The notes beneath the pieces are model-generated. The model was given only the letters and a program-made list of their open reading frames with translations, ran no database searches and was not told where the DNA came from. From positions 1 through 64,000 of the forward strand of contig JAJFUH010000036.1 in the NCBI GenBank assembly GCA_021372535.1: a stretch of 64,000 nt of DNA, given 5' to 3'. Shown in pieces: positions 1-64,000 of the stretch; positions within the stretch are counted from its first letter, which is position 1; each line of letters begins with the position of its first letter. The DNA comes from a bacterium (GTDB lineage Bacteria > Latescibacterota > Latescibacteria > Latescibacterales > Latescibacteraceae). Both the position numbers and the translations under genes were made by a program.

Positions 1-85
1 TTTTTTCCTGAGCCTGCTCCTTTAAACCATCCAGAAGAAACTGAACTTCCTCTTCCGTGAGAAACTGGATATGGTTCTTTTTCAT
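1..85 (-). CDS. N-terminus of an unknown protein, cut by the window edge
   Basis: The first 28 codons of a minus-strand gene are visible. It starts with ATG at 85-83, preceded by a strong Shine-Dalgarno (GAGGGGGTG) about 4 bases upstream. The visible residues are hydrophilic and helix-prone (MKKNHIQFLTEEEVQFLLDG and onward), with no signal peptide or recognisable motif. The good ribosome site makes a real cytoplasmic protein likely, but no family can be named from this fragment. Confidence 0.5.
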   Translation of the reverse strand, partial: MKKNHIQFLTEEEVQFLLDGLKEQAQEK

Positions 86-521
86 GCTACACCCCCTCAA
101 ATCTTACTGCAGATGAACGGTTTATGTCGAATACTGAAATTGTCCTTTTTTAACGTGCTCTATATCAATAATCGGCACTCACGGTTCTCTTCTTAACTTA
201 ATTTTACATGAATCTGAAAAAAATTATTGAAGTGAAAGCGTAAAAGGGATTTTCGCGGTTTATTGAGGAGTGGCAGGGCAATCATGAATTGCCCTTATAT
301 GAAGTTACGTCAAGTGAAGTAATAACCTGTGCAACAGGCGCTGAAATAAATTCAGGATGACATGAGCACCGTCATGCCGAGCCAGTCTCAGCATCTTTTG
401 GAATTACTATGGTTAATTATGTTACCTGTACGGCTGCAACCTGAAATCAGGGTAGAGTTCCCTTGAAAACGGGAGCTATACCATCCTATACTGCACCGGA
501 GTAAACAGGTCTGCCTGTATC
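86..521. other. gene-free gap with a hairpin and a dispersed repeat
   Basis: No convincing coding frame lies between the partial left gene and the end of the lipoprotein gene. The stretch holds a perfect 7-bp hairpin (GGGCAAT/ATTGCCC, 276-294, loop of 5) without a clear T-tract, and one copy of a 140-bp dispersed repeat at 304-443. The left part is AT-rich and otherwise featureless. Confidence 0.6.
304..443 (+). repeat. dispersed intergenic repeat A, copy 1 (about 140 bp)
   Basis: Read side by side, this stretch matches 7948-8087 over its whole length, sharing GTGAAGTAATAA, TGAAATAAATTCAGG, TGACATG, GTCATGC, CAGCATCT and GGTTAATTATGTTA. In this copy the two internal stem-loops have mismatches, so it looks older or more decayed than copy 2. 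It encodes nothing. Confidence 0.8.
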
Positions 522-2183
522 TTACGGGCACATTGATTTGAGTAAGTTTCTCAGTTCCATCAATCCTTTTCCGGTCTCTCGGGAGATACGGAAATTCATC
601 ACGGGGACAGTATATGGAATGACTGCGGCCTTACTTTCGCCAACAACAGGTTTGTCACGATAGAACCGGAGCATATCCGAATCGAGAAGCACCGCAGTGT
701 GTTCGAGATCCGCCATTGAATAGTCGAGGCGTATAAGGCCGAGCCCTTTTGTAAGCCACCAGTTTTTCACCGAGTTCGATGTGGTGATCGTGAGATTGAC
801 AGCGCTGTAAAGTCCTTTGTCCGTCTGGACGAATTTGGGCGAACTGATATCGGTCTGCGTATCAATAACAAACGATTCAGCGAAAACTGAAGAAGGTGTG
901 TTGAAATAGATGTAACTCCACTCGGTTTCGGCTCTGGTCGATGAGGTGAATGACAGTTCTTCCGAGAGATTCGTCATATTTTTAAGAATCAGGTATCGCG
1001 GAGAATACACGGTTGTTATGTTCATAATAAGATATGGTTTATCGGCGTCGCTTTCATTCCATTCACGGGTTTCCTCGGTTGTTTCGGTGATATAAATGCT
1101 GTTGTTGTCTTCCACAATGGTATCGATGAGCGTATAACGAAAATGTTTGATAACCAGGCCGATAGTGATGTCATATTCAATCACCGATTTCCGTCTTTTT
1201 TTATCATCGATGGAAATGGTAAAGTCTTTCATTTCCCATAATTCATTGACATTATTGCCGTTAACAACATAGAATGTGGGTGTCAGATGACGGTATTTCC
1301 ATGAGGAATTTTCCAGGAGCGGGAAATAGGAGTCAGGATTGTAATCTGCCACGACAATAAGTATTTTTGACCGGCTGGTTTTATTGTCGGAATCGACACC
1401 TTCAAACGTGATAATATGATTTCCCACGGAGAGTGTTTCAACGGTGATGAGTTTTCCGCCGCCGAGATTGCCATCGAGGTTCGATGACCAGACAAGCTGG
1501 CTGTCCGGGAGCTCGCCATCCTCATAATCGATACCGGTACCTTTAAAAGTGATACTGTACGGTCCGAAAACAGAGTTATCCGATGGTTCGGAAATCGTTA
1601 TCACCGGCGGTTCGGAGGTGAGAACGAAATCAATGCCTTTATAGCTGTCTGCATCAAGGACTATATTACTGTTGACAGGCGCCAACCCGGAACGCTCGAT
1701 CACCACCTGATATGAACGGACCGGTACATTGGTCAGATATGCAATTCCTGAATCATCGGTGACCGCATTCTGGGTTTCCGGTTTTGTTATGATCGAGGTG
1801 TTCTTTGCCGGACGATTAACTTCATCTCTAACGAATACTTTAAGCTGAGAAATGATAATGAAATGCAGATCACTGGTTTTCGTGCTTTCAAGTTTGGTAT
1901 ACTGGTTGAATTCAGGGGAACCGGCTTTGTTCACGATAACATTGTAGCTTCGCGATACGATGTTTTTAAATGTTGCGTTACCGGACGTATCCGTAGTGAT
2001 TGTCTGAGTTTGCGGACTGGTTGTAACCACCGCGCCCTCAATCGGCTCGCCGAATTCGTTGGTAACCCGGACATAAATGGTTGAAGTGTTATCCGGGTCA
2101 ACGGATTTTTTGTCACTGCACCCCGATATCAACAGAAAAGTCCCGGCCAGAAGTGTCAGGAGTATGTGTGTGTATGTTTTCAT
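522..2183 (-). CDS. lipoprotein with two carboxypeptidase-regulatory-like domains
   Basis: The 553-residue product begins with a lipoprotein signal peptide whose lipobox is LISGC (Cys22), so it should be exported and lipid-anchored. Two consecutive CnaB/carboxypeptidase-regulatory-like beta domains follow at about residues 35-110 and 110-190; both show the TDxSG-turn pattern (TTDTSGNATF, VTDDSGIAYL). An Ig/PKD-like segment lies at about 193-280. The remaining 270 residues are beta-rich and I do not recognise them. The gene lies 9 bases downstream of the M6-like peptidase gene on the same strand, so the two probably form an operon. The start ATG has a weak GAGAG upstream. The specific role is unknown; a surface or cell-wall adhesion-type function is only a guess. 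Confidence 0.85.
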   Translation of the reverse strand: MKTYTHILLTLLAGTFLLISGCSDKKSVDPDNTSTIYVRVTNEFGEPIEGAVVTTSPQTQTITTDTSGNATFKNIVSRSYNVIVNKAGSPEFNQYTKLESTKTSDLHFIIISQLKVFVRDEVNRPAKNTSIITKPETQNAVTDDSGIAYLTNVPVRSYQVVIERSGLAPVNSNIVLDADSYKGIDFVLTSEPPVITISEPSDNSVFGPYSITFKGTGIDYEDGELPDSQLVWSSNLDGNLGGGKLITVETLSVGNHIITFEGVDSDNKTSRSKILIVVADYNPDSYFPLLENSSWKYRHLTPTFYVVNGNNVNELWEMKDFTISIDDKKRRKSVIEYDITIGLVIKHFRYTLIDTIVEDNNSIYITETTEETREWNESDADKPYLIMNITTVYSPRYLILKNMTNLSEELSFTSSTRAETEWSYIYFNTPSSVFAESFVIDTQTDISSPKFVQTDKGLYSAVNLTITTSNSVKNWWLTKGLGLIRLDYSMADLEHTAVLLDSDMLRFYRDKPVVGESKAAVIPYTVPVMNFRISRETGKGLMELRNLLKSMCP

Positions 2184-2192
2184 ATATCACTC

Positions 2193-4301
2193 TCACTTTA
2201 TAAGTGTAAATTTTCTGATATCCGACAGGGCCATCCCGCTCAGGCGATACATATACATTCCGGAAGGCAGGTTTGAAGCATCGAGCCTCAATGAATGCAT
2301 TCCCGCTTCCTTGAATCCCTGATCGACAAGCATGACCCGCTGACCGAGAATGTTATATACTTCCAGTCTCGCGGGACCGCCGGTTGAAAGTATATATGAT
2401 ACAGTTGTCTGACTGTTGAAGGGATTGGGATAATTCTGCATCAAATCGATACCGATAACAGCCGGCGGCGTTTCGCTGTCGGTCTCCGCATATACTTTCT
2501 GAACCCAGCGAATGGTGCCGCTTGAACCGAGATCGCCCGGTCTGGCTCCAAAATCACTGATAATGGAGTTAAACTCGGTCGGTGATATGAACTTCCTTGC
2601 AATCCGCACATTTGAATTATCCGTGTTGTCTGCGAGAAGATACCGTTCAACCGCTTTCTGTGCTTCATAGGATTTGATAAAATGGAGCGGATCGATGTAC
2701 ATATTATCGTTTTTGATCGTAACAAGGATATCCGGTTTTTCACTTAATCCGAAATTGACAAGATATATTTCTTTTATCCAACTCGTGAGATACTGGTTAT
2801 TGTATGACGCGTTGGATCTCTGGAATCCAAGGCCGATTGTCGGTGCATCGTCCGGAGTTCTGTCCGGTATGGGAGGGATGTAACAGTCAAATACCATTTC
2901 ATCGCCTTCCGGGTGGATGTTGTATATTTCAATGCCGGTCGGCCTGTTTGTTTTATGCGAATATGTATTCGGGTTGGTTTCGGTACCGAAGTTTTTAAAC
3001 GTTACACCGTCAAAAACATCAGTTGCATCTCCCTGGTTCCCGAAGTGGTTTCTGGTATATGTGTAATCGTGCGCCCAGAAATCGAGGTTGTCGCTGCCCT
3101 TCAAAGGATCGGGAATCTCGCCGTACGGATAGCCTTTATCGATAAATCTTCCATCGGCGCACTCGAGGTCGACCAGTTTTTCCTTTTCGGTAACGTTACT
3201 CCCTTTTTCGTCAACGTGGTAGATCAGAATTCCACTCCTGGGTATCTGACGGTCGTAATAGTTACCGCCTATTTTACTGCGGTATTCAATAAGGTAATAT
3301 TCCGATGAGGTAATCCAGAGACGGAATATTTTCCCGTCCGGATGACCCACATCTTTCATCCTCACGCCCTGGTGGATACCGTAAATATCAACAAGGTTGG
3401 CATTGTATGGACCGACGCAATTCATCATGATACGGTTGTATGCCGATGGTCCGACGGGGCCGTCATGCTCATCCCATCCGAGGGCGCCGCGGGAGAGTAT
3501 GTCCCAGTACCCGAGGCCCGAGGAATCGCTTTCGGGTGTGACATAGGTTTTATCCATGAGATCAACGGCGCCGTATGCATGGGCAAGCTCGGCAATGATC
3601 GTGCCGACTGCTTCGTTTTTGGTAGCGGCGGTTGAAATACAACCCGATGTTTTATCTATTATGATATGGTCGCCCGTCCTGTTTCTGTCGCTTGTCCGAT
3701 AAGGATCGATCAGTCCAAGGTACATGACTCCCGTGGCGAGCTGCTGAATGAAATCATATGGCCGCGACCTGGGCATGAAAATCATGTAATCGACATACCC
3801 GTCATCATCCCCCGAATTGGGGATACCGTCGGGGCCTTCATTGTCAAAAAGCCCGAAGTTTATTGTCGGATCGGCATCGAGCTGCATGACAAGATCATGA
3901 GAATAGGTAAATACATTGTCATAATACGATGAATCCGAGGGAAGCTCGTATCGTCTGGGAAGATATTCACCGGTTACCTTGTACTGCCCGAACGAGACCG
4001 AATCGAAAAAATGCGGTATGCTTCCGATATTTCCGCTGAATAAATCTTTTGCCCATGAGGGTGCGAGTGTGTCGCCGGGAGCTTCACCTTTGAATTTGGT
4101 AAAAACGACGACAACGTGGACGGGATTGAGTTTCCGCGGCCAGTTAATGGCGTCCGCAGCGGCTTTCTGCATAAATTCTTCGTACGTTGGTTTTTCTGCC
4201 AGATCCGAGCCCTGGCTGCAGATGGCCGACCCGAGTATCATCAGTAAACCGGCGATAATCCCGGGGATCGATCTGGGTTGTATAATTCGTTCTATCATCA
4301 T
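2193..4301 (-). CDS. M6-like metallopeptidase homologue with T9SS sorting domain, altered active site
   Basis: The 702-residue protein has an N-terminal signal peptide (hydrophobic core about residues 12-28) and an M6/immune-inhibitor-A-like body, including an acidic DDDGYVDY calcium-type turn near 165-172. A T9SS type A sorting domain occupies about the last 80 residues (NYPNPFNSQT, then VYNILGQRV, SGMYMYRL). In M6 peptidases the zinc site is HExxH; here the aligned segment is AELAH at residues 237-241. The first zinc-binding His is therefore Ala (GCC on the minus strand at 3593-3591), while the Glu and second His remain. The context AHAYGAVDLMD still matches the family. It may be a non-catalytic or altered peptidase exported through the type IX system and attached or released at the surface. 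It leads an operon with the downstream lipoprotein gene. A weak AGGA site precedes the ATG. Confidence 0.85.
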   Translation of the reverse strand: MMIERIIQPRSIPGIIAGLLMILGSAICSQGSDLAEKPTYEEFMQKAAADAINWPRKLNPVHVVVVFTKFKGEAPGDTLAPSWAKDLFSGNIGSIPHFFDSVSFGQYKVTGEYLPRRYELPSDSSYYDNVFTYSHDLVMQLDADPTINFGLFDNEGPDGIPNSGDDDGYVDYMIFMPRSRPYDFIQQLATGVMYLGLIDPYRTSDRNRTGDHIIIDKTSGCISTAATKNEAVGTIIAELAHAYGAVDLMDKTYVTPESDSSGLGYWDILSRGALGWDEHDGPVGPSAYNRIMMNCVGPYNANLVDIYGIHQGVRMKDVGHPDGKIFRLWITSSEYYLIEYRSKIGGNYYDRQIPRSGILIYHVDEKGSNVTEKEKLVDLECADGRFIDKGYPYGEIPDPLKGSDNLDFWAHDYTYTRNHFGNQGDATDVFDGVTFKNFGTETNPNTYSHKTNRPTGIEIYNIHPEGDEMVFDCYIPPIPDRTPDDAPTIGLGFQRSNASYNNQYLTSWIKEIYLVNFGLSEKPDILVTIKNDNMYIDPLHFIKSYEAQKAVERYLLADNTDNSNVRIARKFISPTEFNSIISDFGARPGDLGSSGTIRWVQKVYAETDSETPPAVIGIDLMQNYPNPFNSQTTVSYILSTGGPARLEVYNILGQRVMLVDQGFKEAGMHSLRLDASNLPSGMYMYRLSGMALSDIRKFTLIK

Positions 4302-4960
4302 AGTATCCTGTCGAGTTATTAAATATTCATAATACTGTTAAAACCGGGTATTTTTTATTGCAAATATTTAACTCGCTTGAGCGGAATTAGTTCCATATGT
4401 ATAATATACATTACTATATTTCCGTTTCATATGTTATTTTTAGTGCTCATCAATAGACTTATTAAAATCATTGTTTCATTTTCCCCGCACATTCCTTTTT
4501 TGGATTCTATCCGAAAAAAGAGCAATAACTGTTCCGGTTTATATAAGTTCATCAATAACATAATGATACCATAATAAATAATTTCGCATACCGTAAGAAG
4601 TGTTCAAAAACGGACATTCGGTGTACCGCGGATGAACATTTTTAATTATATGATTGTATTAATGTTAGAGCATAATAATTTTCTGCGTCATAAATTTGTT
4701 TTTATGTATTCTAAAAGGAATGTGTCTCCTGTACAGGCATGGTGGAAGCCCATGCACTGCATATACCCGAAAAGGACGGTGAGGAATGTTCTGCGTTGTA
4801 AATGTATGTCCTGCAATACTACTTTTTTCCGTTCTTGCTTTTTGTGATGTTTTATCGAAGCAAGTATTTATTATTGCATGCAGGGAATGTTCGTGCTATT
4901 TTCTTGAAAATCTATTCTTGCGGGTTAAATTCTATATAAATAAACATCGAGGTACGCAGT
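4302..4960. other. AT-rich divergent intergenic region with hairpins
   Basis: This 659-base stretch separates the minus-strand peptidase operon from the plus-strand UroD-like gene. The short open frames here are AT-rich, lack ribosome sites and resemble no family, so I do not call genes. It contains an imperfect hairpin at 4601-4638 (outer arms TGTTCA/TGAACA, inner arms CGGACA/TGTaCCG), a 10-bp palindrome CCTGTACAGG at 4728-4737, and GCATGG/CCATGC arms at 4737-4755. These could be operator sites for the divergent genes, but no regulator can be assigned. Confidence 0.5.
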
Positions 4961-6157
4961 ATGAAATCAATCGAGCGGTTCAACCGCTGTATGCACTACC
5001 AGCCGGTCGACCATGTGGTCGATATGGAGTTCGGGTATTGGGAAGAGATGCACATACTCTGGCAGAGTGAAGGTCTTCCTCCGGGTCTCGGAATCCACGG
5101 AAACATGGAATCGCATTTTGGTCTTGAATCCCGCTATTTACCTTCAAATGCCGTGCTCACCCACGAGCAGATGGAGCTCTATTTCGGTTTTGAGCGGCGT
5201 TATCGCCCTCCGGTCAATACCCTTCTCCAACCCGATTTCACTATCGAAGAAATAGAAATCCGGAACGGATACCGCTATTACTACGATGCCGATCATGTTC
5301 TGTGCCGTGTCCCGGCGGATGGTGTCACAACCATGCCCGAGCATCTCGAATATCCCCTGAAGAGCCGTAAAGACTGGGAAACCGTCTTCAAGCCGAGGTT
5401 CGACCCGGACACTCCCGGCCGTTATCCGGACAATCTGGCCGAGCACATGGATTTCGTGCTCTCCAAAGACTATATGTCATGGCTGTATATCGGCTCACTC
5501 TTTGGGCGTCTCCGTAATTTTGTCGGATTCCAGGAAGTCTGCTACATGATTTACGACGATCCCGGTCTTGTCGATGAAATCATCCAGCATCTGGCCGATC
5601 TGACCTGTGCGGTTCTCGAACGGACACTGCCGCTTATGCAGGGAAAGGTTCTGACAGCCCATTTCTGGGAGGATATCTGTTTCAACATGGGGCCGATGAT
5701 CTCTCCTGAGTATTTCGGCAGTCACGTTGTTCCCCGTTACCGTCAGATTACTGATATCCTGCGACGGTACGGTATCGATACGGTGATTGTTGACTGCGAC
5801 GGCTGGATCGGGCCGCTTATAAACGGCTGGCTCGATGGGGGAGTGAACATCATGTTCCCCCTTGAGCGGGCAGGCGGGTCAGACCCCGTGATGCTGCGGA
5901 AAAAGTACGGCCGCCAGCTTCTCCTCATGGGCGGCATCGACAAGCGGAAGATCGCCCTTGGCGGGGACGACATCGTCCGGGAGCTCGAATATCTTGCTCC
6001 CCTTGTCGAGGAAGGCGGATTTATTCCTCACTGCGATCATCTCTGCCCGGCGGATGTCACACTCGAGAAATACCGGTACTACCTGAAAAAGAAACGTGAG
6101 ATATTCGGTATTCCGCAGCGTGAGGAACGCGTACGGAAATATCCCTGTGACCGGTGA
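4961..6157 (+). CDS. UroD-family protein (uroporphyrinogen decarboxylase / corrinoid methyltransferase type)
   Basis: The 398-residue protein is cytoplasmic and follows the UroD-like TIM-barrel plan: N-terminal SIERFNRCMHYQPVDHV, the central SWLYIGSLFGRLRNFVGFQE, VDCDGWIGPLINGW near 280-293, then MGGIDKRKIA and the C-terminal IPHCDHLCPADVT. Real HemE enzymes are about 340-350 residues and sit with other haem genes. This longer form, next to a transporter and with no haem genes nearby, resembles the large UroD-like group that includes corrinoid-dependent methyltransferases, so substrate and reaction are open. A GAGGT ribosome site lies about 8 bases before the ATG. The SSS symporter gene follows 120 bases downstream on the same strand and is probably functionally linked. 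Confidence 0.8.
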   Translation: MKSIERFNRCMHYQPVDHVVDMEFGYWEEMHILWQSEGLPPGLGIHGNMESHFGLESRYLPSNAVLTHEQMELYFGFERRYRPPVNTLLQPDFTIEEIEIRNGYRYYYDADHVLCRVPADGVTTMPEHLEYPLKSRKDWETVFKPRFDPDTPGRYPDNLAEHMDFVLSKDYMSWLYIGSLFGRLRNFVGFQEVCYMIYDDPGLVDEIIQHLADLTCAVLERTLPLMQGKVLTAHFWEDICFNMGPMISPEYFGSHVVPRYRQITDILRRYGIDTVIVDCDGWIGPLINGWLDGGVNIMFPLERAGGSDPVMLRKKYGRQLLLMGGIDKRKIALGGDDIVRELEYLAPLVEEGGFIPHCDHLCPADVTLEKYRYYLKKKREIFGIPQREERVRKYPCDR

Positions 6158-6277
6158 CAGGGGCAGCGGGCGGAATCGATACGGTGTTATGGATTTTCCA
6201 ATGCTCGCGGTGATTGAGAAATTTACGAGATGAACCACCATGTGAAAAGCTTCTGATGCTGTGAAAGGATACTCCTG

Positions 6278-7852
6278 ATGGAACCCGGATACCTGCTTCC
6301 CATCGAATGGGCTATGATGATATGCTTAGTTGTTGGCGTTCTGGCCTGGGGAATCTACATGAAGGGGAAGATAGTTGATCTCGGCGACTCCTTTCTCGCC
6401 GGACGGAAAGTTCCGGGTATAGTCGCTTCAGTTTCAACGATTGCCACCAATTTTAACACGAATGATTTCATCGGCGGCGTCGGAGCGGCGTATGCCATGG
6501 GTTTCGTCATGGTTCACAGCAATCTCCTGAGCTGTTTCATCCTCATATTTCTCAGCTTTTTTCTCCTCAGACGGATTCGCGGAGCAAACGTTTTTACCCT
6601 CGGCGAATGGCTGAGAAAGCGGTATTCGCCTGCTGTGGGAAACATCTACAGCATGCTCTGGGCATTCGTCTGGATGCTCGTCAACCTCGGACTGTACATT
6701 TATTCCGGCGCGCTTGTTCTCCATACCCTTGTGGGCTGGAATCTCTATGTCTCGATTGTCGTTCTGACAGCGATTGCCGCAACCTATACACTCCTCGGCG
6801 GATTCGGCGCGGTGGTGGCGACCGATGTGCTCCAGATGGTGCTGATGTTTTTCCCTTACCTGTTTCTCGTTCCACGGATATGGGTGGCGGCGGGCGGTAT
6901 CACGGGCATGCGCTCCGGAACTCCTCCTGAAATCACTGATGTCTGGACATCCGGCAGCCCGTTCGGACATATCGGGGTCGTTCTCTCAGGCGCGTTTCTT
7001 CTTTCCATGAGCTACTGGGCGAGTGAAGCCCAGATCATTCAACGGCCGCTGTCGGCGAAGAGTGTGAACGATTCGACGGTGTCGTACCTCGGTGTCGGAT
7101 TCTGGCATGCGCTCGTTTCGCCGCTCATCATTGTCATCCCGGGAATTGCGGCGCTCAAGCTTCACCCGGGGCTGCCGAACAACGATTTCGCCATGCCCAT
7201 GCTGATTCGTGATCTGGTGCCGCGCGGCCTGTACGGGCTTACGATCGTCGGTCTCATGGCGGGATTCCTGTCGAGCGCCGATTCCCAGATCAATGCGTTC
7301 TGCACGATGTTTATCTCCGATATTTATAAACGTATGATCGTGAAAAACCGCTCGACAAGGCATTATCTGACCGCCTCCACGGTCGCCGGAGGGATATTTA
7401 CGACCGCCGCAATTCTCACCGCAGTTGCCTTCAGCTTTGCGCGGCACGGGATGATGCTCATGGCTCTGTCAATCCTTGCCACCATCATGCCGCCCTCTGC
7501 AGCGGTCATTTTACTCGGTGTTCTCTGGAAACGCATCGGTAAAACCGGGGCACTGTGGGGGATGCTGTCGGGATTCGCGATCGGGCTTGTGCTTGTTGTG
7601 CTCGATTTTCTCGGGTTACTGTCGAACATAGCCGGGAATACCATGTATTTCCGCGCCTCGGTGACATTTCTCGGGTCGGTTGCGGTTACCGTTCTGGTAA
7701 GCCTGATTATACACGAACAGTCTCCGGATATGGTTACCGAACCTCAAAAGGATGCGCCCCCCGGGCGGCTTTTCGAGAATCCGAAGTTTCTGGCTGTCCT
7801 GCTGTTTATTGCAGCCGTATCGATGTATGCGTTCCTGACGTTTGCGTTTTGA
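6278..7852 (+). CDS. sodium:solute symporter, SSS family
   Basis: The 524-residue inner-membrane protein has about 13 hydrophobic segments and typical SSS features: the DSFLAGRKVPG start after TM1, NFNTNDFIGGVGAAY in TM2, and GFLSSADSQINAF, where SSADS belongs to the sodium site in TM8. It should import an organic solute with Na+. The substrate cannot be read from sequence; the neighbouring UroD-like gene suggests a small metabolite, perhaps methylated, but that is inference. An AAAGGA ribosome site precedes the ATG. The last 50 residues include a final membrane segment (FLAVLLFIAAVSMYAFL). Intergenic repeats follow the gene. Confidence 0.9.
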   Translation: MEPGYLLPIEWAMMICLVVGVLAWGIYMKGKIVDLGDSFLAGRKVPGIVASVSTIATNFNTNDFIGGVGAAYAMGFVMVHSNLLSCFILIFLSFFLLRRIRGANVFTLGEWLRKRYSPAVGNIYSMLWAFVWMLVNLGLYIYSGALVLHTLVGWNLYVSIVVLTAIAATYTLLGGFGAVVATDVLQMVLMFFPYLFLVPRIWVAAGGITGMRSGTPPEITDVWTSGSPFGHIGVVLSGAFLLSMSYWASEAQIIQRPLSAKSVNDSTVSYLGVGFWHALVSPLIIVIPGIAALKLHPGLPNNDFAMPMLIRDLVPRGLYGLTIVGLMAGFLSSADSQINAFCTMFISDIYKRMIVKNRSTRHYLTASTVAGGIFTTAAILTAVAFSFARHGMMLMALSILATIMPPSAAVILLGVLWKRIGKTGALWGMLSGFAIGLVLVVLDFLGLLSNIAGNTMYFRASVTFLGSVAVTVLVSLIIHEQSPDMVTEPQKDAPPGRLFENPKFLAVLLFIAAVSMYAFLTFAF

Positions 7853-7861
7853 ACCAATCGG

Positions 7862-7920
7862 TTCACGAGGTTCGATAGAACGCGGATTTACGTGGATCGG
7901 GCAGATTGACGTGGATTTGT
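7862..7920 (+). repeat. dispersed intergenic repeat B (CGCGGATTTACG type), copy 1
   Basis: The stretch reads TTCACGAGG..ATAGAACGCGGATTTACGTGGAT and continues with short GGATT-containing units. It matches 8986-9034 on the same strand and 33159-33199 in inverted orientation. It lies directly behind the symporter stop codon and carries no coding frame. Confidence 0.65.
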
Positions 7921-7947
7921 ATTATATGTAAATATCTTAATGCCAAA

Positions 7948-8087
7948 TTGCGTTCAGTGAAGTAATAAAGTGAAGTAACAGACCCTGAAATAAATTCAGG
8001 GTGACATGTGAGTTGTCATGCTGAACTTGTTTCAGCATCTATTGGAATCATTACGGTTAATTATGTTATCTGTTCAAATGCAACTTG
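7948..8087 (+). repeat. dispersed intergenic repeat A, copy 2 (about 140 bp)
   Basis: This is the better preserved partner of 304-443. It folds into two perfect stem-loops: CCCTGAA/TTCAGGG at 7983-8001 (loop of 5) and ATGCTGAA/TTCAGCAT at 8018-8038 (loop of 5). Neither is followed by a T-tract, so they are not classical terminators. No open frame spans it, and its copies lie in unrelated gaps, as expected for a small non-autonomous or REP-like element. Confidence 0.8.
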
Positions 8088-8132
8088 TTATAAATACTAG
8101 TAATTTATATCGATAAACGCAGGATTATAACC

Positions 8133-8336
8133 ATGGAAGACGATCATCCCTTCAAGCTCAATATCGCAATTCCAAACGGCATCATCCTCACCGTCCTCGG
8201 AATTCTCGTTGCCCTGACCCCGCTCGTTCATGATATGATACGACCACATGCACTCATTGACTGGCTTGCAGGCCTGCTGTTGATCGGTGGGGGAGGATCG
8301 AGCCTCTATTTCGGCATACGAAATATGAATAAGTGA
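8133..8336 (+). CDS. small two-helix membrane protein, unknown function
   Basis: The frame encodes 67 residues with two hydrophobic helices (about 15-31, NGIILTVLGILVALTPL; and 43-60, WLAGLLLIGGGGSSLYFG) joined by a short loop containing HDMIRPH. An AGGA ribosome site sits 7 bases before the ATG. The hydrophobic pattern and ribosome site argue for a real inner-membrane protein, but I recognise no family. It stands alone between repeat A and tadA. Confidence 0.6.
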   Translation: MEDDHPFKLNIAIPNGIILTVLGILVALTPLVHDMIRPHALIDWLAGLLLIGGGGSSLYFGIRNMNK

Positions 8337-8435
8337 TGCAGGGATCGAAGAAGATATAATTCAAAAATTGTATTGATATGTGAGTGTTGTATAATCGATG
8401 GACGATTATCGCCAGCCAGATTCTGTCATATTGCC

Positions 8436-8465
8436 TTGACGTGACCGACTGCAATGTTGTATATT
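8436..8465 (+). promoter_or_regulatory. sigma70-type promoter for tadA
   Basis: A -35 TTGACG (8436-8441) and -10 TATATT (8460-8465) are separated by 18 bases. The start site would fall near 8472, only about 12 bases before the tadA ATG, and no Shine-Dalgarno is visible in that interval. A weaker upstream pair (TTGTAT 8368-8373 and TATAAT 8390-8395, spacing 16) could give a longer leader. Confidence 0.55.
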
Positions 8466-8483
8466 TAAGCGCCAAAATTTATC

Positions 8484-8963
8484 ATGAAAACTGTGAATAA
8501 CGACGAAGAGCATATCAGGTGGATGAAACGGGCGCTCGCCGAGGCTGAGACCGCTTTGGGGCTTGGAGAGGCGCCGGTCGGGGCGGTAATCGTCAGGGAG
8601 GGCGTCATTATCGGCCGCGGCGGCAACAGGGTCGAGACGCTCAGGGACCCGACAGCCCATGCCGAGATTCTTGCCATCGGCGCCGCCGCTGAAGCGACCG
8701 GGTATGAGCGGCTCATCGATACGATCATGTATGTGACCCTCGAACCCTGTCCAATGTGTGCCGGAGCGATTGTGCTCGCGCGAATCCCGATGCTTGTGTA
8801 CGGCGCATCCGACCCGAAAATGGGCGCATGCGGCAGTATCTATGACATATGCGGAGACGGGGCGCTCAATCACAGGGTCGAGACAATTTCCGGTGTCATG
8901 GAACAGGAGTGTTCCGGTATCCTGCGCGAGTTTTTCCGTTCGCTCCGCAAGAACAACAAGTAA
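8484..8963 (+). CDS. tadA: tRNA-specific adenosine deaminase
   Basis: The 159-residue protein matches TadA in length and in all cytidine-deaminase-fold zinc motifs: HAE at 59-61 (zinc His and proton-shuttling Glu) and PCxxC at 88-92. It should convert the wobble adenosine of tRNA-Arg(ACG) to inosine. The following GASDPKMGACGS is also typical. No ribosome site is visible before the ATG; the predicted mRNA leader is very short. The gene is monocistronic, followed by repeat B and a serine tRNA. Confidence 0.93.
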   Translation: MKTVNNDEEHIRWMKRALAEAETALGLGEAPVGAVIVREGVIIGRGGNRVETLRDPTAHAEILAIGAAAEATGYERLIDTIMYVTLEPCPMCAGAIVLARIPMLVYGASDPKMGACGSIYDICGDGALNHRVETISGVMEQECSGILREFFRSLRKNNK

Positions 8964-8985
8964 GGGAAATAAACTAACCCGGATC

Positions 8986-9034
8986 ATTCACACGATTTCA
9001 TAGAACACGGATTTACATAGATCGATACGATTTA
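8986..9034 (+). repeat. dispersed intergenic repeat B, copy 2
   Basis: The segment TTCACACGATTTCATAGAACACGGATTTACATAGATCGAT aligns with 7862-7920 through ATAGAACrCGGATTTAC. It lies between tadA and the first tRNA-Ser. Further short TAAATCC/TTAATCC units continue to about 9076. Confidence 0.55.
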
Positions 9035-9104
9035 TAGAAGTCTTATTAAAATCTTGTAAATCCTGTTAATCCTGTCTGATTAATTGTTTTGCTGTTTCGG
9101 GGAT

Positions 9105-9193
9105 GGAGAGGTGCCAGAGCGGTTGAATGGGGCGGTCTCGAAAACCGTTGATGGCTTTGCCATCCCAGGGTTCGAATCCCTGCCTCTCCGCCA
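9105..9193 (+). tRNA. tRNA-Ser (anticodon CGA)
   Basis: An 89-base cloverleaf with encoded CCA. The acceptor stem is GGAGAGG/CCTCTCC with discriminator G, the anticodon stem GCGGT/ACCGT encloses the loop CTCGAAA (anticodon CGA, reading UCG), and the T-arm GGTTCGAATCC is canonical. A long variable arm (TGATGGCTTTGCCATC) marks it as class II and identifies serine. Confidence 0.96.
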
Positions 9194-9251
9194 ATTTCGG
9201 GAATAAATTGTGAAGAGATTATACCGTTTAGAAGTTTCGGTGGGCATTTGG

Positions 9252-9280
9252 TTGAGATTATATACAGTCGTCAGTAAAAT
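9252..9280 (+). promoter_or_regulatory. promoter for the HhH protein gene
   Basis: TTGAGA (9252-9257) and TAAAAT (9275-9280) are separated by exactly 17 bases. Transcription would begin near 9287, giving a leader of about 25 bases before the ATG at 9312. Confidence 0.45.
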
Positions 9281-9311
9281 CCGATAAACATGATAATTTT
9301 GATTTGCCATT

Positions 9312-9602
9312 ATGAATTCACTTAAGTCTAAAACAGATTCGCTGACAGTAATACCGGGCATTGGAAAATCGATGGCTGATGATTTACGAAATATCGGTAT
9401 TAACACTGTCAATGATCTTAAGGGAAAGAATCCCGAAAACCTGTATGAACTTTCTAATGAATATGCCGGCACAATCCAGGATAGATGCGTATTGTACGCA
9501 TTTCGATGTGCAGTATATTTTGCAGAAGGTGGCCGTGATGTTGAAAAATTAAAATGGTGGAACTGGAAAGATAAAAAGGAGCGCCTTAAAAGAAAAACAT
9601 GA
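9312..9602 (+). CDS. helix-hairpin-helix protein of the Cdd1 (pathogenicity locus) family
   Basis: The 96-residue protein contains a helix-hairpin-helix element (VIPGIGKSMADDLRNIGI, about 18-35) followed by VNDLKGKNPENLYE and the family hallmark DRCVLYAFRCAVYFAEG near 63-79. This matches Cdd1-type proteins, which are small, widespread and poorly characterised; the HhH suggests nucleic-acid binding. The C-terminus is very basic (KKERLKRK). No Shine-Dalgarno is evident. The gene sits alone between two serine tRNA genes, so its transcript could run into the second tRNA. Confidence 0.75.
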   Translation: MNSLKSKTDSLTVIPGIGKSMADDLRNIGINTVNDLKGKNPENLYELSNEYAGTIQDRCVLYAFRCAVYFAEGGRDVEKLKWWNWKDKKERLKRKT

Positions 9603-9810
9603 AATCGTCCGGTCCGAAGGGTTCGCTTCTTCGGAAGATGGAAGGGGGAATTTCACCCAACCTACTATTTTGGGGCGAAATCTGTTCGAATATTTTCGAA
9701 TGCACTCCGCCAGAGAACATATAATCGAATATATTATTATCTGTACTCAAGTTACATAGATCTTTGTCATGATGTCATGCCTTGAAATGTTGTGCATGAC
9801 CCTGTTTAAC

Positions 9811-9900
9811 GGAGAGGTGTCCGAGCTGGCCGAAGGAGCACGACTGGAAATCGTGTACTGGTAACCCCAGTCGAGGGTTCGAATCCCTCCCTCTCCGCCA
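9811..9900 (+). tRNA. tRNA-Ser (anticodon GGA)
   Basis: A 90-base cloverleaf with encoded CCA. The acceptor stem GGAGAGG/CCTCTCC is identical to that of the upstream tRNA-Ser. The anticodon stem CACGA/TCGTG encloses CTGGAAA (anticodon GGA, reading UCC and UCU). The variable arm (TACTGGTAACCCCAGT) is long, as in class II tRNAs. Confidence 0.96.
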
Positions 9901-10034
9901 TGATGTCTTCGTTTCGAATCACGCTGTGCATGAAACCGCTATACTTTTCCTCCGAAATATGGTACACTATATTACAGTTCCAGCGACTCAATGAGGACGA
10001 ATCCCCCGGGTATCTGAAGAAAAGGAGTTCTCCC

Positions 10035-10316
10035 ATGGTAACTGCTGTTGTGCTTTTAACCGTCGAACGTGGCAGGATCAACGAAGTGGCGGACAACCTC
10101 ACCGCAATGAAAGGCGTGTCGGAAGTCTATTCCGTTGGCGGACGGTTCGATCTCGTGGCTGTGCTGCGTGTGAAAAACAACGAGAAACTCGCCGAGCTCG
10201 TAACCGATCACATGCTCAAGGTGAAGGGTATTCTGACTTCGGAGACACTGCTGGCGTTTAAAGTATTTTCCCGTCATGATCTCGAAAGTATGTTCTCAAT
10301 CGGTCTTGAGGGCTGA
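10035..10316 (+). CDS. stand-alone Lrp/AsnC ligand-binding (RAM) domain protein
   Basis: The 93-residue protein consists only of the alpha-beta ligand-binding domain of Lrp/AsnC regulators: AVVLLTVERGR at the start, VSEVYSVGGRFDLVAVLRV in the middle, KGILTSETLLAFKVFS at the end. No DNA-binding helix-turn-helix is present. I chose ATG 10035 because AAAGGAG lies 7 bases upstream; the longer frame would begin inside the tRNA 3' end. Such proteins bind amino acids or related ligands and oligomerise, with unclear targets. A gamma-glutamyltransferase gene follows 29 bases downstream and may share its transcript. Confidence 0.8.
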   Translation: MVTAVVLLTVERGRINEVADNLTAMKGVSEVYSVGGRFDLVAVLRVKNNEKLAELVTDHMLKVKGILTSETLLAFKVFSRHDLESMFSIGLEG

Positions 10317-10345
10317 GTGTAACCATACTTTTACGCGGGATTATC

Positions 10346-11929
10346 ATGAACCATTTTACCTTTGATTTTCCGTATCCTTCCCAGCGCATGCCTCTGCTCG
10401 CACGTAATATCGTGGCGACATCCCAGCCGCTTGCGGCCCAGGCAGGATTGAGAATGCTCCGGAAATGCGGAAATGCCGTTGATGCTGCTTTGGCGGCTGC
10501 CATAACACTCACCGTGGTCGAACCCAACAACAACGGTCTGGGAAGCGATGCATTCGCCCTCGTATGGGATGGTGAAAAGCTTCATGGGCTCAATGCTTCC
10601 GGGAGATCGCCCGCCGCGCTGAAACCGGAGCATTTTGACGGAATGGAAGCGATGCCCGAGCTGGGATGGGGTCCGACGACTGTTCCGGGCGCCGTTTCCG
10701 CATGGATCGCCCTTTCCGACCGCTTCGGAAGTGTGCCGTTTGAGATTCTGTTCAAATCCGCACTCGATTATGCCGAAAACGGATTTATGGTGTCGCCGAT
10801 TACCGCACTCAGGTGGCAGGAAGCGAAAAAGCGTTACCGCGGGTTCCCGGAATTCGCTGATGTTTTTTTACCCGGTGGTCGCGCCCCGAAAGCCGGTGAA
10901 ACGGTATGTTTCCATGACCATGCCATGTCGCTGAAACATATCCGCGATACGCGCGGCGAGGCGTTGTACCGTGGCGACCTGGCGGAAAAAATCGTCGCCT
11001 ATGCTAAGGCAACCGGCGGGCTGATGACCATGGAAGACCTTGCGGAGCACCGCGCCGACTGGGTGGATCCCCTGTCTCTCGATTACGGGGATATCACGCT
11101 TCATGAAATACCCCCGAACGGGCAGGGGATTGCCGCGCTTATCGCGCTGGGTATCCTTCGGCACCGGAATCCCGGGAAGTACCCGGTTGATTCCGCAGAC
11201 AGCCTGCACCTCCAGATTGAAGCAATGAAACTTGCGTTCGCCGATACGCATCGTTATGTATCCGATCCTGCCTTCATGGAGCTCGCTCCCTGTGACATGC
11301 TCGATCCGGATTACCTTTCCGGGCGTGCGGAAACGATCGACATGAAACGGGCAAAAAATCCTCTGTGCGGTGAATCCTTCAAAGGCGGGACCGTTTATCT
11401 GGCTGCCGCCGATGCCAGGGGCATGATGGTGTCCTTTATCCAGTCGAACTACATGGGCTTCGGCTCTGGAATTGTTGTTCCGGGCACCGGGATCGCTCTT
11501 CAGAACCGCGGTTCGTGCTTTACTCTCGAGAAAGGACACCCGAACCGGGTTGCCGGGAAAAAACGTCCATATCATACCATCATCCCCGCATTTGTGACGA
11601 GAAACGGCCAGCCGCTCATGAGTTTCGGAGTCATGGGTGGTCATATGCAGCCACAGGGGCATGTTCAGATGATGCTCAGGATTTTCGAGTACGGGCAGAA
11701 TCCACAGGCTGCATCCGATGCGCCGCGCTGGCAGGTGTTCAGTGGCCTCGATGTGGGATTTGAGCCGGGAATAAAATCCGGTGTTCTCGATGAATTAAGC
11801 GCCCGGGGACACCGTATAAAAATACTCGAACCGCGGTATTTCGGGGGAGCACAGCTTATTTACAAACTCGATAACGGTTACTGCGCCGGCTCCGACCACC
11901 GTAAGGACGGCTGTGCGGTCGGATTTTAA
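10346..11929 (+). CDS. gamma-glutamyltransferase family protein
   Basis: The 527-residue protein is an Ntn-hydrolase of the GGT family. The N-terminal half carries the conserved stretch RKCGNAVDAALAAAITLTVVEP (about 40-60), and the autoprocessing junction is at GG-T349, where Thr349 (GGTVYLAAAD) would become the N-terminal nucleophile of the small subunit. GSGIVVPGTGIALQNRG and the C-terminal GGAQLIYK also fit. The start has no signal peptide, so it looks cytoplasmic, unlike classical periplasmic glutathione GGTs. Substrates could be gamma-glutamyl compounds or other amides. The start ATG has no strong ribosome site (GCGGGATT), but no better candidate exists. Confidence 0.9.
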   Translation: MNHFTFDFPYPSQRMPLLARNIVATSQPLAAQAGLRMLRKCGNAVDAALAAAITLTVVEPNNNGLGSDAFALVWDGEKLHGLNASGRSPAALKPEHFDGMEAMPELGWGPTTVPGAVSAWIALSDRFGSVPFEILFKSALDYAENGFMVSPITALRWQEAKKRYRGFPEFADVFLPGGRAPKAGETVCFHDHAMSLKHIRDTRGEALYRGDLAEKIVAYAKATGGLMTMEDLAEHRADWVDPLSLDYGDITLHEIPPNGQGIAALIALGILRHRNPGKYPVDSADSLHLQIEAMKLAFADTHRYVSDPAFMELAPCDMLDPDYLSGRAETIDMKRAKNPLCGESFKGGTVYLAAADARGMMVSFIQSNYMGFGSGIVVPGTGIALQNRGSCFTLEKGHPNRVAGKKRPYHTIIPAFVTRNGQPLMSFGVMGGHMQPQGHVQMMLRIFEYGQNPQAASDAPRWQVFSGLDVGFEPGIKSGVLDELSARGHRIKILEPRYFGGAQLIYKLDNGYCAGSDHRKDGCAVGF

Positions 11930-12048
11930 CGAAAGTTGTTCGTGTGATGAAATCAACTAGTACATGAGAAAAACCACTGTGAAATTATCTATGAATATTT
12001 TCAGATAAATCCGGGTATAAGGTTTCTGGTAAAAAAGGAGAATTATCG

Positions 12049-12468
12049 GTGGACAGAACGCTGCTGTTGGTAAAACCGAATGTTGTGAGAATTCATAAGA
12101 TCGGAGCGGTGCTCGATGCTTTGGAAGAGAAGGGTCTTGTCATCAGGGACATGCGCATGTTGACACTCACCAGAGAACGTGCTGAGACATTTTATGCGAT
12201 ACACCGCGGGAAATCTTTTTATGACCGGCTCGTTACATTCATGACTTCCGGCCCCATAGTGGCTGTTATACTTGAACATGAAAACTGTGTCGAGTATGTT
12301 CGCAGTGTGATTGGAAATACCGACCCCGAAAAAGCCGCAAAGGGAACGATTCGTAAGCTCTATGGTCTCAGTATAACCGAAAATGCGGTGCATGCCTCGG
12401 ACTCGAATGAAAACGCCGAAAAGGAAATATCGATCATGTTCGGCAGACAGAGTGAAAAAAAACAATGA
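12049..12468 (+). CDS. ndk: nucleoside diphosphate kinase
   Basis: The 139-residue protein is full length for Ndk and carries the phosphorylated histidine H115 in NAVHASDS, plus the N-terminal TLLLVKPN and GNTDPEKA motifs. It balances NTP and dNTP pools in the cytoplasm. The start is GTG at 12049, supported by AAAAAAGGAG ending 8 bases upstream. It lies in front of the fatty-acid operon but is separated from it by a consensus promoter. Confidence 0.95.
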   Translation: MDRTLLLVKPNVVRIHKIGAVLDALEEKGLVIRDMRMLTLTRERAETFYAIHRGKSFYDRLVTFMTSGPIVAVILEHENCVEYVRSVIGNTDPEKAAKGTIRKLYGLSITENAVHASDSNENAEKEISIMFGRQSEKKQ

Positions 12469-12540
12469 ACTTTTCACGATATCGGGAGTTAGTAAAACTA
12501 TATGTCTGGAAAAACAACAGTTTTGACGGAAATAATCGAC

Positions 12541-12569
12541 TTGACATTGACATGAATATTTCGTATAAT
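12541..12569 (+). promoter_or_regulatory. consensus sigma70 promoter of the yceD-rpmF-fab operon
   Basis: A perfect TTGACA (12541-12546) and a perfect TATAAT (12564-12569) are separated by 17 bases. Transcription should start around 12576, only about 9 bases before the yceD ATG at 12585. The AAAGGA at 12571-12576, which would serve as ribosome site, then lies at or upstream of the start point, so this transcript would be almost leaderless. Confidence 0.8.
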
Positions 12570-12584
12570 TAAAGGATATTTAAA

Positions 12585-13136
12585 ATGAAAATTGATCTTT
12601 TTGGCACAATTGACGAAAACGATCATATTTCAGTCGAATGCGATCCCCAGGAAATCGATATAGCATTCGATGATGTGTATACCAGAGTGGACGGACCCAT
12701 TAAAGTGAACTGTCGCCTCCACAGGAGCGAAGAGTTTGTTTATGTGGAGGGGAAGGTGAAGGCGGTTCTCGAAATGGATTGTTCACGGTGTGTGGAGCCG
12801 TTTCTGCAGGACATCGAAGAAAATTTTTCATTTGTCGTTCGCAGGCTGAAGATCGGGGAAACAGCGCCCGAAGGTTCCAATGAGGGAGAGGAATTGGATG
12901 AGGAAAATCTGATTTACCTCCCGCATGATGAAAATTCGATGGACATTGCGGAGCTCGTCCGTGATGCCGTCATCCTGTCGGTTCCCCTTAAACCGGTATG
13001 CAGCGAGAGCTGCAAGGGATTGTGTTCTGTCTGCGGACATAACCTGAACACGGGGGATTGCGGATGCAGTGAAAAACGTACCGATCCGCGCTGGCAGTCG
13101 TTATCGGGTTTGTTCGATAAAAATATGGAAAAATAA
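12585..13136 (+). CDS. yceD: YceD/DUF177 family protein
   Basis: The 183-residue protein shows the DUF177 signature: a CSRC pair near residue 66 (CSRCVEPF), the acidic middle with DIAELVRDAVILSVPLKPVC, and the C-terminal cysteine cluster CSESCKGLCSVCGHNLNTGDCGC-type zinc site. The YceD family has been linked to 23S rRNA accumulation and is almost always encoded next to rpmF, as here (33-base gap). The gene is the first of the fatty-acid operon. AAAGGA lies 8 bases before the ATG and would serve transcripts reading through from ndk. Confidence 0.92.
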   Translation: MKIDLFGTIDENDHISVECDPQEIDIAFDDVYTRVDGPIKVNCRLHRSEEFVYVEGKVKAVLEMDCSRCVEPFLQDIEENFSFVVRRLKIGETAPEGSNEGEELDEENLIYLPHDENSMDIAELVRDAVILSVPLKPVCSESCKGLCSVCGHNLNTGDCGCSEKRTDPRWQSLSGLFDKNMEK

Positions 13137-13169
13137 CTGTGCTTGTTGTTAATATGAAAGGAGTGTTAC

Positions 13170-13352
13170 ATGGCAGTTCCAAAGAGAAAGACATCGAAAT
13201 CGCGAAAAGGAATGCGCCGATCCCACTGGAATGCAAAATTACCCTCGATAGCAACATGTGATCACTGTGGTCAGCCTGTTATGCCTCACCGTGTATGTCC
13301 TGGCTGTGGATATTACAAAAACAGGCAGGTTATCGAACCCGCTGAAGCATAA
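13170..13352 (+). CDS. rpmF: 50S ribosomal protein L32
   Basis: The 60-residue protein has the L32 layout: a basic N-terminus (AVPKRKTSKSRKGMRRSHW) and a zinc ribbon with two cysteine pairs (CDHC and CPGC), ending in NRQVIEP. AAAGGAG precedes the ATG. It sits between yceD and plsX, the conserved arrangement in many bacteria that couples ribosome and lipid synthesis. Confidence 0.97.
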   Translation: MAVPKRKTSKSRKGMRRSHWNAKLPSIATCDHCGQPVMPHRVCPGCGYYKNRQVIEPAEA

Positions 13353-13364
13353 TTGGTTTCTGAT

Positions 13365-14432
13365 ATGGCTGGAAAGGTCATACGAATAGCTGTCGATGCG
13401 ATGGGCGGCGACATTGTTCCCGATGTTCCTGTCGAGGGAAGTATCTGCGCTGTCGAAAAATATCCTGACGTTGAAATTGCGCTTGTCGGTGATGAGTCCC
13501 GGGTTGGTGAATCGCTGAAAAACATGTTTTTTCCGGAATCGTCGAAAAAAACACGTCATTCGGGTAAAGAAGCTTTCAGGAACAGAATTCGCGTTGTTCA
13601 CGCTAACGAAATCATCGAGATGTGCGATACGCCGGCCCGTGCGATTCGTGCCAAGAAGAATGCCTCTATCGTTGTTGCCAACAAACTGTGCCGCTCGGGT
13701 GAAGCAGATGCGGTTATTTCCGCCGGTAATACGGGAGCCGCGATGGCGTCATCCCTGTTATACATGGGAAGACTGACCGGCGTGTCACGTCCTGCCATTA
13801 TGACTCTTTTCCCTTCAATGAAAAATGTTGTTGCGGTTATCGATTCCGGTGCGAACACTGATTGCAAACCCGAGCATCTCTTTCAGTTCGCGGTGATGGC
13901 TTCGGTTTTTGTCTCCTGCGTACTGGGTTACGATAATCCCCGCGTCGGGCTTCTCAGTATCGGTGAAGAACGCACCAAGGGGAATGAACTGACAATCGGG
14001 GCGTATGACCTCCTCGAAAAATCCGATCTGAATTTTATCGGAAACGTCGAGGGACGAGATATTTTCAAAGGTTCAACGGATGTCGTTGTATGCGACGGTT
14101 TTGTAGGAAACATCGTCCTTAAATTCGGCGAGAGCATATTCGGGTTCATCATTCATGCCCTCCGGAAAAATATTACAAGGAAAATACCCCGTATGATCGG
14201 GGCTTTTTTACTCAAGCCCGCTTTCAGGGAAATAAAGGCTCAGTTGAGCCCGGAGGACTATGGAGGTGCTCCGCTTTTAGGTGTTGACGGAATCTCGATC
14301 ATTTGCCACGGTAACTCGACCCCTGTTGCAATTTCAAACGCTATCGGAGTAGCCCGCCAGCTGGTGTTGAAAGATGCCAATGAGCAGATAAAACGTGAAC
14401 TTTCCAAAAAGAGCCTCAAAAATAATGACTAA
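13365..14432 (+). CDS. plsX: phosphate acyltransferase PlsX
   Basis: The protein (355 residues from ATG 13365) begins with the PlsX hallmark IRIAVDAMGGD and contains SAGNTGAAMA, VCDGFVGNIVLKFGE and GAPLLGVDG. It converts acyl-ACP to acyl-phosphate for phospholipid synthesis, acting at the cytoplasmic membrane. An in-frame TTG directly after the rpmF stop (13353) would add four residues; I prefer the ATG because MAGKVIRIAVDAMGG matches the usual N-terminus. Neither start has a clear ribosome site, so translation may be coupled to rpmF. The 3' end overlaps fabH by 8 bases. Confidence 0.95.
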   Translation: MAGKVIRIAVDAMGGDIVPDVPVEGSICAVEKYPDVEIALVGDESRVGESLKNMFFPESSKKTRHSGKEAFRNRIRVVHANEIIEMCDTPARAIRAKKNASIVVANKLCRSGEADAVISAGNTGAAMASSLLYMGRLTGVSRPAIMTLFPSMKNVVAVIDSGANTDCKPEHLFQFAVMASVFVSCVLGYDNPRVGLLSIGEERTKGNELTIGAYDLLEKSDLNFIGNVEGRDIFKGSTDVVVCDGFVGNIVLKFGESIFGFIIHALRKNITRKIPRMIGAFLLKPAFREIKAQLSPEDYGGAPLLGVDGISIICHGNSTPVAISNAIGVARQLVLKDANEQIKRELSKKSLKNND

Positions 14433-15408
14433 TTACCCTGTAATCACCGGCCTTGGATTTTCCGTTCCGTCCCAGGTGTGGGATAACCATCGCCTCGAAA
14501 AAATGGTTGATACCTCGGATGAATGGATCAGATCACGAACCGGAATCGTAACACGCTGCATCGCGGAAGACCACGAAACAACTGCCACGCTCGCATCGGA
14601 AGCCGCACTGAAAGCGCTCGAAAAAGCCGGCCGGGAACCGGTTGACATCGATGTCATCATCATTGCGACCATGAGTCCCGAAATGCCGTTTCCCGCTACT
14701 GCATGTTTTGTTCAGGAAAGTATCGGCGCTAAAAATGCGTCCGCGTTCGACATATCTGCTGCCTGTACAGGCTTTATTTATGGTCTTGCCGTTGCATCCG
14801 CGATGATTTCGTCAGGTGCCGCGCGAAATATTCTCGTTATCGGCGCCGAGGTTCTTTCACGGGTTATCGACTGGACTGACCGCGATACGTGCGTGCTTTT
14901 TGGCGATGGCGCCGGAGCAGCGGTTGTGTCAAACGAAGGCGGGGGCGGCAGAATTATCGACTGCATGATTCATTCCGATGGCTCGAACGCCGATCTTCTC
15001 TATATGCCGGGCGGTGGTTCACGCTTTCCGGCAAGCGAGGAAACGGTCCGTAACAGGATGCATTACCTCAAAATGACCGGTCAGGGGCTCTATAAGGTGG
15101 CAAGCGTGTCGATGGCCGAAGCGGTGTATAATATTCTGAAACGGAACAATCTCACGGTTGACGATATGGATCTCTTGATTCCTCATCAGGCGAATGGCCG
15201 TATAATCCAGACAACTGCAAAAAAGCTTGAAATGCCTCCTGAAAAAGCGTACGTTAATATTGATAAATATGGTAACACATCCGCTGCAACCATCCCGATT
15301 GCAATGACCGAGGCCCGGAATGAGGGATTGCTCGGAGAAGGTAAGAATGTTGTTCTTGTGGCGTTCGGCAGCGGTATGACCTGGGGGTCGGCGCTGTTAA
15401 AGTACTGA
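14425..15408 (+). CDS. fabH: 3-oxoacyl-ACP synthase III
   Basis: The 327-residue enzyme carries the KASIII triad: Cys114 in SAACTGF, His in LLIPHQANGR and Asn in YGNTSAAT. It condenses acetyl-CoA (or another short acyl-CoA) with malonyl-ACP to start fatty-acid chains. ATG 14425 overlaps the plsX end by 8 bases and gives the normal N-terminus ITGLGFSVP; an upstream in-frame GTG would add ten unlikely residues. It is followed by fabD after 51 bases. Confidence 0.96.
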   Translation: MTNYPVITGLGFSVPSQVWDNHRLEKMVDTSDEWIRSRTGIVTRCIAEDHETTATLASEAALKALEKAGREPVDIDVIIIATMSPEMPFPATACFVQESIGAKNASAFDISAACTGFIYGLAVASAMISSGAARNILVIGAEVLSRVIDWTDRDTCVLFGDGAGAAVVSNEGGGGRIIDCMIHSDGSNADLLYMPGGGSRFPASEETVRNRMHYLKMTGQGLYKVASVSMAEAVYNILKRNNLTVDDMDLLIPHQANGRIIQTTAKKLEMPPEKAYVNIDKYGNTSAATIPIAMTEARNEGLLGEGKNVVLVAFGSGMTWGSALLKY

Positions 15409-15459
15409 AATCCCTGTGTTCCCATATCACTTTGTCACTTTTTAAATAAATGACTGCTT

Positions 15460-16374
15460 ATGAATAAAACTGCATTTTTATATCCCGGACAGGGTTCACA
15501 GACAGTCGGTATGGGAGTTTCTCTCATATCGTCGTTTCCTGAAGCGGCGGATGTCTTTGAACAGGCTTCCAGCCTTGCCGGATATGACATGGCGGCGCTC
15601 TGTTCCGGGGGGCCGGTTGAAAAACTCTCCCGAACCCTCTATACTCAGCCGGCGCTTTATACGGTCGAGGCAGCCATCACCGGTATTCTTCTTTCAGGCG
15701 GAACCGAGCCTGCCGCGGTCGCGGGTCATAGTCTCGGCGAGTTCAGCGCCTGGTTTGCGGCGGGTGTGTACGATTTCGGGGATGGTTTCAGGCTTGTCTC
15801 GGAAAGAGCACGGCTCATGGACAGCGCCGATCCCGAAGGAAACGGCACCATGTGCGCTGTTATCGGACTGTCCGCCGAAGTCGTGGCGGACATATGCTCC
15901 GGTATCGATGGCACCGTTGTGGTCGCAAATTATAATTCTCCGCTCCAGCAGGTTATTTCGGGAGAAAAGAAAGCGGTCGAAAATGCCGGTATGGTTCTTA
16001 AAGAACATGGCGCGAAACGCGTGCTTCCCCTGAATGTGAGCGGCGCGTTTCATTCCCCGCTTATGGAAAAAGCCCGGGATAGTTTTTCGGAATCGGTCGA
16101 TACGGCCGCTGTCACCGATGCACGTATTCCGGTCTATGCCAATGTCACCGCCGCTCCGGTGACATCTGCCGATCAGATACGGCAGCTCATGGTGCGTCAG
16201 ATGACTTCTCCGGTCAGATGGACTGAGACGGTTCAGGCCATGATACGGGATGGGATTGAAGAAGTGTATGAAATCGGCCCGGGAAACGTTCTTGCCGGTC
16301 TGATTAAGCGGATCGACGAGTCGTTGACGGTTCGATCAATATCCGATGCGGACAGCCTCAGGGGGATTTTATGA
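15460..16374 (+). CDS. fabD: malonyl-CoA:ACP transacylase
   Basis: The 304-residue protein has the MCAT motifs LYPGQGSQTVGMG at the N-terminus, GHSLGE with nucleophile Ser91, and SGAFHSPLM with the partner His. It loads malonyl groups onto ACP. The upstream 51 bases contain TCACTTTGTCACTTTTT, a member of the intergenic GACAAAG repeat type, and no obvious ribosome site. The gene overlaps fabG by four bases (ATGA). Confidence 0.96.
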   Translation: MNKTAFLYPGQGSQTVGMGVSLISSFPEAADVFEQASSLAGYDMAALCSGGPVEKLSRTLYTQPALYTVEAAITGILLSGGTEPAAVAGHSLGEFSAWFAAGVYDFGDGFRLVSERARLMDSADPEGNGTMCAVIGLSAEVVADICSGIDGTVVVANYNSPLQQVISGEKKAVENAGMVLKEHGAKRVLPLNVSGAFHSPLMEKARDSFSESVDTAAVTDARIPVYANVTAAPVTSADQIRQLMVRQMTSPVRWTETVQAMIRDGIEEVYEIGPGNVLAGLIKRIDESLTVRSISDADSLRGIL

Positions 16375-17114
16375 AACGTCTTGAAGGGAAAACAGCACTT
16401 ATAACCGGAGGCGCACAGGGTATCGGAATGGTTATCGCACAGCGGTTTGTTTCGGAGGGCGCCCAGATCGCCCTGTGCGATATCAATCCGGAAACAGCGG
16501 AGCGCACTGCACAGGTTCTTTCCGGGGAAGGTGGTATAGTCAAGGCATTTGTCATGAATGTCGCCAATGAAGAGAGTGTAAACAGTGCCATAAAAAGTAT
16601 TGCGGATGAATTCGGAAAAATCGATATTCTGATTAATAATGCCGGCATCACCCGTGACAATCTGATGCTCAGGATGAAAACAGAGGACTGGAATGCGGTT
16701 ATTTCGGTTAATCTTACCGGGACTTTTCTGGTTTCGAGAGCAGTAATAAAAATGATGCTGAAAGCTCATTATGGCCGTATAATAAATATTGCCTCGGTCG
16801 TCGGTGTGGTAGGCAATCCCGGCCAGGTGAATTACTCGGCTTCCAAGGCCGGAATAATCGGCATGACGAAAACCATGGCAAAAGAATTCGCATCGCGGTC
16901 TGTCACAGTGAACGCTATCGCCCCCGGTTTCATACAGACGGAGATGACCGAACATCTGCCGCAGGAAGCAAAGGATGCATTCCTCACGGTTATACCTCTC
17001 AACAGGCCGGGGTTGCCCGAGGATGTGGCCGGAGCCGCTGTTTTCCTTGCATCCGATGATGCTGCGTATATAACAGGCCAGGTTATATGTGTCGATGGCG
17101 GCATGGTAATGTGA
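16371..17114 (+). CDS. fabG: 3-oxoacyl-ACP reductase
   Basis: The 247-residue short-chain dehydrogenase has the NADPH-binding TGGAQGIG (12-19), NNAG near 89-92, and the catalytic Ser142, Tyr155 and Lys159 (YSASK). The C-terminal DVAGAAVFLASDDAAYITGQVICVDGG-type ending is typical. It reduces 3-oxoacyl-ACP in elongation. It is translationally coupled to fabD through an ATGA overlap. Confidence 0.96.
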   Translation: MKRLEGKTALITGGAQGIGMVIAQRFVSEGAQIALCDINPETAERTAQVLSGEGGIVKAFVMNVANEESVNSAIKSIADEFGKIDILINNAGITRDNLMLRMKTEDWNAVISVNLTGTFLVSRAVIKMMLKAHYGRIINIASVVGVVGNPGQVNYSASKAGIIGMTKTMAKEFASRSVTVNAIAPGFIQTEMTEHLPQEAKDAFLTVIPLNRPGLPEDVAGAAVFLASDDAAYITGQVICVDGGMVM

Positions 17115-17179
17115 AAATGATAAGAGTGCTGGTGGTATTTTTGTGAAACATTAACAAAAACTGATTCGGAGGACTGACA

Positions 17180-17416
17180 ATGAATCTGGAAGAAAGAGTT
17201 AAAAATCTCGTGATTTCTCAGCTCGGTGTCGATGCTGGCAAGGTGACAAAAGATTCGTCGTTTATCGATGATCTGGGAGCAGATTCCCTTGATACCGTAG
17301 AGTTGGTCATGGCTTTCGAGGAAGAATTCGATATGGAAATTTCCGATGACGAGGCCCAGAGACTCAAAACGGTCGGTGATGTTATCACCTATCTGACAAG
17401 CAAAGGTATTGAATAA
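17180..17416 (+). CDS. acpP: acyl carrier protein
   Basis: The 78-residue acidic protein carries the phosphopantetheine attachment Ser36 in [21 protein letters not shown] sits 7 bases before the ATG, the strongest ribosome site in the operon, consistent with the high abundance expected for ACP. A long hairpin follows in the 119-base gap to fabF and may set relative expression. Confidence 0.97.
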
Positions 17417-17427
17417 GCGAATGAGTG

Positions 17428-17488
17428 ACCGACAGGTATTAAAAAACGTACTTCGTACTTCGTAAATCATAGTTTTTTGCCTGTCGGT
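17428..17488 (+). terminator. long hairpin between acpP and fabF (possible partial terminator or processing site)
   Basis: Arms ACCGACAGG (17428-17436) and CCTGTCGGT (17480-17488) pair perfectly, continued inward by AAAAAAC (17441-17447) and GTTTTTT (17472-17478). The loop holds three 7-base CGTACTT/CGTACTT/CGTAAAT units. The bases after the 3' arm (TTCGTCCTTATTC) are not a clean T-tract, so full termination is doubtful; attenuation or stabilisation of upstream acpP mRNA is an alternative. Confidence 0.55.
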
Positions 17489-17535
17489 TTCGTCCTTATT
17501 CTCGGGTAAAAAAACATAAACTGTCAGGAAACGAA

Positions 17536-18783
17536 ATGGGAAATGAACGAAGAGTAGTTGTGACAGGTCTTGGCGTTATTACACCGGTTGGCAACAATGT
17601 TGGTGATTTCTGGAAGGCACTTATAGAGGGCAGAAGCGGCATCACGACTATTACCAAGTTTGATACCACCGATTTTAAAACACGTATCGCGGGCGAGATC
17701 AAGGATTTCAATCCTGAATCCGTTATCGAAGCCCGTGAAACCCGGCGCATGGATTCGTTCACCCAGTATGCATTGTATGCTTCATTTGAAGCAGTAAAAA
17801 GCAGCAGACTTGATTTCGATAACGAGGACCCCTTCCGTATCGGTGTGATCGTCGGTTCCGGAATCGGTGGAATCAATATTCTCGAAAAAACGGTTGAAAC
17901 ATACCTGACCAAGGGACCATCACGGGTATCCGCGTTTTACATTGCGGGCATGATAACCGATATCGCGCCGGGATACATTGCCATGCGGTATGGTTTGAGG
18001 GGCCCGAATTACACGACTACATCGGCATGCGCCTCGGGGGCTCATGCTATCGGCGAATCGTATAATACCATCGTTCGCGGGGATGCGGATGTCATGATAA
18101 CCGGTGGCACCGAAGGCGCTGTTTCACCGACCTCTCTTGCGGGCTTTATCAACATCCAGGCTCTCTCGCGGCGGAATGACGATCCCCAGAGGGCATCGAG
18201 ACCATTCGATGTGAACAGGGACGGCTTTGTCATGGGCGAAGGCTCAGGTATACTTGTTCTCGAGGAGCTCGAACATGCTAAAAAACGGGGTGCGACGATT
18301 TACGCCGAAATGACCGGCGCGGGTTTTACTGGTGATGCATATCATGTTACCGCTCCGCACCCGGATGGTATCGGCGCTGCCCGTGCGATGGAGATAGCTA
18401 TTGAGAAATCGGGTATGACCAAAGATGATGTTGACTATATCAACTGCCATTGCCCGTCGACACCCGCCGGTGATGTAGCCGAGGTCAATGCCATCAAACG
18501 CGCCTTCGGAGAAAAAGCATATGGATTGACGCTTTCCTCCACTAAATCGATGATCGGGCATCTTCTCGGAGCGGCTGGCGCTGTCGAATTGATCACCACG
18601 ATTCTTACGGTTAAGCATGGAATAGTGACACCGACGATTAATTGTGAGAATCAGGACCCGGAGTGTGATCTGAATTGCACACCGAACAAATCTGTTAATA
18701 AAACGGTGAATTTTGCGCTGTCAAATTCATTCGGATTTGGCGGTCATAATGCCACACTTGCTGTCAAAAAGTATTCTGAATAA
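17536..18783 (+). CDS. fabF: 3-oxoacyl-ACP synthase II
   Basis: The 415-residue KASII has active-site Cys165 (SACASGAH), His305 and His342 (MIGHLLGAAG), plus MDSFTQYAL and the C-terminal FGFGGHNATL loop. It elongates acyl-ACP chains. The normally near-invariant NAHGTSTP around the first His reads NCHCPSTP here (residues 303-310): Ala, Gly and Thr are replaced by Cys, Cys and Pro while the His is kept. Length and the rest of the fold are normal, and the operon position is conventional. rnc follows after 3 bases. Confidence 0.94.
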   Translation: MGNERRVVVTGLGVITPVGNNVGDFWKALIEGRSGITTITKFDTTDFKTRIAGEIKDFNPESVIEARETRRMDSFTQYALYASFEAVKSSRLDFDNEDPFRIGVIVGSGIGGINILEKTVETYLTKGPSRVSAFYIAGMITDIAPGYIAMRYGLRGPNYTTTSACASGAHAIGESYNTIVRGDADVMITGGTEGAVSPTSLAGFINIQALSRRNDDPQRASRPFDVNRDGFVMGEGSGILVLEELEHAKKRGATIYAEMTGAGFTGDAYHVTAPHPDGIGAARAMEIAIEKSGMTKDDVDYINCHCPSTPAGDVAEVNAIKRAFGEKAYGLTLSSTKSMIGHLLGAAGAVELITTILTVKHGIVTPTINCENQDPECDLNCTPNKSVNKTVNFALSNSFGFGGHNATLAVKKYSE

Positions 18784-18786
18784 CGT

Positions 18787-19539
18787 ATGGGTATGATGTG
18801 GTGGCTGAAAAGACTGTTCAGACGTGACAGGCTGCCGTTCAACATTGAAGCTGTCGAGTCGGCTATCGGGTATCATTTTGTCGATACGTCCCTTCTTTAC
18901 ATAAGCCTGAAACACCGGTCATATTCCCAGGCCATTGACGGGAATGTCGATCTTTCGAATGAGCGGCTCGAGTTTTTAGGGGATTCCGTTCTGAACATGA
19001 TCGTATCGCACTTTCTGTTTATGATGAACCCTTCATTTCAGGAAGGCGAGCTGACCAAGCTGAAAAGCGCCCTTGTGAGTAAAACATCGGCGGCTGTTAT
19101 CGGGAAAAGGATAGGCCTTGACCGGTTTATCCTGCTCAGCGATTCCGAGGAGGGCTCGGGAGGCCGGAAACGAATCTCGTTGATCGCCGACACCTATGAA
19201 GCCATAATCGGCGCGATTTACCTCGATGGGGGAATCGAGGCATCGCGGGCGTTTATCAGAACCACCATGCTTGACGAAATTGATTATGTGCTCGGAGAGG
19301 TGCAGAAGAACTACAAGAGCCTTCTTCTTGAATATACGCAGGCGAAGAAGCTCGGACACCCGGTTTACAAGACTGTTTCCGCCGAAGGCCCGGATCACGA
19401 TAAAATGTTCACCGTTGAGGTATTCATCAAAGACCGTTCTTACGGTATCGGCAAGGGAAAAAATAAAAAATCGGCGCAGCAGAAAGCCGCAGAAGCGGGT
19501 CTTGCTCATCTTATGAAACGGAGCCGGAAAACGGAGTGA
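18787..19539 (+). CDS. rnc: ribonuclease III
   Basis: The 250-residue protein has the RNase III signature NERLEFLGDSVLN near 56-68, the second acidic cluster DTYEAIIGAIYLDGG, and a C-terminal double-stranded RNA-binding domain (LLEYTQAKKL onward to KKSAQQKAAEAGL). It processes rRNA and other structured RNAs. An N-terminal basic-aromatic extension (MMWWLKRLFRRDRLPF) precedes the catalytic domain. The gene closes the fatty-acid operon, the same position as in many bacteria. Confidence 0.95.
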   Translation: MGMMWWLKRLFRRDRLPFNIEAVESAIGYHFVDTSLLYISLKHRSYSQAIDGNVDLSNERLEFLGDSVLNMIVSHFLFMMNPSFQEGELTKLKSALVSKTSAAVIGKRIGLDRFILLSDSEEGSGGRKRISLIADTYEAIIGAIYLDGGIEASRAFIRTTMLDEIDYVLGEVQKNYKSLLLEYTQAKKLGHPVYKTVSAEGPDHDKMFTVEVFIKDRSYGIGKGKNKKSAQQKAAEAGLAHLMKRSRKTE

Positions 19540-19639
19540 TACGGGCGGATTTGATGATATTCCTGCCGTTCCATGAAAATGTATATGCCTTCATAAAGTC
19601 TGATGATGTGATGCCCGGATGCGGGAAAGTGAGGATTCG

Positions 19640-20788
19640 ATGATCGATTATCTGTTGAATGAAGACCAGAAAATGATTCGCGATGCGTGCCGTGAAATCG
19701 CCGAAGAACATATAAAGCCGGTCAGAGCCAAATATGACGAAGATGCAACGTTTCCCTGGGACATCGTGGAGGTCCTGAGGCAGGCCGATATTTTCGGGGT
19801 CTGTATTCCCGAGGAATACGGCGGATTTGGAGGCGGCGCACTTGAGAACGTGATCGTCCTCGAAGAGCTCTCCCGCGGCTGCGGCGGAATTGCGCTGGCG
19901 TATGGCGGCACGGGTCTCGGAACCTACCCGATCGTCCTGTTCGGCAGCGCTGAACAGAAAAAACGTTTTCTGCCCGATATCGCCGCCGGTAAACGGCTTG
20001 CGGCATTCGGACTTACCGAGGCAAATGCGGGGTCCGATGTCGGCGGGATCGAAACGACCGCTGTGAAGGACGGCGATCATTACATTCTCAACGGCACGAA
20101 GCAGTGGATAACGAACGGCGGTGTAGCCGAGATATACAGTGTATTCGCGATAACCGACAGGTCAAAAGGCCCCCGCGGCGCTTCCGCGTTCATTGTCGAA
20201 AAGGACACCCCCGGCTTCACGTTCGGGAAAAAAGAGAACAAGATGGGAATCCGGGCTTCCGCGACGAGCGAGCTCGTATTCCAGGACTGCCGTGTGCACA
20301 AGGACAATCTTATCGGGCGCGAAGGCATGGGCTTTATCATCGCGATGCGTGTGTTCGACAATTCGAGGCCCGGAATCGGGGCGCAGGCTGTCGGTATCGC
20401 CCAGTCGGCTTTCGAGGAAGCGATAGCCTTTGTCAAGCAGCGCGAACAGTTCGGCAAACCGGTCAGCTCCTTTCAGGGCGTGCAGTTCATGCTCGCTGAC
20501 ATGGCTTCGAAGATCGAGATGTCCCGCGCGCTCGTATATGCGACGGCCCGGATGATCGATTCGGGGGCAAAAGACATCACCCTCGCAGCGGCAATGAGCA
20601 AGCTCATTCCCGCGGACATGGCCATGGAGGTTACAACCGATGCGGTTCAGCTCATGGGCGGAAGCGGATACATGAAGGAGTACCCGGTTGAAAAGATGAT
20701 GCGCGACGCCAAAATCACCCAGATATACGAGGGAACGAATCAGATCATGCGTCATGTCATCGGTCTCGAACTCCTTAAAAAATATTGA
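19640..20788 (+). CDS. acyl-CoA dehydrogenase
   Basis: The protein (382 residues from ATG 19640) has the three-part acyl-CoA dehydrogenase fold: N-terminal helices, the FAD-binding middle with LTEANAGSDVGGIETTA and KQWITNGG, and the C-terminal catalytic helix segment QIYEGTNQIMRHVIG, where the Glu of YEGT is the usual base in short/medium-chain enzymes. It oxidises an acyl-CoA with electron transfer to ETF. I chose ATG 19640 because GAGGA lies 4 bases upstream; the longer in-frame start adds seven atypical residues. Chain length or branched substrate cannot be decided. Confidence 0.92.
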   Translation: MIDYLLNEDQKMIRDACREIAEEHIKPVRAKYDEDATFPWDIVEVLRQADIFGVCIPEEYGGFGGGALENVIVLEELSRGCGGIALAYGGTGLGTYPIVLFGSAEQKKRFLPDIAAGKRLAAFGLTEANAGSDVGGIETTAVKDGDHYILNGTKQWITNGGVAEIYSVFAITDRSKGPRGASAFIVEKDTPGFTFGKKENKMGIRASATSELVFQDCRVHKDNLIGREGMGFIIAMRVFDNSRPGIGAQAVGIAQSAFEEAIAFVKQREQFGKPVSSFQGVQFMLADMASKIEMSRALVYATARMIDSGAKDITLAAAMSKLIPADMAMEVTTDAVQLMGGSGYMKEYPVEKMMRDAKITQIYEGTNQIMRHVIGLELLKKY

Positions 20789-20871
20789 GATAATGATTGT
20801 GCATGGATTATGTACACGTTGTTTTGAATGAGTATGTGCTTTAACAATAAACCGCGGCTTCCAAGGGAAAC

Positions 20872-21720
20872 ATGACTACACAGGGAACAACATGGCGCTT
20901 TCTTGACATGGAAAAAGGAAGCGCCTTTTTTAATATGGCCTTTGATGAAGCTGTCATGCATCAGGTAAAATGCGGAGCTTCACCACCGACTTTCAGGGTT
21001 TACGGCTGGGCGCCTCCCGCCATCACTCTCGGCTATTCCCAGCCGGCTGACGAGGCGGTCGATTTTGAACGGTGTATCGGGGACGGCATCGATGTCACGA
21101 AGCGCCCGACCGGCGGCAGGGCCGTATATCACGATGAAGAGATCGCGTATGCAGTTGTCGCGCCCGTCGATGATCCCCGTTTCGGCGGCTCCATCATGGA
21201 AAGCTATAGTTCCGTCAGCCGTGTGCTCTGCGACGCTCTCAATGCGGTGGGAGTAAATGCATCGATCGAAAGCGGCAGAACCGGCCGTGAGGCGGCTCCC
21301 CATGCAATGCACAATCCCTGCTTCCTGAGCACTTCACGGTATGAGATCACCTGCGGCGGGAAAAAAATCGCCGGCAGCGCACAGCGGAGGTTCGGTACGG
21401 TTTTCCTTCAGCACGGCTCCATTCTTACCGGACCCGGGCAGGAAAAAATCGCCCGTTACGTACGGGATCATTCGCTTACCGAATGGCTCGCCGAACATGT
21501 TAATGAAAAGTCGACGTTTGTGAAAGCGCATGTCGATATATCATTTTCTGATGACATGCTCAGGAAGTCCCTTCTCGATGCGTTTTCCCGCGCGGTGGAC
21601 GGCGATGTCGCTGTCGCTGTGCCCTCGCGGGAAGAGCTTTCACTGGCCGAACGTCTCGCAACGGAATATTATGGTTCGAAAGGATGGATTCTGGGATATG
21701 AAAAACGAACTCGTGTTTGA
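20872..21720 (+). CDS. lipoate-protein ligase A-family protein (LplA/LipM type)
   Basis: The 282-residue protein belongs to the biotin/lipoate protein ligase family: WRFLDMEKGSAFFNMAFDE at the start, RPTGGRAVYHDEEIAYAVV near 80-98, and GKKIAGSAQRR with the catalytic Lys. It attaches lipoate or octanoate to lipoyl domains. Ligase (LplA) and octanoyltransferase (LipM) are hard to separate by eye; the absence of the LplA accessory C-terminal domain at this length favours LipM or a two-part ligase. AAGGGA lies 4 bases before the ATG. The 3' end overlaps pgi by 23 bases. Confidence 0.85.
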   Translation: MTTQGTTWRFLDMEKGSAFFNMAFDEAVMHQVKCGASPPTFRVYGWAPPAITLGYSQPADEAVDFERCIGDGIDVTKRPTGGRAVYHDEEIAYAVVAPVDDPRFGGSIMESYSSVSRVLCDALNAVGVNASIESGRTGREAAPHAMHNPCFLSTSRYEITCGGKKIAGSAQRRFGTVFLQHGSILTGPGQEKIARYVRDHSLTEWLAEHVNEKSTFVKAHVDISFSDDMLRKSLLDAFSRAVDGDVAVAVPSREELSLAERLATEYYGSKGWILGYEKRTRV

Positions 21721-23092
21721 TTTTTCCAATCTCACCGAAAGTAAGGTCGGCGAGCAGGGTATTCCCGACAGTCTTATCGATTCGAGTATCAAAAAAGCCC
21801 GCGATGTGGATGCCGACATTGAGCGGCAGTATAAAAACGGCGGTCTTCCGTACCGCGATCTCCCCGCCGCTGATATTCAGCCACTGATCCGGTACGCCGG
21901 GAAAGCTCTGGGACATTTCGAGAATTTCATCAACGTCGGGATAGGAGGATCGGCTCTCGGCGCTCAGGCGCTTGTCATGGCGCTCCGTCACCCATTCCAC
22001 AATCTGCTGGGAGACCGTAAAACAAACGGGATGCGAATGTTCTTCGCCGACAATATCGATCCCGATTACCTTTACGGCATGCTCGATGTCTGCGAACCCC
22101 GGAAAACGCTCTACAACATCATTACCAAGTCCGGCTCGACCGCCGAGACCATGGGAACGTTCCTCCTCGTGAAAACCGCCCTCGAAAAGACAGTCGGTGC
22201 CTCGTGGAGGGATCATATCGTCATCACGACCGACCATGCGAAGGGCGATCTCAGAAAAATCGCCGACAGCGAACATATCGATTCATTCGAGGTGCCGGAC
22301 GGCGTCGGTGGACGCTTCTCGGTTCTGACCCCTGTGGGACTTCTTCCCGCTGCCTGCGCCGGTATCGACATTACCGGACTCCTCGACGGCGCCGCGGTGA
22401 TGAAAAAACGTCTCGATTCCGCCGGTGTCATGGACAATCCCGTATACCTGTATTCCCTGTACCAGTACCTGCTCGACACCGCGCGGGGGAAGCGTATTTC
22501 GGTCATGATGCCGTATTCGAACGCGCTCTACGGTCTTGCGGACTGGTACCGTCAGCTCTGGGCGGAAAGCCTCGGGAAGAAGGTCGATCTGGACGGCGCC
22601 GTGGTTAATGTCGGTCCGACACCGGTCAAGGCGCTCGGTGTAACGGATCAGCATTCACAGGTGCAGCTCTATGTCGAGGGACCCTTCGACAAGGTGTTTA
22701 CCATCCTTGCGGTCGGCGCGTTCAGACAGAAGCTTCCCATGGAGCCGTCGTACGAAAAAATGTCCTCGCTCGAGTACCTCGGGGGACGTTCCATGGCCGA
22801 GCTTATCGAAGCGGAGCGCCTCGGCACCGTGTACGCCCTCACATCGGCTCAGCGACCTAATATGACTATAACTTTTCCCGAAGTCACGCCGTCCACCGTC
22901 GGGCAATTTTTGTACGCGTTTCAGACGGCGACCGTGTTTTCGGGCGGATTGTACCATATCAACCCGCTCGACCAGCCGGGGGTTGAGGCCGGAAAAATCG
23001 CCGCGTTCGCGCTCATGGGACGTCCCGGATATGAAGCGAAAGCCGCCGAAATCAGGAAGGGACTCGGTGGGGATACACGGTATGTTAAGTAA
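21698..23092 (+). CDS. pgi: glucose-6-phosphate isomerase
   Basis: The protein (464 residues from ATG 21698) shows GPI motifs: FINVGIGGSALGAQAL, NIITKSGSTAETMGTFL, GGRFSVLTPVGLLPAACAGID-type sugar-phosphate loop and TDQHSQVQLYVEGP with the catalytic His. It interconverts glucose-6-phosphate and fructose-6-phosphate. The start inside the 3' end of the lipoate ligase gene is chosen because the sequence upstream in this frame is just the ligase gene read out of frame, with no homology. The 23-base overlap suggests translational coupling. The length is near that of Bacillus-type GPI rather than the longer E. coli form. Confidence 0.94.
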   Translation: MKNELVFDFSNLTESKVGEQGIPDSLIDSSIKKARDVDADIERQYKNGGLPYRDLPAADIQPLIRYAGKALGHFENFINVGIGGSALGAQALVMALRHPFHNLLGDRKTNGMRMFFADNIDPDYLYGMLDVCEPRKTLYNIITKSGSTAETMGTFLLVKTALEKTVGASWRDHIVITTDHAKGDLRKIADSEHIDSFEVPDGVGGRFSVLTPVGLLPAACAGIDITGLLDGAAVMKKRLDSAGVMDNPVYLYSLYQYLLDTARGKRISVMMPYSNALYGLADWYRQLWAESLGKKVDLDGAVVNVGPTPVKALGVTDQHSQVQLYVEGPFDKVFTILAVGAFRQKLPMEPSYEKMSSLEYLGGRSMAELIEAERLGTVYALTSAQRPNMTITFPEVTPSTVGQFLYAFQTATVFSGGLYHINPLDQPGVEAGKIAAFALMGRPGYEAKAAEIRKGLGGDTRYVK

Positions 23093-23130
23093 AGTGGCAA
23101 AGAACCAGAGTGACAAAGGGACAAAGAGAT
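23092..23130 (+). repeat. short-period GACAAAG repeat, copy 1
   Basis: Directly behind the pgi stop, units of about 8 bases follow one another: GTGGCAAAG, GTGACAAAG, GGACAAAG. Related strings occur at 32996-33040, 54661-54690, inverted at 54771-54812, and shorter at 15428-15445. Confidence 0.55.
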
Positions 23131-23166
23131 TCCACTATTTGGTGAAGTTATAAACTGAAAGTCTGA

Positions 23167-24948
23167 ATGATGAAACGCCTTTTCCTTATAATTGCATCGA
23201 TCATACTCGTGTATCTGCTTGTACTTATGGGTGCTCTCGACCGCCCCGAGGACAGCCCGCGCTTCCACATGAAAACCCCGGTTCCCGTTGATGCGGATAC
23301 CTCGAAGTGCAATCCGGGAAAATATGGCGGCCGTGTCCTGATCGGTGCGCTCGGCGACCCGAAGACTTTCAATCCTCTTGTAGAAAACGAATCGTCGAGC
23401 CGTGATATCATCGCGCGGTTGTATGCGTCGCTCACGGTACGGAATAACATCACGCAGGAGATCGTTCCGAGTCTCGCATATGCATGGGAGTTTTCGGATG
23501 ATAATCTTGAACTGACCTTTCATATGCGCAGGGGAGCGCTCTGGAGCGACGGTGTTCCTATTACCGCATATGACGCTGAATTTTCATATACCGCCCTGTA
23601 TGACTCCCTTGTTCACAGCAGTTACAACGATATTTTACGTGTCAACGGACAGCCGTTTGTCGCTGCTGCCGTTGATTCATTCACCTTTAAAGTCACTATT
23701 CCATCGCCGATGGCGCCGTTTCTCATGTGGGCGGGCGATGTGCCCATTCTCCCCAAACACATTCTGAAGCCCTATCTCGACAAGGGAACCTTCGACTCGG
23801 CATATAACGTGAGCTGGCCGCTCGATAATCTCGTTTCGTGCGGACCCTATCTCGTTGAAAAATACGAGTCCGGGGTGAAAACAGTCCTCCGCCGCAATCC
23901 GAACTACTGGCGTATCGACCGCAACGGCAACCGTCTGCCGTACATCGAGCGTATTATTCATGTCAGTTTCCGGAGTCCGGAAACCATGCTCCTCAAGTTC
24001 CAGACCGGCGATCTCGACATGATCGAGATATTGAATCTGGCGGATGTTCCCATCCTGGAGCGTGACGCCGAAAAGGGGGATTATAAGGTTCTCAGTCTCG
24101 GTCCCACGCTCAACCAGAACATGTTCTGGTTCAACATGAATCCGGGCAGGGACAAGAGCGGCAAGCCGTTTGTCGAACCCTACAAGCTCAAGTGGTTCAC
24201 CGATGTCCGGTGGAGAAAGGCGATGGCGCATGCGGTCGACCGTCAGGGCATCTCGGCGACCGTGTTCAACGGTCTTGCCCAGCCGAGCTACGGCCCCGAA
24301 TCTCCGGCAAACAAGGTCTGGTATAACCCGAACATTATCAAATACGATTACAACCTCGATAAAACGCGTCAGTACCTCGACAGCATGGGACTCATCGACC
24401 ATGACGGCGACGGTATCCGCGAGGATGCGGACGGCAACCCGGTCGAATTCACCATGATAACCAATACGGGAAACGGCCAGCGTGACCTTATCGGAAACCT
24501 CATCAAGGACGATCTCGCGAAGGTAGGGGTCAGGATGAACTTCAATCCGATCGAATTCAATACGCTCGCCGTTAAAATCGACAACGAATATGATTACGAT
24601 GCATGTCTGCTCGGAGTCGGCGGGGGCGATCCCGATCCGTCGAGCGGGCAGCATATGTGGCTTTCGAGCGGCCGCATACATTTCTGGTATCCGAACCAGC
24701 AGAAGCCGGCGACGGAGTGGGAAGCGCGGGTCGACAAGCTCATGAATCTCCAGATGACCACCCTTGACAGGGCTCAGCGAAAAGCGTATTATGACGAGGT
24801 TCAATACATTATTTCCGACGAAGCGCCTTTCATATACCTTGTCACTCCGCAGGTGTTCGTGGCGGTGAAAAACAAGTTCAGAAACCTGGTGCCGACCATT
24901 CTCTCGCACCGTCTCCTCTGGAATATCGAAGAAGTCTGGATAGAATAG
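23167..24948 (+). CDS. peptide/solute ABC transporter substrate-binding protein, membrane-anchored
   Basis: The 593-residue protein belongs to the SBP_bac_5 (OppA/DppA) family: KTFNPLVENESSSRDI, TFHMRRGALWSDGVPITAYD and the central VRWRKAMAHAVDRQGI are typical. The N-terminus has one uncleaved-looking helix (RLFLIIASIILVYLLVLMG) with no lipobox, so it is probably anchored by this helix instead of lipid. A calcium-type loop (DHDGDGIREDADGNPVEF) lies near 413-430. It captures oligopeptides or similar solutes for the permease encoded directly downstream (9-base gap). It heads the five-gene importer operon; no strong ribosome site precedes its ATG. Confidence 0.92.
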   Translation: MMKRLFLIIASIILVYLLVLMGALDRPEDSPRFHMKTPVPVDADTSKCNPGKYGGRVLIGALGDPKTFNPLVENESSSRDIIARLYASLTVRNNITQEIVPSLAYAWEFSDDNLELTFHMRRGALWSDGVPITAYDAEFSYTALYDSLVHSSYNDILRVNGQPFVAAAVDSFTFKVTIPSPMAPFLMWAGDVPILPKHILKPYLDKGTFDSAYNVSWPLDNLVSCGPYLVEKYESGVKTVLRRNPNYWRIDRNGNRLPYIERIIHVSFRSPETMLLKFQTGDLDMIEILNLADVPILERDAEKGDYKVLSLGPTLNQNMFWFNMNPGRDKSGKPFVEPYKLKWFTDVRWRKAMAHAVDRQGISATVFNGLAQPSYGPESPANKVWYNPNIIKYDYNLDKTRQYLDSMGLIDHDGDGIREDADGNPVEFTMITNTGNGQRDLIGNLIKDDLAKVGVRMNFNPIEFNTLAVKIDNEYDYDACLLGVGGGDPDPSSGQHMWLSSGRIHFWYPNQQKPATEWEARVDKLMNLQMTTLDRAQRKAYYDEVQYIISDEAPFIYLVTPQVFVAVKNKFRNLVPTILSHRLLWNIEEVWIE

Positions 24949-24957
24949 GATAAACAG

Positions 24958-25923
24958 TTGCGAACATATATTCTGAAACGTTTCGTGCACATGATTCCGC
25001 TGCTTCTGGGGATAACCTTTTTCAGCTTCCTGATTATCAGTCTTGCTCCCGGCGATTATCTCACCGCAATGTCCCAGAATCCGCAGATCAGCACCGCAAC
25101 AATCGAGGGACTCCGTGCGAAGTTCGGGCTTGACAGGCCCTGGTATATTCAGTATGCAAAGTGGCTCTGGAATGCGATCCACCTCGATTTCGGCTACTCG
25201 TTTGCCAACCAGGTGCCGGTGTTTTTCCTCATCCGGGAACGCATGCTCAATACGCTGATACTGGCCCTCTCGGCAGCGCTGTTCGCATGGGGGCTTTCCA
25301 TACCGCTTGGTATCATCAGCGCAGTCCGGCAAAACACGTGGGTCGACCGGTCGTCCTCGTTCGTATCGTTCATCGGGCTGTCCATACCAGAAGTGTTTTT
25401 TGCGCTTCTCATGGTGCTGTTCGCCGCAAAATCGGGGTGGTTTCCGGTAGGCGGCATGAAGTCGATAGATTTCGAATATCTGTCCTACCCGCGGCAGATT
25501 ATCGACCTTCTCTACCATCTCGTGCTTCCCACCATCGTGCTGGGGAGCATTTCCATGGCGGGACGGATGCGCCAGATGCGGGCGAACCTGCTCGATACCC
25601 TTCTTCAGGACTATATCCAGACCGCCCGCGCCAAAGGACTGAGCGAGCGTATCGTTATTTATAAGCATGCGCTCCGTAACGCCATCAATCCGCTCATTAC
25701 CCTGTTCGGATTCACCCTTGCAAACATGCTTTCGGGCGCATTTCTCGTCGAGGTCATCATGAGCTGGCCGGGCCTGGGAAGGCTTACCCTCGATGCGCTC
25801 TTTTCTCGCGATCTCTATCTCGTCATGGGCTCGCTCCTCATGGCGTCGGTCATGCTCATTTTAGGGAATCTTGCGGCCGATATTCTGCTCGCCCTTTCCG
25901 ACCCGAGGATCAGGTATGAATAG
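24958..25923 (+). CDS. ABC transporter permease, OppB/DppB type
   Basis: The 321-residue inner-membrane protein starts with TTG at 24958 (frame opening RTYILKRFVHMIPLLLGITF, the usual first helix of this family). It has six hydrophobic segments and the EAA-like loop QTARAKGLSERIVIYKHALRNAINPLI that contacts the ATPase subunits. It pairs with the next permease to form the channel. It overlaps the next gene by 8 bases. Confidence 0.93.
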   Translation: MRTYILKRFVHMIPLLLGITFFSFLIISLAPGDYLTAMSQNPQISTATIEGLRAKFGLDRPWYIQYAKWLWNAIHLDFGYSFANQVPVFFLIRERMLNTLILALSAALFAWGLSIPLGIISAVRQNTWVDRSSSFVSFIGLSIPEVFFALLMVLFAAKSGWFPVGGMKSIDFEYLSYPRQIIDLLYHLVLPTIVLGSISMAGRMRQMRANLLDTLLQDYIQTARAKGLSERIVIYKHALRNAINPLITLFGFTLANMLSGAFLVEVIMSWPGLGRLTLDALFSRDLYLVMGSLLMASVMLILGNLAADILLALSDPRIRYE

Positions 25924-27016
25924 TGAGCGGAAACAACTGTCCCAGTCGCCCTGGGCGCTTTTCTGGCGGCATCTCCGCAGGAACACCGTTGCCATGACCG
26001 GCGGTGTTATCCTGATTGTGCTGTACGCGGTTGCCCTCTTTGCCGGTTTCGCCGCGCCGTACGGCATGGAAACGCAGAACCGCACGCTCTTCTACTGCCC
26101 GCCGACCGGAATTCATTTTTGTGACGCTTCGGGGAAGTTTCATCCACGGCCTTTCGTTTACGGCAAAAAACTTGTCGACCGCCGCTGGACACAATACGCG
26201 GACGATACATCGCAGATGTACACCATCAGAATCGGTGTCAGAGGCGACCGTTATAAATTGTTCGGTCTCCTTACTTCAAGCTGGCATCTGTTCGGCGTCG
26301 GGGGTGATGGCCGTATTTTCCTGCTCGGTACGGATCAGTTCGGCAGGGATGTATTCTCACGGCTCCTGTATGGCGCACGGATTTCCCTGTCGGTCGGGCT
26401 TGTCGGCATATTGCTTTCGTTTACGTTCGGAATGCTGATCGGGGGCATATCGGGATATTTCGGCGGGCTGACCGATACGGTCATCATGCGGTTTACCGAG
26501 CTGGTCATGTCGGTTCCCGCGCTGTACCTTATCCTGGCGCTCCGCGCCGCATTTCCCACGAATATCGAGTCCGGCAGGATGTACCTGATAATCGTCGCGA
26601 TCCTCTCTTTCATAAGCTGGGCGAGCATGTCGAGAATTATCAGGGGCATGGTGCTTTCGATAAAGGAAAACGACTATGTCACGGCGGCGCGTTCGCTCGG
26701 GCTGGGTCATATGCGCATAATAATTAAGCACATTCTGCCCAATACGCTGTCGTTTGTAATCGTGGCGGCGACAATATCGGTGCCGGGATACATTTTAGGC
26801 GAAGTTGCGCTGTCGTTTCTGGGCGTCGGAATTTCCGAGCCGGTGGCGAGCTGGGGAAATATGCTCAATCAGGCGCAGAGTGTGCGGGTGCTGACATCGT
26901 TTCCGTGGATACTGGCTCCGGGATATGTGATATTTCTGACCGTTCTGGCGTTTAATTTTCTCGGCGACGGCCTCCGTGATGCCCTCGACCCGCGGAAAAT
27001 CATGGAATCGAAATAA
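25916..27016 (+). CDS. ABC transporter permease, OppC/DppC type, with long periplasmic insertion
   Basis: The protein (366 residues from ATG 25916) is the second permease. After the first helix (GGVILIVLYAVALFAGFAAPYG) comes a large predicted periplasmic segment of roughly 100 residues, then LGTDQFGRDVFSRLLYGARISL and the usual five helices with the EAA loop TAARSLGLGHMRIIIKHILPNTL. Typical OppC/DppC proteins are about 280-300 residues, so the insertion explains the extra length. The start is supported by an 8-base overlap with the preceding gene. Confidence 0.92.
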   Translation: MNSERKQLSQSPWALFWRHLRRNTVAMTGGVILIVLYAVALFAGFAAPYGMETQNRTLFYCPPTGIHFCDASGKFHPRPFVYGKKLVDRRWTQYADDTSQMYTIRIGVRGDRYKLFGLLTSSWHLFGVGGDGRIFLLGTDQFGRDVFSRLLYGARISLSVGLVGILLSFTFGMLIGGISGYFGGLTDTVIMRFTELVMSVPALYLILALRAAFPTNIESGRMYLIIVAILSFISWASMSRIIRGMVLSIKENDYVTAARSLGLGHMRIIIKHILPNTLSFVIVAATISVPGYILGEVALSFLGVGISEPVASWGNMLNQAQSVRVLTSFPWILAPGYVIFLTVLAFNFLGDGLRDALDPRKIMESK

Positions 27017-27096
27017 GTGTGTTTGTGATTTACATAAAAATGTAGCACATAGAATGCATTGTGGTATTACACAATGGAAAGAGTTCGGAGTACTCG

Positions 27097-28095
27097 ATGA
27101 GCGATCATCTGCTTGAGATCAGGGGACTGAAAACTTATTTTCATATGGAAACCGGCGTGGCGAAGGCTGTCGATGATGTCTCGTTCCACATTGACAAAGG
27201 AGAAACCATCGGGCTGGTCGGCGAGAGCGGCTGCGGCAAAAGCGTTACCGCGCTGTCAGTCATGCGGCTCATTCAGTCGCCTCCCGGGAGGATCGATGCC
27301 GGGGAAATTCTGTTCAACGGCCGTAACCTTCTCGCGCTTTCCGAATCGGAGATGCGCTCTGTCCGGGGAAACGATATCGCCATGATTTTTCAGGAGCCCA
27401 TGACCTCGCTCAATCCGGTTTTTACCATCGGTTCGCAGATAATAGAGGCGGTCAGGCTTCATCAGCGTGTCGGGAAGAACGAAGCCCGTAAACGCACCGT
27501 CGAAATGCTCAGGCTTGTCGGCATATCCGATCCCGAGCAGCGTGTCGATGAATATCCGCATCAGCTTTCGGGAGGGATGCGTCAGCGGGCGATGATAGCC
27601 ATGGCGCTCTCGTGCAATCCCGATCTGCTTATCGCCGACGAGCCGACCACTGCGCTCGATGTCACCATTCAGGCGCAGATCATGGAACTTCTCGCGCGGC
27701 TTCAGGATGAGCTTAAAATGGCGATCATTCTCATCACACACGATCTTGGCGTAGTTGCCGAATCAACGCGGCGCATGGCGGTCATGTATGCGGGACGTAT
27801 TGTCGAGGAAGGCTCGACCGGGGACATTTTCGCCGCCACGGCGCATCCGTACACGAGGGGTCTCATCGAATCGGTGCCGAGGCTCGATGCTCTTCAGGAT
27901 CGCCTGACTGTCATAAAGGGCACGGTGCCTGATCCTGCGGACCTGCCTCCCGGGTGTCCGTTCAATCCGCGGTGCCCGCTTGCGGATGACCGGTGCAGGA
28001 CGGAACTGCCGGAATTGAAAAGTGTCGGGACAAATCATTCATCGAGGTGTTTCAAGAGTGATAAGGTGACAGCGTGGAAAACAATAACAACATGA
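27097..28095 (+). CDS. ABC transporter ATP-binding protein, OppD/DppD type
   Basis: The protein (332 residues from ATG 27097, CGGAG 6 bases upstream) has Walker A GESGCGKS, signature LSGGMRQR, Walker B DLLIADEP and the C-terminal oligopeptide-transporter extension with the cysteine motif [15 protein letters not shown], which binds an iron-sulfur cluster in related proteins. It energises import together with the next ATPase. It overlaps the next gene. Confidence 0.95.
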
Positions 28096-29048
28096 TTCTT
28101 ACCGTTAACGGCCTTAAAAAGCATTTTCCCATCAAAAAGGGACTTTTGTCGAAGGTTGTGGGATATGTCAAGGCTGTAGACGGCGTTTCTTTCGATATCA
28201 GGCGGGGCGAAACCCTCGGGCTGGTCGGCGAGAGCGGCTGCGGAAAAACGACGACCGGAAGGCTCATTCTGCGGCTTATCGAGGCAACTGCTGGAGCGGT
28301 GACGTTTGACGGGGAGGATGTTTTTGCGGCGAAACGGTCGGAGCTCCGTGTTTTCCGCCGGAGGATGCAGATCATCTTTCAGGACCCGTACAGTTCCCTT
28401 AATCCCCGGATGACTGTGGGAAGCATGATCTCCGAGGTGCTCAGGGTGCATAATCTTGCATCGGGAAAGGCGGTGCATGAGCGGGTAGGGGAACTGCTTG
28501 ACATGGTCGGCCTTGCCCCGCGGCATGCGTATCTGTATCCCCACGAATTTTCGGGCGGACAGCGGCAGCGCATCGGTATCGCACGCGCCCTCGCCGTTTC
28601 CCCGGAATTCATTGTCGGCGATGAACCGGTGAGCGCCCTCGATGTTTCTATCCAGGCGCAGATAATCAATCTGCTCCAGGACCTGCAGGCGCGGCTCGGC
28701 CTGACCTACCTTTTCATCGCGCACGATCTGAGCGTCGTCCGGCACATATCGAACAGGGTTGCGGTGATGTATCTCGGTAAAATCGTCGAGCTTGCCGATT
28801 CAGCCGTGCTTTATGAGAATCCCCTTCATCCGTACACGACCGCTCTCATGTCGGCGGTACCAATACCCGATCCGAGCGTTCATAAGAAGAGAATCATTCT
28901 GGGCGGCGATGTTCCCTCTGCCTCGATGATTCCCACGGGATGTCCGTTTCACACACGGTGTCCCGAATGTATCGATGACTGTAAAGTCACCGTCCCGGAG
29001 CTCGAAGACAAGGGAAACGGTCACATGGCGGCATGTATCCTCCGCTGA
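28074..29048 (+). CDS. ABC transporter ATP-binding protein, OppF/DppF type
   Basis: The 324-residue partner ATPase has Walker [10 protein letters not shown], signature FSGGQRQR, Walker B FIVGDEP and the C-terminal cysteine motif [15 protein letters not shown] prefer the GTG at 28074 because AAGGTGA lies 5-6 bases upstream; an in-frame ATG at 28092 forms an ATGA overlap with the oppD stop and is the alternative. It closes the complete five-gene importer (binding protein, two permeases, two ATPases). Confidence 0.94.
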
Positions 29049-29172
29049 TGGAACATGTGCCAGATAAAATTTCATACCGACACAATAACGATTCACGGAA
29101 ATAAAGGGCAGCATATACCATCACGCTCGCATGACTTTTGAGCAGAACCATCAATGAACGGGGATAATTCTG

Positions 29173-32100
29173 ATGAATTCGCTTCATATTTTTGCTGTTT
29201 GTCTGAAAAGGCTGAGCTTTATCCTGATTCTTTTGTGCGGGGCATTTGTATCGCCGCACAGTGCCTATGCGATTGACAGTATCGACACAAAGTATTTTAC
29301 GATAATATACGATGAGAACGGAGAATTCACCGCCGGTGAAATTGCTAAGTTCTGCGATGATGTCTATGAAAAACTCATGGCAACCTATGATTCCTTCGAT
29401 GATAATCCCCGCGTTACCTGTCTCGTGAATGACGCGGTCGATCTTGCCAACGGTTATGCCATCTACTACCAGAATACGATCACCATATATGCCACCAATA
29501 TGGATTATGAACTTCGCGGTCAGTCGAGCTGGCTGAGAAATGTGTTCGTGCACGAGATGACTCATATGGTGGCGCTTAAAAAGGCTGCCCGTGGCCCGGT
29601 GAATTATACCGAAATAGGGGGGGGAAAATACAACAAGAATCCCGACTTCGACATATCCGTCGCTCTCTACCATCTCTCGCAGCCGGCGTGGTTTTCGGAA
29701 GGCACGGCGCAGGTCGCCGCCGAAACGTATGGTTCCGAGAGGTGGGATACGCACCGTGATATGGTTCTCAGAGCGGCATGGTATGAAAATTCTCTGCTTA
29801 ACTTCGATGAAATGTCCGTTCTCTCCGGTCAGAAGGGGATGGATGCCGAGATGGTTTATAACCAGGGTTATGCCCTTTTACGGTATATAAAAAATACATA
29901 CGGTTATGACAAGGTCATCGCGCTCAATAACTCCTCGGGTCTTTTCGATTTCAATCCTACCATCTCGGGTGTTCTCGGTATCAGCTCTAAAAAGCTGTAC
30001 GAGAACTGGAGTAAATCGCTCGATGAACGGTATGCTTCCTTCAGGAACAGGCCGCCTGTCGAGGGTGAACTCGCTCAGGACAATGGCGCAATGGACTATT
30101 TTCCGGCCGTTTCCCCCGATGGGCGCTATCTTGCATGGCTCTCGGACAGAGGCAGGGATTATGCCATCACGGACCTCATGCTTACCGACCTTTCAACGGG
30201 GAAAACGCGCCGCATTGTCAAGGATGTCGATTACCGGGTGTCATGGTCTCATGACTCGGCCAGGCTCATATATGTCAAACGGCCTCCGAAGTACCCGAAT
30301 TTTTACGATATCTATACATTCGATATCAAAACGGAAAAAGAAAGACGTATTTCCGTCCGGATGCGCGGTGTCGACCCCTCCTTTTCGCCCGGCGACAGTC
30401 TTATCGTGTTTGTAAGGAACGAGGGCGGCAATAATGCGCTCGCGGTCATGAACGCGGATGGCTCCGGGCTTCGCTACCTGACTTCCACGCACGACGGCAC
30501 CCAGTTTTATCGCCCTTCCTTCTCGCCCGACGGATCGCGGATTATCTTCGGACTCTACCGTCAGAACCAGGACCGCGATATTGCAATTATCGATGCCGGT
30601 GAGCGCTCGTACCGCTACAAGTGGGATATTGCGGATTCCACATCGGGATACTCGGATTCGACCTCGTTTGCGGAAGAGGCCAATTTCAAGCTCATGATCG
30701 GTTCATCGGCTGATGAACGCGACCCGTGTTTTCTGCCGGATGGCAGCGGGTTCGTGTATTCATCAGACAGGACAGGTGTTTTCAATATATACAAGCTCGA
30801 TTTTGCCACAAGCAGGGCATCACGCCTGACCGATGTCTATGGCGGCGCTTTCTGTCCTTCAGCCGCCGGAAACGGCGAAGTGTATTATGCGGGCTACAAG
30901 GCACGTGATTTTTCCATCTACAGGACATCTCTCGATAAAACCGTTGAAGAAATCAGAACGGTCAATGAAGATCGCACCTACCTCGTACAGCCCGAGAAAT
31001 TCGACCTCTCCAAAAATTTTGCCGCGCAGCCGCTGACCCGCAAGAGAATCGTGAATGCCATTGTTCCCACATTCAATATCGGTCCTTCGTTCATCGGGAG
31101 CAGGTTCGGTCTGAATGTCGTGAATATGGGCGCGGATGTCTATGTATCCGATCTGCTCGGTCAGGATGCATTCATGTTCTCCGGCAGCGTGGGAAAAAAC
31201 CTCAAGGAGGATGTCAGGCTCAACAACAGTTTCGACATTTACTATCAGCGTAAACTGGTGCCCGTTACATCGAGCACGTATACTCATTCACCGACTCTCT
31301 ACGCGGAAGTATCCCGTGCGGAGATACATAACCTCATCGGGCGTTTGAACGGCGAGGCAGATTCGGTGTATTTCGCCGATATCGACGAGCTGGGCTACAA
31401 GAATGTGCTCCATGACCTTCATCAGGAGATAACGATTTCGGACATTTACCGTCACGAATTCCGTGATTATACCATGGGTATTCACATACCCCTTGCCCCG
31501 CGTCACAGTTTCATTATCGAGGGGGGACACCGGGAATATTATGAAACGCTGGGACGCGATCAGAATGTAAAGGATTTATCGACTTTTACGGTGAACGGAA
31601 ATGATATTACCGATCAGGTGCCGGGCGCCCGGAGTTCATGGCTGTATCAGAACCGGTTTTTCACCGATCTCGAATACTTCAGCAGCAACGAGTTATCGCT
31701 CGCATATTCCTATTCCAGAATAAAACCTACAGCCGATTCGGACATTTCACCTCAGGGAACCGCGGCATTGTTCAGGTATAAGCACATGAGAGCCGCCGTT
31801 GCGGATTCCCTCGTGGGACAGATAACGCTGTATGTCCCGATGGGGATTTACAGCGACGGGTCGTTTGCAATGGGCTCCTATCAGATGGACCCGCTTCTCG
31901 ATGATTACCGGCCGTACACGAAAAAACTCGATGTGAACGAGTATCTGCTGTATCTCCAGAGAAACCAGAAAATGCCGCAGTGGAATCATGTTCTGAGCGG
32001 AACGGCGCTGATCGGATACAGGGACCTTTCGTTAAAAGACCCGTGGAAAGGCGAAGGCAGCGGTTATGAGTGGCCGCTGAAATACTACCTCGGAGGACGG

Positions 32101-32469
32101 ATTCTTTCGGGATACCCGTATTTTGCGTTCTGGGGCTCAAAGATTTTTTACAGCAGGTTCGAATATGTTTTCCCGGTTCAGCCTTATATATTCAGGAATG
32201 TATTGGGATTGCAGTTCCAGCGCCTCTATGGTTCCGCCTTTTTCGAGGCCGCCAAGACCTGGAATTTCCAGAAAATGAGCATGGACAGGATTCGCGCGGG
32301 TTCATTCAAACGGGATGTCGGTGTCGAATTGAGACTCAAAATGGTCAGTTTTTACCGGCTGACAACGCTTTTAACGGCAAGGATCGCATGGCCGCTCGAT
32401 GATATGAACGATTCCCCCTACAAAGACCAGCGCGATGCCCGGCGGTATTATTTCGAGCTGAGGATGTAG
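29173..32469 (+). CDS. metallopeptidase-like + TolB-type propeller + outer-membrane barrel protein
   Basis: The 1098-residue protein has a signal peptide (cleaved near AYA, residue 33), then a peptidase-MA-like domain with HEMTH at 127-131 and a likely third zinc ligand Glu176 in WFSEGTAQ. A TolB/PD40-type beta-propeller spans about 300-640 (FPAVSPDGRYLAWLSDR, PSFSPDGSRIIFG, DPCFLPDGSGFVYSSDRTG). The last 450 residues alternate polar and hydrophobic strands rich in aromatic residues and resemble an outer-membrane barrel. It should sit in the outer membrane with peptidase and propeller in the periplasm, perhaps for proteolysis or envelope assembly. It is followed 2 bases later by an LptE-like lipoprotein gene. 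Confidence 0.85.
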   Translation: MNSLHIFAVCLKRLSFILILLCGAFVSPHSAYAIDSIDTKYFTIIYDENGEFTAGEIAKFCDDVYEKLMATYDSFDDNPRVTCLVNDAVDLANGYAIYYQNTITIYATNMDYELRGQSSWLRNVFVHEMTHMVALKKAARGPVNYTEIGGGKYNKNPDFDISVALYHLSQPAWFSEGTAQVAAETYGSERWDTHRDMVLRAAWYENSLLNFDEMSVLSGQKGMDAEMVYNQGYALLRYIKNTYGYDKVIALNNSSGLFDFNPTISGVLGISSKKLYENWSKSLDERYASFRNRPPVEGELAQDNGAMDYFPAVSPDGRYLAWLSDRGRDYAITDLMLTDLSTGKTRRIVKDVDYRVSWSHDSARLIYVKRPPKYPNFYDIYTFDIKTEKERRISVRMRGVDPSFSPGDSLIVFVRNEGGNNALAVMNADGSGLRYLTSTHDGTQFYRPSFSPDGSRIIFGLYRQNQDRDIAIIDAGERSYRYKWDIADSTSGYSDSTSFAEEANFKLMIGSSADERDPCFLPDGSGFVYSSDRTGVFNIYKLDFATSRASRLTDVYGGAFCPSAAGNGEVYYAGYKARDFSIYRTSLDKTVEEIRTVNEDRTYLVQPEKFDLSKNFAAQPLTRKRIVNAIVPTFNIGPSFIGSRFGLNVVNMGADVYVSDLLGQDAFMFSGSVGKNLKEDVRLNNSFDIYYQRKLVPVTSSTYTHSPTLYAEVSRAEIHNLIGRLNGEADSVYFADIDELGYKNVLHDLHQEITISDIYRHEFRDYTMGIHIPLAPRHSFIIEGGHREYYETLGRDQNVKDLSTFTVNGNDITDQVPGARSSWLYQNRFFTDLEYFSSNELSLAYSYSRIKPTADSDISPQGTAALFRYKHMRAAVADSLVGQITLYVPMGIYSDGSFAMGSYQMDPLLDDYRPYTKKLDVNEYLLYLQRNQKMPQWNHVLSGTALIGYRDLSLKDPWKGEGSGYEWPLKYYLGGRILSGYPYFAFWGSKIFYSRFEYVFPVQPYIFRNVLGLQFQRLYGSAFFEAAKTWNFQKMSMDRIRAGSFKRDVGVELRLKMVSFYRLTTLLTARIAWPLDDMNDSPYKDQRDARRYYFELRM

Positions 32470-32471
32470 AC

Positions 32472-32975
32472 ATGTACAGGATTCTCACGGCTGTTCTTCT
32501 GCTGTTTTTATGCGCCGGATGCAGTTATTACAGTGTTTCCGGCTCGCTGCCGGGCCACATAAAAACCGCCGCGGTCCCGCTGTTCGAAAACAAGACGGTC
32601 GAAGCGGGTATTGTCGAGGACCTGACCGACGCCATCGAGGCGGCTATCATTAAAAACGGTAATATGAAGATAACCGGTGAGTTTCAGGCTGATGCGGTTG
32701 TCAAGGGCACGATTGTTGAGCTGATAGACGAAGCCGATACCTTTTCGAAAAGCGAGAGCGCCAAACAGTTCAAGATTCGTATTTTCGCCGATGTTCAGTT
32801 CTTTGACCGTGTTAAAAACAAGGCGATCTGGGAAGAAAACAAAATGGAGGGGTGGGCCCGGTACGATGCTTCCGGATCATCGGGCTCTGATGGTTTGACA
32901 CGTGAAGAGGCGATATCGGAAGCGCTCAAGATGCTTGCCGAAAAAATCATCGATAACACGGTTTCGGGATGGTAA
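32472..32975 (+). CDS. lptE: LptE-like LPS-assembly lipoprotein
   Basis: The 167-residue protein has a lipoprotein signal (lipobox CAGC, Cys17) and the LptE pattern: SYYSVSGSLPGHIKTAAVPLFENKT, then VEDLTDAIEAAIIKNGNMKI and a C-terminal helix EEAISEALKMLAEKIIDNTVSGW-like ending. LptE is the outer-membrane lipoprotein that plugs LptD during LPS insertion. GAGGA lies before the ATG and the gap to the upstream barrel gene is 2 bases, so the two are co-expressed. LptD is not in the window. Confidence 0.85.
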   Translation: MYRILTAVLLLFLCAGCSYYSVSGSLPGHIKTAAVPLFENKTVEAGIVEDLTDAIEAAIIKNGNMKITGEFQADAVVKGTIVELIDEADTFSKSESAKQFKIRIFADVQFFDRVKNKAIWEENKMEGWARYDASGSSGSDGLTREEAISEALKMLAEKIIDNTVSGW

Positions 32976-32980
32976 AAAGA

Positions 32981-33040
32981 TAGGCATAAGGCATAAGGTG
33001 CAAGGGACAAAGAGTCAAAGGGAAAAAGGGAGAAAAGAGA
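32981..33040 (+). repeat. short-period AGGCATA / GACAAAG repeat stretch
   Basis: Behind the lptE stop are two AGGCATA units, an AGGTGCA unit, then GGGACAAAGAGTCAAAGGGAAAAAGGG-like units of 7-8 bases. It joins two unit types, the second shared with 23092-23130 and 54661-54812. It is non-coding and lies in the convergent gap before the GH3-like gene. Confidence 0.5.
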
Positions 33041-33158
33041 ACAGTTCTAATGTGCGATTTACGATATGTACAAGTCAGCCAAGTCAAAATCGTACATTGA
33101 ATATGCTGTCGTTATAAATCATCAATAATGCATATATAATATTATAAAAATATTATCT

Positions 33159-33199
33159 GTATAAATCCGCCCAATCCGCGTAAATCCGCGTTCTATTAA
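33159..33199 (-). repeat. dispersed intergenic repeat B, copy 3 (inverted)
   Basis: Read on the minus strand this is AATAGAACGCGGATTTACG followed by CGGATTGGGCGGATTTA, nearly identical in its first 25 bases to 7874-7898. It lies in the convergent gap between lptE and the GH3-like gene. An AT-only hairpin (ATAATATT/AATATTAT, 33136-33156) is just beside it. Confidence 0.65.
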
Positions 33200-33235
33200 A
33201 TTTTATAAATTGATCGGGGTATCACTCCTTCCGCG

Positions 33236-34984
33236 TTATTTTTCCTCCTGATTATACTGCAAGCCGGTTCCTGCCGGATACAGAGCCGAGATATCGGCGG
33301 GCAGCTTCCCGTGGGGCTTGAGCTTTCCGGAAATGACATCGATAGCGGCGTCCATGGAATGGACAGAAGGGGAGTTGGTTGCTACAAAAGCCCGGAATTC
33401 GGGGAATTCATTGATGATATACGGACTGTAAAATGATATGGCGATGGTTTGTTTATTTGTTTTTGTGATATTACGGATAAGATTCTTTGCTTCCTTCGTG
33501 AGCCGGTCTTCGGTCGGATGCGGTTTGATGAAAAATGAACAGAGAACCACATTTGCCTCTTTTACCCGCCGTAAAACTTCACGTTCAATGCTTTTGTCAG
33601 GAACCCCGATTACATTCATATGTTCGATGTATTCATAGGTCTGGACAAACTTGTTGTCATAAATTGTTGCGTCATAGCTTGAATACTCATCGACAAATGC
33701 TATCGAAACAATCGTTTGTTTTTTAAAATCGAGGGGAAGAATGTTCCCTTCGTTTTTAACGAGGGTGACCGAAGCTTCGGAAATATCTTTTGCGGTCTGG
33801 TCATACTCAGGAAGGCCGATACCTGCCACACCCCGCGGTGGAACATCGGTATCGATCAGATGAAGCTCCATTTTTTCTTTCATGGCCATGATGGCTTTAA
33901 TCGATGATTCGAACATGGTCATATCCATATGGCCTTCTCCGGCCTCGAATAACAAAAGGTCGATAACCGGTATTTCCGATTGTCTGGTCTCCGGGATAAT
34001 GAGCATGTCATATCCGGCTTTAAGGCTGGCAAGCACATAATTCATCTGCATGAGAGGGGATGAAGGGGCCTGTTCGTTTTCGATGAAACTGTTTACCACA
34101 AGACCGTTGAATCCCAGACGGTTCCGCAGTATCTCACCGATGAGATTATGCGCTTCCATGAGCGGAGACTGTGCCGGATCCACGCTCAGGATTATAGGTG
34201 TGCCCATGACAGAATATACGCCTGCATCGATACATTTCTTGAATGGTACAAGGCAGGAGGTGCTGCTGTCGGCGGATTGCGTGCCGGCGATCTTCTCAAT
34301 CGGAAAATATTTCAGGCAGGCGGCGACTCTGGCTTCCTGGCATCCCTTGATAAAATTCATGCTGAGATTGGTGACGGTCTCTGTATCGCTTGAAAAACTC
34401 CTGTTTTTGAACTGATCCTCAAATGCATCGGGCGTGTTGACGACCGGCGCAAAAATCCAGTTGATTCCCTGCGCTTTTGCTTCGATCCCGGTGATTTTAC
34501 CTTCACGATAAGCATAATCGATGGAACCGGTTGCGCCAATACCCATGGGAAACGTAAAACGGGTGGCTTTTTTATCCCAGTACCACGCTCCGGTTTCAAA
34601 ATCGGCGCCTATGAGGAGCGGTACGGTATATTGTTCCTGCATCTGATCGATTTCTCCGAGAAGCTTGTTGGCATTAAATTCGTAAAGGTTTTCCGATTTT
34701 GTTTTTTCCGAGGGAGGTATGAGATAAATACCGCCGGGTTTGTATTTACGGATAAGGGTATTGATATTCTGCATATAGGCGGGTTCGAGAAAATAACGGA
34801 TCGGATTGACACTAAGACAAAAAATCTGTCCGATCTTCTGCGGATCTGTCATGGTCGAAAGCGTATCGGCGAACCATGTGTCCGGAGTAGTTGTATTTAC
34901 CTGTTTTTCACATCCGGTATGGAATAAACACACTACAGCAAAAGACAGCGAGAGGACGAGCGAGGCATTCTTTTTAAATCTCAT
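33236..34984 (-). CDS. GH3-like lipoprotein lacking the catalytic residues
   Basis: The 582-residue protein has a lipoprotein-type signal peptide (Cys25 in FHTGC; His at -3 is unusual) and a glycoside hydrolase family 3 N-terminal barrel: SDPQKIGQ-like TDPQKIGQIF, PGGIYLIPP, PLLIGADFETG, WIFAPVVNTPD. Catalytic sites have drifted. The conserved KHFPGHG is KYFPIEK (225-231), and the nucleophile strand GLVVTD/S-D reads GLVVNSF, so the Asp is Ser299. A C-terminal GH3-like second domain with ASVTLVKNEGNILPL is present. It is probably a sugar-binding or regulatory protein rather than a glycosidase. Its ATG overlaps the SSS symporter stop (ATGA), so the two act together. Confidence 0.85.
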   Translation of the reverse strand: MRFKKNASLVLSLSFAVVCLFHTGCEKQVNTTTPDTWFADTLSTMTDPQKIGQIFCLSVNPIRYFLEPAYMQNINTLIRKYKPGGIYLIPPSEKTKSENLYEFNANKLLGEIDQMQEQYTVPLLIGADFETGAWYWDKKATRFTFPMGIGATGSIDYAYREGKITGIEAKAQGINWIFAPVVNTPDAFEDQFKNRSFSSDTETVTNLSMNFIKGCQEARVAACLKYFPIEKIAGTQSADSSTSCLVPFKKCIDAGVYSVMGTPIILSVDPAQSPLMEAHNLIGEILRNRLGFNGLVVNSFIENEQAPSSPLMQMNYVLASLKAGYDMLIIPETRQSEIPVIDLLLFEAGEGHMDMTMFESSIKAIMAMKEKMELHLIDTDVPPRGVAGIGLPEYDQTAKDISEASVTLVKNEGNILPLDFKKQTIVSIAFVDEYSSYDATIYDNKFVQTYEYIEHMNVIGVPDKSIEREVLRRVKEANVVLCSFFIKPHPTEDRLTKEAKNLIRNITKTNKQTIAISFYSPYIINEFPEFRAFVATNSPSVHSMDAAIDVISGKLKPHGKLPADISALYPAGTGLQYNQEEK

Positions 34985-36729
34985 GCAACCTTTTCCCTGT
35001 TAGATAAGATTCTTTGAATTACGACGAACAGTACGATGCCTGTGAAAATATAAATAAAACCATACAGACGCGGACCGAGAATGAGACGGCCGATTCCGAA
35101 CAGGAACAGCCACACGCTCAGCGAGCCGAGTATCCAGTTCAGAAAGTCAATTCCGATATGGGGCTTCGGATGTATGAGTTCGCCCGCAGGTATGTGGTCG
35201 GAGATTTTTTTCCAGAGCGAGCCGCCGGGCTGAACCCGTCGATAGAAGTCCCTGAGATGTGCATCGGGAACCGGTTTTGTCAGAAAAGTGACCGTTACCC
35301 ATGCAGTGGTGGATACGAGCGTCGTAACCAGCATGAGAACGGTGAAACCTTCATTGGTATCGTTGGAGTATCCCATGGCCATGAGAATGGAGGCGGTGAT
35401 GAGTGAAGCGACCATGGCGGTTATCTCGCTCCATGCGTTGATTCTCCACCAGAACCACCTCAGTATGTAGACCAGCCCTGTCCCGGCTCCTATGGTCATC
35501 ATGAATTTGAATGCCCCGACGACCGTGCTCATCATGAGCGTAACAATCGCCGAAACGATGAGGAGCAGGATGGTGGAAATTCGTGAGGCCAGCACATAAT
35601 GTTTCTGGTCGGCGTTTTTGTTGATGAACCGCATGTAAAAATCATTGACGATGTATGAGCTGCCGACGTTGAGATTCGTTGAAATGGTGGACATGTATGC
35701 AGCCGCGAAAGAAGCGAGCATCAGTCCTCTCAGATAGGGGGGCATGTGGTGTATCATTACCAGAATATATCCGCCTTCGGGATCGCCGGAGCTGGGATAC
35801 AGCGCGATAGATGCGAGCGCCACGAGAATCCACGGCCATGGACGGAGAGCATAATGGGCGATGTTGAACCAGAGCGCGGCAAGGAGCGAATTTTTTTCGT
35901 CTTTGGCGGCGAACATGCGCTGGGCGATGAATCCTCCTCCGCCCGGTTCGGCTCCGGGATACCATGCGGCCCACCATATCACGGCGATGTAGACGAAAAT
36001 GGTCGTCAGGGGCATCCATGTCCCGTCGAGCCTGGGAAGGAAGTTGAGAGCGTTCGTTCCGTGGGGGGAAATCGCCATGACCTGATTTTTCAATGCATCG
36101 ATGCCTCCGATATCCCTTATCGCAAAAAAGGCGAGCATGATGGATCCGGCCATGGCAATGATGAACTGGAAGAAATCGGTGACCACCACACCCCATAATC
36201 CGCTGAATGTGGAATATATGACCGTGACAAAAAGACAGATTGCAAGAGCGAGCCATTTATCGATTCCCATGGTCATCGAGATGATTTTTGCCATGGCTAG
36301 ATTAACCCATCCCATGGTGATGCAGATTATGGGAAGCGCGAGGTAGAGCGCCCTGAAACCACGGAGGATGGCGGCCGGTTTGCCCGAGTACCGGAGCTCG
36401 ATGAATTCGACATCGGTAATGACTTCGGCCCGCCGCCAGAGACGAGCGTAAAGGAACACGGTCATTATTCCGGACAGCGCCATATTCCACCAGAGCCAGT
36501 TACCGGCGATACCGTCTTTTACAACCATTCCGGTAACAGCAAGCGGAGTATCCGCCGCAAAGGTCGTGGCAACCATGCTGGTACCGACAAGCCACCAGGG
36601 GAGACTGCGGCTGGAAACAAAAAAACTCTGAATAGATGTACCCGCTTTTTTCGAAAAAGCCAGACCGATTCCGAGTGAGAAAAGGAAATACAGAATAATA
36701 AATGCCCAGTCGACCGTGTTGAGTACCAT
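34981..36729 (-). CDS. sodium:solute symporter, SSS family
   Basis: The protein (582 residues from ATG 36729) has about 14 membrane helices and SSS motifs: SFFVSSRSLPWWLVG, AADTPLAVTGMVVKDG in TM2, and AAYMSTISTNLNVGSSYIVNDFY, the sodium-site helix. I reject the longer in-frame start at 36792 because it lies inside the -35 box; the chosen ATG has AAGGA 9 bases upstream. It is the first gene of a two-gene operon with the GH3-like lipoprotein. Import of a sugar or amino sugar is plausible from that partner but not proven. Confidence 0.9.
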   Translation of the reverse strand: MVLNTVDWAFIILYFLFSLGIGLAFSKKAGTSIQSFFVSSRSLPWWLVGTSMVATTFAADTPLAVTGMVVKDGIAGNWLWWNMALSGIMTVFLYARLWRRAEVITDVEFIELRYSGKPAAILRGFRALYLALPIICITMGWVNLAMAKIISMTMGIDKWLALAICLFVTVIYSTFSGLWGVVVTDFFQFIIAMAGSIMLAFFAIRDIGGIDALKNQVMAISPHGTNALNFLPRLDGTWMPLTTIFVYIAVIWWAAWYPGAEPGGGGFIAQRMFAAKDEKNSLLAALWFNIAHYALRPWPWILVALASIALYPSSGDPEGGYILVMIHHMPPYLRGLMLASFAAAYMSTISTNLNVGSSYIVNDFYMRFINKNADQKHYVLASRISTILLLIVSAIVTLMMSTVVGAFKFMMTIGAGTGLVYILRWFWWRINAWSEITAMVASLITASILMAMGYSNDTNEGFTVLMLVTTLVSTTAWVTVTFLTKPVPDAHLRDFYRRVQPGGSLWKKISDHIPAGELIHPKPHIGIDFLNWILGSLSVWLFLFGIGRLILGPRLYGFIYIFTGIVLFVVIQRILSNREKVA

Positions 36730-36764
36730 GGGATTTTTCCTTTTTTTAAAGGTGAATAAATCAA

Positions 36765-36792
36765 AATATAGCGCAGACAGCATATCTGTCAA
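36765..36792 (-). promoter_or_regulatory. sigma70 promoter of the symporter/GH3-like operon
   Basis: On the minus strand a perfect TTGACA (36792-36787) and TATATT (36770-36765) are separated by 16 bases. Transcription should begin near 36758, about 29 bases before the ATG at 36729. Confidence 0.7.
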
Positions 36793-37144
36793 TGGTTTTA
36801 TTCAGGAGAATACGCCGATTGAATGCTGGCTGTCGCCTGTTTTTAAAATTATCTCATTACGATGCTCCTTTCATACCTGCCCGCAAAGGAGCGGTATAGT
36901 GAAAAAAGGTGTTCTTATAGGGGGGACGTCGTTCGATACAAACTATTTGACTCAAAGTTTTAAAAACCGTATATTTAAAATCTATTTGCAGTATCTTTAC
37001 ACGATGAATTACCGTGATTTTTTATACTTCAGTCCCTCAAAGAGCCTGAAGATGTCCCGATGTACGGTAAAGTGGCTTTCGGTTACCCTGTACATCCGGA
37101 TGAACCATAGACCATAAACACAAACCATAGACTAAGAATCAAAC
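36793..37144. other. divergent gap upstream of hisS; long leader
   Basis: This 352-base gap holds the hisS promoter (36947-36975) and then a leader of about 160 bases. The leader has CTTCAG/CTGAAG arms at about 37028-37052 and a GTACGGTAA/TTACC..GTAC stem at about 37060-37093. It ends in a short-period AACCATAGACCATAAAC-type stretch just before the ATG. I see no T-box (no GGTGG-type bulge or terminator), so regulation of hisS through this leader is open. Confidence 0.5.
36947..36975 (+). promoter_or_regulatory. sigma70 promoter for hisS-aspS
   Basis: TTGACT (36947-36952) and TATATT (36970-36975) are separated by 17 bases. The start site near 36982 leaves a leader of about 160 bases before the hisS ATG. 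Confidence 0.7.
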
Positions 37145-38425
37145 ATGCTGAAAGCGATAAAAGGGACGAGGGATATACTGCCCGGTGAGACTGAGACATG
37201 GGGCCGGATCGAGCAGGTTGTCCGTGATACCATGGCAGTCTATGGCTATTCCGAGATACGGACGCCTGTATTCGAGGAAACGCCGCTTTTTGCCCGGTCT
37301 ATCGGCGAGGATACCGATATAGTCGGCAAGGAGATGTTCACCTTCACCGATATGGGGGGGAGGAGTCTGACGCTTCGTCCGGAGGGTACTGCCTCGGTGG
37401 TCAGGGCATTTATCGAACATTCGCTCGACCAGCGCGGGCTGCCGCTCAAGGCATGGTACATGGGACCGATGTTCCGTCAGGAAAGACCGCAGAAAGGCCG
37501 TCAGCGCCAGTTTCACCAGTTCGGTGTCGAAGCGATCGGATCGCCGTCGCCTCTTGTCGATGCCGAAGTCATGATCCTGTTCGATAGAATCTGTGACAGG
37601 CTCGGTCTCGGTAAACTGACTGTTTCCGTTAACTCTCTCGGCGGGCCGGAAAGCAGGGGAGCATATCGCGAGGCGCTTGTTTCTTTCCTCGATACCGTCC
37701 ATGATCGCCTCTGCGATGACTGCCGGAGGAGGAAAACGACCAATCCGCTCAGGGTGCTCGACTGCAAGGTTCCCCAATGCAGGGATATGCTCCGGGAATC
37801 CGGCGGACTTCCCCGGACACTCGATTATCTGACCGCTGAGGATAAAGCGCACTTTGAACAGGTCTGTGAATTTCTTGGCCGTAACGATGTAGCATTCACC
37901 CGCGACTGTTCGCTTGTCCGGGGATTCGACTATTATACCGGCACCGTTTTCGAGGTGCCGTATGGAGGAACGGGCAACGGCCAATCCTCGATCGGGGCGC
38001 AGTCGTCCATCATGGGCGGCGGCAGATACGATCGTCTCGTGTCGGAGCTCGGAGGGCCCGATGTTCCGGCTGTGGGTTTTGCATGCGGTATCGAGCGGCT
38101 GATTCTCGCCATGGAGAGTGCGGGAACGATCACGGCTCCAGTGGGAACGGCTTTTATATATGTTGTCGGCACCGGGGCCGGTTCGCAGGAGCGCGTGATG
38201 CGGCATGTTCAGGCGATACGGGAACTCGGAATTCCGGCGGATATGGATTACATGGGCAAGAGCATGAAGGCTCAGATGAAAACCGCGGCGAGATGCGGGG
38301 CGAGATATTCCGTTATTGTCGAGCCGGACGGTGACGCGGTTACTGTCCGCGACATGGAGAAATCCGAGCAGAATACGATGGTATTCGATGATTTTATCAC
38401 AATACTGAAAAAAACGGTTCATTGA
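37145..38425 (+). CDS. hisS: histidyl-tRNA synthetase
   Basis: The 426-residue class II synthetase has KGTRDILPGE at the N-terminus, motif 2 MFRQERPQKGRQRQFHQFGVE, the histidine-binding LVRGFDYYTGTVFEV and GGGRYDRLV, motif 3 with PAVGFACGIERL, and a C-terminal anticodon-binding domain. It charges tRNA-His. aspS follows after 28 bases, a pairing seen in many bacteria. No clear ribosome site precedes the ATG; the immediate upstream sequence is an AACCATAGAC-type repeat. Confidence 0.97.
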   Translation: MLKAIKGTRDILPGETETWGRIEQVVRDTMAVYGYSEIRTPVFEETPLFARSIGEDTDIVGKEMFTFTDMGGRSLTLRPEGTASVVRAFIEHSLDQRGLPLKAWYMGPMFRQERPQKGRQRQFHQFGVEAIGSPSPLVDAEVMILFDRICDRLGLGKLTVSVNSLGGPESRGAYREALVSFLDTVHDRLCDDCRRRKTTNPLRVLDCKVPQCRDMLRESGGLPRTLDYLTAEDKAHFEQVCEFLGRNDVAFTRDCSLVRGFDYYTGTVFEVPYGGTGNGQSSIGAQSSIMGGGRYDRLVSELGGPDVPAVGFACGIERLILAMESAGTITAPVGTAFIYVVGTGAGSQERVMRHVQAIRELGIPADMDYMGKSMKAQMKTAARCGARYSVIVEPDGDAVTVRDMEKSEQNTMVFDDFITILKKTVH

Positions 38426-38453
38426 ACAGATAAACTTATCATGAGGTATTGAA

Positions 38454-40220
38454 TTGCGACTACGTAAAACACACAACAACGGCGAGTTGAGATTATCCGA
38501 TAATGGGAAACACGTCGTTCTTTCAGGCTGGGTGCACCGCCGGCGTGACCACGGCGGTGTGATTTTTGTCGATCTTCGCGACCGCTGGGGGCTGACCCAG
38601 GTTGTTTTTAACCCTGAAAAGCATGCGGAAACCCATGCCGCCGCCGAACACATTCGCCCGGAATGGGTGATAAGCGTCAAAGGTATCGTGGAACCGCGCA
38701 AGGAAGGAATGACCAATCCCCGGCTCGAAACCGGTGAAGTTGAAGTGACATGCTATGATATAGAAGTGCTGGGCAGGTCCAAGCCGATACCGTTCCCGCT
38801 TGATGAGTACAAGGAAGTCGGCGAGGAAATCCGTCTCAAGTACCGGTATCTCGATATGCGGCGTCAGGAAATGCAGCAGAACCTCATTTTCCGTTCTCAG
38901 GTGGCGGCAGTCGTACGCACCTTTCTGCTGGAACGCAATTTTGTGGAGATAGAAACACCGTTTCTCATGAAAAGCACCCCGGAAGGCGCCCGCGACTTCC
39001 TCGTGCCATCGAGACGGACGTTCGGCTCATTTTATGCGCTTCCGCAGTCGCCGCAGATTTACAAGCAGCTTCTGATGATTTCCGGGTTCGATCGCTATTT
39101 CCAGATAACCAAGTGTTTCAGGGATGAAGACCTCAGAAAAGACCGTCAGCCCGAATTCACCCAGATCGACCTCGAGATGAGCTTTGTCGAGGAGGACGAT
39201 GTTCTGCAGGTTGTCGAGGACCTCGTCAGGGAAATCTTCAGGAAGAACATGAACATGACCTTCGCCGAGAAATTTCCACGGATAACCTATGTTCAAGCAA
39301 TGGACCGGTACGGTGTCGACAAACCCGATACGCGGTTCGGCCTCGAAATGGTCAATGTCGGCGATATCGTTCAGAAAAGCGATTTCAAGGTGTTCAGGAG
39401 TATCATCGAGAGCGGCGGGCTTGTCAAATCGATCAATGTCAGGGATGGCGCTTCCATGTCGAGAAGCAGGCTGGACGGGCTTATCGCTTTTTCGCAGGAA
39501 CAGGGCGCCGGCGGTATGGCATGGATGAAAGTGACCGCTCAGGGACTCGAATCGAACATCGTGAAATTTTTCAGCGCTGAGGTTCAAAAAGAGCTTATAG
39601 GTAAAATGGATGCGGTTCCGGGCGATCTTCTCATTTTTGTCGCCGATAAACCCGCCGTAGTCAATAAAACCCTCGGGGCGGTAAGGCTCAAGCTTGGCGA
39701 GGACCTCGATCTCATTGACCGCTCACGGTTCGATATTCTGTTTGTTACGGAATTTCCACTTTTTGAAAAGGACGCCGAAACGGGAGAAGTTGTATCGATG
39801 CATCACCCGTTCACCTCTCCGATGGAGGAAGATATCAAATTCCTCGATACCGATCCGTTAAGTGTCCGCTCGCGGGCATATGATCTTGTCATAAACGGGA
39901 CAGAGATCGTATCGGGTTCCATCAGAATTCATGACAGCGATCTGCAGATGCGCATGCTCGGAAAAATCGGAATATCGCCGGAGGATGCCCAGGAAAAATT
40001 CGGTCATCTCCTTCAGGCGCTCGAGTTCGGAGCTCCGCCTCATGGCGGTGCGGCTTTCGGCTTTGACCGGTTTGTCATGCTCCTGAGAGGACTGGGATCG
40101 ATCAGGGAAGTCATCGCATTCCCGAAAACCAACCAGGGCATTTCGCTTATGGACAACACACCGTCCGAAGTGACGCGCGATCAGCTCATTACACTCGGAT
40201 TGAGTGTACGGAAAACCTGA
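38454..40220 (+). CDS. aspS: aspartyl-tRNA synthetase
   Basis: The 588-residue bacterial-type enzyme has the N-terminal OB-fold with VVLSGWVHRRRDHGGVIFVDLRDR-like sequence, the flipping-loop and motif 2 region with CFRDEDLRKDRQPEFTQIDLEMSF, the bacterial GAD insertion domain in the middle, and motif 3 GAPPHGGAAFGFDRFVMLL. It starts with TTG at 38454, with GAGGT 6 bases upstream. Whether it is discriminating or also charges tRNA-Asn cannot be decided without knowing whether asnS or gatCAB are present. Confidence 0.96.
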   Translation: MRLRKTHNNGELRLSDNGKHVVLSGWVHRRRDHGGVIFVDLRDRWGLTQVVFNPEKHAETHAAAEHIRPEWVISVKGIVEPRKEGMTNPRLETGEVEVTCYDIEVLGRSKPIPFPLDEYKEVGEEIRLKYRYLDMRRQEMQQNLIFRSQVAAVVRTFLLERNFVEIETPFLMKSTPEGARDFLVPSRRTFGSFYALPQSPQIYKQLLMISGFDRYFQITKCFRDEDLRKDRQPEFTQIDLEMSFVEEDDVLQVVEDLVREIFRKNMNMTFAEKFPRITYVQAMDRYGVDKPDTRFGLEMVNVGDIVQKSDFKVFRSIIESGGLVKSINVRDGASMSRSRLDGLIAFSQEQGAGGMAWMKVTAQGLESNIVKFFSAEVQKELIGKMDAVPGDLLIFVADKPAVVNKTLGAVRLKLGEDLDLIDRSRFDILFVTEFPLFEKDAETGEVVSMHHPFTSPMEEDIKFLDTDPLSVRSRAYDLVINGTEIVSGSIRIHDSDLQMRMLGKIGISPEDAQEKFGHLLQALEFGAPPHGGAAFGFDRFVMLLRGLGSIREVIAFPKTNQGISLMDNTPSEVTRDQLITLGLSVRKT

Positions 40221-40251
40221 TGTGTGCTTGACGCCCGGCCATAACTTTCAC

Positions 40252-40279
40252 TTGACTTTCGGGCAAAAAAATATATTAT
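40252..40279 (+). promoter_or_regulatory. promoter for the phoH operon
   Basis: TTGACT (40252-40257) and TATTAT (40274-40279) are separated by 16 bases. The start site near 40286 leaves a leader of about 100 bases that contains the hairpins at 40321-40377. Confidence 0.6.
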
Positions 40280-40320
40280 GAATACTGTATGATATCATAT
40301 CGTAAAACATGGTTCGAGCA

Positions 40321-40377
40321 ATTCAAAAATCTTTTTGAATTCCCGGGGAAGACCCAGGTTTCCGGGAATTTTTTTTT
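40321..40377 (+). terminator. leader hairpin plus intrinsic terminator upstream of phoH
   Basis: Hairpin 1 has arms ATTCAAAA (40321-40328) and TTTTGAAT (40333-40340). Hairpin 2 has perfect 9-bp arms AATTCCCGG (40338-40346) and CCGGGAATT (40362-40370), extendable by wobble pairs, followed by a run of nine T (40369-40377): a textbook intrinsic terminator. The two share bases 40338-40340, so they compete slightly. The terminator lies between the promoter and the phoH ribosome site, so phoH transcripts must read through it; attenuation is likely. Confidence 0.75.
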
Positions 40378-40387
40378 GAAGGGGTGA

Positions 40388-41392
40388 TTGAACGATTTGA
40401 GTACGGAATCCGTCGAACTTGTTTACCCGTCAAGTTCGAATTATCTTGATCTGTTCGGTTGTGGAGATTTCAATATAAAGGCTCTTGAAGACAGGTATGG
40501 TGTTCAGGTAGTCTGCCGTGATGGAGCCGTAAAAATTTCCGGCGATAAAGTAGCTGCCAAAAAGGCGGCGAAGATAATCAGTGAAATGGATGCCCTTATC
40601 GCGACGGGGACACGTTTTGACGAGCATACGTTATCTTCGGCTCTCGATTACCTTGAAAGCGGCGGCCCGGCAGGTCCGGTCGGCCTCGAAACCGTTATTC
40701 TGAATGCAAAGGGGCGGCAGATAAGGCCCCGCTCGCTCGGCCAGTGTCTGTACCTCAACGCGATGATGGAAAATGATATCGTGTTCAGCATCGGCCCTGC
40801 CGGAACGGGGAAAACATACCTGGCAGTCGCGATGGCGGTTTCGGCGCTCAAGAGCCGTTCGGTCGGCAAGATAATCCTCTGCAGACCTGCGGTCGAGGCG
40901 GGAGAGAGCCTCGGATTTCTTCCCGGTGACCTCAGGGATAAAGTGGAGCCCTATTTCCGCCCGCTCTATGATGCTCTCATCGATACGCTTGGCCCTGAAA
41001 AACTTCAGAAGCTTCAGGATCAGGATGTGGTCGAGGTCGCTCCGCTGGCTTACATGAGAGGCAGGACGCTCGCCAATGCATATATTATCCTGGACGAAGC
41101 GCAGAACACCACGAAACGTCAGATGAAGATGCTTCTCACACGGCTCGGTGTCAATTCCAGGATGGTTATAACCGGTGATGTAACACAGATCGATCTCCCG
41201 CAGAACGATCATTCCGGCCTGCTTGCTGTCGAATCTATCCTTTCCGGTATCGAGGGGGTCGCGTTTATCAGGTTGACCAGCCGTGATGTGGTGCGGCACA
41301 GGCTCGTTCAGAATATTATCAATGCCTATTCGGATCATGAGTCGAAGCAGATTCAGAAAAACAATGATGGTAAACGGGATAATCTGCCGTGA
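40388..41392 (+). CDS. phoH: PhoH-like ATPase
   Basis: The 334-residue protein has an N-terminal KH-like domain (about 18-75) and the PhoH P-loop ATPase with Walker A GPAGTGKT at 136-143 and Walker B YIILDEAQNTT, then RMVITGDVTQIDLP. PhoH proteins are predicted RNA-associated ATPases. The start is TTG: 40388 follows the GAAGGGG site by only 3 bases, and an in-frame TTG at 40397 is an alternative with a spacing of 12. The gene overlaps the 7TM-HD gene by GTGA. The order phoH-yqfF/pgpH-ybeY is widely conserved and points to RNA metabolism. Confidence 0.94.
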   Translation: MNDLSTESVELVYPSSSNYLDLFGCGDFNIKALEDRYGVQVVCRDGAVKISGDKVAAKKAAKIISEMDALIATGTRFDEHTLSSALDYLESGGPAGPVGLETVILNAKGRQIRPRSLGQCLYLNAMMENDIVFSIGPAGTGKTYLAVAMAVSALKSRSVGKIILCRPAVEAGESLGFLPGDLRDKVEPYFRPLYDALIDTLGPEKLQKLQDQDVVEVAPLAYMRGRTLANAYIILDEAQNTTKRQMKMLLTRLGVNSRMVITGDVTQIDLPQNDHSGLLAVESILSGIEGVAFIRLTSRDVVRHRLVQNIINAYSDHESKQIQKNNDGKRDNLP

Positions 41393-43713
41393 AAAAGTTT
41401 TTCTCCCGGTTTAAATCCCAGAAAATAACGATTGGTCTCGGCACCGAGATCACGCAGGATTACCGGAGCCTCATTGCCCGCATTCTGCTCGGGCTTTTTG
41501 TGATCGCCGCTTTTTCCGCATTGTATCTTTCGCTCGTATCGAAAAGCGCCGGCTGGATAGTCTATTCTCTTCCGAACCTGAAAGAGGGCGATATCTCTCC
41601 GCGCCGCGAAATTGCTCCATTTGATTTTGTGGTTCCAAAACCGCAGAAAGAGCTCGAACAGGAACAGCTCAACGCCGAATACTCGACACTCCCCGTTTTT
41701 ACATTTGACAGGACTGTTCCTCAGACGGTGAATGAGGAAATCGATTCGCTTTTCAAGGCAGTGGAAGAACGGGTACAACGCCACACCGATTCCTTTGTCG
41801 GGAATGAGTCGCAGAAAATGTTCGGGAGGATTGAGTATTCCTACATTGATTCGCTCGCAACGATTATGCGTACTTCACGGAGCACCGTTTCCCGGGGAAT
41901 AAAGGTGACGATCAGAAAAGCGCTCGATGACGTTTTTGAGCTCTTTATTGTCCCCCGCAGAGAAGATGTTCTCGCACTGACCGATGATCAATTTACACTC
42001 GAAGATGGGGAAAAAACAACCATCATGGAGGTGAATGATATTCTGGGAGCGGATGAAGCCGGCGAACTGGTTGGAAAGAAACTCGATGATTCGTTCGGGA
42101 ATCGTCTCAGCCAGACGAATCTCCGTATTATACAGACAGTCGCAAACCGTCTGGTAAGACCGAATGTATGGTATAACAGGGATCGATCCATGGAGAAACG
42201 GCGCGAGGCCCGCATGGCGGTCACGGAATTCATCGTTTCCTATAAGAAAAATGAGCGGATTATCGATGCTAATGTACAGGTTACCGCCCAGCACCTCGCA
42301 GCGCTCGAAACGCTGAAAAAAGAGCTGTCCCGGCGCTCGTTCATGGAAAATCCCCGCGAGCACTATCTGATCGCTCTGGGGAAGATTATCATCGCTCTCG
42401 GCATCATCGGTATTTTTGTCGGATATCTGTTTCTGTATCGCCGGAAAATCTTTTTTTCGTTTCCACGGCTGCTGCTGCTGACATTGATTACGGTCATCCC
42501 GCTTTCCGCTGCATTCTATTCCGCTTGGAGCGGCATCCTGTCGGGTTTTTTGATACCCGTCGCTATCGCTTCCATACTGACAACAATATTGTATGATTCC
42601 GAACTCGGTATCATGGTCTCGATTGTGGTCGCGTTCATTGCGGCATCGATGCTGCCGGGCTCGGGTTTCCGCATAGGGGTGATTTATTTTCTTGCCGGCG
42701 GCGTCGGTGCGGTGACTGTCGGAAGAGTGCGGCACAGGAAGGAGTTTTACCGCTCCATGTTTTTTCTTCCGCTCACCATGGCGATTTCCATTGCATCCAC
42801 AAACGACTGGCTGACCCACACATCATGGAATGATGTGGGTTATGACATGTTCATCGGGGCGATCAACGGCTTTTTCTGCCCCATTATCGCCATCGGCATC
42901 CTGCCGCTCCTCGAAAGTGTTTTCAAGGTGACTACCGATATAACGCTCCTCGAGCTTTCCGATCTCAACAATCCGCTGCTCAAGGAGCTTGCGGTTAAAG
43001 CGCCCGGGACATTCTCTTCGGTTCTCGTGGTGGGTACGCTTGCGGAGGCCGCGGCGGAAAAGATCGGCGCGAATCCGCTGCTTGCACGGGTCGGCTCGTA
43101 TTACCATGATATCGGTAAAATGATCATACCCGAATATTTCATCGAAAACCAGATGGGCGGCGAAAATCCCCATGACCGTCTTTCGCCCAATATGAGCGCT
43201 CTCGTCATCGTTTCACATGTCAAAGAGGGCGCTGAGCTCGGAGAAAAGCACGGGCTTCCCGAGGACATTCTCGATATAATCCGCCAGCACCACGGGACAA
43301 GTCTCATGGCATCGATTTATCAGAAAGCGGTCGAGGATGCAGGCAACGACAAGGTTGACGAGTCCGCATTCAGGTATCCGGGGCCGAAGCCGCAAACCCG
43401 TGAAGCCGCAATTGTCATGCTCGCGGACCTTGTTGAGGCAGCCAGCAGGTCTGTCCGGGAACGGTCTCCGGGCCGCCTGAAAACGCTTATCAATACCATT
43501 ATCCAGAAACGATTCATCGAGGGAGAGCTCGATGAATGCGAGCTTACCCTCAAGGACCTCCACGATATCGAGGGTAGTTTCCTCCCGATACTCGTTGGCT
43601 CCCACCATGGACGTATCGAATATCCGTGGCAGATCAATGAAAAGAAAAATACCGGGAACGGAGAGAAAACGACCTCCGCCGGTATGGATTTAAAAGAGGC
43701 GGGCCGGAATTGA
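41389..43713 (+). CDS. 7TM receptor with HD phosphohydrolase domain (PgpH/YqfF-like)
   Basis: The 774-residue protein starts with GTG overlapping the phoH stop. It has one N-terminal membrane helix (LIARILLGLFVIAAFSALYL), a large extracytoplasmic domain (about 55-330), a block of about seven helices (345-530) and a cytoplasmic HDIG domain with YHDIGK (His573-Asp574), IVSHVKEGAELGEKHGLP and RQHHGT. This is the architecture of PgpH, which degrades cyclic di-AMP in Firmicutes; that activity is inferred. It overlaps ybeY by TTGA. Confidence 0.93.
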   Translation: MKKFFSRFKSQKITIGLGTEITQDYRSLIARILLGLFVIAAFSALYLSLVSKSAGWIVYSLPNLKEGDISPRREIAPFDFVVPKPQKELEQEQLNAEYSTLPVFTFDRTVPQTVNEEIDSLFKAVEERVQRHTDSFVGNESQKMFGRIEYSYIDSLATIMRTSRSTVSRGIKVTIRKALDDVFELFIVPRREDVLALTDDQFTLEDGEKTTIMEVNDILGADEAGELVGKKLDDSFGNRLSQTNLRIIQTVANRLVRPNVWYNRDRSMEKRREARMAVTEFIVSYKKNERIIDANVQVTAQHLAALETLKKELSRRSFMENPREHYLIALGKIIIALGIIGIFVGYLFLYRRKIFFSFPRLLLLTLITVIPLSAAFYSAWSGILSGFLIPVAIASILTTILYDSELGIMVSIVVAFIAASMLPGSGFRIGVIYFLAGGVGAVTVGRVRHRKEFYRSMFFLPLTMAISIASTNDWLTHTSWNDVGYDMFIGAINGFFCPIIAIGILPLLESVFKVTTDITLLELSDLNNPLLKELAVKAPGTFSSVLVVGTLAEAAAEKIGANPLLARVGSYYHDIGKMIIPEYFIENQMGGENPHDRLSPNMSALVIVSHVKEGAELGEKHGLPEDILDIIRQHHGTSLMASIYQKAVEDAGNDKVDESAFRYPGPKPQTREAAIVMLADLVEAASRSVRERSPGRLKTLINTIIQKRFIEGELDECELTLKDLHDIEGSFLPILVGSHHGRIEYPWQINEKKNTGNGEKTTSAGMDLKEAGRN

Positions 43714-44162
43714 TCACCGTCGATGTGCTTGAAAGTGAAGAAATCGGGGGCGTTCTGCCCCTGGGCAGCGAACGTATCCGGGATTTTGCCATATATATCC
43801 TTACATCGTGCGGGATTTCGGATGCCGAAATCAATGTGGTTTTCATCGGCGACGAAAAGATGACCGAATTGAACGAATCGTACAGAAAGCGGAAAGGGAC
43901 GACCGATGTATTGAGTTTCAATCTGTCGGAAAAGCCATCGGAAAAAATTGAAGGCGAGGTCTATATTTCCCTTGACCGGGCAAAAGTCCAGTCGGAAGAA
44001 TATGGTGTCCGGTTCGAGGAGGAAATCATCCGCCTGGTCGCTCATGGTGTTCTTCACCTGACAGGACGAGTTCACGATACCGATGAGTCATACCGGTCCA
44101 TGACCGGTGATACGGAGAAGCTTGTTTATGATTTTTTCAGCTCCGGGGGATTGCCGTGTTAA
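43710..44162 (+). CDS. ybeY: endoribonuclease YbeY
   Basis: The 150-residue protein has the UPF0054 zinc motif with His112, His116 and His122 (HGVLHLTGRVH), preceded by KGTTDVLSFNL. YbeY acts in 16S rRNA maturation and ribosome quality control. It starts with TTG at 43710, forming a TTGA overlap with the preceding gene. The usual GYDH around the third His is GRVH here. The last 7 bases overlap the next gene. Confidence 0.94.
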   Translation: MITVDVLESEEIGGVLPLGSERIRDFAIYILTSCGISDAEINVVFIGDEKMTELNESYRKRKGTTDVLSFNLSEKPSEKIEGEVYISLDRAKVQSEEYGVRFEEEIIRLVAHGVLHLTGRVHDTDESYRSMTGDTEKLVYDFFSSGGLPC

Positions 44163-45439
44163 TTTTTGTAGTGATGTTGGCGGGATTTTTTGCCGCGCTT
44201 CTGGCATCGATCATGTTTTCAGGAGCGGAAATCGCGATAGGATTCATTTCACGCGATTCGCTCGAAAAGCTTGCGGAAAACAATATCCGCGGCGCATCGG
44301 TCGTGCTTGGAATTCTCAGCAACAAACGACGTTTTCATCTCATGCTCAAAACGGGGAAAATAATCTCGATTGTGGTCGGTACCATTCTTTTATACGCATA
44401 TTTTCTCCGGTATTACGGACAGTTGGGGCTGGGTATACTCGAGATCGGTTTTGCAGCGTGCTGTGTGGCAATTACAGCATACATTCTCATGGATGTCCTG
44501 GTTGCGCGTCTCGTTGCCATGGGTGACTATGAAAAAACCGTTTCGCGGCTTGCCTATTTCCTTCTGGTTTTTCATGTCATTCTCTTTCCTCTGTCGTATT
44601 CGCTCGAACGGCTTCTTTCTATATTGATTAAGAGAAATATCGAGCTTGCGGTGAAAGAGGAAGCGCTTATCGAGTTTGTCAAATCCGAGAGCGAGGATGG
44701 CGTAATCGAGCAGGAAGAAAAGGAAATGATCGAAAGCATTCTGGAATTTTCCGACACGACTGTCCGCGAGGTCATGGTTCCCCGTATCGATATGGTCGCT
44801 GCCAAAAAAGATATTTCGATGGATGAACTCATTGCGATTTTTGAAGAAGAAGGCCATTCCCGGATACCGCTCTACGACGGCAGGGTGGACAACATTGTCG
44901 GCGTAATCTATGCAAAAGACCTCCTGACGGCCATTGCCAAAAAGGGGAAGGAAAACTGTGTCGTCACCGAAATCATGCGGAATGCCTATTTTGTTCCTGA
45001 AACGAAGAAGATTTCCGTTCTCCTCAAGGAATTCAAGATTGCCAAGGTGCACATCGCCATCGTTGTCGATGAATATGGCGGCACGGCGGGTATAGTCGCC
45101 ATGGAAGACCTCCTCGAAGAAATCGTGGGCGAGATTAACGACGAGTATGACGAGGAGGAACAGAGCGCCCTCTGGCTGAGCGAACAGACTGTTCTGATGG
45201 ATGCCGGACTGGACGTGGATGATGTCAATGAGATGATCAATACCTCGATTCCCAACGAGGATTTTGATACTCTCGGCGGTTTTCTTTACAATCAGCTCGG
45301 ATTCATCCCGCAGGGCGGTGAAATCGTTGAATGGGAGAATGTCACCTTTACGATCAGGGAAATCCACGGTAACCGTATATCCAAGGTTCTTGTGAAACTC
45401 AACGAACCCTCGGATACTGATACGGAGCACGGAAAATGA
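44156..45439 (+). CDS. CNNM/CorC-family transporter-associated protein (DUF21, CBS pair, CorC domain)
   Basis: The 427-residue inner-membrane protein has an N-terminal DUF21 domain with four helices (about 1-150), a CBS pair (about 205-325: MVPRIDMVAAKKDIS and VVDEYGGTAGIVAMEDLLEE) and a C-terminal CorC/HlyC FAD-like domain (DTLGGFLYNQLGFIPQGGEIV). Family members take part in Mg2+ or Co2+ transport. It starts at GTG 44156 inside the ybeY end. It completes the phoH-7TM/HD-ybeY-corC cluster often seen in bacteria. Confidence 0.92.
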   Translation: MLIFVVMLAGFFAALLASIMFSGAEIAIGFISRDSLEKLAENNIRGASVVLGILSNKRRFHLMLKTGKIISIVVGTILLYAYFLRYYGQLGLGILEIGFAACCVAITAYILMDVLVARLVAMGDYEKTVSRLAYFLLVFHVILFPLSYSLERLLSILIKRNIELAVKEEALIEFVKSESEDGVIEQEEKEMIESILEFSDTTVREVMVPRIDMVAAKKDISMDELIAIFEEEGHSRIPLYDGRVDNIVGVIYAKDLLTAIAKKGKENCVVTEIMRNAYFVPETKKISVLLKEFKIAKVHIAIVVDEYGGTAGIVAMEDLLEEIVGEINDEYDEEEQSALWLSEQTVLMDAGLDVDDVNEMINTSIPNEDFDTLGGFLYNQLGFIPQGGEIVEWENVTFTIREIHGNRISKVLVKLNEPSDTDTEHGK

Positions 45440-45459
45440 CGATCAACTCCATGCCGTCG

Positions 45460-45484
45460 GGGTAACTCCCTGTGGTTACCCTTT
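45460..45484 (+). terminator. possible terminator after the phoH-corC operon
   Basis: Arms GGGTAAC (45460-45466) and GTTACCC (45475-45481) pair perfectly with an 8-base loop and are followed by only three T. It is 20 bases after the stop codon. The short T-run makes it weak. Confidence 0.35.
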
Positions 45485-45694
45485 GAGCCTGAACAAGGGA
45501 ATGAATTTCCACCTCATACCTTTGGACGTTATTGCCCTCAGTCCTCTGATGTGCTGCAAAAATCCGGGGTATTGTTTACTGATATTGTTATAATGCCGAA
45601 TACGAATGTAAGGGAATTTTTTTATCAAATTCATGGAATCATACGAAATTGATACTGTTTGATTCAGCAATAAACTGATTGTGAAGGAGTGTGT

Positions 45695-46702
45695 ATGCAG
45701 GTCGTAGGTATTATCGGCTCGGGGTACTGGGGAAAAAACCTTGTCAGAACATTCAATGAATTAAAGTCTGCCCGTTTGAAATATGTTGCGGATGTTTCTC
45801 CTGCCGTTCTGAATTCGGTATCTCAGACCTTTCCTGATATCCGGGTGACAGAACGTTATGAGGCAGTTCTTGAGGATAAAGAGGTACAGGCTGTCGTTAT
45901 TGGCGCTCCAGCGGGTTTACACTATGAGATTGCCCGGAAAGCTCTTCTTGCGGACAAGCATGTTTTCGTCGAAAAACCGATAGCGTTGCAGGTCGATCAT
46001 GCCCGCGAGCTTATGGAGCTTGCCGGCAGGAAAAACCTGAAGCTCATGGTCGGCCACCTTCTTCTCTATCATCCCTGTATCGCCATGATCAAGCAGTATA
46101 TCAATAACGGTGAGATCGGTGATCTGTACTATCTCTACAGCCAGCGCCTCAACCTCGGGAAAGTGAGGAACGACGAGAATGCGCTGCTGTCGTTTGCTCC
46201 CCACGATATTTCGGTGGCGCTCTATTTGATGGAAATGGAGCCGGTTTCGGTAAGTGCATGCGGAAAGTGTTACCTTCAGGATGGTATTGAGGATGTCGTT
46301 TTCCTGACCATGAATTTTCCGAACAACAAGATAGCCAATGTACATGTGAGCTGGCTCGATCCTCACAAGGTGCGGCGCACGACTATCGTCGGTTCCCGGC
46401 AGATGATTGTTTTCGATGATATGGAGCCCCGCGAAAAAATCAAGATTTATGACAAGGGTGTTCAGAAGTCCGGTGAGTATGGGTCATACGGGGAATTCCT
46501 GTCGCTCAGGGACGGGAATATCTTTTTACCGGCCGTTAAGATGGCCGAGCCGCTGAAAATTGAATGCGAACATTTTATAACCTGCATCGAAAATGATACG
46601 AAACCCCTCACCGACGGAGAAAACGGGCTCATCGTCACCAAGGTGCTCGATGCGGGCCAGCGCTCGCTGAAGTCGGGAGGTATTCCAGTCACGGTTTCAT
46701 GA
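45695..46702 (+). CDS. Gfo/Idh/MocA-family oxidoreductase
   Basis: The protein (335 residues from ATG 45695, AAGGAG 5 bases upstream) has an N-terminal Rossmann fold with GIIGSGYWGKN, the conserved VFVEKPIALQVDHA with the EKP motif near 96-98, and the GFO_IDH_MocA C-terminal domain. It should be an NAD(P)-dependent sugar or polyol dehydrogenase; similar proteins act on UDP-sugars for surface polysaccharides. No sugar-nucleotide genes are adjacent, so the substrate is unknown. A possible promoter is TTGATA (45649-45654), 16 bases, TAAACT (45671-45676). Confidence 0.88.
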   Translation: MQVVGIIGSGYWGKNLVRTFNELKSARLKYVADVSPAVLNSVSQTFPDIRVTERYEAVLEDKEVQAVVIGAPAGLHYEIARKALLADKHVFVEKPIALQVDHARELMELAGRKNLKLMVGHLLLYHPCIAMIKQYINNGEIGDLYYLYSQRLNLGKVRNDENALLSFAPHDISVALYLMEMEPVSVSACGKCYLQDGIEDVVFLTMNFPNNKIANVHVSWLDPHKVRRTTIVGSRQMIVFDDMEPREKIKIYDKGVQKSGEYGSYGEFLSLRDGNIFLPAVKMAEPLKIECEHFITCIENDTKPLTDGENGLIVTKVLDAGQRSLKSGGIPVTVS

Positions 46703-46758
46703 TGACACCGGTGATTAACCGTTTTCTTGTTTCCGTTACCTTATAACCGGCAGGAAGA

Positions 46759-47754
46759 ATGAACACTGCACACTGGAAAAAATTTTCTGTAATGGCTCTC
46801 CGCTATCTGCTGCTTGCGGGGATACTTTTTTTTGCAATACATTATACGGTGAAGAACTATGACCGGTTTGCCTCGCATGCCCGATTTACCGCGCTGAATA
46901 TATCCCTCCTGCTCGGATTGAATGTTCTGACGCTGGTGGTTGAATCCGTCCGTTTCCGTCTCATGATACGCAAGGTCGGTTACGATCTCGGCGCGGTCAG
47001 GTCATTCTTCATGTTCGGATTGTCGCAGGCCATCAATCATATTGTTCCGAAGGCGGGGACTTTCAGCACCGGCTACTATCTGTCACGAAAATACGGCGTC
47101 CGTCTTCATTCTTACATCACATTTATTCTTACCTATATCGTATTTTTCATTCTTGCCTCAGGGATACTGGGAATCATTACTTATCTGATTTTTTACCTGC
47201 TGGGATATACCCATGACAAGATGATTCCGGTGTTTTTCGCGCTGCTTATCATCTTCTGTGCGGTGTTCATAGGCGCGGCGAATATCACCCTCAACCTCAA
47301 GCGCTTTCCCCGTATAATCGCCCTGTTTCTCCATTCGCTCAGGGAAATATTTTCGGATCACCGGCTTGTCGCGACTCTGGTAACTGTTGAAATTGTGTAC
47401 TACCTGCTCTGTTCGCTGAGGTTCATGATAGCGCTGTCGATGTTTTCGGGCTCGGTGAACCTCCTGGAAAGCGTTGTCATCCTGACTGTCGGTAATTTCT
47501 TCAGAATCGTGACCTTTATGCCCGGAGGTTTGGGAATTGCTGAGATTGCGAGCGCCTGGACAGCCGGAATGCTGGGGAAAGAAGTCGGCCTGTCGGGTCT
47601 TTCGGCGGGATTGGACCGTCTCGTATACTTCATTCTGATCATGATTGTGGGAAGTATCGGTTTTTTGAGTCTTTCGGGAAGATCGGAATTTCACAAACCG
47701 CCTGAAATGGACGACAAAAACTCGCTGTTGTCTGTTATGAATGAAGAAGAGTGA
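46759..47754 (+). CDS. lysylphosphatidylglycerol synthase TM-region / UPF0104-like membrane protein
   Basis: The 331-residue inner-membrane protein has about eight hydrophobic helices and the flippase-like pattern FMFGLSQAINHIVPKAGTFSTGYYL and FRIVTFMPGGLGIAEIASAWTAGM. These fit the LPG_synthase_TM/AglD-like family, whose members flip or modify lipids. The soluble aminoacyl transferase domain of MprF is absent. The gene lies 56 bases after the oxidoreductase gene and may share its transcript. Confidence 0.82.
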   Translation: MNTAHWKKFSVMALRYLLLAGILFFAIHYTVKNYDRFASHARFTALNISLLLGLNVLTLVVESVRFRLMIRKVGYDLGAVRSFFMFGLSQAINHIVPKAGTFSTGYYLSRKYGVRLHSYITFILTYIVFFILASGILGIITYLIFYLLGYTHDKMIPVFFALLIIFCAVFIGAANITLNLKRFPRIIALFLHSLREIFSDHRLVATLVTVEIVYYLLCSLRFMIALSMFSGSVNLLESVVILTVGNFFRIVTFMPGGLGIAEIASAWTAGMLGKEVGLSGLSAGLDRLVYFILIMIVGSIGFLSLSGRSEFHKPPEMDDKNSLLSVMNEEE

Positions 47755-47767
47755 GAATAGTTTTCTG

Positions 47768-47796
47768 TTGCAATTGATTCCAAAGGATTATAAAAT
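47768..47796 (+). promoter_or_regulatory. promoter for the membrane-anchored nuclease-like gene
   Basis: TTGCAA (47768-47773) and TAAAAT (47791-47796) are separated by 17 bases. The start would be near 47803, about 43 bases before the ATG. Confidence 0.45.
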
Positions 47797-47845
47797 AACA
47801 GTTGGTATGAATCAAAACTCATAATATGGTAACAAGTATAATCCC

Positions 47846-48430
47846 ATGCCCGTAAATTCCACACATGATAATCAGAGACTTCTTCAATTCCTTTTTTTCA
47901 AATACCGGAAAAAAGGAACGACAGTCTATTCCGATTTTATCTCGGAAAGTCCTTCTGTTCCGGGAAACTGGAGAGGTACTTCGCCGGATATGCTCATTTC
48001 CGAACACCATAAACGGATCGCTGTCTGTATTGAGGAGGGGGCAACCTTTAACGAGAAAGCCACCGTTCTCAAATGGAAATCGATCCTTGATAACCCGAAC
48101 ACCACGCTCCGGATTATTGTCCGTGATGAAGATGAATCCGAAGCCATCATGCAACTGGCGCAGAGGAATAATATCGATATCGAGTGTTTCAGGGTTAAGC
48201 GCTCGACGCAGCGTAAAAGGAAAATTCCCCCTAAAGCAGGCAAAAAAGGCGGGTTCAGGGTTGACTGGGTCGTTATCATGACGTCGGTGATGATTATTTT
48301 TGTTTCTCTGCTCCTTTTTGGGCCTGCTCTCATGAAACTTTTCAAAATACAGGATGAATCCCGGCCTTTCGAAACAGGAAAACAAATCGATCAGTTCCAG
48401 AAAACAATCGATGACCTCAAGAAAAAGTAG
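47846..48430 (+). CDS. membrane-anchored protein with possible PD-(D/E)XK-like domain
   Basis: I do not recognise a named family in this 194-residue protein. Residues 1-115 are soluble and contain WRGTSPDMLIS followed by KRIAVCIEEGATFNEK and LRIIVRDEDESEA, an order of elements (PD, then a beta strand with E-x-E) reminiscent of PD-(D/E)XK nuclease folds. The canonical ExK lysine is missing: IEEG is found instead. A basic linker follows (KRSTQRKRKIPPKAGKKGG, about 118-136), then one membrane helix (VDWVVIMTSVMIIFVSLLLFG) and a charged C-terminal tail. The arrangement would place the soluble domain in the cytoplasm. No clear ribosome site precedes the ATG. Confidence 0.6.
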   Translation: MPVNSTHDNQRLLQFLFFKYRKKGTTVYSDFISESPSVPGNWRGTSPDMLISEHHKRIAVCIEEGATFNEKATVLKWKSILDNPNTTLRIIVRDEDESEAIMQLAQRNNIDIECFRVKRSTQRKRKIPPKAGKKGGFRVDWVVIMTSVMIIFVSLLLFGPALMKLFKIQDESRPFETGKQIDQFQKTIDDLKKK

Positions 48431-48795
48431 TAATGCAATACAGGCAGTTCGTAATTTTCCGCACGATATATTTCACTCCGCTTCATGAATTCCGGAATTC
48501 TCCGTCATGACCTTTACGCTCAGCAATACATTTTCATATTGGTTATGAGTTCTTTTTTTCCACACATGGGAGAAGGGTCAGGGATGCTGGCAATATTACC
48601 CTCACACTCGGCCCCTCTTCCGTAAACAGGAGAGAGAAGAAAACATTATATCATACATCCGGGAACACGTTACTTATAATTACTTCAAAGGTTTCGATTT
48701 GTAATTGAATCAATGTTTTCCGTTTGTTATATTGGAAAGTTACAGGTACATTGAATAAATGAAACTCGTTATATGAAAATACTAGTGAGGGACGA
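48431..48795. other. gene-free gap before leuS
   Basis: No coding frame is supported. Between about 48568 and 48620 there is an imperfect inverted repeat with G-rich (GGGAGAAGGGTCAGGGATG) and C-rich (ending CGGCCCCTCTTCC) arms, unlike the AT-rich surroundings; it could be a decayed repeat element. The leuS promoter lies at 48705-48733. No T-box is seen. Confidence 0.5.
48705..48733 (+). promoter_or_regulatory. promoter for leuS
   Basis: TTGAAT (48705-48710) and TATATT (48728-48733) are separated by 17 bases, with a start site near 48740 and a leader of about 55 bases. Confidence 0.55.
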
Positions 48796-51225
48796 ATGAA
48801 CAGAAGCACAGAAGCGAAATACGATCACCGGACCATAGAGAAGAAGTGGAGAGAACGATGGGAGACACGCGGTGATTATCGAGTAGATCTGGACAGGGCA
48901 GAGAGGCCTTTTTTCAACCTGATGATGTTTCCGTATCCCTCCGCCGAGGGTCTCCATGTGGGAAATGTTTATGCCTTTACGGGGTCTGATATTTACGGCA
49001 GATTCATGAAAATGACCGGCTATGATGTTTTCGAACCGATCGGATTTGACGCTTTCGGCATGCATTCGGAAAATTTCGCGTTGAAGAAGGGGCTGCACCC
49101 CGCGCAGCTCGTTCCGAAGAATATCGCTCGCTTCCGCGACACCCAGCTTAAGATGATCGGCGCCATGTTCGACTGGTCGCACCAGGTGGATACCACCGAC
49201 AAACTGTATTACCGGTGGACACAGTGGATTTTTACCCAGTTATACAACCACGGGCTCGCATACCAGGCGGACGCCACGGTCAACTGGTGTCCTTCGTGCC
49301 AGACAGTGCTTGCCGATGAACAGGTCATTTCCGGCGCATGCGAACGGTGCAGTTCTCTGGTGACGATGAAAAACATGCGCCAGTGGTTTTTCAGGATAAC
49401 CGATTACGCAGGCCGTCTCCACACGAACCTCGATGTCATCGACTGGTCAGAGATTACCAAAACCGCCCAACGTAACTGGATAGGCCGCAGCGAGGGCGCA
49501 GAAATCGATTTCGACATTGCGGGATGCGATGATAAACTTCGTATTTTTACAACCCGCCCCGACACCATTTTCGGCGCCACGTACATGGTGCTCGCGCCGG
49601 AACATGGGCTTGTCGAAAAAGTCACAGCACCGGAACTGAAACAGGCGGTCGGGAACTATGTCCGTGCTGCCGCTGCCAAAACCGAACAGGAACGGGTTGA
49701 TGAGGCAGGGAAGAAAACGGGCGTTTTCACCGGCGGTTATGCGATAAACCCGGCAACCGGCCTCCCCATACCTATCTGGGTCGCCGATTATGTCCTTATC
49801 GGTTACGGCACCGGAGCGATCATGGCTGTTCCCGCCCATGACGAGCGTGATTTTGCATTTGCACGGACATTCGATCTACCCGTTATCGAGGTGATATCGC
49901 CCGATGGTTCCGGTCACGATCTTACCGCCGCATATACCGACGAGGGAATCATGATCAATTCGGGCCAGTTCAATGGTATTCCCTCGGTGGATGCCATCGG
50001 AAAAATCACCCAGTGGTTCGCCGACAGGGGAAAGGGTCAGAAAAAGATCAATTTCCGCCTCCACGACTGGTGTATTTCCCGTCAGCGGTACTGGGGACCG
50101 CCGATTCCGGTAGTTTATTGTGATACATGCGGTACACAGGCTGTTCCGGAAAGCGATCTCCCGGTGCTCCTGCCGGAGATGGAGGATTTCAGGCCGGATG
50201 GCTCGGGTCATTCTCCGCTCGCGCGCAATCCCGGGTTCGTGAATACGACATGCCCCAAGTGCGGTGGTCCGGCACAGCGCGAGACGGATGTCATGGATAA
50301 CTTCCTCGATTCGGCATGGTATTTTTTCCGGTACCCGTCGACCGAATACAGCGACAGGCCTTTCGACAGGGAGCGGACACGGAAATGGCTCCCCGTCGAC
50401 ATGTATATCGGGGGAAACGAACATGCCGTGCTTCACCTTCTCTATACCCGCTTCATAACCATGGCGCTTCATGATATGGGATACATCGACTTCGATGAAC
50501 CGTTCAAAAAATTCCGAGCGCACGGCCTCATCATAAAGGATGGCGCAAAGATGTCGAAGAGCCGCGGTAATGTGGTGAATCCCGACGAGTTCATCGATGA
50601 ATACGGCGCAGACTGTTTCAGGACCTACCTCATGTTTCTCGGGCCGTACACCCAGGGCGGCGATTTCCAGGACAAGGGTATCACCGGCGTCCGCCGCTTC
50701 TATGACCGTCTCTACAGGCTCGTTCTCGCTGGCGTTTTAACCGCGGCGCAGCCGGATGATCAGGAAATGATTACCATGATACACAAAACCGTCCGCGATG
50801 TGACGGAGCACATCAAAAATCTCGAATATAACACAGCCATCGCGTTCATGATGGAATTTCTCAATGGCATTACAAAGCGCGACACAGTCGGCAGGGATGC
50901 GGTCGAGGTTCTCGTGCGGCTTACCGCCCCGTTCGGTCCGCACCTTGCCGAGGAATTGTGGGAGATGCTCGGTCACCGTGAAAGCGTTTTTACCGCCGGG
51001 TGGCCCGTCTGGGATGAATCGAGGATTATCGTCGATACCTTCGAGCTTGTCGCACAGGTGAACGGCAAAGTCCGGGCAACTATGCGGGCGCCGGTCGATA
51101 TTCCGGAGGACAAGGCAAAAGCGCTCGCTGTCGGCCATGAGAATGTCATGCGTTTTACCGAGGGTAAAACGATTGTGAAAACTATTTATGTACCCGGTAA
51201 ACTCGTAAATATCGTGGTGAAATAG
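48796..51225 (+). CDS. leuS: leucyl-tRNA synthetase
   Basis: The 809-residue class I synthetase has the HIGH-type signature HVGN (54-57), FEPIGFDAFGMHSENFA, an editing domain with TTRPDTIFGATYMVLAPEH, a zinc-type CPSCQ/CERC pair, and KMSKS (585-589, KMSKSRGN). It charges and proofreads tRNA-Leu. GAGGG lies before the ATG. The downstream hydrolase gene begins 1 base after the stop, so they may share a transcript despite unrelated functions. Confidence 0.97.
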   Translation: MNRSTEAKYDHRTIEKKWRERWETRGDYRVDLDRAERPFFNLMMFPYPSAEGLHVGNVYAFTGSDIYGRFMKMTGYDVFEPIGFDAFGMHSENFALKKGLHPAQLVPKNIARFRDTQLKMIGAMFDWSHQVDTTDKLYYRWTQWIFTQLYNHGLAYQADATVNWCPSCQTVLADEQVISGACERCSSLVTMKNMRQWFFRITDYAGRLHTNLDVIDWSEITKTAQRNWIGRSEGAEIDFDIAGCDDKLRIFTTRPDTIFGATYMVLAPEHGLVEKVTAPELKQAVGNYVRAAAAKTEQERVDEAGKKTGVFTGGYAINPATGLPIPIWVADYVLIGYGTGAIMAVPAHDERDFAFARTFDLPVIEVISPDGSGHDLTAAYTDEGIMINSGQFNGIPSVDAIGKITQWFADRGKGQKKINFRLHDWCISRQRYWGPPIPVVYCDTCGTQAVPESDLPVLLPEMEDFRPDGSGHSPLARNPGFVNTTCPKCGGPAQRETDVMDNFLDSAWYFFRYPSTEYSDRPFDRERTRKWLPVDMYIGGNEHAVLHLLYTRFITMALHDMGYIDFDEPFKKFRAHGLIIKDGAKMSKSRGNVVNPDEFIDEYGADCFRTYLMFLGPYTQGGDFQDKGITGVRRFYDRLYRLVLAGVLTAAQPDDQEMITMIHKTVRDVTEHIKNLEYNTAIAFMMEFLNGITKRDTVGRDAVEVLVRLTAPFGPHLAEELWEMLGHRESVFTAGWPVWDESRIIVDTFELVAQVNGKVRATMRAPVDIPEDKAKALAVGHENVMRFTEGKTIVKTIYVPGKLVNIVVK

Positions 51226-51226
51226 C

Positions 51227-53443
51227 ATGAAACCGTTCACTTTTTTCGAATCCGCCCGTGTTCAGGGACGATCAATGGCTCTGAGCATCTTTGTTCTCTG
51301 TATGCTCGTGTTTATCGGGGGCGCGGCCAATGCGCAGGATGATCTTTCCGTCCTGAAGACATGGAAAGCCCACGAAAACGCTCAGAATGCTCTCTATAAC
51401 CTTATCGCAAGCGAATCATACCGGTTTCTCGATGCCCGTGACCAGACCCTTGCCGGAATCCGTTCCGTCGATCAATATACGTCCTATACCACGGCTGTTC
51501 ACCGTAAGCTTGACGCCGCATTCGGCCCGCTGCCCGCGAAAACTCCCCTCAACGTGCGTGTTACCGGTACGATCGAGCGCGAGGGGATTGCGGTCGAAAA
51601 GATTGTGTACGAGTCTCGTCCCGGATTCTGGGTCACAGGCGCTGTTTTTAAATCTCCGAATGCGCCCGGACGTCTTCCCGCGGTACTCTATGTCTGCGGC
51701 CACACGGTTGACGGATTCCGGAGCGAGGCTTACCAGCAGGTCATTCTCAATCTTGCGCGGAAAGGATTCCTCGTTTTCGCCATCGACCCGGCAGGGCAGG
51801 GCGAACGGCTTCAGTACGTCGATAAGGAAAAAGGAACATCGTACGTCGGAGGCCCGACACAGGAGCATTCATATGCCGGCCTGCAGTATCTCTTCCTCGG
51901 GCGAACCATGGCGATGGTCAGGCTCTGGGATTGCATCCGCGCGGTCGACTACCTGACAGCGCGGCCCGATGTCGATCCTCAGCGTATCGTTGTGCACGGC
52001 CGCTCGGGCGGAGGGACCATGTCGGCGTTTTTAGGTGCCATGGATACCCGTATTGCTGCGGCGGCGCCCGAGTGCTACATTACGAGCTTCAGGCGGCTGC
52101 TCCAGTCTATCGGGCCGCAGGATGCGGAGCAGAATCTCCTCGGACAGATTTCGAGCGGTCTCGACCACGGCGATTTTCTGGTTGCCCGTGATCTGAAGCC
52201 GACGCTCGTCGTGACCACCACCCGTGATTTTTTCAGTATCCAGGGCGCACGGGAAACGGTGACGAGCTTACAGGCGATTCCACCGGTGAGCGCATCGAAG
52301 TCCCTGTCCATGGTCGAAGACGATTCCCCGCACCAGTCGACGCTGAAAAACCGTGAGGCGGTCTACCGGTTCTTTTTGCACACATTCGGCATGCAGTCGA
52401 ATTACACGGACGAAACGATAACGCCGATAAGCCCCGATCTTCTCCGTGTCACAAAGACCGGACAGGCTGTCACCTCGGGCTCGAAAACCATCCACGATCT
52501 GATCGCAGAGGATGCCGTGGCGATACTCGGAAAGCTCCAAAAAAACCGGATGAATACAACGGAGTATGCTTCGAGGATACGCGGTTCGGCTTCCGGACTT
52601 TCGGGGTACCGTTCTCCCGGAACGATGAAGGAGCCGGTTTTCTGCGGCCGCTTCAACCGTGAGGATTACACCATCGAAAAGTACATTCTCGATGGTGAGG
52701 ACGGCCTTCCTCTTCCTGTCCTGCTGTTTGTGCCGACCGGCGGGGGACGGTATCCGGCGATTCTTTATGTGAATCCCGCGGGAAAACAAACCGGCGCGGA
52801 ACCGGGAGGACAAATCGAGGATTTCGTCCGGAAGGGATACTGCGTCTGTTCGCCGGATCTTCCCGGGTTTGGCGAGCTAGCGGTCGACACGAACCAGGGA
52901 GACTCCGTCATCGGCGGGGTGAGCTACAACATCATATTCGGCGCTCAGCTTATCGGCAGGAGCATAACGGGGATTCAGGCCTCGCACATCGCCCGTGCAT
53001 GCGTGTTCCTGAAATCGCTCGACTGCGTCGTTCCGGAGCGTATCACCGGAATAGGAGTCGGGATCGCGGGCCCCGCTCTTCTGCATGCGGCAGTCCTCGA
53101 CAGCCATATTTCCGCTCTGGCGCTCATCGATTCGCCGGTATCGTGGGAATCGGCGGTTACGGAGGAACGTTATGACCAGACCATCGGCTCTACCGTAGTT
53201 CCTTCGGCGCTGACCGCATACGATTTGATCGATCTCTTCTGCGTTTTCGCGCCGGGGAAAGTTCTCGTTTACAATCCTGTCGACTGCGCCGCGAAATCCC
53301 TCCCGCAAAAAACGTGTGACCGGTATACGCATATGCTCGATACTTTCTGCGGTGGAGGAAAAAACAGATTCAGCGTTATGTCGGGAACGGACAGCCGTGA
53401 AGCGCTCACCGGCTGGCTCCAGAACGGAACGACTGAAAAATGA
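51227..53443 (+). CDS. exported tandem alpha/beta hydrolase (acetyl-xylan-esterase-like), second domain without nucleophile
   Basis: The 738-residue protein has a signal peptide (core SIFVLCMLVFIGGAANA, cleavage near residue 36). An alpha/beta hydrolase domain of acetyl-xylan-esterase/DUF-type follows: RLPAVLYVCGHTVDGF, FAIDPAGQGER and the nucleophile elbow HGRSGGG with Ser260. A second hydrolase-like domain spans about 480-738 (RYPAILYVNPAGKQ, CVCSPDLPGFGEL), but its elbow reads GVGIAG, with Gly612 in place of the nucleophilic Ser. The protein is probably periplasmic and deacetylates a polysaccharide or cleaves an ester; substrate unknown. A second in-frame ATG at 51275 also leaves the signal core intact. 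Confidence 0.82.
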   Translation: MKPFTFFESARVQGRSMALSIFVLCMLVFIGGAANAQDDLSVLKTWKAHENAQNALYNLIASESYRFLDARDQTLAGIRSVDQYTSYTTAVHRKLDAAFGPLPAKTPLNVRVTGTIEREGIAVEKIVYESRPGFWVTGAVFKSPNAPGRLPAVLYVCGHTVDGFRSEAYQQVILNLARKGFLVFAIDPAGQGERLQYVDKEKGTSYVGGPTQEHSYAGLQYLFLGRTMAMVRLWDCIRAVDYLTARPDVDPQRIVVHGRSGGGTMSAFLGAMDTRIAAAAPECYITSFRRLLQSIGPQDAEQNLLGQISSGLDHGDFLVARDLKPTLVVTTTRDFFSIQGARETVTSLQAIPPVSASKSLSMVEDDSPHQSTLKNREAVYRFFLHTFGMQSNYTDETITPISPDLLRVTKTGQAVTSGSKTIHDLIAEDAVAILGKLQKNRMNTTEYASRIRGSASGLSGYRSPGTMKEPVFCGRFNREDYTIEKYILDGEDGLPLPVLLFVPTGGGRYPAILYVNPAGKQTGAEPGGQIEDFVRKGYCVCSPDLPGFGELAVDTNQGDSVIGGVSYNIIFGAQLIGRSITGIQASHIARACVFLKSLDCVVPERITGIGVGIAGPALLHAAVLDSHISALALIDSPVSWESAVTEERYDQTIGSTVVPSALTAYDLIDLFCVFAPGKVLVYNPVDCAAKSLPQKTCDRYTHMLDTFCGGGKNRFSVMSGTDSREALTGWLQNGTTEK

Positions 53444-53494
53444 TATCCATGTCAGTCACCCTATCATGTACTTTATTACGGAGAGAATTCTTTT

Positions 53495-54652
53495 ATGAAT
53501 AATCAGGCAGCTTCCGACGGGTCAGGTTCCCGGCGTTCAACGCAAAAAACCGCTAATGCTTTACTCGCGATCAGTATTTTGTCAGCTGCCATAATTATTG
53601 TTTTATTGTTGACCGGTCACACCTGTTATATCGGTCCTTTTGCCATTGCGGTTCCCGTTACACTTGCAGTGTATGTGAGGAGTCGCCCGGTTCTTTCCGC
53701 GACATCGTTTTCCCTCTGGATGGCTGCGTTTGTCACCGCCCCCATGTTCTATCCGGGATTTTTTACCTCGTGGAACGGTTTTCAGCTCAAGGTACTGGTC
53801 ATTCCACTCATTCAGTTTATCATGTTCGGTATGGGAACAACCCTGAGCTTCAGCGACTTCAAGCGTGTATTTCTCATGCCCCAGGCAGTGCTGATAGGAA
53901 TTGCGCTTCAGTATACCGTCATGCCGTTTGTAGGGAAAGCGGTTGCCATGACATTTACCTCGAACTCGGAAGTGGCTGCGGGAATCGTGCTGGTCGGTAC
54001 AAGTCCCGGCGGCGTCGCATCCAATGTCATCAATTACCTTGCGGGGAACAACGTGGCGCTCTCGGTCACCATGACCGCGTTTTCCACGGTCGTCGCGCCG
54101 TTCACTACGCCTGCGCTGTCAAAATGGCTCGCGGGAGCATATGTCGAGATAAATTTCTGGGATATGATGATTTCGATCTTTAAGATGGTGATCATACCGG
54201 TCGGTTCGGGACTCATCGTCAATAAAATACTGGTAAAAATGGGCGAAATGCACCGAAGTCTGCTCTCCGTTTCTAATTTCATCATGAAAAGCCTTCCCGG
54301 ATTCGCGATGTTCGCCATATGTTTCGCCTGCTCGATTCTTACAGCCGGTGCACGGAGCCAGCTTCTTATCGGAAGGATAGCCATCAGCATCGTTACCGCG
54401 GTGATAGTCCACAATGCCGTGGGTCTTACACTCGGTTACTGGGGCGCACGGCTTTTCAGGCTCGGAGAAACAAGCTGCCGCACCATCAGCGTCGAAGTCG
54501 GGCTTCAGAACAGCGGCATGGCCGCGGGTCTTGCACTGAGTGTGCTTAAAAGCCCGCTTGCCGCAGTTCCGGGAGTTGTGTACTCCTCGTGGCATAATAT
54601 TTCCGGCGCGATTCTCGCATCATGGTGGTCAAGGAAAAAAGCCAGAGATTGA
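53495..54652 (+). CDS. BASS-family sodium symporter (bile acid:sodium symporter-like)
   Basis: The 385-residue inner-membrane protein has about ten helices and BASS motifs: FGMGTTLSFSDFKRV, LQYTVMPFVGKAVA, VLVGTSPGGVASNVINYLAGNNVALSV and the GLQNSGMAAGLAL helix (ISVEVGLQNSGMA). Bacterial relatives transport organic anions or precursors with Na+; the substrate is unknown. It follows the hydrolase gene by 51 bases (GGAGAG upstream of the ATG) and may take up a product related to it. A strong bidirectional terminator lies about 170 bases downstream. Confidence 0.9.
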   Translation: MNNQAASDGSGSRRSTQKTANALLAISILSAAIIIVLLLTGHTCYIGPFAIAVPVTLAVYVRSRPVLSATSFSLWMAAFVTAPMFYPGFFTSWNGFQLKVLVIPLIQFIMFGMGTTLSFSDFKRVFLMPQAVLIGIALQYTVMPFVGKAVAMTFTSNSEVAAGIVLVGTSPGGVASNVINYLAGNNVALSVTMTAFSTVVAPFTTPALSKWLAGAYVEINFWDMMISIFKMVIIPVGSGLIVNKILVKMGEMHRSLLSVSNFIMKSLPGFAMFAICFACSILTAGARSQLLIGRIAISIVTAVIVHNAVGLTLGYWGARLFRLGETSCRTISVEVGLQNSGMAAGLALSVLKSPLAAVPGVVYSSWHNISGAILASWWSRKKARD

Positions 54653-54820
54653 ATGGAAGAGTATAGTGGCAGAGAGACAAAGAAAGTAAATTAGGATCAC
54701 CGGGCTAGTACCTGAAAGTGTTTCAGGCAATAATCCTTTCAAACTCTCCGTGCCTTCCGACTTGTTCTTTTTTCATTTTGTTTTGCCACTTTGTTCCTTT
54801 GACTCTCTGTTCCTTTATTC

Positions 54821-54864
54821 CTATATAAAAAAAACCTCCCGAAAAGGAGGTTTTTTTTATATAG
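54821..54864. terminator. bidirectional intrinsic terminator
   Basis: A 19-bp perfect stem (54821-54839 with 54846-54864) has the core CCTCC/GGAGG, then eight A/T pairs and CTATAT/ATATAG, closed by a 6-base loop CGAAAA. Both strands present a GC core followed by eight T, so it can stop the BASS gene from the left and the sigma54 regulator gene from the right. Confidence 0.9.
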
Positions 54865-54911
54865 TCTGACACGGCTGAAAAGGGGAAAGTATGACAATCT
54901 CTATATGATCA

Positions 54912-54975
54912 GCACCACCGTTAATTGCATGAGGATCAGTATTTTTTATATTGCCTCTGAATCTAACGGTGGTGC
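54912..54975. repeat. 12-bp perfect inverted repeat with 40-base interior
   Basis: GCACCACCGTTA (54912-54923) and TAACGGTGGTGC (54964-54975) pair perfectly; ATGA (upstream) and TCAT (downstream) extend the pairing outside one mismatch. GAGG (54931-54934) and CCTC (54954-54957) can pair inside, giving a layered hairpin. There is no T-tract on either strand, so this is not a simple terminator. Confidence 0.75.
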
Positions 54976-55041
54976 CTCATTCTTGGGCGATATAAAGAGC
55001 AAATGCTGTGCCAGAAAATATTCCGCATAATGCTGTGCCAA

Positions 55042-55070
55042 TATATCTTATTGATAATTAATAAGATATA
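55042..55070. repeat. 11-bp AT-rich palindrome
   Basis: TATATCTTATT (55042-55052) and AATAAGATATA (55060-55070) form a perfect stem around GATAATT. Two copies of AATGCTGTGCCA lie directly before it at 55002-55013 and 55029-55040. The arrangement resembles a protein-binding cluster or the end of a decayed element. Confidence 0.65.
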
Positions 55071-55196
55071 ATATTATTTCGAAGTGAGCAAGTAATTGTC
55101 ATGTTCAGGAATAACAGGTGTGGCTGTCGCAGATAGTGAGACGAAAAAAGCGGAATGGTTCATGATGCTATATGTAACAAGTGGAATATCAAATAG

Positions 55197-57653
55197 TTAT
55201 GATTGTGTATCATAATTGATACTGTGTCTCAATTTTGAGAGCTCATCGGTCAGGCCATACTTTTTCATGCGCCTGTAGAGCGTTGCCCGGCTCATTCCGA
55301 TTTTTTCCGCCGCTTTTTCAACATCTCCACTGGCCTGCAGAATCGCTTCGAGATAGAGCTTTCGCGAAGATTCGTCACGTTCTTTCCGTGCCTGCTCGAT
55401 ATTTTCGGCTGCTGCCGGGCCGCTTTTTTCATCGTTGTAGCGATCTCTGAGCGAGGTGGGGAGGTCGGCCCATGTTATGATAGTCGACTGTGTCATGAGC
55501 ACCGCATGCTCGATGGTATTCTCAAGCTCACGGATGTTGCCGCTCCACGAATAGTCCATGAGTTTCTGGAGCGCTCCATGGTCGATGTCGGTAATGGTTT
55601 TTCCCGAGGATTTTGAAAATTTTTCGATAAAAACCTTTACGAATTCAGGAATATCGATTTTACGGTCGCGGAGAGGCGGGATTTCGATGGTTATAACATT
55701 GAGCCGCCAGTAAAGCTCTTCACGGAAATCGCCGTCCCTGATTGCCTTCTGGAGATCCTTGTTGGTTGCCGAAATGACCCGTGTCGATATGGGGATAACA
55801 TGCTCCGAGCCGACGCGCTGGATCACTTTTTCCTGGAGCACCCGCAGGAGCTTAACCTGAAGGTCGAGAGGCATGTCGCCGATTTCGTCGAGCAGGATGG
55901 TACCGCCTGTCGCCTGCTCGAACTTACCGATATACCCGCCTTTCCGGGCGCCGGTAAAAGCGCCTTCGGCATATCCGAACAGCTCGCTTTCGATGAGCTC
56001 TTTTGGTATTGCCGCACAATTCACCGCGATAAAGGGGCCATCCGCCACCGGCGAGGAATTGTGAATAGACTGGCTGAAAAGCTCCTTCCCCGTGCCGCTT
56101 TCTCCGACAATAAGGATGTTCGATGCGCTCTGGGCTGCGAGCTTGGCGAGCCGTACGGTTTCGGCGAGGGTTGTAGATTGTCCGATGATATCGTCGAACG
56201 TGAAGCGCGGACGCTGCGATGTGAACCGCGACAGCAGCTTGACCGTTTCCTCCATGGGCCTGAAGGAGATGACGCTCCCGCGCTGTTCCCCCGATGAGTC
56301 GTTGAAGGACCGTATATTGACGACTGCGGCGAATTTGTCGTTCGGCGTGAGGAATGTCACGACACGGTTGTCGATTTCCTTCCCGCTCGAAATTATGGAC
56401 GAGAGCGAAGGCTTATAGGATGTTATCGCATCGATATTCTTGGCGCCCTTGTCCGTGTCGGACAGATTCAGTGATTTCCGCGCGACATTGTTGAAATCCT
56501 TGATGATACCGGTCTGGTCCACTGCGACGATTCCGTTTGAAATAGCGTCGAATATCGCTGAAATACGTGAGTAGATAGTCCCGATGACATCGAGTTTTTT
56601 CTTGTCTTCATCGGCCAGCCGCTTCAGCTCGGAATGAATCATGGCATTTTCGATTGCGAGAGATGCAAGTCCGGCGATATGGAGGAGAACGTCCACCCCG
56701 ATCGAAAGGAAAAGCCCGTCGGGATTCTCGTGTTTTTTATCGATATCGAAAAGGCTTATGACACCGAGATTTTTATCACGGCTGATGAGGGGAAGGCAGA
56801 TATTCCACGGATCATAATTCTTCTTGGTGCCATAGAGCTTGTCCACATCGATATGGTGAATCTTGGGCTCGCCCGAAAGCATGCAGCTCCGCGCCGTATC
56901 GAGGGGAAATTCATTGATGAAGCTCGTTTTCAGGCCGTAGTGCGATGTTTTCGTCACTTCCCCTTTGTCATTCATGAGCATTATGAGCACACCGTTGATG
57001 GCGAATCCCTGGGCGACTTCCCATGCAAATTCCTCGAGTATCACATCGAGGTCGAGGGTAGAGGACACGGCGCTCGCGATTTTATTCGAGAGCTGGAGGA
57101 GTTTCGCCTTATATTCGAGCTGTTCGTATGCCTGGGCGTTTTGAATCGAACCGGCAATGCTCGCGGTAAAATAATTGAGCTCTTCCGCTTCGGCTTCGGT
57201 AAAATCTCTTTCTTTCTGGCAGCGCAGGTTTACAACGCCGACCAGCTCATCTTCCCAGAGGATGGGAAACGAGAGTATAGAAGGGTATTTGTCATCCTGG
57301 GCATATATGGAGGTAAAATTCCGCGGGTCTTTCAGAATATTGCGGGAAGCGATATATTTTCGCGTTTTTGCAACAGTCCCCGTGACACCCATACCGATGG
57401 GTATGCGGTCATTGTCGACGGCGATGGGATCGAGACTGAGGGTGACACGAAGCACCAGAGTATCCGAGACCGGGTCCTTCAGGAATATCGAAACCTCGTC
57501 GACATTCATGTACTCGGCAATGATTCTGGCGAGCAGTTCCAGCCGTTCCTTGACGACAAGAGGGGCATTGATAAGCTTCAATGTATGGTTCAGGAAAATT
57601 TTCGATTTCACGAACCGGGGGCTGTCCACATCCCCTGCGTTTTTTATCGCCAT
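55197..57653 (-). CDS. sigma54-dependent transcriptional activator with two GAF domains and a PAS domain
   Basis: The 818-residue regulator has GAF domain 1 (about 30-175), GAF domain 2 (about 190-345), a PAS domain (about 360-470), a sigma54-interaction AAA+ domain with Walker A GESGTGKE (517-524), the sigma54-contacting GAFTGA (564-569) and DEIGDMPLDLQ, and a Fis-type helix-turn-helix at the C-terminus (SGDVEKAAEKIGMSRATLYRR). It should activate RpoN promoters in response to a small ligand or redox signal sensed by the GAF/PAS part. There is no receiver domain, so no histidine kinase is implied. AGGTGA precedes the ATG. I found no convincing sigma54 promoter nearby, so targets are unknown; the adjacent UxaA-like pair on the same strand is one candidate. 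Confidence 0.93.
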   Translation of the reverse strand: MAIKNAGDVDSPRFVKSKIFLNHTLKLINAPLVVKERLELLARIIAEYMNVDEVSIFLKDPVSDTLVLRVTLSLDPIAVDNDRIPIGMGVTGTVAKTRKYIASRNILKDPRNFTSIYAQDDKYPSILSFPILWEDELVGVVNLRCQKERDFTEAEAEELNYFTASIAGSIQNAQAYEQLEYKAKLLQLSNKIASAVSSTLDLDVILEEFAWEVAQGFAINGVLIMLMNDKGEVTKTSHYGLKTSFINEFPLDTARSCMLSGEPKIHHIDVDKLYGTKKNYDPWNICLPLISRDKNLGVISLFDIDKKHENPDGLFLSIGVDVLLHIAGLASLAIENAMIHSELKRLADEDKKKLDVIGTIYSRISAIFDAISNGIVAVDQTGIIKDFNNVARKSLNLSDTDKGAKNIDAITSYKPSLSSIISSGKEIDNRVVTFLTPNDKFAAVVNIRSFNDSSGEQRGSVISFRPMEETVKLLSRFTSQRPRFTFDDIIGQSTTLAETVRLAKLAAQSASNILIVGESGTGKELFSQSIHNSSPVADGPFIAVNCAAIPKELIESELFGYAEGAFTGARKGGYIGKFEQATGGTILLDEIGDMPLDLQVKLLRVLQEKVIQRVGSEHVIPISTRVISATNKDLQKAIRDGDFREELYWRLNVITIEIPPLRDRKIDIPEFVKVFIEKFSKSSGKTITDIDHGALQKLMDYSWSGNIRELENTIEHAVLMTQSTIITWADLPTSLRDRYNDEKSGPAAAENIEQARKERDESSRKLYLEAILQASGDVEKAAEKIGMSRATLYRRMKKYGLTDELSKLRHSINYDTQS

Positions 57654-57694
57654 GGCGGTATCACCTGTACCTGATCATTATACGTAAAAAATGG

Positions 57695-57723
57695 ATAATT
57701 CTTTTTCCACCGGAGCCTGTCAA
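57695..57723 (-). promoter_or_regulatory. possible promoter for the sigma54 activator gene
   Basis: On the minus strand TTGACA (57723-57718) and AATTAT (57700-57695) are separated by 17 bases, giving a leader of about 35 bases. A second pair farther upstream (TTGACT then TAATAC at spacing 16, about 57793-57820) is an alternative. Confidence 0.4.
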
Positions 57724-57850
57724 ATATAATCCGATAGGAACCATATTTTTCATGTTGTCGAGCGGTAACAGCACCGTGCGGAACCATGATAATAGTATTA
57801 CGTACATCACCCTGTAAGTCAAGCAATTTATTCATGTTCGGCGTTTGCCG

Positions 57851-59035
57851 TCAGCAGGCGCACGGGACATGTTTCTGGTTCATGTAATGCAGATGAAGCT
57901 CAGTATGGCCGAGTTTTTCAGCGCATGTCAGTTTTCCCCGGACAACCGCTGTGACCTCGTCAAGAAGCCGTTTTCCCATGTCTTCGATACTGATGTCCCC
58001 GGAAAGTACGCCCGAGGTGTCTATATCGATATTTTCACTCATCATACGGCATGTTTTCGGGGAACCGCACAGCTTGATAACCGGCATGAGGGCGCTTCCC
58101 ATGGGAGTGCCTCTTCCCGTGGTGAACAGGAGGAGATGGCAACCCGCGGCGGCGGCGTTTGACATGTCTTCGGCGTCGCTGATGGGCGACACTCCCCGTG
58201 TGAGATCATCGGGTATGGAGTCGATGAGATAGAGTCCCGGTTTTTTCGGGCGTTCGCCGACTCTCACCACATCGCTGATCGTTCGGTGGCCGCTTTTCAT
58301 GTACGCGCCGAGAGATTTTTCTTCGATGGTTGTCAGACCGCCCTCGGCATTTCCGGTGACGATTCCGTACATGCCCGCTTCGTTGGCGACACGGACAGCC
58401 CGGTCGATTGCCTCCCCGATCTTTCGGGCGACAACATCGGAAGCCCGTGATGCCGCCATATTTCCGCAGCCGATCATCTCGGTGATTTCATCGAAAAAAC
58501 ACGTTCCCCCCGCATCGACAATCATATCGTAAAGTGTACCAACCGCCGGATTCGATGCGAGCCCGCTCATGGCGTCCGAGCCGCCGCAGTTTGTGCCGAT
58601 CCGAATGTCGGAAAGGAAAAAATCACAGCGCGGTGTTTCGTCGCGTCCGGAGAGGAGTTCTTCGACGAATGACCGTCCCTTTTGAATCGATTTTGATGTG
58701 CCGCCGTCACGCTGAATCGAGACGAATCGGGCTTTGCGACCTGCCGCTCGGGCAATATCGGCAAAATATTCGCCTCTGAGCATTTCGCACCCGAGGCTGA
58801 CAACGACAAGACCATACAGATTGGGGTGGGCGACAAGCGAACCGAATACCCGTTTGACGAATTCGTTCGAATGACAACCGTCATACCCGAAAAGCTGGAC
58901 ATCCTTCCATGGTGCTGCTATCTGACGTGCGACGTGTTCCGCACACTCGACAGTATAGACGACGGCAACATGGTTCCGTATGCCTTTCTGACCGTCTGGC
59001 CTCAACCATCCCTTTGTTAAAAGCATATCGCTCAC
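57851..59035 (-). CDS. UxaA-family dehydratase, large subunit (altronate/galactarate dehydratase C-terminal type)
   Basis: The 394-residue protein matches the C-terminal catalytic half of altronate/galactarate dehydratases: VVVSLGCEMLRGE, RIGTNCGGSDAMSGLASNPAVG, CFFDEITEMIGCG and FTTGRGTPMGSALMPVIKLCGSP. Conserved cysteines likely bind the metal. It starts with GTG overlapping the small-subunit stop (GTGA). Together with the next gene it forms a split version of UxaA, as also seen in SuyAB sulfolactate lyases. Substrate (a sugar acid or 3-sulfolactate) cannot be assigned from sequence alone. It ends in CAC just after NQKHVP. Confidence 0.88.
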   Translation of the reverse strand: MSDMLLTKGWLRPDGQKGIRNHVAVVYTVECAEHVARQIAAPWKDVQLFGYDGCHSNEFVKRVFGSLVAHPNLYGLVVVSLGCEMLRGEYFADIARAAGRKARFVSIQRDGGTSKSIQKGRSFVEELLSGRDETPRCDFFLSDIRIGTNCGGSDAMSGLASNPAVGTLYDMIVDAGGTCFFDEITEMIGCGNMAASRASDVVARKIGEAIDRAVRVANEAGMYGIVTGNAEGGLTTIEEKSLGAYMKSGHRTISDVVRVGERPKKPGLYLIDSIPDDLTRGVSPISDAEDMSNAAAAGCHLLLFTTGRGTPMGSALMPVIKLCGSPKTCRMMSENIDIDTSGVLSGDISIEDMGKRLLDEVTAVVRGKLTCAEKLGHTELHLHYMNQKHVPCAC

Positions 59036-59340
59036 TGTTCGATCCTTTGTTTGAAATCCTCATCATAAGCGCTTTTCATGTTGTGCAGGTGAACCCATTC
59101 GCCGGGTTGAATAATGCCGGTGCTGATACCGATTTTCTGACCGTATTTGATAATACCGTGACCGGCCGGGACAGGGGAGACCGCAATTTTGTGGCCTGCC
59201 GGAATGGAATCGACGGTTACGAGGGTTTTTCCGTTACCTTTCAGCCTTATTACGTCGCCCGGGATGCAATCCTCGAGCATGGTTGCAACATTATCCGCCG
59301 AATCGAGAACAAGAGCGATATGTGCGTTTTCATCATGCAT
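59032..59340 (-). CDS. UxaA-family dehydratase, small subunit (SAF domain)
   Basis: The 102-residue protein is a SAF domain: LDSADNVATMLEDCIPGDVIRLKG, DSIPAGHKIAVSPVPAGHGIIKYGQKIGISTGIIQPGEWVHLHNM. In UxaA this domain is the N-terminal part of one chain; here it is a separate gene overlapping the large-subunit gene by 4 bases. GGAGG lies 8 bases before the ATG. Confidence 0.9.
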   Translation of the reverse strand: MHDENAHIALVLDSADNVATMLEDCIPGDVIRLKGNGKTLVTVDSIPAGHKIAVSPVPAGHGIIKYGQKIGISTGIIQPGEWVHLHNMKSAYDEDFKQRIEQ

Positions 59341-59365
59341 AAACAGCCCTCCGACATGTAAAATA

Positions 59366-59389
59366 AATGCCCTCGGTTATGAGGGCATT
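59366..59389 (-). terminator. hairpin downstream of purA
   Basis: Arms AATGCCCTC (59366-59374) and GAGGGCATT (59381-59389) pair perfectly around a 6-base loop. On the minus strand the tail is TATTTTA, a modest T-run. It lies after purA and before the dehydratase genes, so it probably limits read-through. Confidence 0.6.
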
Positions 59390-59501
59390 CACAGAATAAA
59401 ACAGTACAGTTCATCGATAGAAAACAGATTTATAAATTGATACGAAACAGAATCCGAAATGTTCGACATTCCGTTCCAGATGATTGGTAATCACCAGAGT
59501 T

Positions 59502-60776
59502 CTATACCGTTATGGTCTGTTCACGATCCGAACCGACAGATACATACTTGATCGGAGTCTGGACTATTTCGCTGATACGTTCGAGATATGATTGTGCCCG
59601 TGACGGCAGATCGCCGTATTTTCTGATATGAGTTGTCGGTTCCATCCATCCTTTATGGGTTTCGTAGACGGGTTTGACCGCATCGAGGATGGTGACATCG
59701 GCGGGGAAATTTATGATTGTCCTGCCATCATAACGGTATCCGGTGCAGATTTTGATTTCGGAAAGCGTATCGAGCACATCGAGCTTGGTGATAGCAAGCG
59801 AACTCAGCCCGTTGATGAGCGCGGAATATCTCCCGATAACACCATCGAACCACCCGCAGCGGCGGGGCCTACCGGTTGTTGCGCCGTATTCGCCGCCGAT
59901 GTCTCGGATCGTTCGCGCGAACTCGTCATCGAATTCGGTCGGGAAAGGACCGTTTCCAACGCGGGTCGTATATGCCTTCATGACGCCGATAACCTCGTTG
60001 ATATGGGTCGGACCGATCCCCGTCCCGATACAGGCAGCGGCGGCGATGGTGTTTGAAGACGTTACGAAGGGATATGTCCCGTGGTCGATATCGAGCAGTG
60101 CTCCCTGGGCGCCCTCGAATACGATATTTTTCTCTTTTTTGACCGCTTCGTTGAGCAGTATCGAAATGTCGGTAACATAGGGATCGATTTTACGGTCGAA
60201 TTCCAGAAATGCATCGACGACTTTATTTACATCGAGCGGTTGATATCCGTAGATTTTTGTGAGAATTTCATTTGCTTCAAGAATATTGCTCTCGAGTTTC
60301 GATACAAACACTTCCCTGTTGAGAAGGTCGACGATACGGATACCGACACGGGCGGCTTTGTCACGGTAGGCAGGGCCGATACCCCTTCCGGTAGTGCCGA
60401 TGGAGTTTTTCCCCTTGTATTTTTCAACCGCCTGATCGAGGAGCTTGTGATAGGGCATGACAAGGTGGGCTTTCTGACTGATGAAAAGCCTGCCCGCAAC
60501 ATCGATGCCGCGCTGTTTCAATTCCTCGATCTCATCGAGGAGAGCGGTCGGATCGAGCACGACACCATTCCCGATAACGCAGATTTTATCAGGATACATT
60601 ATCCCGGCGGGGATAAGGTGAAAAATAAACTCGTTCCCGTTGACAATCACCGTATGTCCTGCGTTTGCTCCTCCCTGAAAACGAACTACATAATCCGCAT
60701 CTGCAGCTATATAATCAACAATTTTGGCCTTGGCTTCATCTCCCCACTGGGAACCGACGACAATTTTAACCGACAT
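59502..60776 (-). CDS. purA: adenylosuccinate synthetase
   Basis: The 424-residue enzyme has VVGSQWGDEAKAKIVDY at the N-terminus, FQGGANAGHTVIVNG, TTGRGIGPAYRDKA, FEGAQGALLDIDHGTYPFVTSS and the C-terminal region with SVGSDREQTI. The first loop is usually GDEGKGK; here it reads GDEAKAK, a double Gly-to-Ala change in the GTP-binding loop (residues 12-17). It catalyses the first step from IMP to AMP. AGGGGAG lies 4 bases before the ATG. A hairpin with a T-run lies in the leader, right after the predicted start site. Confidence 0.95.
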   Translation of the reverse strand: MSVKIVVGSQWGDEAKAKIVDYIAADADYVVRFQGGANAGHTVIVNGNEFIFHLIPAGIMYPDKICVIGNGVVLDPTALLDEIEELKQRGIDVAGRLFISQKAHLVMPYHKLLDQAVEKYKGKNSIGTTGRGIGPAYRDKAARVGIRIVDLLNREVFVSKLESNILEANEILTKIYGYQPLDVNKVVDAFLEFDRKIDPYVTDISILLNEAVKKEKNIVFEGAQGALLDIDHGTYPFVTSSNTIAAAACIGTGIGPTHINEVIGVMKAYTTRVGNGPFPTEFDDEFARTIRDIGGEYGATTGRPRRCGWFDGVIGRYSALINGLSSLAITKLDVLDTLSEIKICTGYRYDGRTIINFPADVTILDAVKPVYETHKGWMEPTTHIRKYGDLPSRAQSYLERISEIVQTPIKYVSVGSDREQTITV

Positions 60777-60799
60777 GATTCTCCCCTGAAAAAAAAGGC

Positions 60800-60828
60800 A
60801 AAAAAAATCTTCGAGCAGTATGCTCGAA
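60800..60828 (-). terminator. hairpin plus T-run at the start of the purA leader
   Basis: On the minus strand TTCGAGCA (60828-60821) pairs with TGCTCGAA (60817-60810) around a 3-base loop, followed by GA and eight T (60807-60800). The predicted start point is near 60831, so the hairpin begins at about +4. A second long T-run follows before the ribosome site. Confidence 0.65.
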
Positions 60829-60837
60829 TTACGTTAT

Positions 60838-60866
60838 ATGATAATGTTACCATCACAGAGTGTCAA
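60838..60866 (-). promoter_or_regulatory. sigma70 promoter for purA
   Basis: On the minus strand a perfect TTGACA (60866-60861) and TATCAT (60843-60838) are separated by 17 bases. The start point near 60831 gives a leader of about 55 bases. Confidence 0.7.
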
Positions 60867-60884
60867 GAAAAAAAATTTAGCCCG

Positions 60885-60913
60885 TTGTTATGGAGATGCA
60901 ATTCGGTTATATT
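60885..60913 (+). promoter_or_regulatory. promoter for the small membrane protein-pyrF operon
   Basis: TTGTTA (60885-60890) and TATATT (60908-60913) are separated by 17 bases, divergent from the purA promoter. The start would be near 60920. Confidence 0.55.
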
Positions 60914-60955
60914 GTTCCATTCAGTTGATTATTTATTTCGAGGATTGACGAAACG

Positions 60956-61414
60956 ATGCCGGATTCCTACATATATAAATCATTCGAGATAAGCGGTAAC
61001 GGCGCTGCCGTTTCGGCGAGAATCGCCGGTTTGCTCTCCGAATCCGGGTATATCCGGACGGGAGATGACAACGCTGTACAGTTTTTCCGGTATCCGTCCC
61101 TGCGGTTCTCCTCAAAAAAACCTCTGACCTGTGTATCGAGGCTTTCTCTTGCATACGGTGATAAGAACGGTGCTTCAGCAATAAAAATCGGAGTGACATT
61201 TACCAAAATACGTTATTTTACAATAGCTTTTATACTTATTATTTGCGGTATTATTCCCGCGCTTATCAGTATGGCGCAAAAGGGTGTACCGGAAATTCCC
61301 CCCACCGCTTATCTGGGCATTCCGCTCGGATTCATGGTTCATTATCATGTCCGCTGGCGGATTTTCCGGATTTTACGGCAGCTTGTACAGACCGCCGAGG
61401 GAGACAGACGATGA
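60956..61414 (+). CDS. small membrane protein of unknown function upstream of pyrF
   Basis: The 152-residue protein has a soluble N-terminal part (1-88) that reads FEISGNGAAVSARIAGLLSESGY and may be a small alpha/beta domain. It is followed by two hydrophobic segments (YFTIAFILIICGIIPALISM, about 88-107; YLGIPLGFMVHYHV, about 119-132) and a basic tail. I recognise no family. GAGGA lies about 12 bases before the ATG. Its stop overlaps the pyrF start (ATGA), so it is co-translated with pyrF. Confidence 0.65.
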   Translation: MPDSYIYKSFEISGNGAAVSARIAGLLSESGYIRTGDDNAVQFFRYPSLRFSSKKPLTCVSRLSLAYGDKNGASAIKIGVTFTKIRYFTIAFILIICGIIPALISMAQKGVPEIPPTAYLGIPLGFMVHYHVRWRIFRILRQLVQTAEGDRR

Positions 61415-62220
61415 CGTGTATCGAAAAACTGACAGCATGTTCCGAAAAGGCCGACAGCCTCGTATGTGTGGGTCTCGATACCGATCCGGCAAAGATACCG
61501 GGACATCTGGCCGGCGAAGAGGGCATTCTTCGTTTCAACCGGGCGATAATCGAAGCCACAGCCGACCTTGTCTGCGCCTACAAACCAAACTCGGCATTTT
61601 ATGAAGCTCTCGGCAGCCTGGGAATGGAAATTCTCGAAAAAACATGCAAGGCTGTTCCTGATGGGGTCCCGGTTATCCTCGATTTCAAGCGCGGCGACAT
61701 AGGAAGTACCGCCGAGCGGTATGCTTCGGCGGCCTATGACTTTTACGGCGTCGATGCCGTAACGGTCAATCCGTACATAGGATTCGATGCGGTAAAGCCG
61801 TTCATGCGCGAGGGGAAGTGTGTGTTCGTGCTCTGTTTGACATCGAATCCTTCCGCAGTGGATTTCCAGCTGCTTGAAACCGAGGAAGGACCGCTCTATG
61901 AACGGGTGGCGCGTGCCGCCGCCTCATGGTCGCACTTTGGCGAAACAGGGCTCGTCATGGGAGCCACACGGCCCGAGGTTATCCAGAGAGTCCGTGATAT
62001 CGCGGGCGATATGCCGCTTCTTGTACCGGGAATAGGGGCGCAGGGGGGCGATACGGAAGCAGTGGTCGAATACTGCGGCGGAATTCCGGGGCGCACCATT
62101 ATCAACAGCGCACGGTCAATTCTGTATGCGTCTCAGGGGCTCGATTTTGCCGAAGCCGCACGGAAAAGCCTTTTATCCCTCAGGGATGAAATCAACCGAT
62201 ACAGGAGAAAAACCGGGTGA
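61411..62220 (+). CDS. pyrF: orotidine 5'-phosphate decarboxylase
   Basis: The protein (269 residues from ATG 61411) belongs to the longer PyrF type: LVCVGLDTDPAKIP, YKPNSAFYEALG and the catalytic ILDFKRGDIGSTAERYA with the active Lys and Asp, then VNPYIGFDAVKPF and VPGIGAQGGD. It makes UMP from OMP. I chose the ATG in the four-base overlap with the preceding gene because the frame upstream has no homology. The next gene starts with GTG overlapping the pyrF stop. Confidence 0.95.
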   Translation: MTCIEKLTACSEKADSLVCVGLDTDPAKIPGHLAGEEGILRFNRAIIEATADLVCAYKPNSAFYEALGSLGMEILEKTCKAVPDGVPVILDFKRGDIGSTAERYASAAYDFYGVDAVTVNPYIGFDAVKPFMREGKCVFVLCLTSNPSAVDFQLLETEEGPLYERVARAAASWSHFGETGLVMGATRPEVIQRVRDIAGDMPLLVPGIGAQGGDTEAVVEYCGGIPGRTIINSARSILYASQGLDFAEAARKSLLSLRDEINRYRRKTG

Positions 62221-62990
62221 AAATCTGCCTTCTGGGGAGCGGCTCGAAGGGTAACTGCATATATGTGGAAAGCCGTGGCAGCGCCGTTCTCATCGATCAG
62301 GGTTTTTCGCACAGCCAGATTGTCATGCGCCTCGAATCGCGAGGCCTCGATACATCTAAAATCAAAGCTATCCTCCTGACACACGAGCATGAAGATCATA
62401 TCAGGGGTGTTGGAATCACCGCCCGTAAGCTCGGTATCCCCGTATACGGAACACAGGGAACGCTCGATGCGAAAAGAAAGATATTCAATTCCGATGAAGA
62501 GCTGATACCGATCGAAGGTGGGGTATCCTTTACAATCGGTTCCCTTGAAATTCTCCCGTTCAGCGTTTCACATGATGCCGCCGATCCCGTGCAGTTCTGT
62601 GTTTTTGCGGGCGGGAAAAAAGCGTCTATCGCAACCGATCTGGGATTTGTTTCGACTCTTGTCGAGGAGCGGCTCCGGAATTCCGATCTCGTTGTTATCG
62701 AGGCCAATCATGACATTCAGATGCTTCAGAACGGCTCCTATACCTGGCAGTTGAAACAGCGCATCATGAGTAAAATGGGCCACCTCTCCAACCGTAACGC
62801 CGCGGAACTTCTCTTCAATCTCTTACTCAACGGCAGCCCGAAAGCTGTGCTCGCGCATCTCTCCGAAGAAAACAACCGGCCCGAACTGGCCGAAAAGGAG
62901 GTTCGCGATCTGTTTGAACAGTTTGGTAAACAGATTCAATTTCTCGAAATAGCTCCCCAGCACGAAGCAACCAGAATTCTGGAAATATGA
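62217..62990 (+). CDS. metallo-beta-lactamase-fold hydrolase (WalJ/YycJ-like)
   Basis: The 257-residue protein has the N-terminal CLLGSGSKGNCIYVE, the zinc motif THEHEDH (55-61, two-metal HxHxDH) and SVSHDAADPVQF, with later VIEANHD and LSEENNRPELA. These are characteristic of the YycJ/WalJ family of exonuclease-type MBL proteins. The GTG start at 62217 forms a GTGA overlap with pyrF. The product is cytoplasmic and probably acts on nucleic acids. Confidence 0.88.
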   Translation: MKICLLGSGSKGNCIYVESRGSAVLIDQGFSHSQIVMRLESRGLDTSKIKAILLTHEHEDHIRGVGITARKLGIPVYGTQGTLDAKRKIFNSDEELIPIEGGVSFTIGSLEILPFSVSHDAADPVQFCVFAGGKKASIATDLGFVSTLVEERLRNSDLVVIEANHDIQMLQNGSYTWQLKQRIMSKMGHLSNRNAAELLFNLLLNGSPKAVLAHLSEENNRPELAEKEVRDLFEQFGKQIQFLEIAPQHEATRILEI

Positions 62991-63252
62991 ACGGTTCAAT
63001 TACCTGTATTTTCATCAATTCATGAACTTCCTTTTTGATACGTTTTCCCACAACTGTGACTCTTTATGCGACCTTTTGTTACCAATAACGTGGTATTACA
63101 CAAAATCATCCGTACAAAAAGAGGTACAGGATAGTATTTTAATTTAAAAAAGTGACGAATATCACAACATTTAATCCGATAATAAAATATTATATTAGTA
63201 TTGTGGGGAAGTCTATATAACACTATTACCTATTCAAAGAAAAACCGAATCC

Positions 63253-64000
63253 ATGATAATGTCAGATGACAGAAGAACACCGGGAACGTTTATAGTGTTT
63301 TTGCCGGTTTTAACCCTCCTGTGTCTCTTTATATCCGGGTGTTTGTCTGTCCAGGATGATACCGAAAAACCCTCGAATCCACGCATAACTTTAAACAATA
63401 ACGAATCTCAGACCTACGAACAGACCGTCAGCCTCAATCTCTTCTGCGATGACAATGACCTCGTCGAGGAGATGATGATATCGAACAGCCCTGATTTTGA
63501 GGGCGCCGAATGGGTGCCTTACGAAAAGACCATGACCTGGGCACTGACAGACGGATTCGGCAGCAAGACAGTCTATGTCAGATTCCGTGACACCGCCATG
63601 AACGTTTCCGACATCGCGAGCATGACAATTGCGTTTAAACCGGAACCCTCGACGCTGCCGGCTGACCCGGTCGTACTGATCAACAGCGGTAACGCGTATA
63701 CGAAAACACTCTCGGTCCGTCTCGATCTCTCGTGCGTTGACGATAAAGGTATCACGGCGATGAGAATATCGGATCATCCCGATTTTTCGGGAGCATCATG
63801 GGAATCGTATGACACATCGAAAACATGGACGCTTCCCGACGGCGCCGGGATGAAAACGGTATATGTTCAATTCATCGATGGCGACGGCAACATGTCGGAT
63901 CCCGTTTCCGCTGCGATTGAATACTATGAGAATGCGATACTCAATATCTCTCCCGCAAACGCGTTTGTGAATATTGGCGGAACAATCGATATCGATATTT
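63253..64000 (+). CDS. lipoprotein with repeated beta domains, cut by the window edge
   Basis: The open frame runs from ATG 63253 to the end of the window without a stop (249 full codons). It has a lipoprotein signal (core FIVFLPVLTLLCLFISGC, Cys33, lipobox ISGC). Two copies of one beta domain follow, each with the pattern ISxxPDFxGAxW, TxTWxLxDGxGxKTVYVxF and a DxxxNxSD end (about residues 75-122 and 172-220). Such domains occur in large surface proteins of FCB and related bacteria. No strong ribosome site is visible; an in-frame ATG at 63259 is an alternative. Confidence 0.8.
   Translation, partial: MIMSDDRRTPGTFIVFLPVLTLLCLFISGCLSVQDDTEKPSNPRITLNNNESQTYEQTVSLNLFCDDNDLVEEMMISNSPDFEGAEWVPYEKTMTWALTDGFGSKTVYVRFRDTAMNVSDIASMTIAFKPEPSTLPADPVVLINSGNAYTKTLSVRLDLSCVDDKGITAMRISDHPDFSGASWESYDTSKTWTLPDGAGMKTVYVQFIDGDGNMSDPVSAAIEYYENAILNISPANAFVNIGGTIDIDI

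Follow-up and report, generated by a model that had tools for sequence, protein, structure and literature searches.

A NagZ-like GH3 protein without its catalytic residues is encoded with a sodium:solute symporter in one family of Latescibacterota

Gene Organization

The window, the whole stretch of 64,000 nucleotides analyzed here, belongs to a MAG of Candidatus Latescibacterota; Latescibacteria are the subject of an earlier paper (PMC4454575). Two genes on the minus strand, encoding a symporter and a GH3-like protein, are located where the original prediction had placed them, with the four bases of an ATGA stop/start overlap in common (Table 1). By its SSF domain (PF00474, 135.9 bits, cut-off 22.8) the symporter is a member of the SSS/SLC5 family, for which Na+ coupling is predicted; among solved structures SGLT1 and vSGLT are related to it most closely, and its score against TIGR00813 (163.8 bits) lies below the cut-off of 184. 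The GH3-like protein matches both the GH3 N-domain (PF00933, 135.6 bits, cut-off 27) and the GH3 C-domain (PF01915, 48.7 bits, cut-off 31). The architecture is not that of a TRAP/TTT system, with a DctP- or TctC-type binding protein and TRAP/TTT membrane subunits, the GH3 and SSF domains being the only Pfam matches above cut-off.

Table 1. Positions in the window of the two genes and of the sites discussed in the text.
Feature	Position	Strand	Basis or remark
SSS/SLC5-type sodium:solute symporter, 582 aa	34981-36729	minus	ATG at 36729; PF00474 match
NagZ/YbbD-type two-domain GH3 protein, predicted to be catalytically dead, with signal peptide, 582 aa	33236-34984	minus	PF00933 + PF01915
ATGA stop/start overlap of the symporter and GH3-like genes	34981-34984	minus	sequence; kept in 3/3 pairs
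Promoter-like site 5' of the symporter	36792-36765	minus	TTGACA-16-TATATT, 11/12 matches
Ser299 codon (position of the GH3 nucleophile Asp)	34088-34090	minus	aligns with D248 of E. coli NagZ
KYFPIEKI codons, remnant of the KHFPGHG catalytic loop	34289-34312	minus	alignments; DSH stretch after it deleted
Codons 127-137, ADFETGAWYWD	34574-34606	minus	W134, W136 and D137 invariant in the dead clade

A promoter shared by the two genes had also been proposed. While the promoter-like site is present, the region holds six such sites, when chance alone would give 6.9; as evidence for a shared sigma-70 promoter the site is therefore weak and was not accepted.

An ATGA-coupled symporter accompanies the GH3-like gene in three of the four genomes of the family, and comparison of the junctions indicated that the overlap is kept in all three pairs, over two genera; the symporter orthologs in G007 and G008 are 79-81% identical. 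The remaining genome, G006 (80% complete, 800 contigs), carries the GH3-like gene alone, its best symporter match being only 25% identical. The claim that the genes form one functional unit thus stands as far as the coupling is concerned, but given a GH3-like gene without a symporter ortholog the pairing is not obligatory. Branch lengths in the GH3 tree place the G006 copy (0.56) within the range of the others (0.40, 0.50 and 0.89), indicating that the protein has been maintained there without a symporter partner.

Ancestry and Loss of the Catalytic Residues

The AF2 model of the GH3-like protein (pLDDT 81.9, pTM 0.87) has its best structural match in NagZ of B. subtilis (4gyk/4gyj/3bmx; for 4gyk, E 1.4e-31 and TM 0.76 by query), and the same protein (YbbD) is among the best sequence matches, with E about 1e-28. 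In the GH3 tree the four family copies form a single clade (100/100) within the NagZ-type half. The protein probably descends from a two-domain beta-N-acetylglucosaminidase of the NagZ/YbbD type, a descent made probable by the clustering of the same symporter subfamily with intact NagZ in other phyla.

The signal peptide ends in ...HTGC, with Cys25 invariant in all four orthologs. Position -3 relative to this cysteine is His, His, Phe and Ser, none of them a classical lipobox residue, and because of this departure we regard the protein as a likely, rather than a certain, lipoprotein (Cys25).

With E. coli NagZ as the reference for catalytic and pocket positions, residue 299 is Ser within GLVVNSF and the loop reads KYFPIEK, in agreement with the original prediction. 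Across the four family orthologs the nucleophile position is S/A/K/K, nowhere acidic, as opposed to D in all 12 active relatives compared; the KH motif reads KY/KY/KF/KY, and the loop with the catalytic Asp-His dyad is deleted in all four. Nucleophile, KH histidine and Asp-His loop are all retained in each of the 12 active relatives (L095 was omitted from the motif table, its GH3 frame being split in two pieces that show KHFPGHG and VTDALD). The protein thus has the fold of a GH3 enzyme and lacks the Asp nucleophile, the Asp-His dyad and the KH motif, and the earlier claim that it is catalytically dead can be extended, judging from the alignments, to all four orthologs. An enzyme that works by other catalytic machinery could be imagined, given the GH3 fold with Lys225 and Glu130 retained and the phosphorylases among GH3 proteins (title of PDB 5vqd). 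However, one would expect conservation at any newly evolved active site, and with S, A, K and K at the nucleophile position and the acid/base loop deleted we consider this scenario scarcely credible.

Distribution and Selection

Orthologs of the GH3-like protein were detected in four of 64 genomes of the phylum, namely the four that represent its family, and within the limits of this search the pseudoenzyme is confined to this one family of Latescibacterota. A contig search with the protein as query returned no relative. A dead-clade profile search of nine genomes with related symporters gave 10 matches in seven of them, and the four loci read outside the family (L129, L130, L133 and L134) all have intact motifs, with no dead form among them.

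The reading frame is open in all four genomes, spanning three genera at 41-52% identity, and a pN of 0.30 against a pS of 0.79 between G000 and G007 indicates purifying selection on the protein. G006 and G008, two of the four genomes, encode no PF00933 protein other than the dead copy, which has therefore been retained where every active GH3 is lost. A decaying remnant heading for loss would explain the absence of the catalytic residues, as well as the observation that the gene is the fastest-evolving and least conserved among ten neighboring genes compared; yet an open frame in three genera, a pN well below pS, the retention as the only GH3 and the many new residues that are invariant argue against such a remnant, which we disfavor as very improbable. 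Identity is 52.9% for the GH3-like protein versus 81.2% for the symporter. Given that the former is the least conserved of the ten neighbors, a conserved docking surface lacks support.

Relatives of the Symporter

A different picture is seen in other phyla, where the same symporter subfamily occurs in clusters with an intact NagZ-type GH3, NamZ, a serine hydrolase, a second SSS and a BadF-type kinase. A GH3 gene lies near the related symporter in 11 of 79 loci, distributed over Calditrichota, Marinimicrobia, KSB1 and Gemmatimonadota. The symporter tree was inferred without L101, which has a stop inside the translated match; the peptidoglycan-cluster label on the tree was assigned manually to 22 of its 84 rows, leaving L081 (beta-lactamase match) and L082 (weak kinase match) unlabeled, and a NagB label for L030:6833-8293 was dropped, as this frame is without any Pfam match.

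Related pairs that retain the Asp and the loop His had been named in advance as evidence against the original prediction. Such pairs do exist outside the family, at all 11 GH3 loci, and inside the family there are none; the intact GH3s near the symporters of other phyla are ancestral-type enzymes, non-orthologous to the dead form. The proposed link to peptidoglycan sugars is upheld in that these relatives of the symporter adjoin NagZ/NamZ genes. A MurNAc substrate is not supported, since AnmK and MurQ (the latter over cut-off) are each found in none of the four family genomes and NamZ in G007 only, which weakens a reading as MurNAc uptake. The pair does not have the NagZ, NamZ and MurNAc-processing genes of a peptidoglycan sugar recycling cluster, and the capture of peptidoglycan sugars is only partly supported overall.

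These loci also bear on whether the two genes share more than an operon. The dead GH3 protein might act alone in the envelope, in a glycan-binding, structural or regulatory role, with the symporter likewise acting alone; operon-mates may lack interaction, the evolutionary rates of the two proteins differ widely, and G006 has one gene without the other. Against this stand the four-base overlap in every pair, over two genera, and the GH3 genes near related symporters in four other phyla, and we judge co-transcription alone to be an unlikely explanation.

The Former Substrate Pocket

The original prediction envisaged that the GH3-like protein captures a sugar. Capture in the GH3 pocket is not supported, given the loss or variability, in the four orthologs, of the residues with which NagZ holds GlcNAc; among the pocket positions of E. 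coli NagZ, D62 is D/E/N/D, R70 is W in all, R133 is R/R/Q/C, H164 is Y/Y/F/Y and D248 is S/A/K/K, while K163 is kept (as K225). This lack of conservation argues against sugar capture and leaves a scaffold role. On or near the catalytic face, four new residues (W134, W136, D137 and N183) are invariant in all four orthologs, W136 standing for the Arg of 11/11 active relatives and N183 for an Asp. Sugars are often stacked by Trp side chains, and these residues would fit ligand binding as well.

The dead GH3 protein could accordingly be pictured, in line with the original prediction, as a lipoprotein that binds a ligand in a rebuilt pocket. It would capture or sense a solute, perhaps a glycan fragment or an amino sugar, and pass it to the symporter. 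The invariant residues together with the retained K225, the amino-sugar clusters of the symporter's relatives and the precedent of Ngs1, in which GlcNAc is bound by a NagZ-like domain that is itself dead (PMC5063960), would favor this; yet Ngs1 keeps the GlcNAc-binding residues, whereas the family orthologs have Y/F in place of the KH histidine and vary at D62 and R133. Furthermore, in a crude test with a small difference, invariance at the catalytic face of the dead clade (12/45 positions, 0.27) was no higher than at other barrel positions, compared with 0.31-0.44 in 175 quartets of active proteins that have diverged to a similar degree (strand ends taken from the model's secondary structure; L041 and L062 omitted as incomplete). 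We know of no SSS transporter that requires a binding protein, and consider a capture or sensor role somewhat doubtful.

Possible Role of the Pair

We tentatively favor, short of an even chance, a scenario in which the dead GH3 protein, anchored in the membrane, assists the Na+ symporter as a periplasmic partner without catalytic activity. The two proteins would be made in a fixed ratio via the ATGA overlap, the lipid-anchored GH3-like protein would dock on the periplasmic face of the symporter and, once docked, it may aid the folding, stability or gating of the symporter, in the manner of the 4F2hc/rBAT heavy chains; we infer that the two proteins dock, that the GH3-like protein is anchored in the membrane and that transport is affected. 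A bacterial two-subunit secondary transporter, composed of an SSS protein and a lipid-anchored dead-glycosidase subunit and arisen independently of 4F2hc/rBAT, goes further and is rather less probable; a NagZ enzyme that once fed the symporter would here have been recycled as its subunit. To our knowledge, no bacterial SSS transporter with a glycosidase-like subunit is known, and the papers listed by our literature search include no case of a symporter paired with a dead GH3 protein. If the favored scenario is true, caution would be advised for annotation: with the only GH3 dead in two of four family genomes, GH3 proteins of uncultured bacteria may not all be hydrolases.

Comparison with Known Systems

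NagZ of B. subtilis (YbbD; 3bmx, 4gyj, 4gyk), whose lipoprotein status we take from its PDB molecule name, shares the two-domain GH3 architecture and is the closest structure, but the protein described here is without the Asp nucleophile, the Asp-His dyad loop and the KH histidine, and is coupled to a symporter. The NagZ/NamZ/serine-hydrolase/SSS clusters of the four other phyla have a symporter 50-62% identical over the match, together with an intact GH3, which several of these loci encode as a fusion with a beta-lactamase-family domain, whereas here the GH3 is dead and the remaining cluster absent. Tf_MurT of Tannerella forsythia, a MurNAc symporter of the sodium symporter superfamily encoded with murK and murQ (PMC5790795), is likened by description, as a transporter of this superfamily encoded with amino-sugar genes; in that description it has no GH3 partner gene, while MurQ and AnmK are missing from the family genomes studied here.

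Ngs1 of Candida albicans is a GlcNAc sensor with a NagZ-like GH3 domain that is without an intact Asp-His dyad and has lost its hydrolase role, the KH175/6AA mutant having served as control in a binding test (PMC5063960). It retains the residues that bind GlcNAc and carries a fused acetyltransferase, in contrast to the protein studied here, which has a signal peptide and does not show the Ngs1 combination of a broken dyad with GlcNAc residues kept, the KH histidine being lost along with the dyad and D62 and R133 varying.

The 4F2hc/rBAT heavy chains have a glycosidase-like ectodomain with no proven activity and a transporter partner (PMC8537225). The pair lies outside this class, defined by a GH13-like ectodomain, a transmembrane helix and an SLC7 light chain: GH13, a transmembrane helix, a covalent link and an SLC7 partner are replaced here by GH3, a probable lipid anchor and an SSS protein. 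The partner of 4F2hc/rBAT and the SSS symporter presumably have the LeuT fold in common. At most, and by analogy, the pair may function like a 4F2hc/rBAT heteromeric transporter; if this is true, a bacterial degradative enzyme would have become a component, structural or regulatory, of the transporter of its former product, much as in the heteromeric transporters that animals have.

The Gene Pair and Loss of Catalytic Residues in the GH3-like Protein

The genes for an SSS symporter and a NagZ/YbbD-type GH3-like protein overlap by an ATGA in the window sequence. By sequence, the symporter is closest among solved structures to SGLT1 and vSGLT, and the GH3-like protein to YbbD and the GH3 N-acetylglucosaminidase 6k5j. 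Against TIGR00813 (sodium/solute symporter superfamily) the symporter scores 163.8 bits, below the cut-off of 184. An N-terminal signal peptide of the GH3-like protein is followed by a cysteine (Cys25) that is invariant across orthologs, but the residue at -3 is atypical of a lipobox. The original prediction placed a shared promoter upstream of the symporter; a promoter-like site is indeed present, but sites of that quality are no more frequent than in shuffles of the region (6 found, 6.9 expected). The whole genome, assembled as 5.35 Mb in 236 contigs, has 31 places with a PF00474 (SSF) match, an unusually large SSS set.

Features of the window and of related loci
Sequence	Coordinates	Strand	Feature	Basis
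Window	6392-7573	+	Second PF00474 (SSF) match of the window	Pfam
Window	9105-9900		Two closely spaced tRNA-Ser genes, anticodons cga and gga
Window	29173-32975		Convergent neighbors: 1098-residue PD40 beta-propeller protein (sub-threshold peptidase MA match), then LptE-family lipoprotein	Pfam
Window	33236-34984	minus	GH3-like protein, 582 residues	Both Pfam GH3 domains over cut-off
Window	34981-36729	minus	SSS symporter, 582 residues	Pfam SSF over cut-off
L033 (Gemmatimonadota MAG)	1-5001		Two tandem GH3 genes, upstream of the symporter
L124	5430-6503		URO-D family or similar-looking gene
L126	3479-4573		URO-D family or similar-looking gene
L127	1219-2481		URO-D family or similar-looking gene

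Alignment with E. coli NagZ and 12 active relatives predicts that the GH3-like protein is catalytically dead in all four orthologs: the nucleophile position (D248 of NagZ) holds S, A, K and K, the KH histidine position Y, Y, F and Y, and the loop carrying the Asp-His dyad, whose role in NagZ is described in PMC5063960 and PMC6403190, is deleted in each. In 12/12 active relatives the Asp nucleophile is kept, as are both histidines (KH and GH). At D62, R70 and R133 of NagZ, which we take to be glycone-holding positions, the orthologs have D, E, N, D; W throughout; and R, R, Q, C, respectively, while K163 is K in all four.

We infer that the protein was re-made and not simply decayed, because its reading frame is open in 4/4 genomes, pN is lower than pS between the window's genome and its genus-mate G007 (0.30 and 0.79, with pS saturated), it is the only PF00933 protein in the family members G006 and G008 (eight each in the other two), and at 32 positions, including W134, W136, D137, N175, W176 and N183, the whole dead clade shares a residue that all active relatives compared lack. 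Of ten genes compared in the syntenic block between the window's genome and G007, it has the lowest identity, 52.9% (others 55.2 to 81.6%).

Distribution and Origin

Matches to the GH3-like protein at E <= 1e-30 occur in 4 of 64 phylum genomes, namely all four of the window's family, with orthologs 52, 47 and 42% identical to the window protein; the sole other match is an intact paralog (29% identity) on contig C6 of the same genome. Symporter orthologs are found in G007 and G008 (79-81% identity). The next relatives within the phylum are 39-43% identical, and no GH3 gene was seen beside them when flanks were read by eye. G006, a genome 80% complete, has no symporter match at E <= 1e-60 (best match 25% identical), and its contig lacks the symporter around a GH3-like gene whose own surroundings are complete, flanked by a URO-D family gene and, judged by eye, a glycosyltransferase-like gene. 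URO-D family (uroporphyrinogen decarboxylase-like) genes adjoin the dead GH3 gene in both G007 and G006 (Pfam), and near the active paralog on C6 there is a gene that resembles them by eye; the table lists all three sites. Such genes may be numerous, and the association is possibly due to chance.

The dead copies form a single clade of four (100/100) in the NagZ-type half of the GH3 tree and join the C6 paralog at 90/89, a kinship that is suggestive only. The simplest history is duplication of a NagZ-type enzyme followed by loss of activity. A quick symporter tree of 84 sequences unites the three Latescibacterota proteins (support 100). By path length they are closest to L029, where a lytic transglycosylase domain protein is encoded downstream of the symporter in the same orientation, and to symporters from the NagZ clusters of Calditrichota and Marinimicrobia. 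The contig of L049 is labelled Bordetella parapertussis, but its symporter is a close neighbor, in the tree, of a Bryobacterales (Acidobacteriota) protein (branch 0.034); this probably reflects mislabelling of a MAG.

Gene Neighborhoods and Substrate

A symporter-alignment scan of contigs gave 453 confirmed relatives, the best 80 of which were taken as loci. Twelve of these 80 have a GH3 gene in their flanks: the Latescibacterota locus and 11 of the 79 others (Calditrichota, Marinimicrobia, KSB1, Gemmatimonadota). In each of the 11, both the KHFPGHG loop and the nucleophile Asp are intact, at L095 spread over two frame pieces. By tblastn with marker proteins whose families were checked separately, the flanks of the same best 80 of 453 contain a second, different SSS symporter at 23 loci (17 strong, at least 240 bits; six weak, 53-61 bits), a beta-lactamase-family serine hydrolase at 16, NamZ at 14 and a BadF-type kinase at 11. 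The other loci, mostly from Acidobacteriota, have different neighbors, so the symporter substrate may differ between clades. At L033 the symporter is directly preceded by two tandem GH3 genes, both with an intact KHFPGHG loop; the second gene carries a fused beta-lactamase-family domain. At L030, L041 and L046, GH3-serine hydrolase fusions are followed by two different tandem symporters (SSS1, SSS2), which looks like an amino-sugar salvage operon with two paralogous symporters common to several phyla.

An importer of MurNAc, as PMC5790795 describes for Tf_MurT, was considered and is unsupported, since among the four family genomes AnmK is missing from all, no MurQ match exceeds its cut-off and NamZ occurs only in G007. 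The MurQ matches, weak and partial, are read as other SIS-domain proteins. Glucosamine-6-phosphate isomerase-family proteins are present in 4/4, and an amino sugar or another solute is a possible substrate.

Role of the Dead GH3 Protein

The AF2 model, built from an 11-row alignment, has a mean pLDDT of 81.9 and a pTM of 0.87, and Foldseek places B. subtilis NagZ (4gyk, 4gyj, 3bmx, 3lk6) at ranks 1-8 (best E 1.4e-31, TM by query 0.74-0.78). The second main reading, close to the sugar or peptidoglycan capture originally predicted, would be ligand binding through a pocket that has been re-made; however, the canonical sugar-holding residues are not constant among orthologs. A proxy test of catalytic-face conservation leans only slightly against a conserved pocket: the dead clade has 12/45 invariant positions (0.27), and 175 quartets of similarly divergent active relatives have 0.31-0.44.

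We rank higher the reading that the GH3-like protein would assist the symporter as a non-catalytic partner or chaperone, although G006 keeps it without this symporter. Our literature search, whose reach excluded most subscription journals, found no published example of a symporter paired with a dead GH3 protein. Besides the variation in sugar-holding residues, the ranking draws on the precedent of 4F2hc and rBAT, in which a glycosidase-like domain serves as a transporter subunit with roles, according to PMC8537225, mainly in transporter stability and trafficking.
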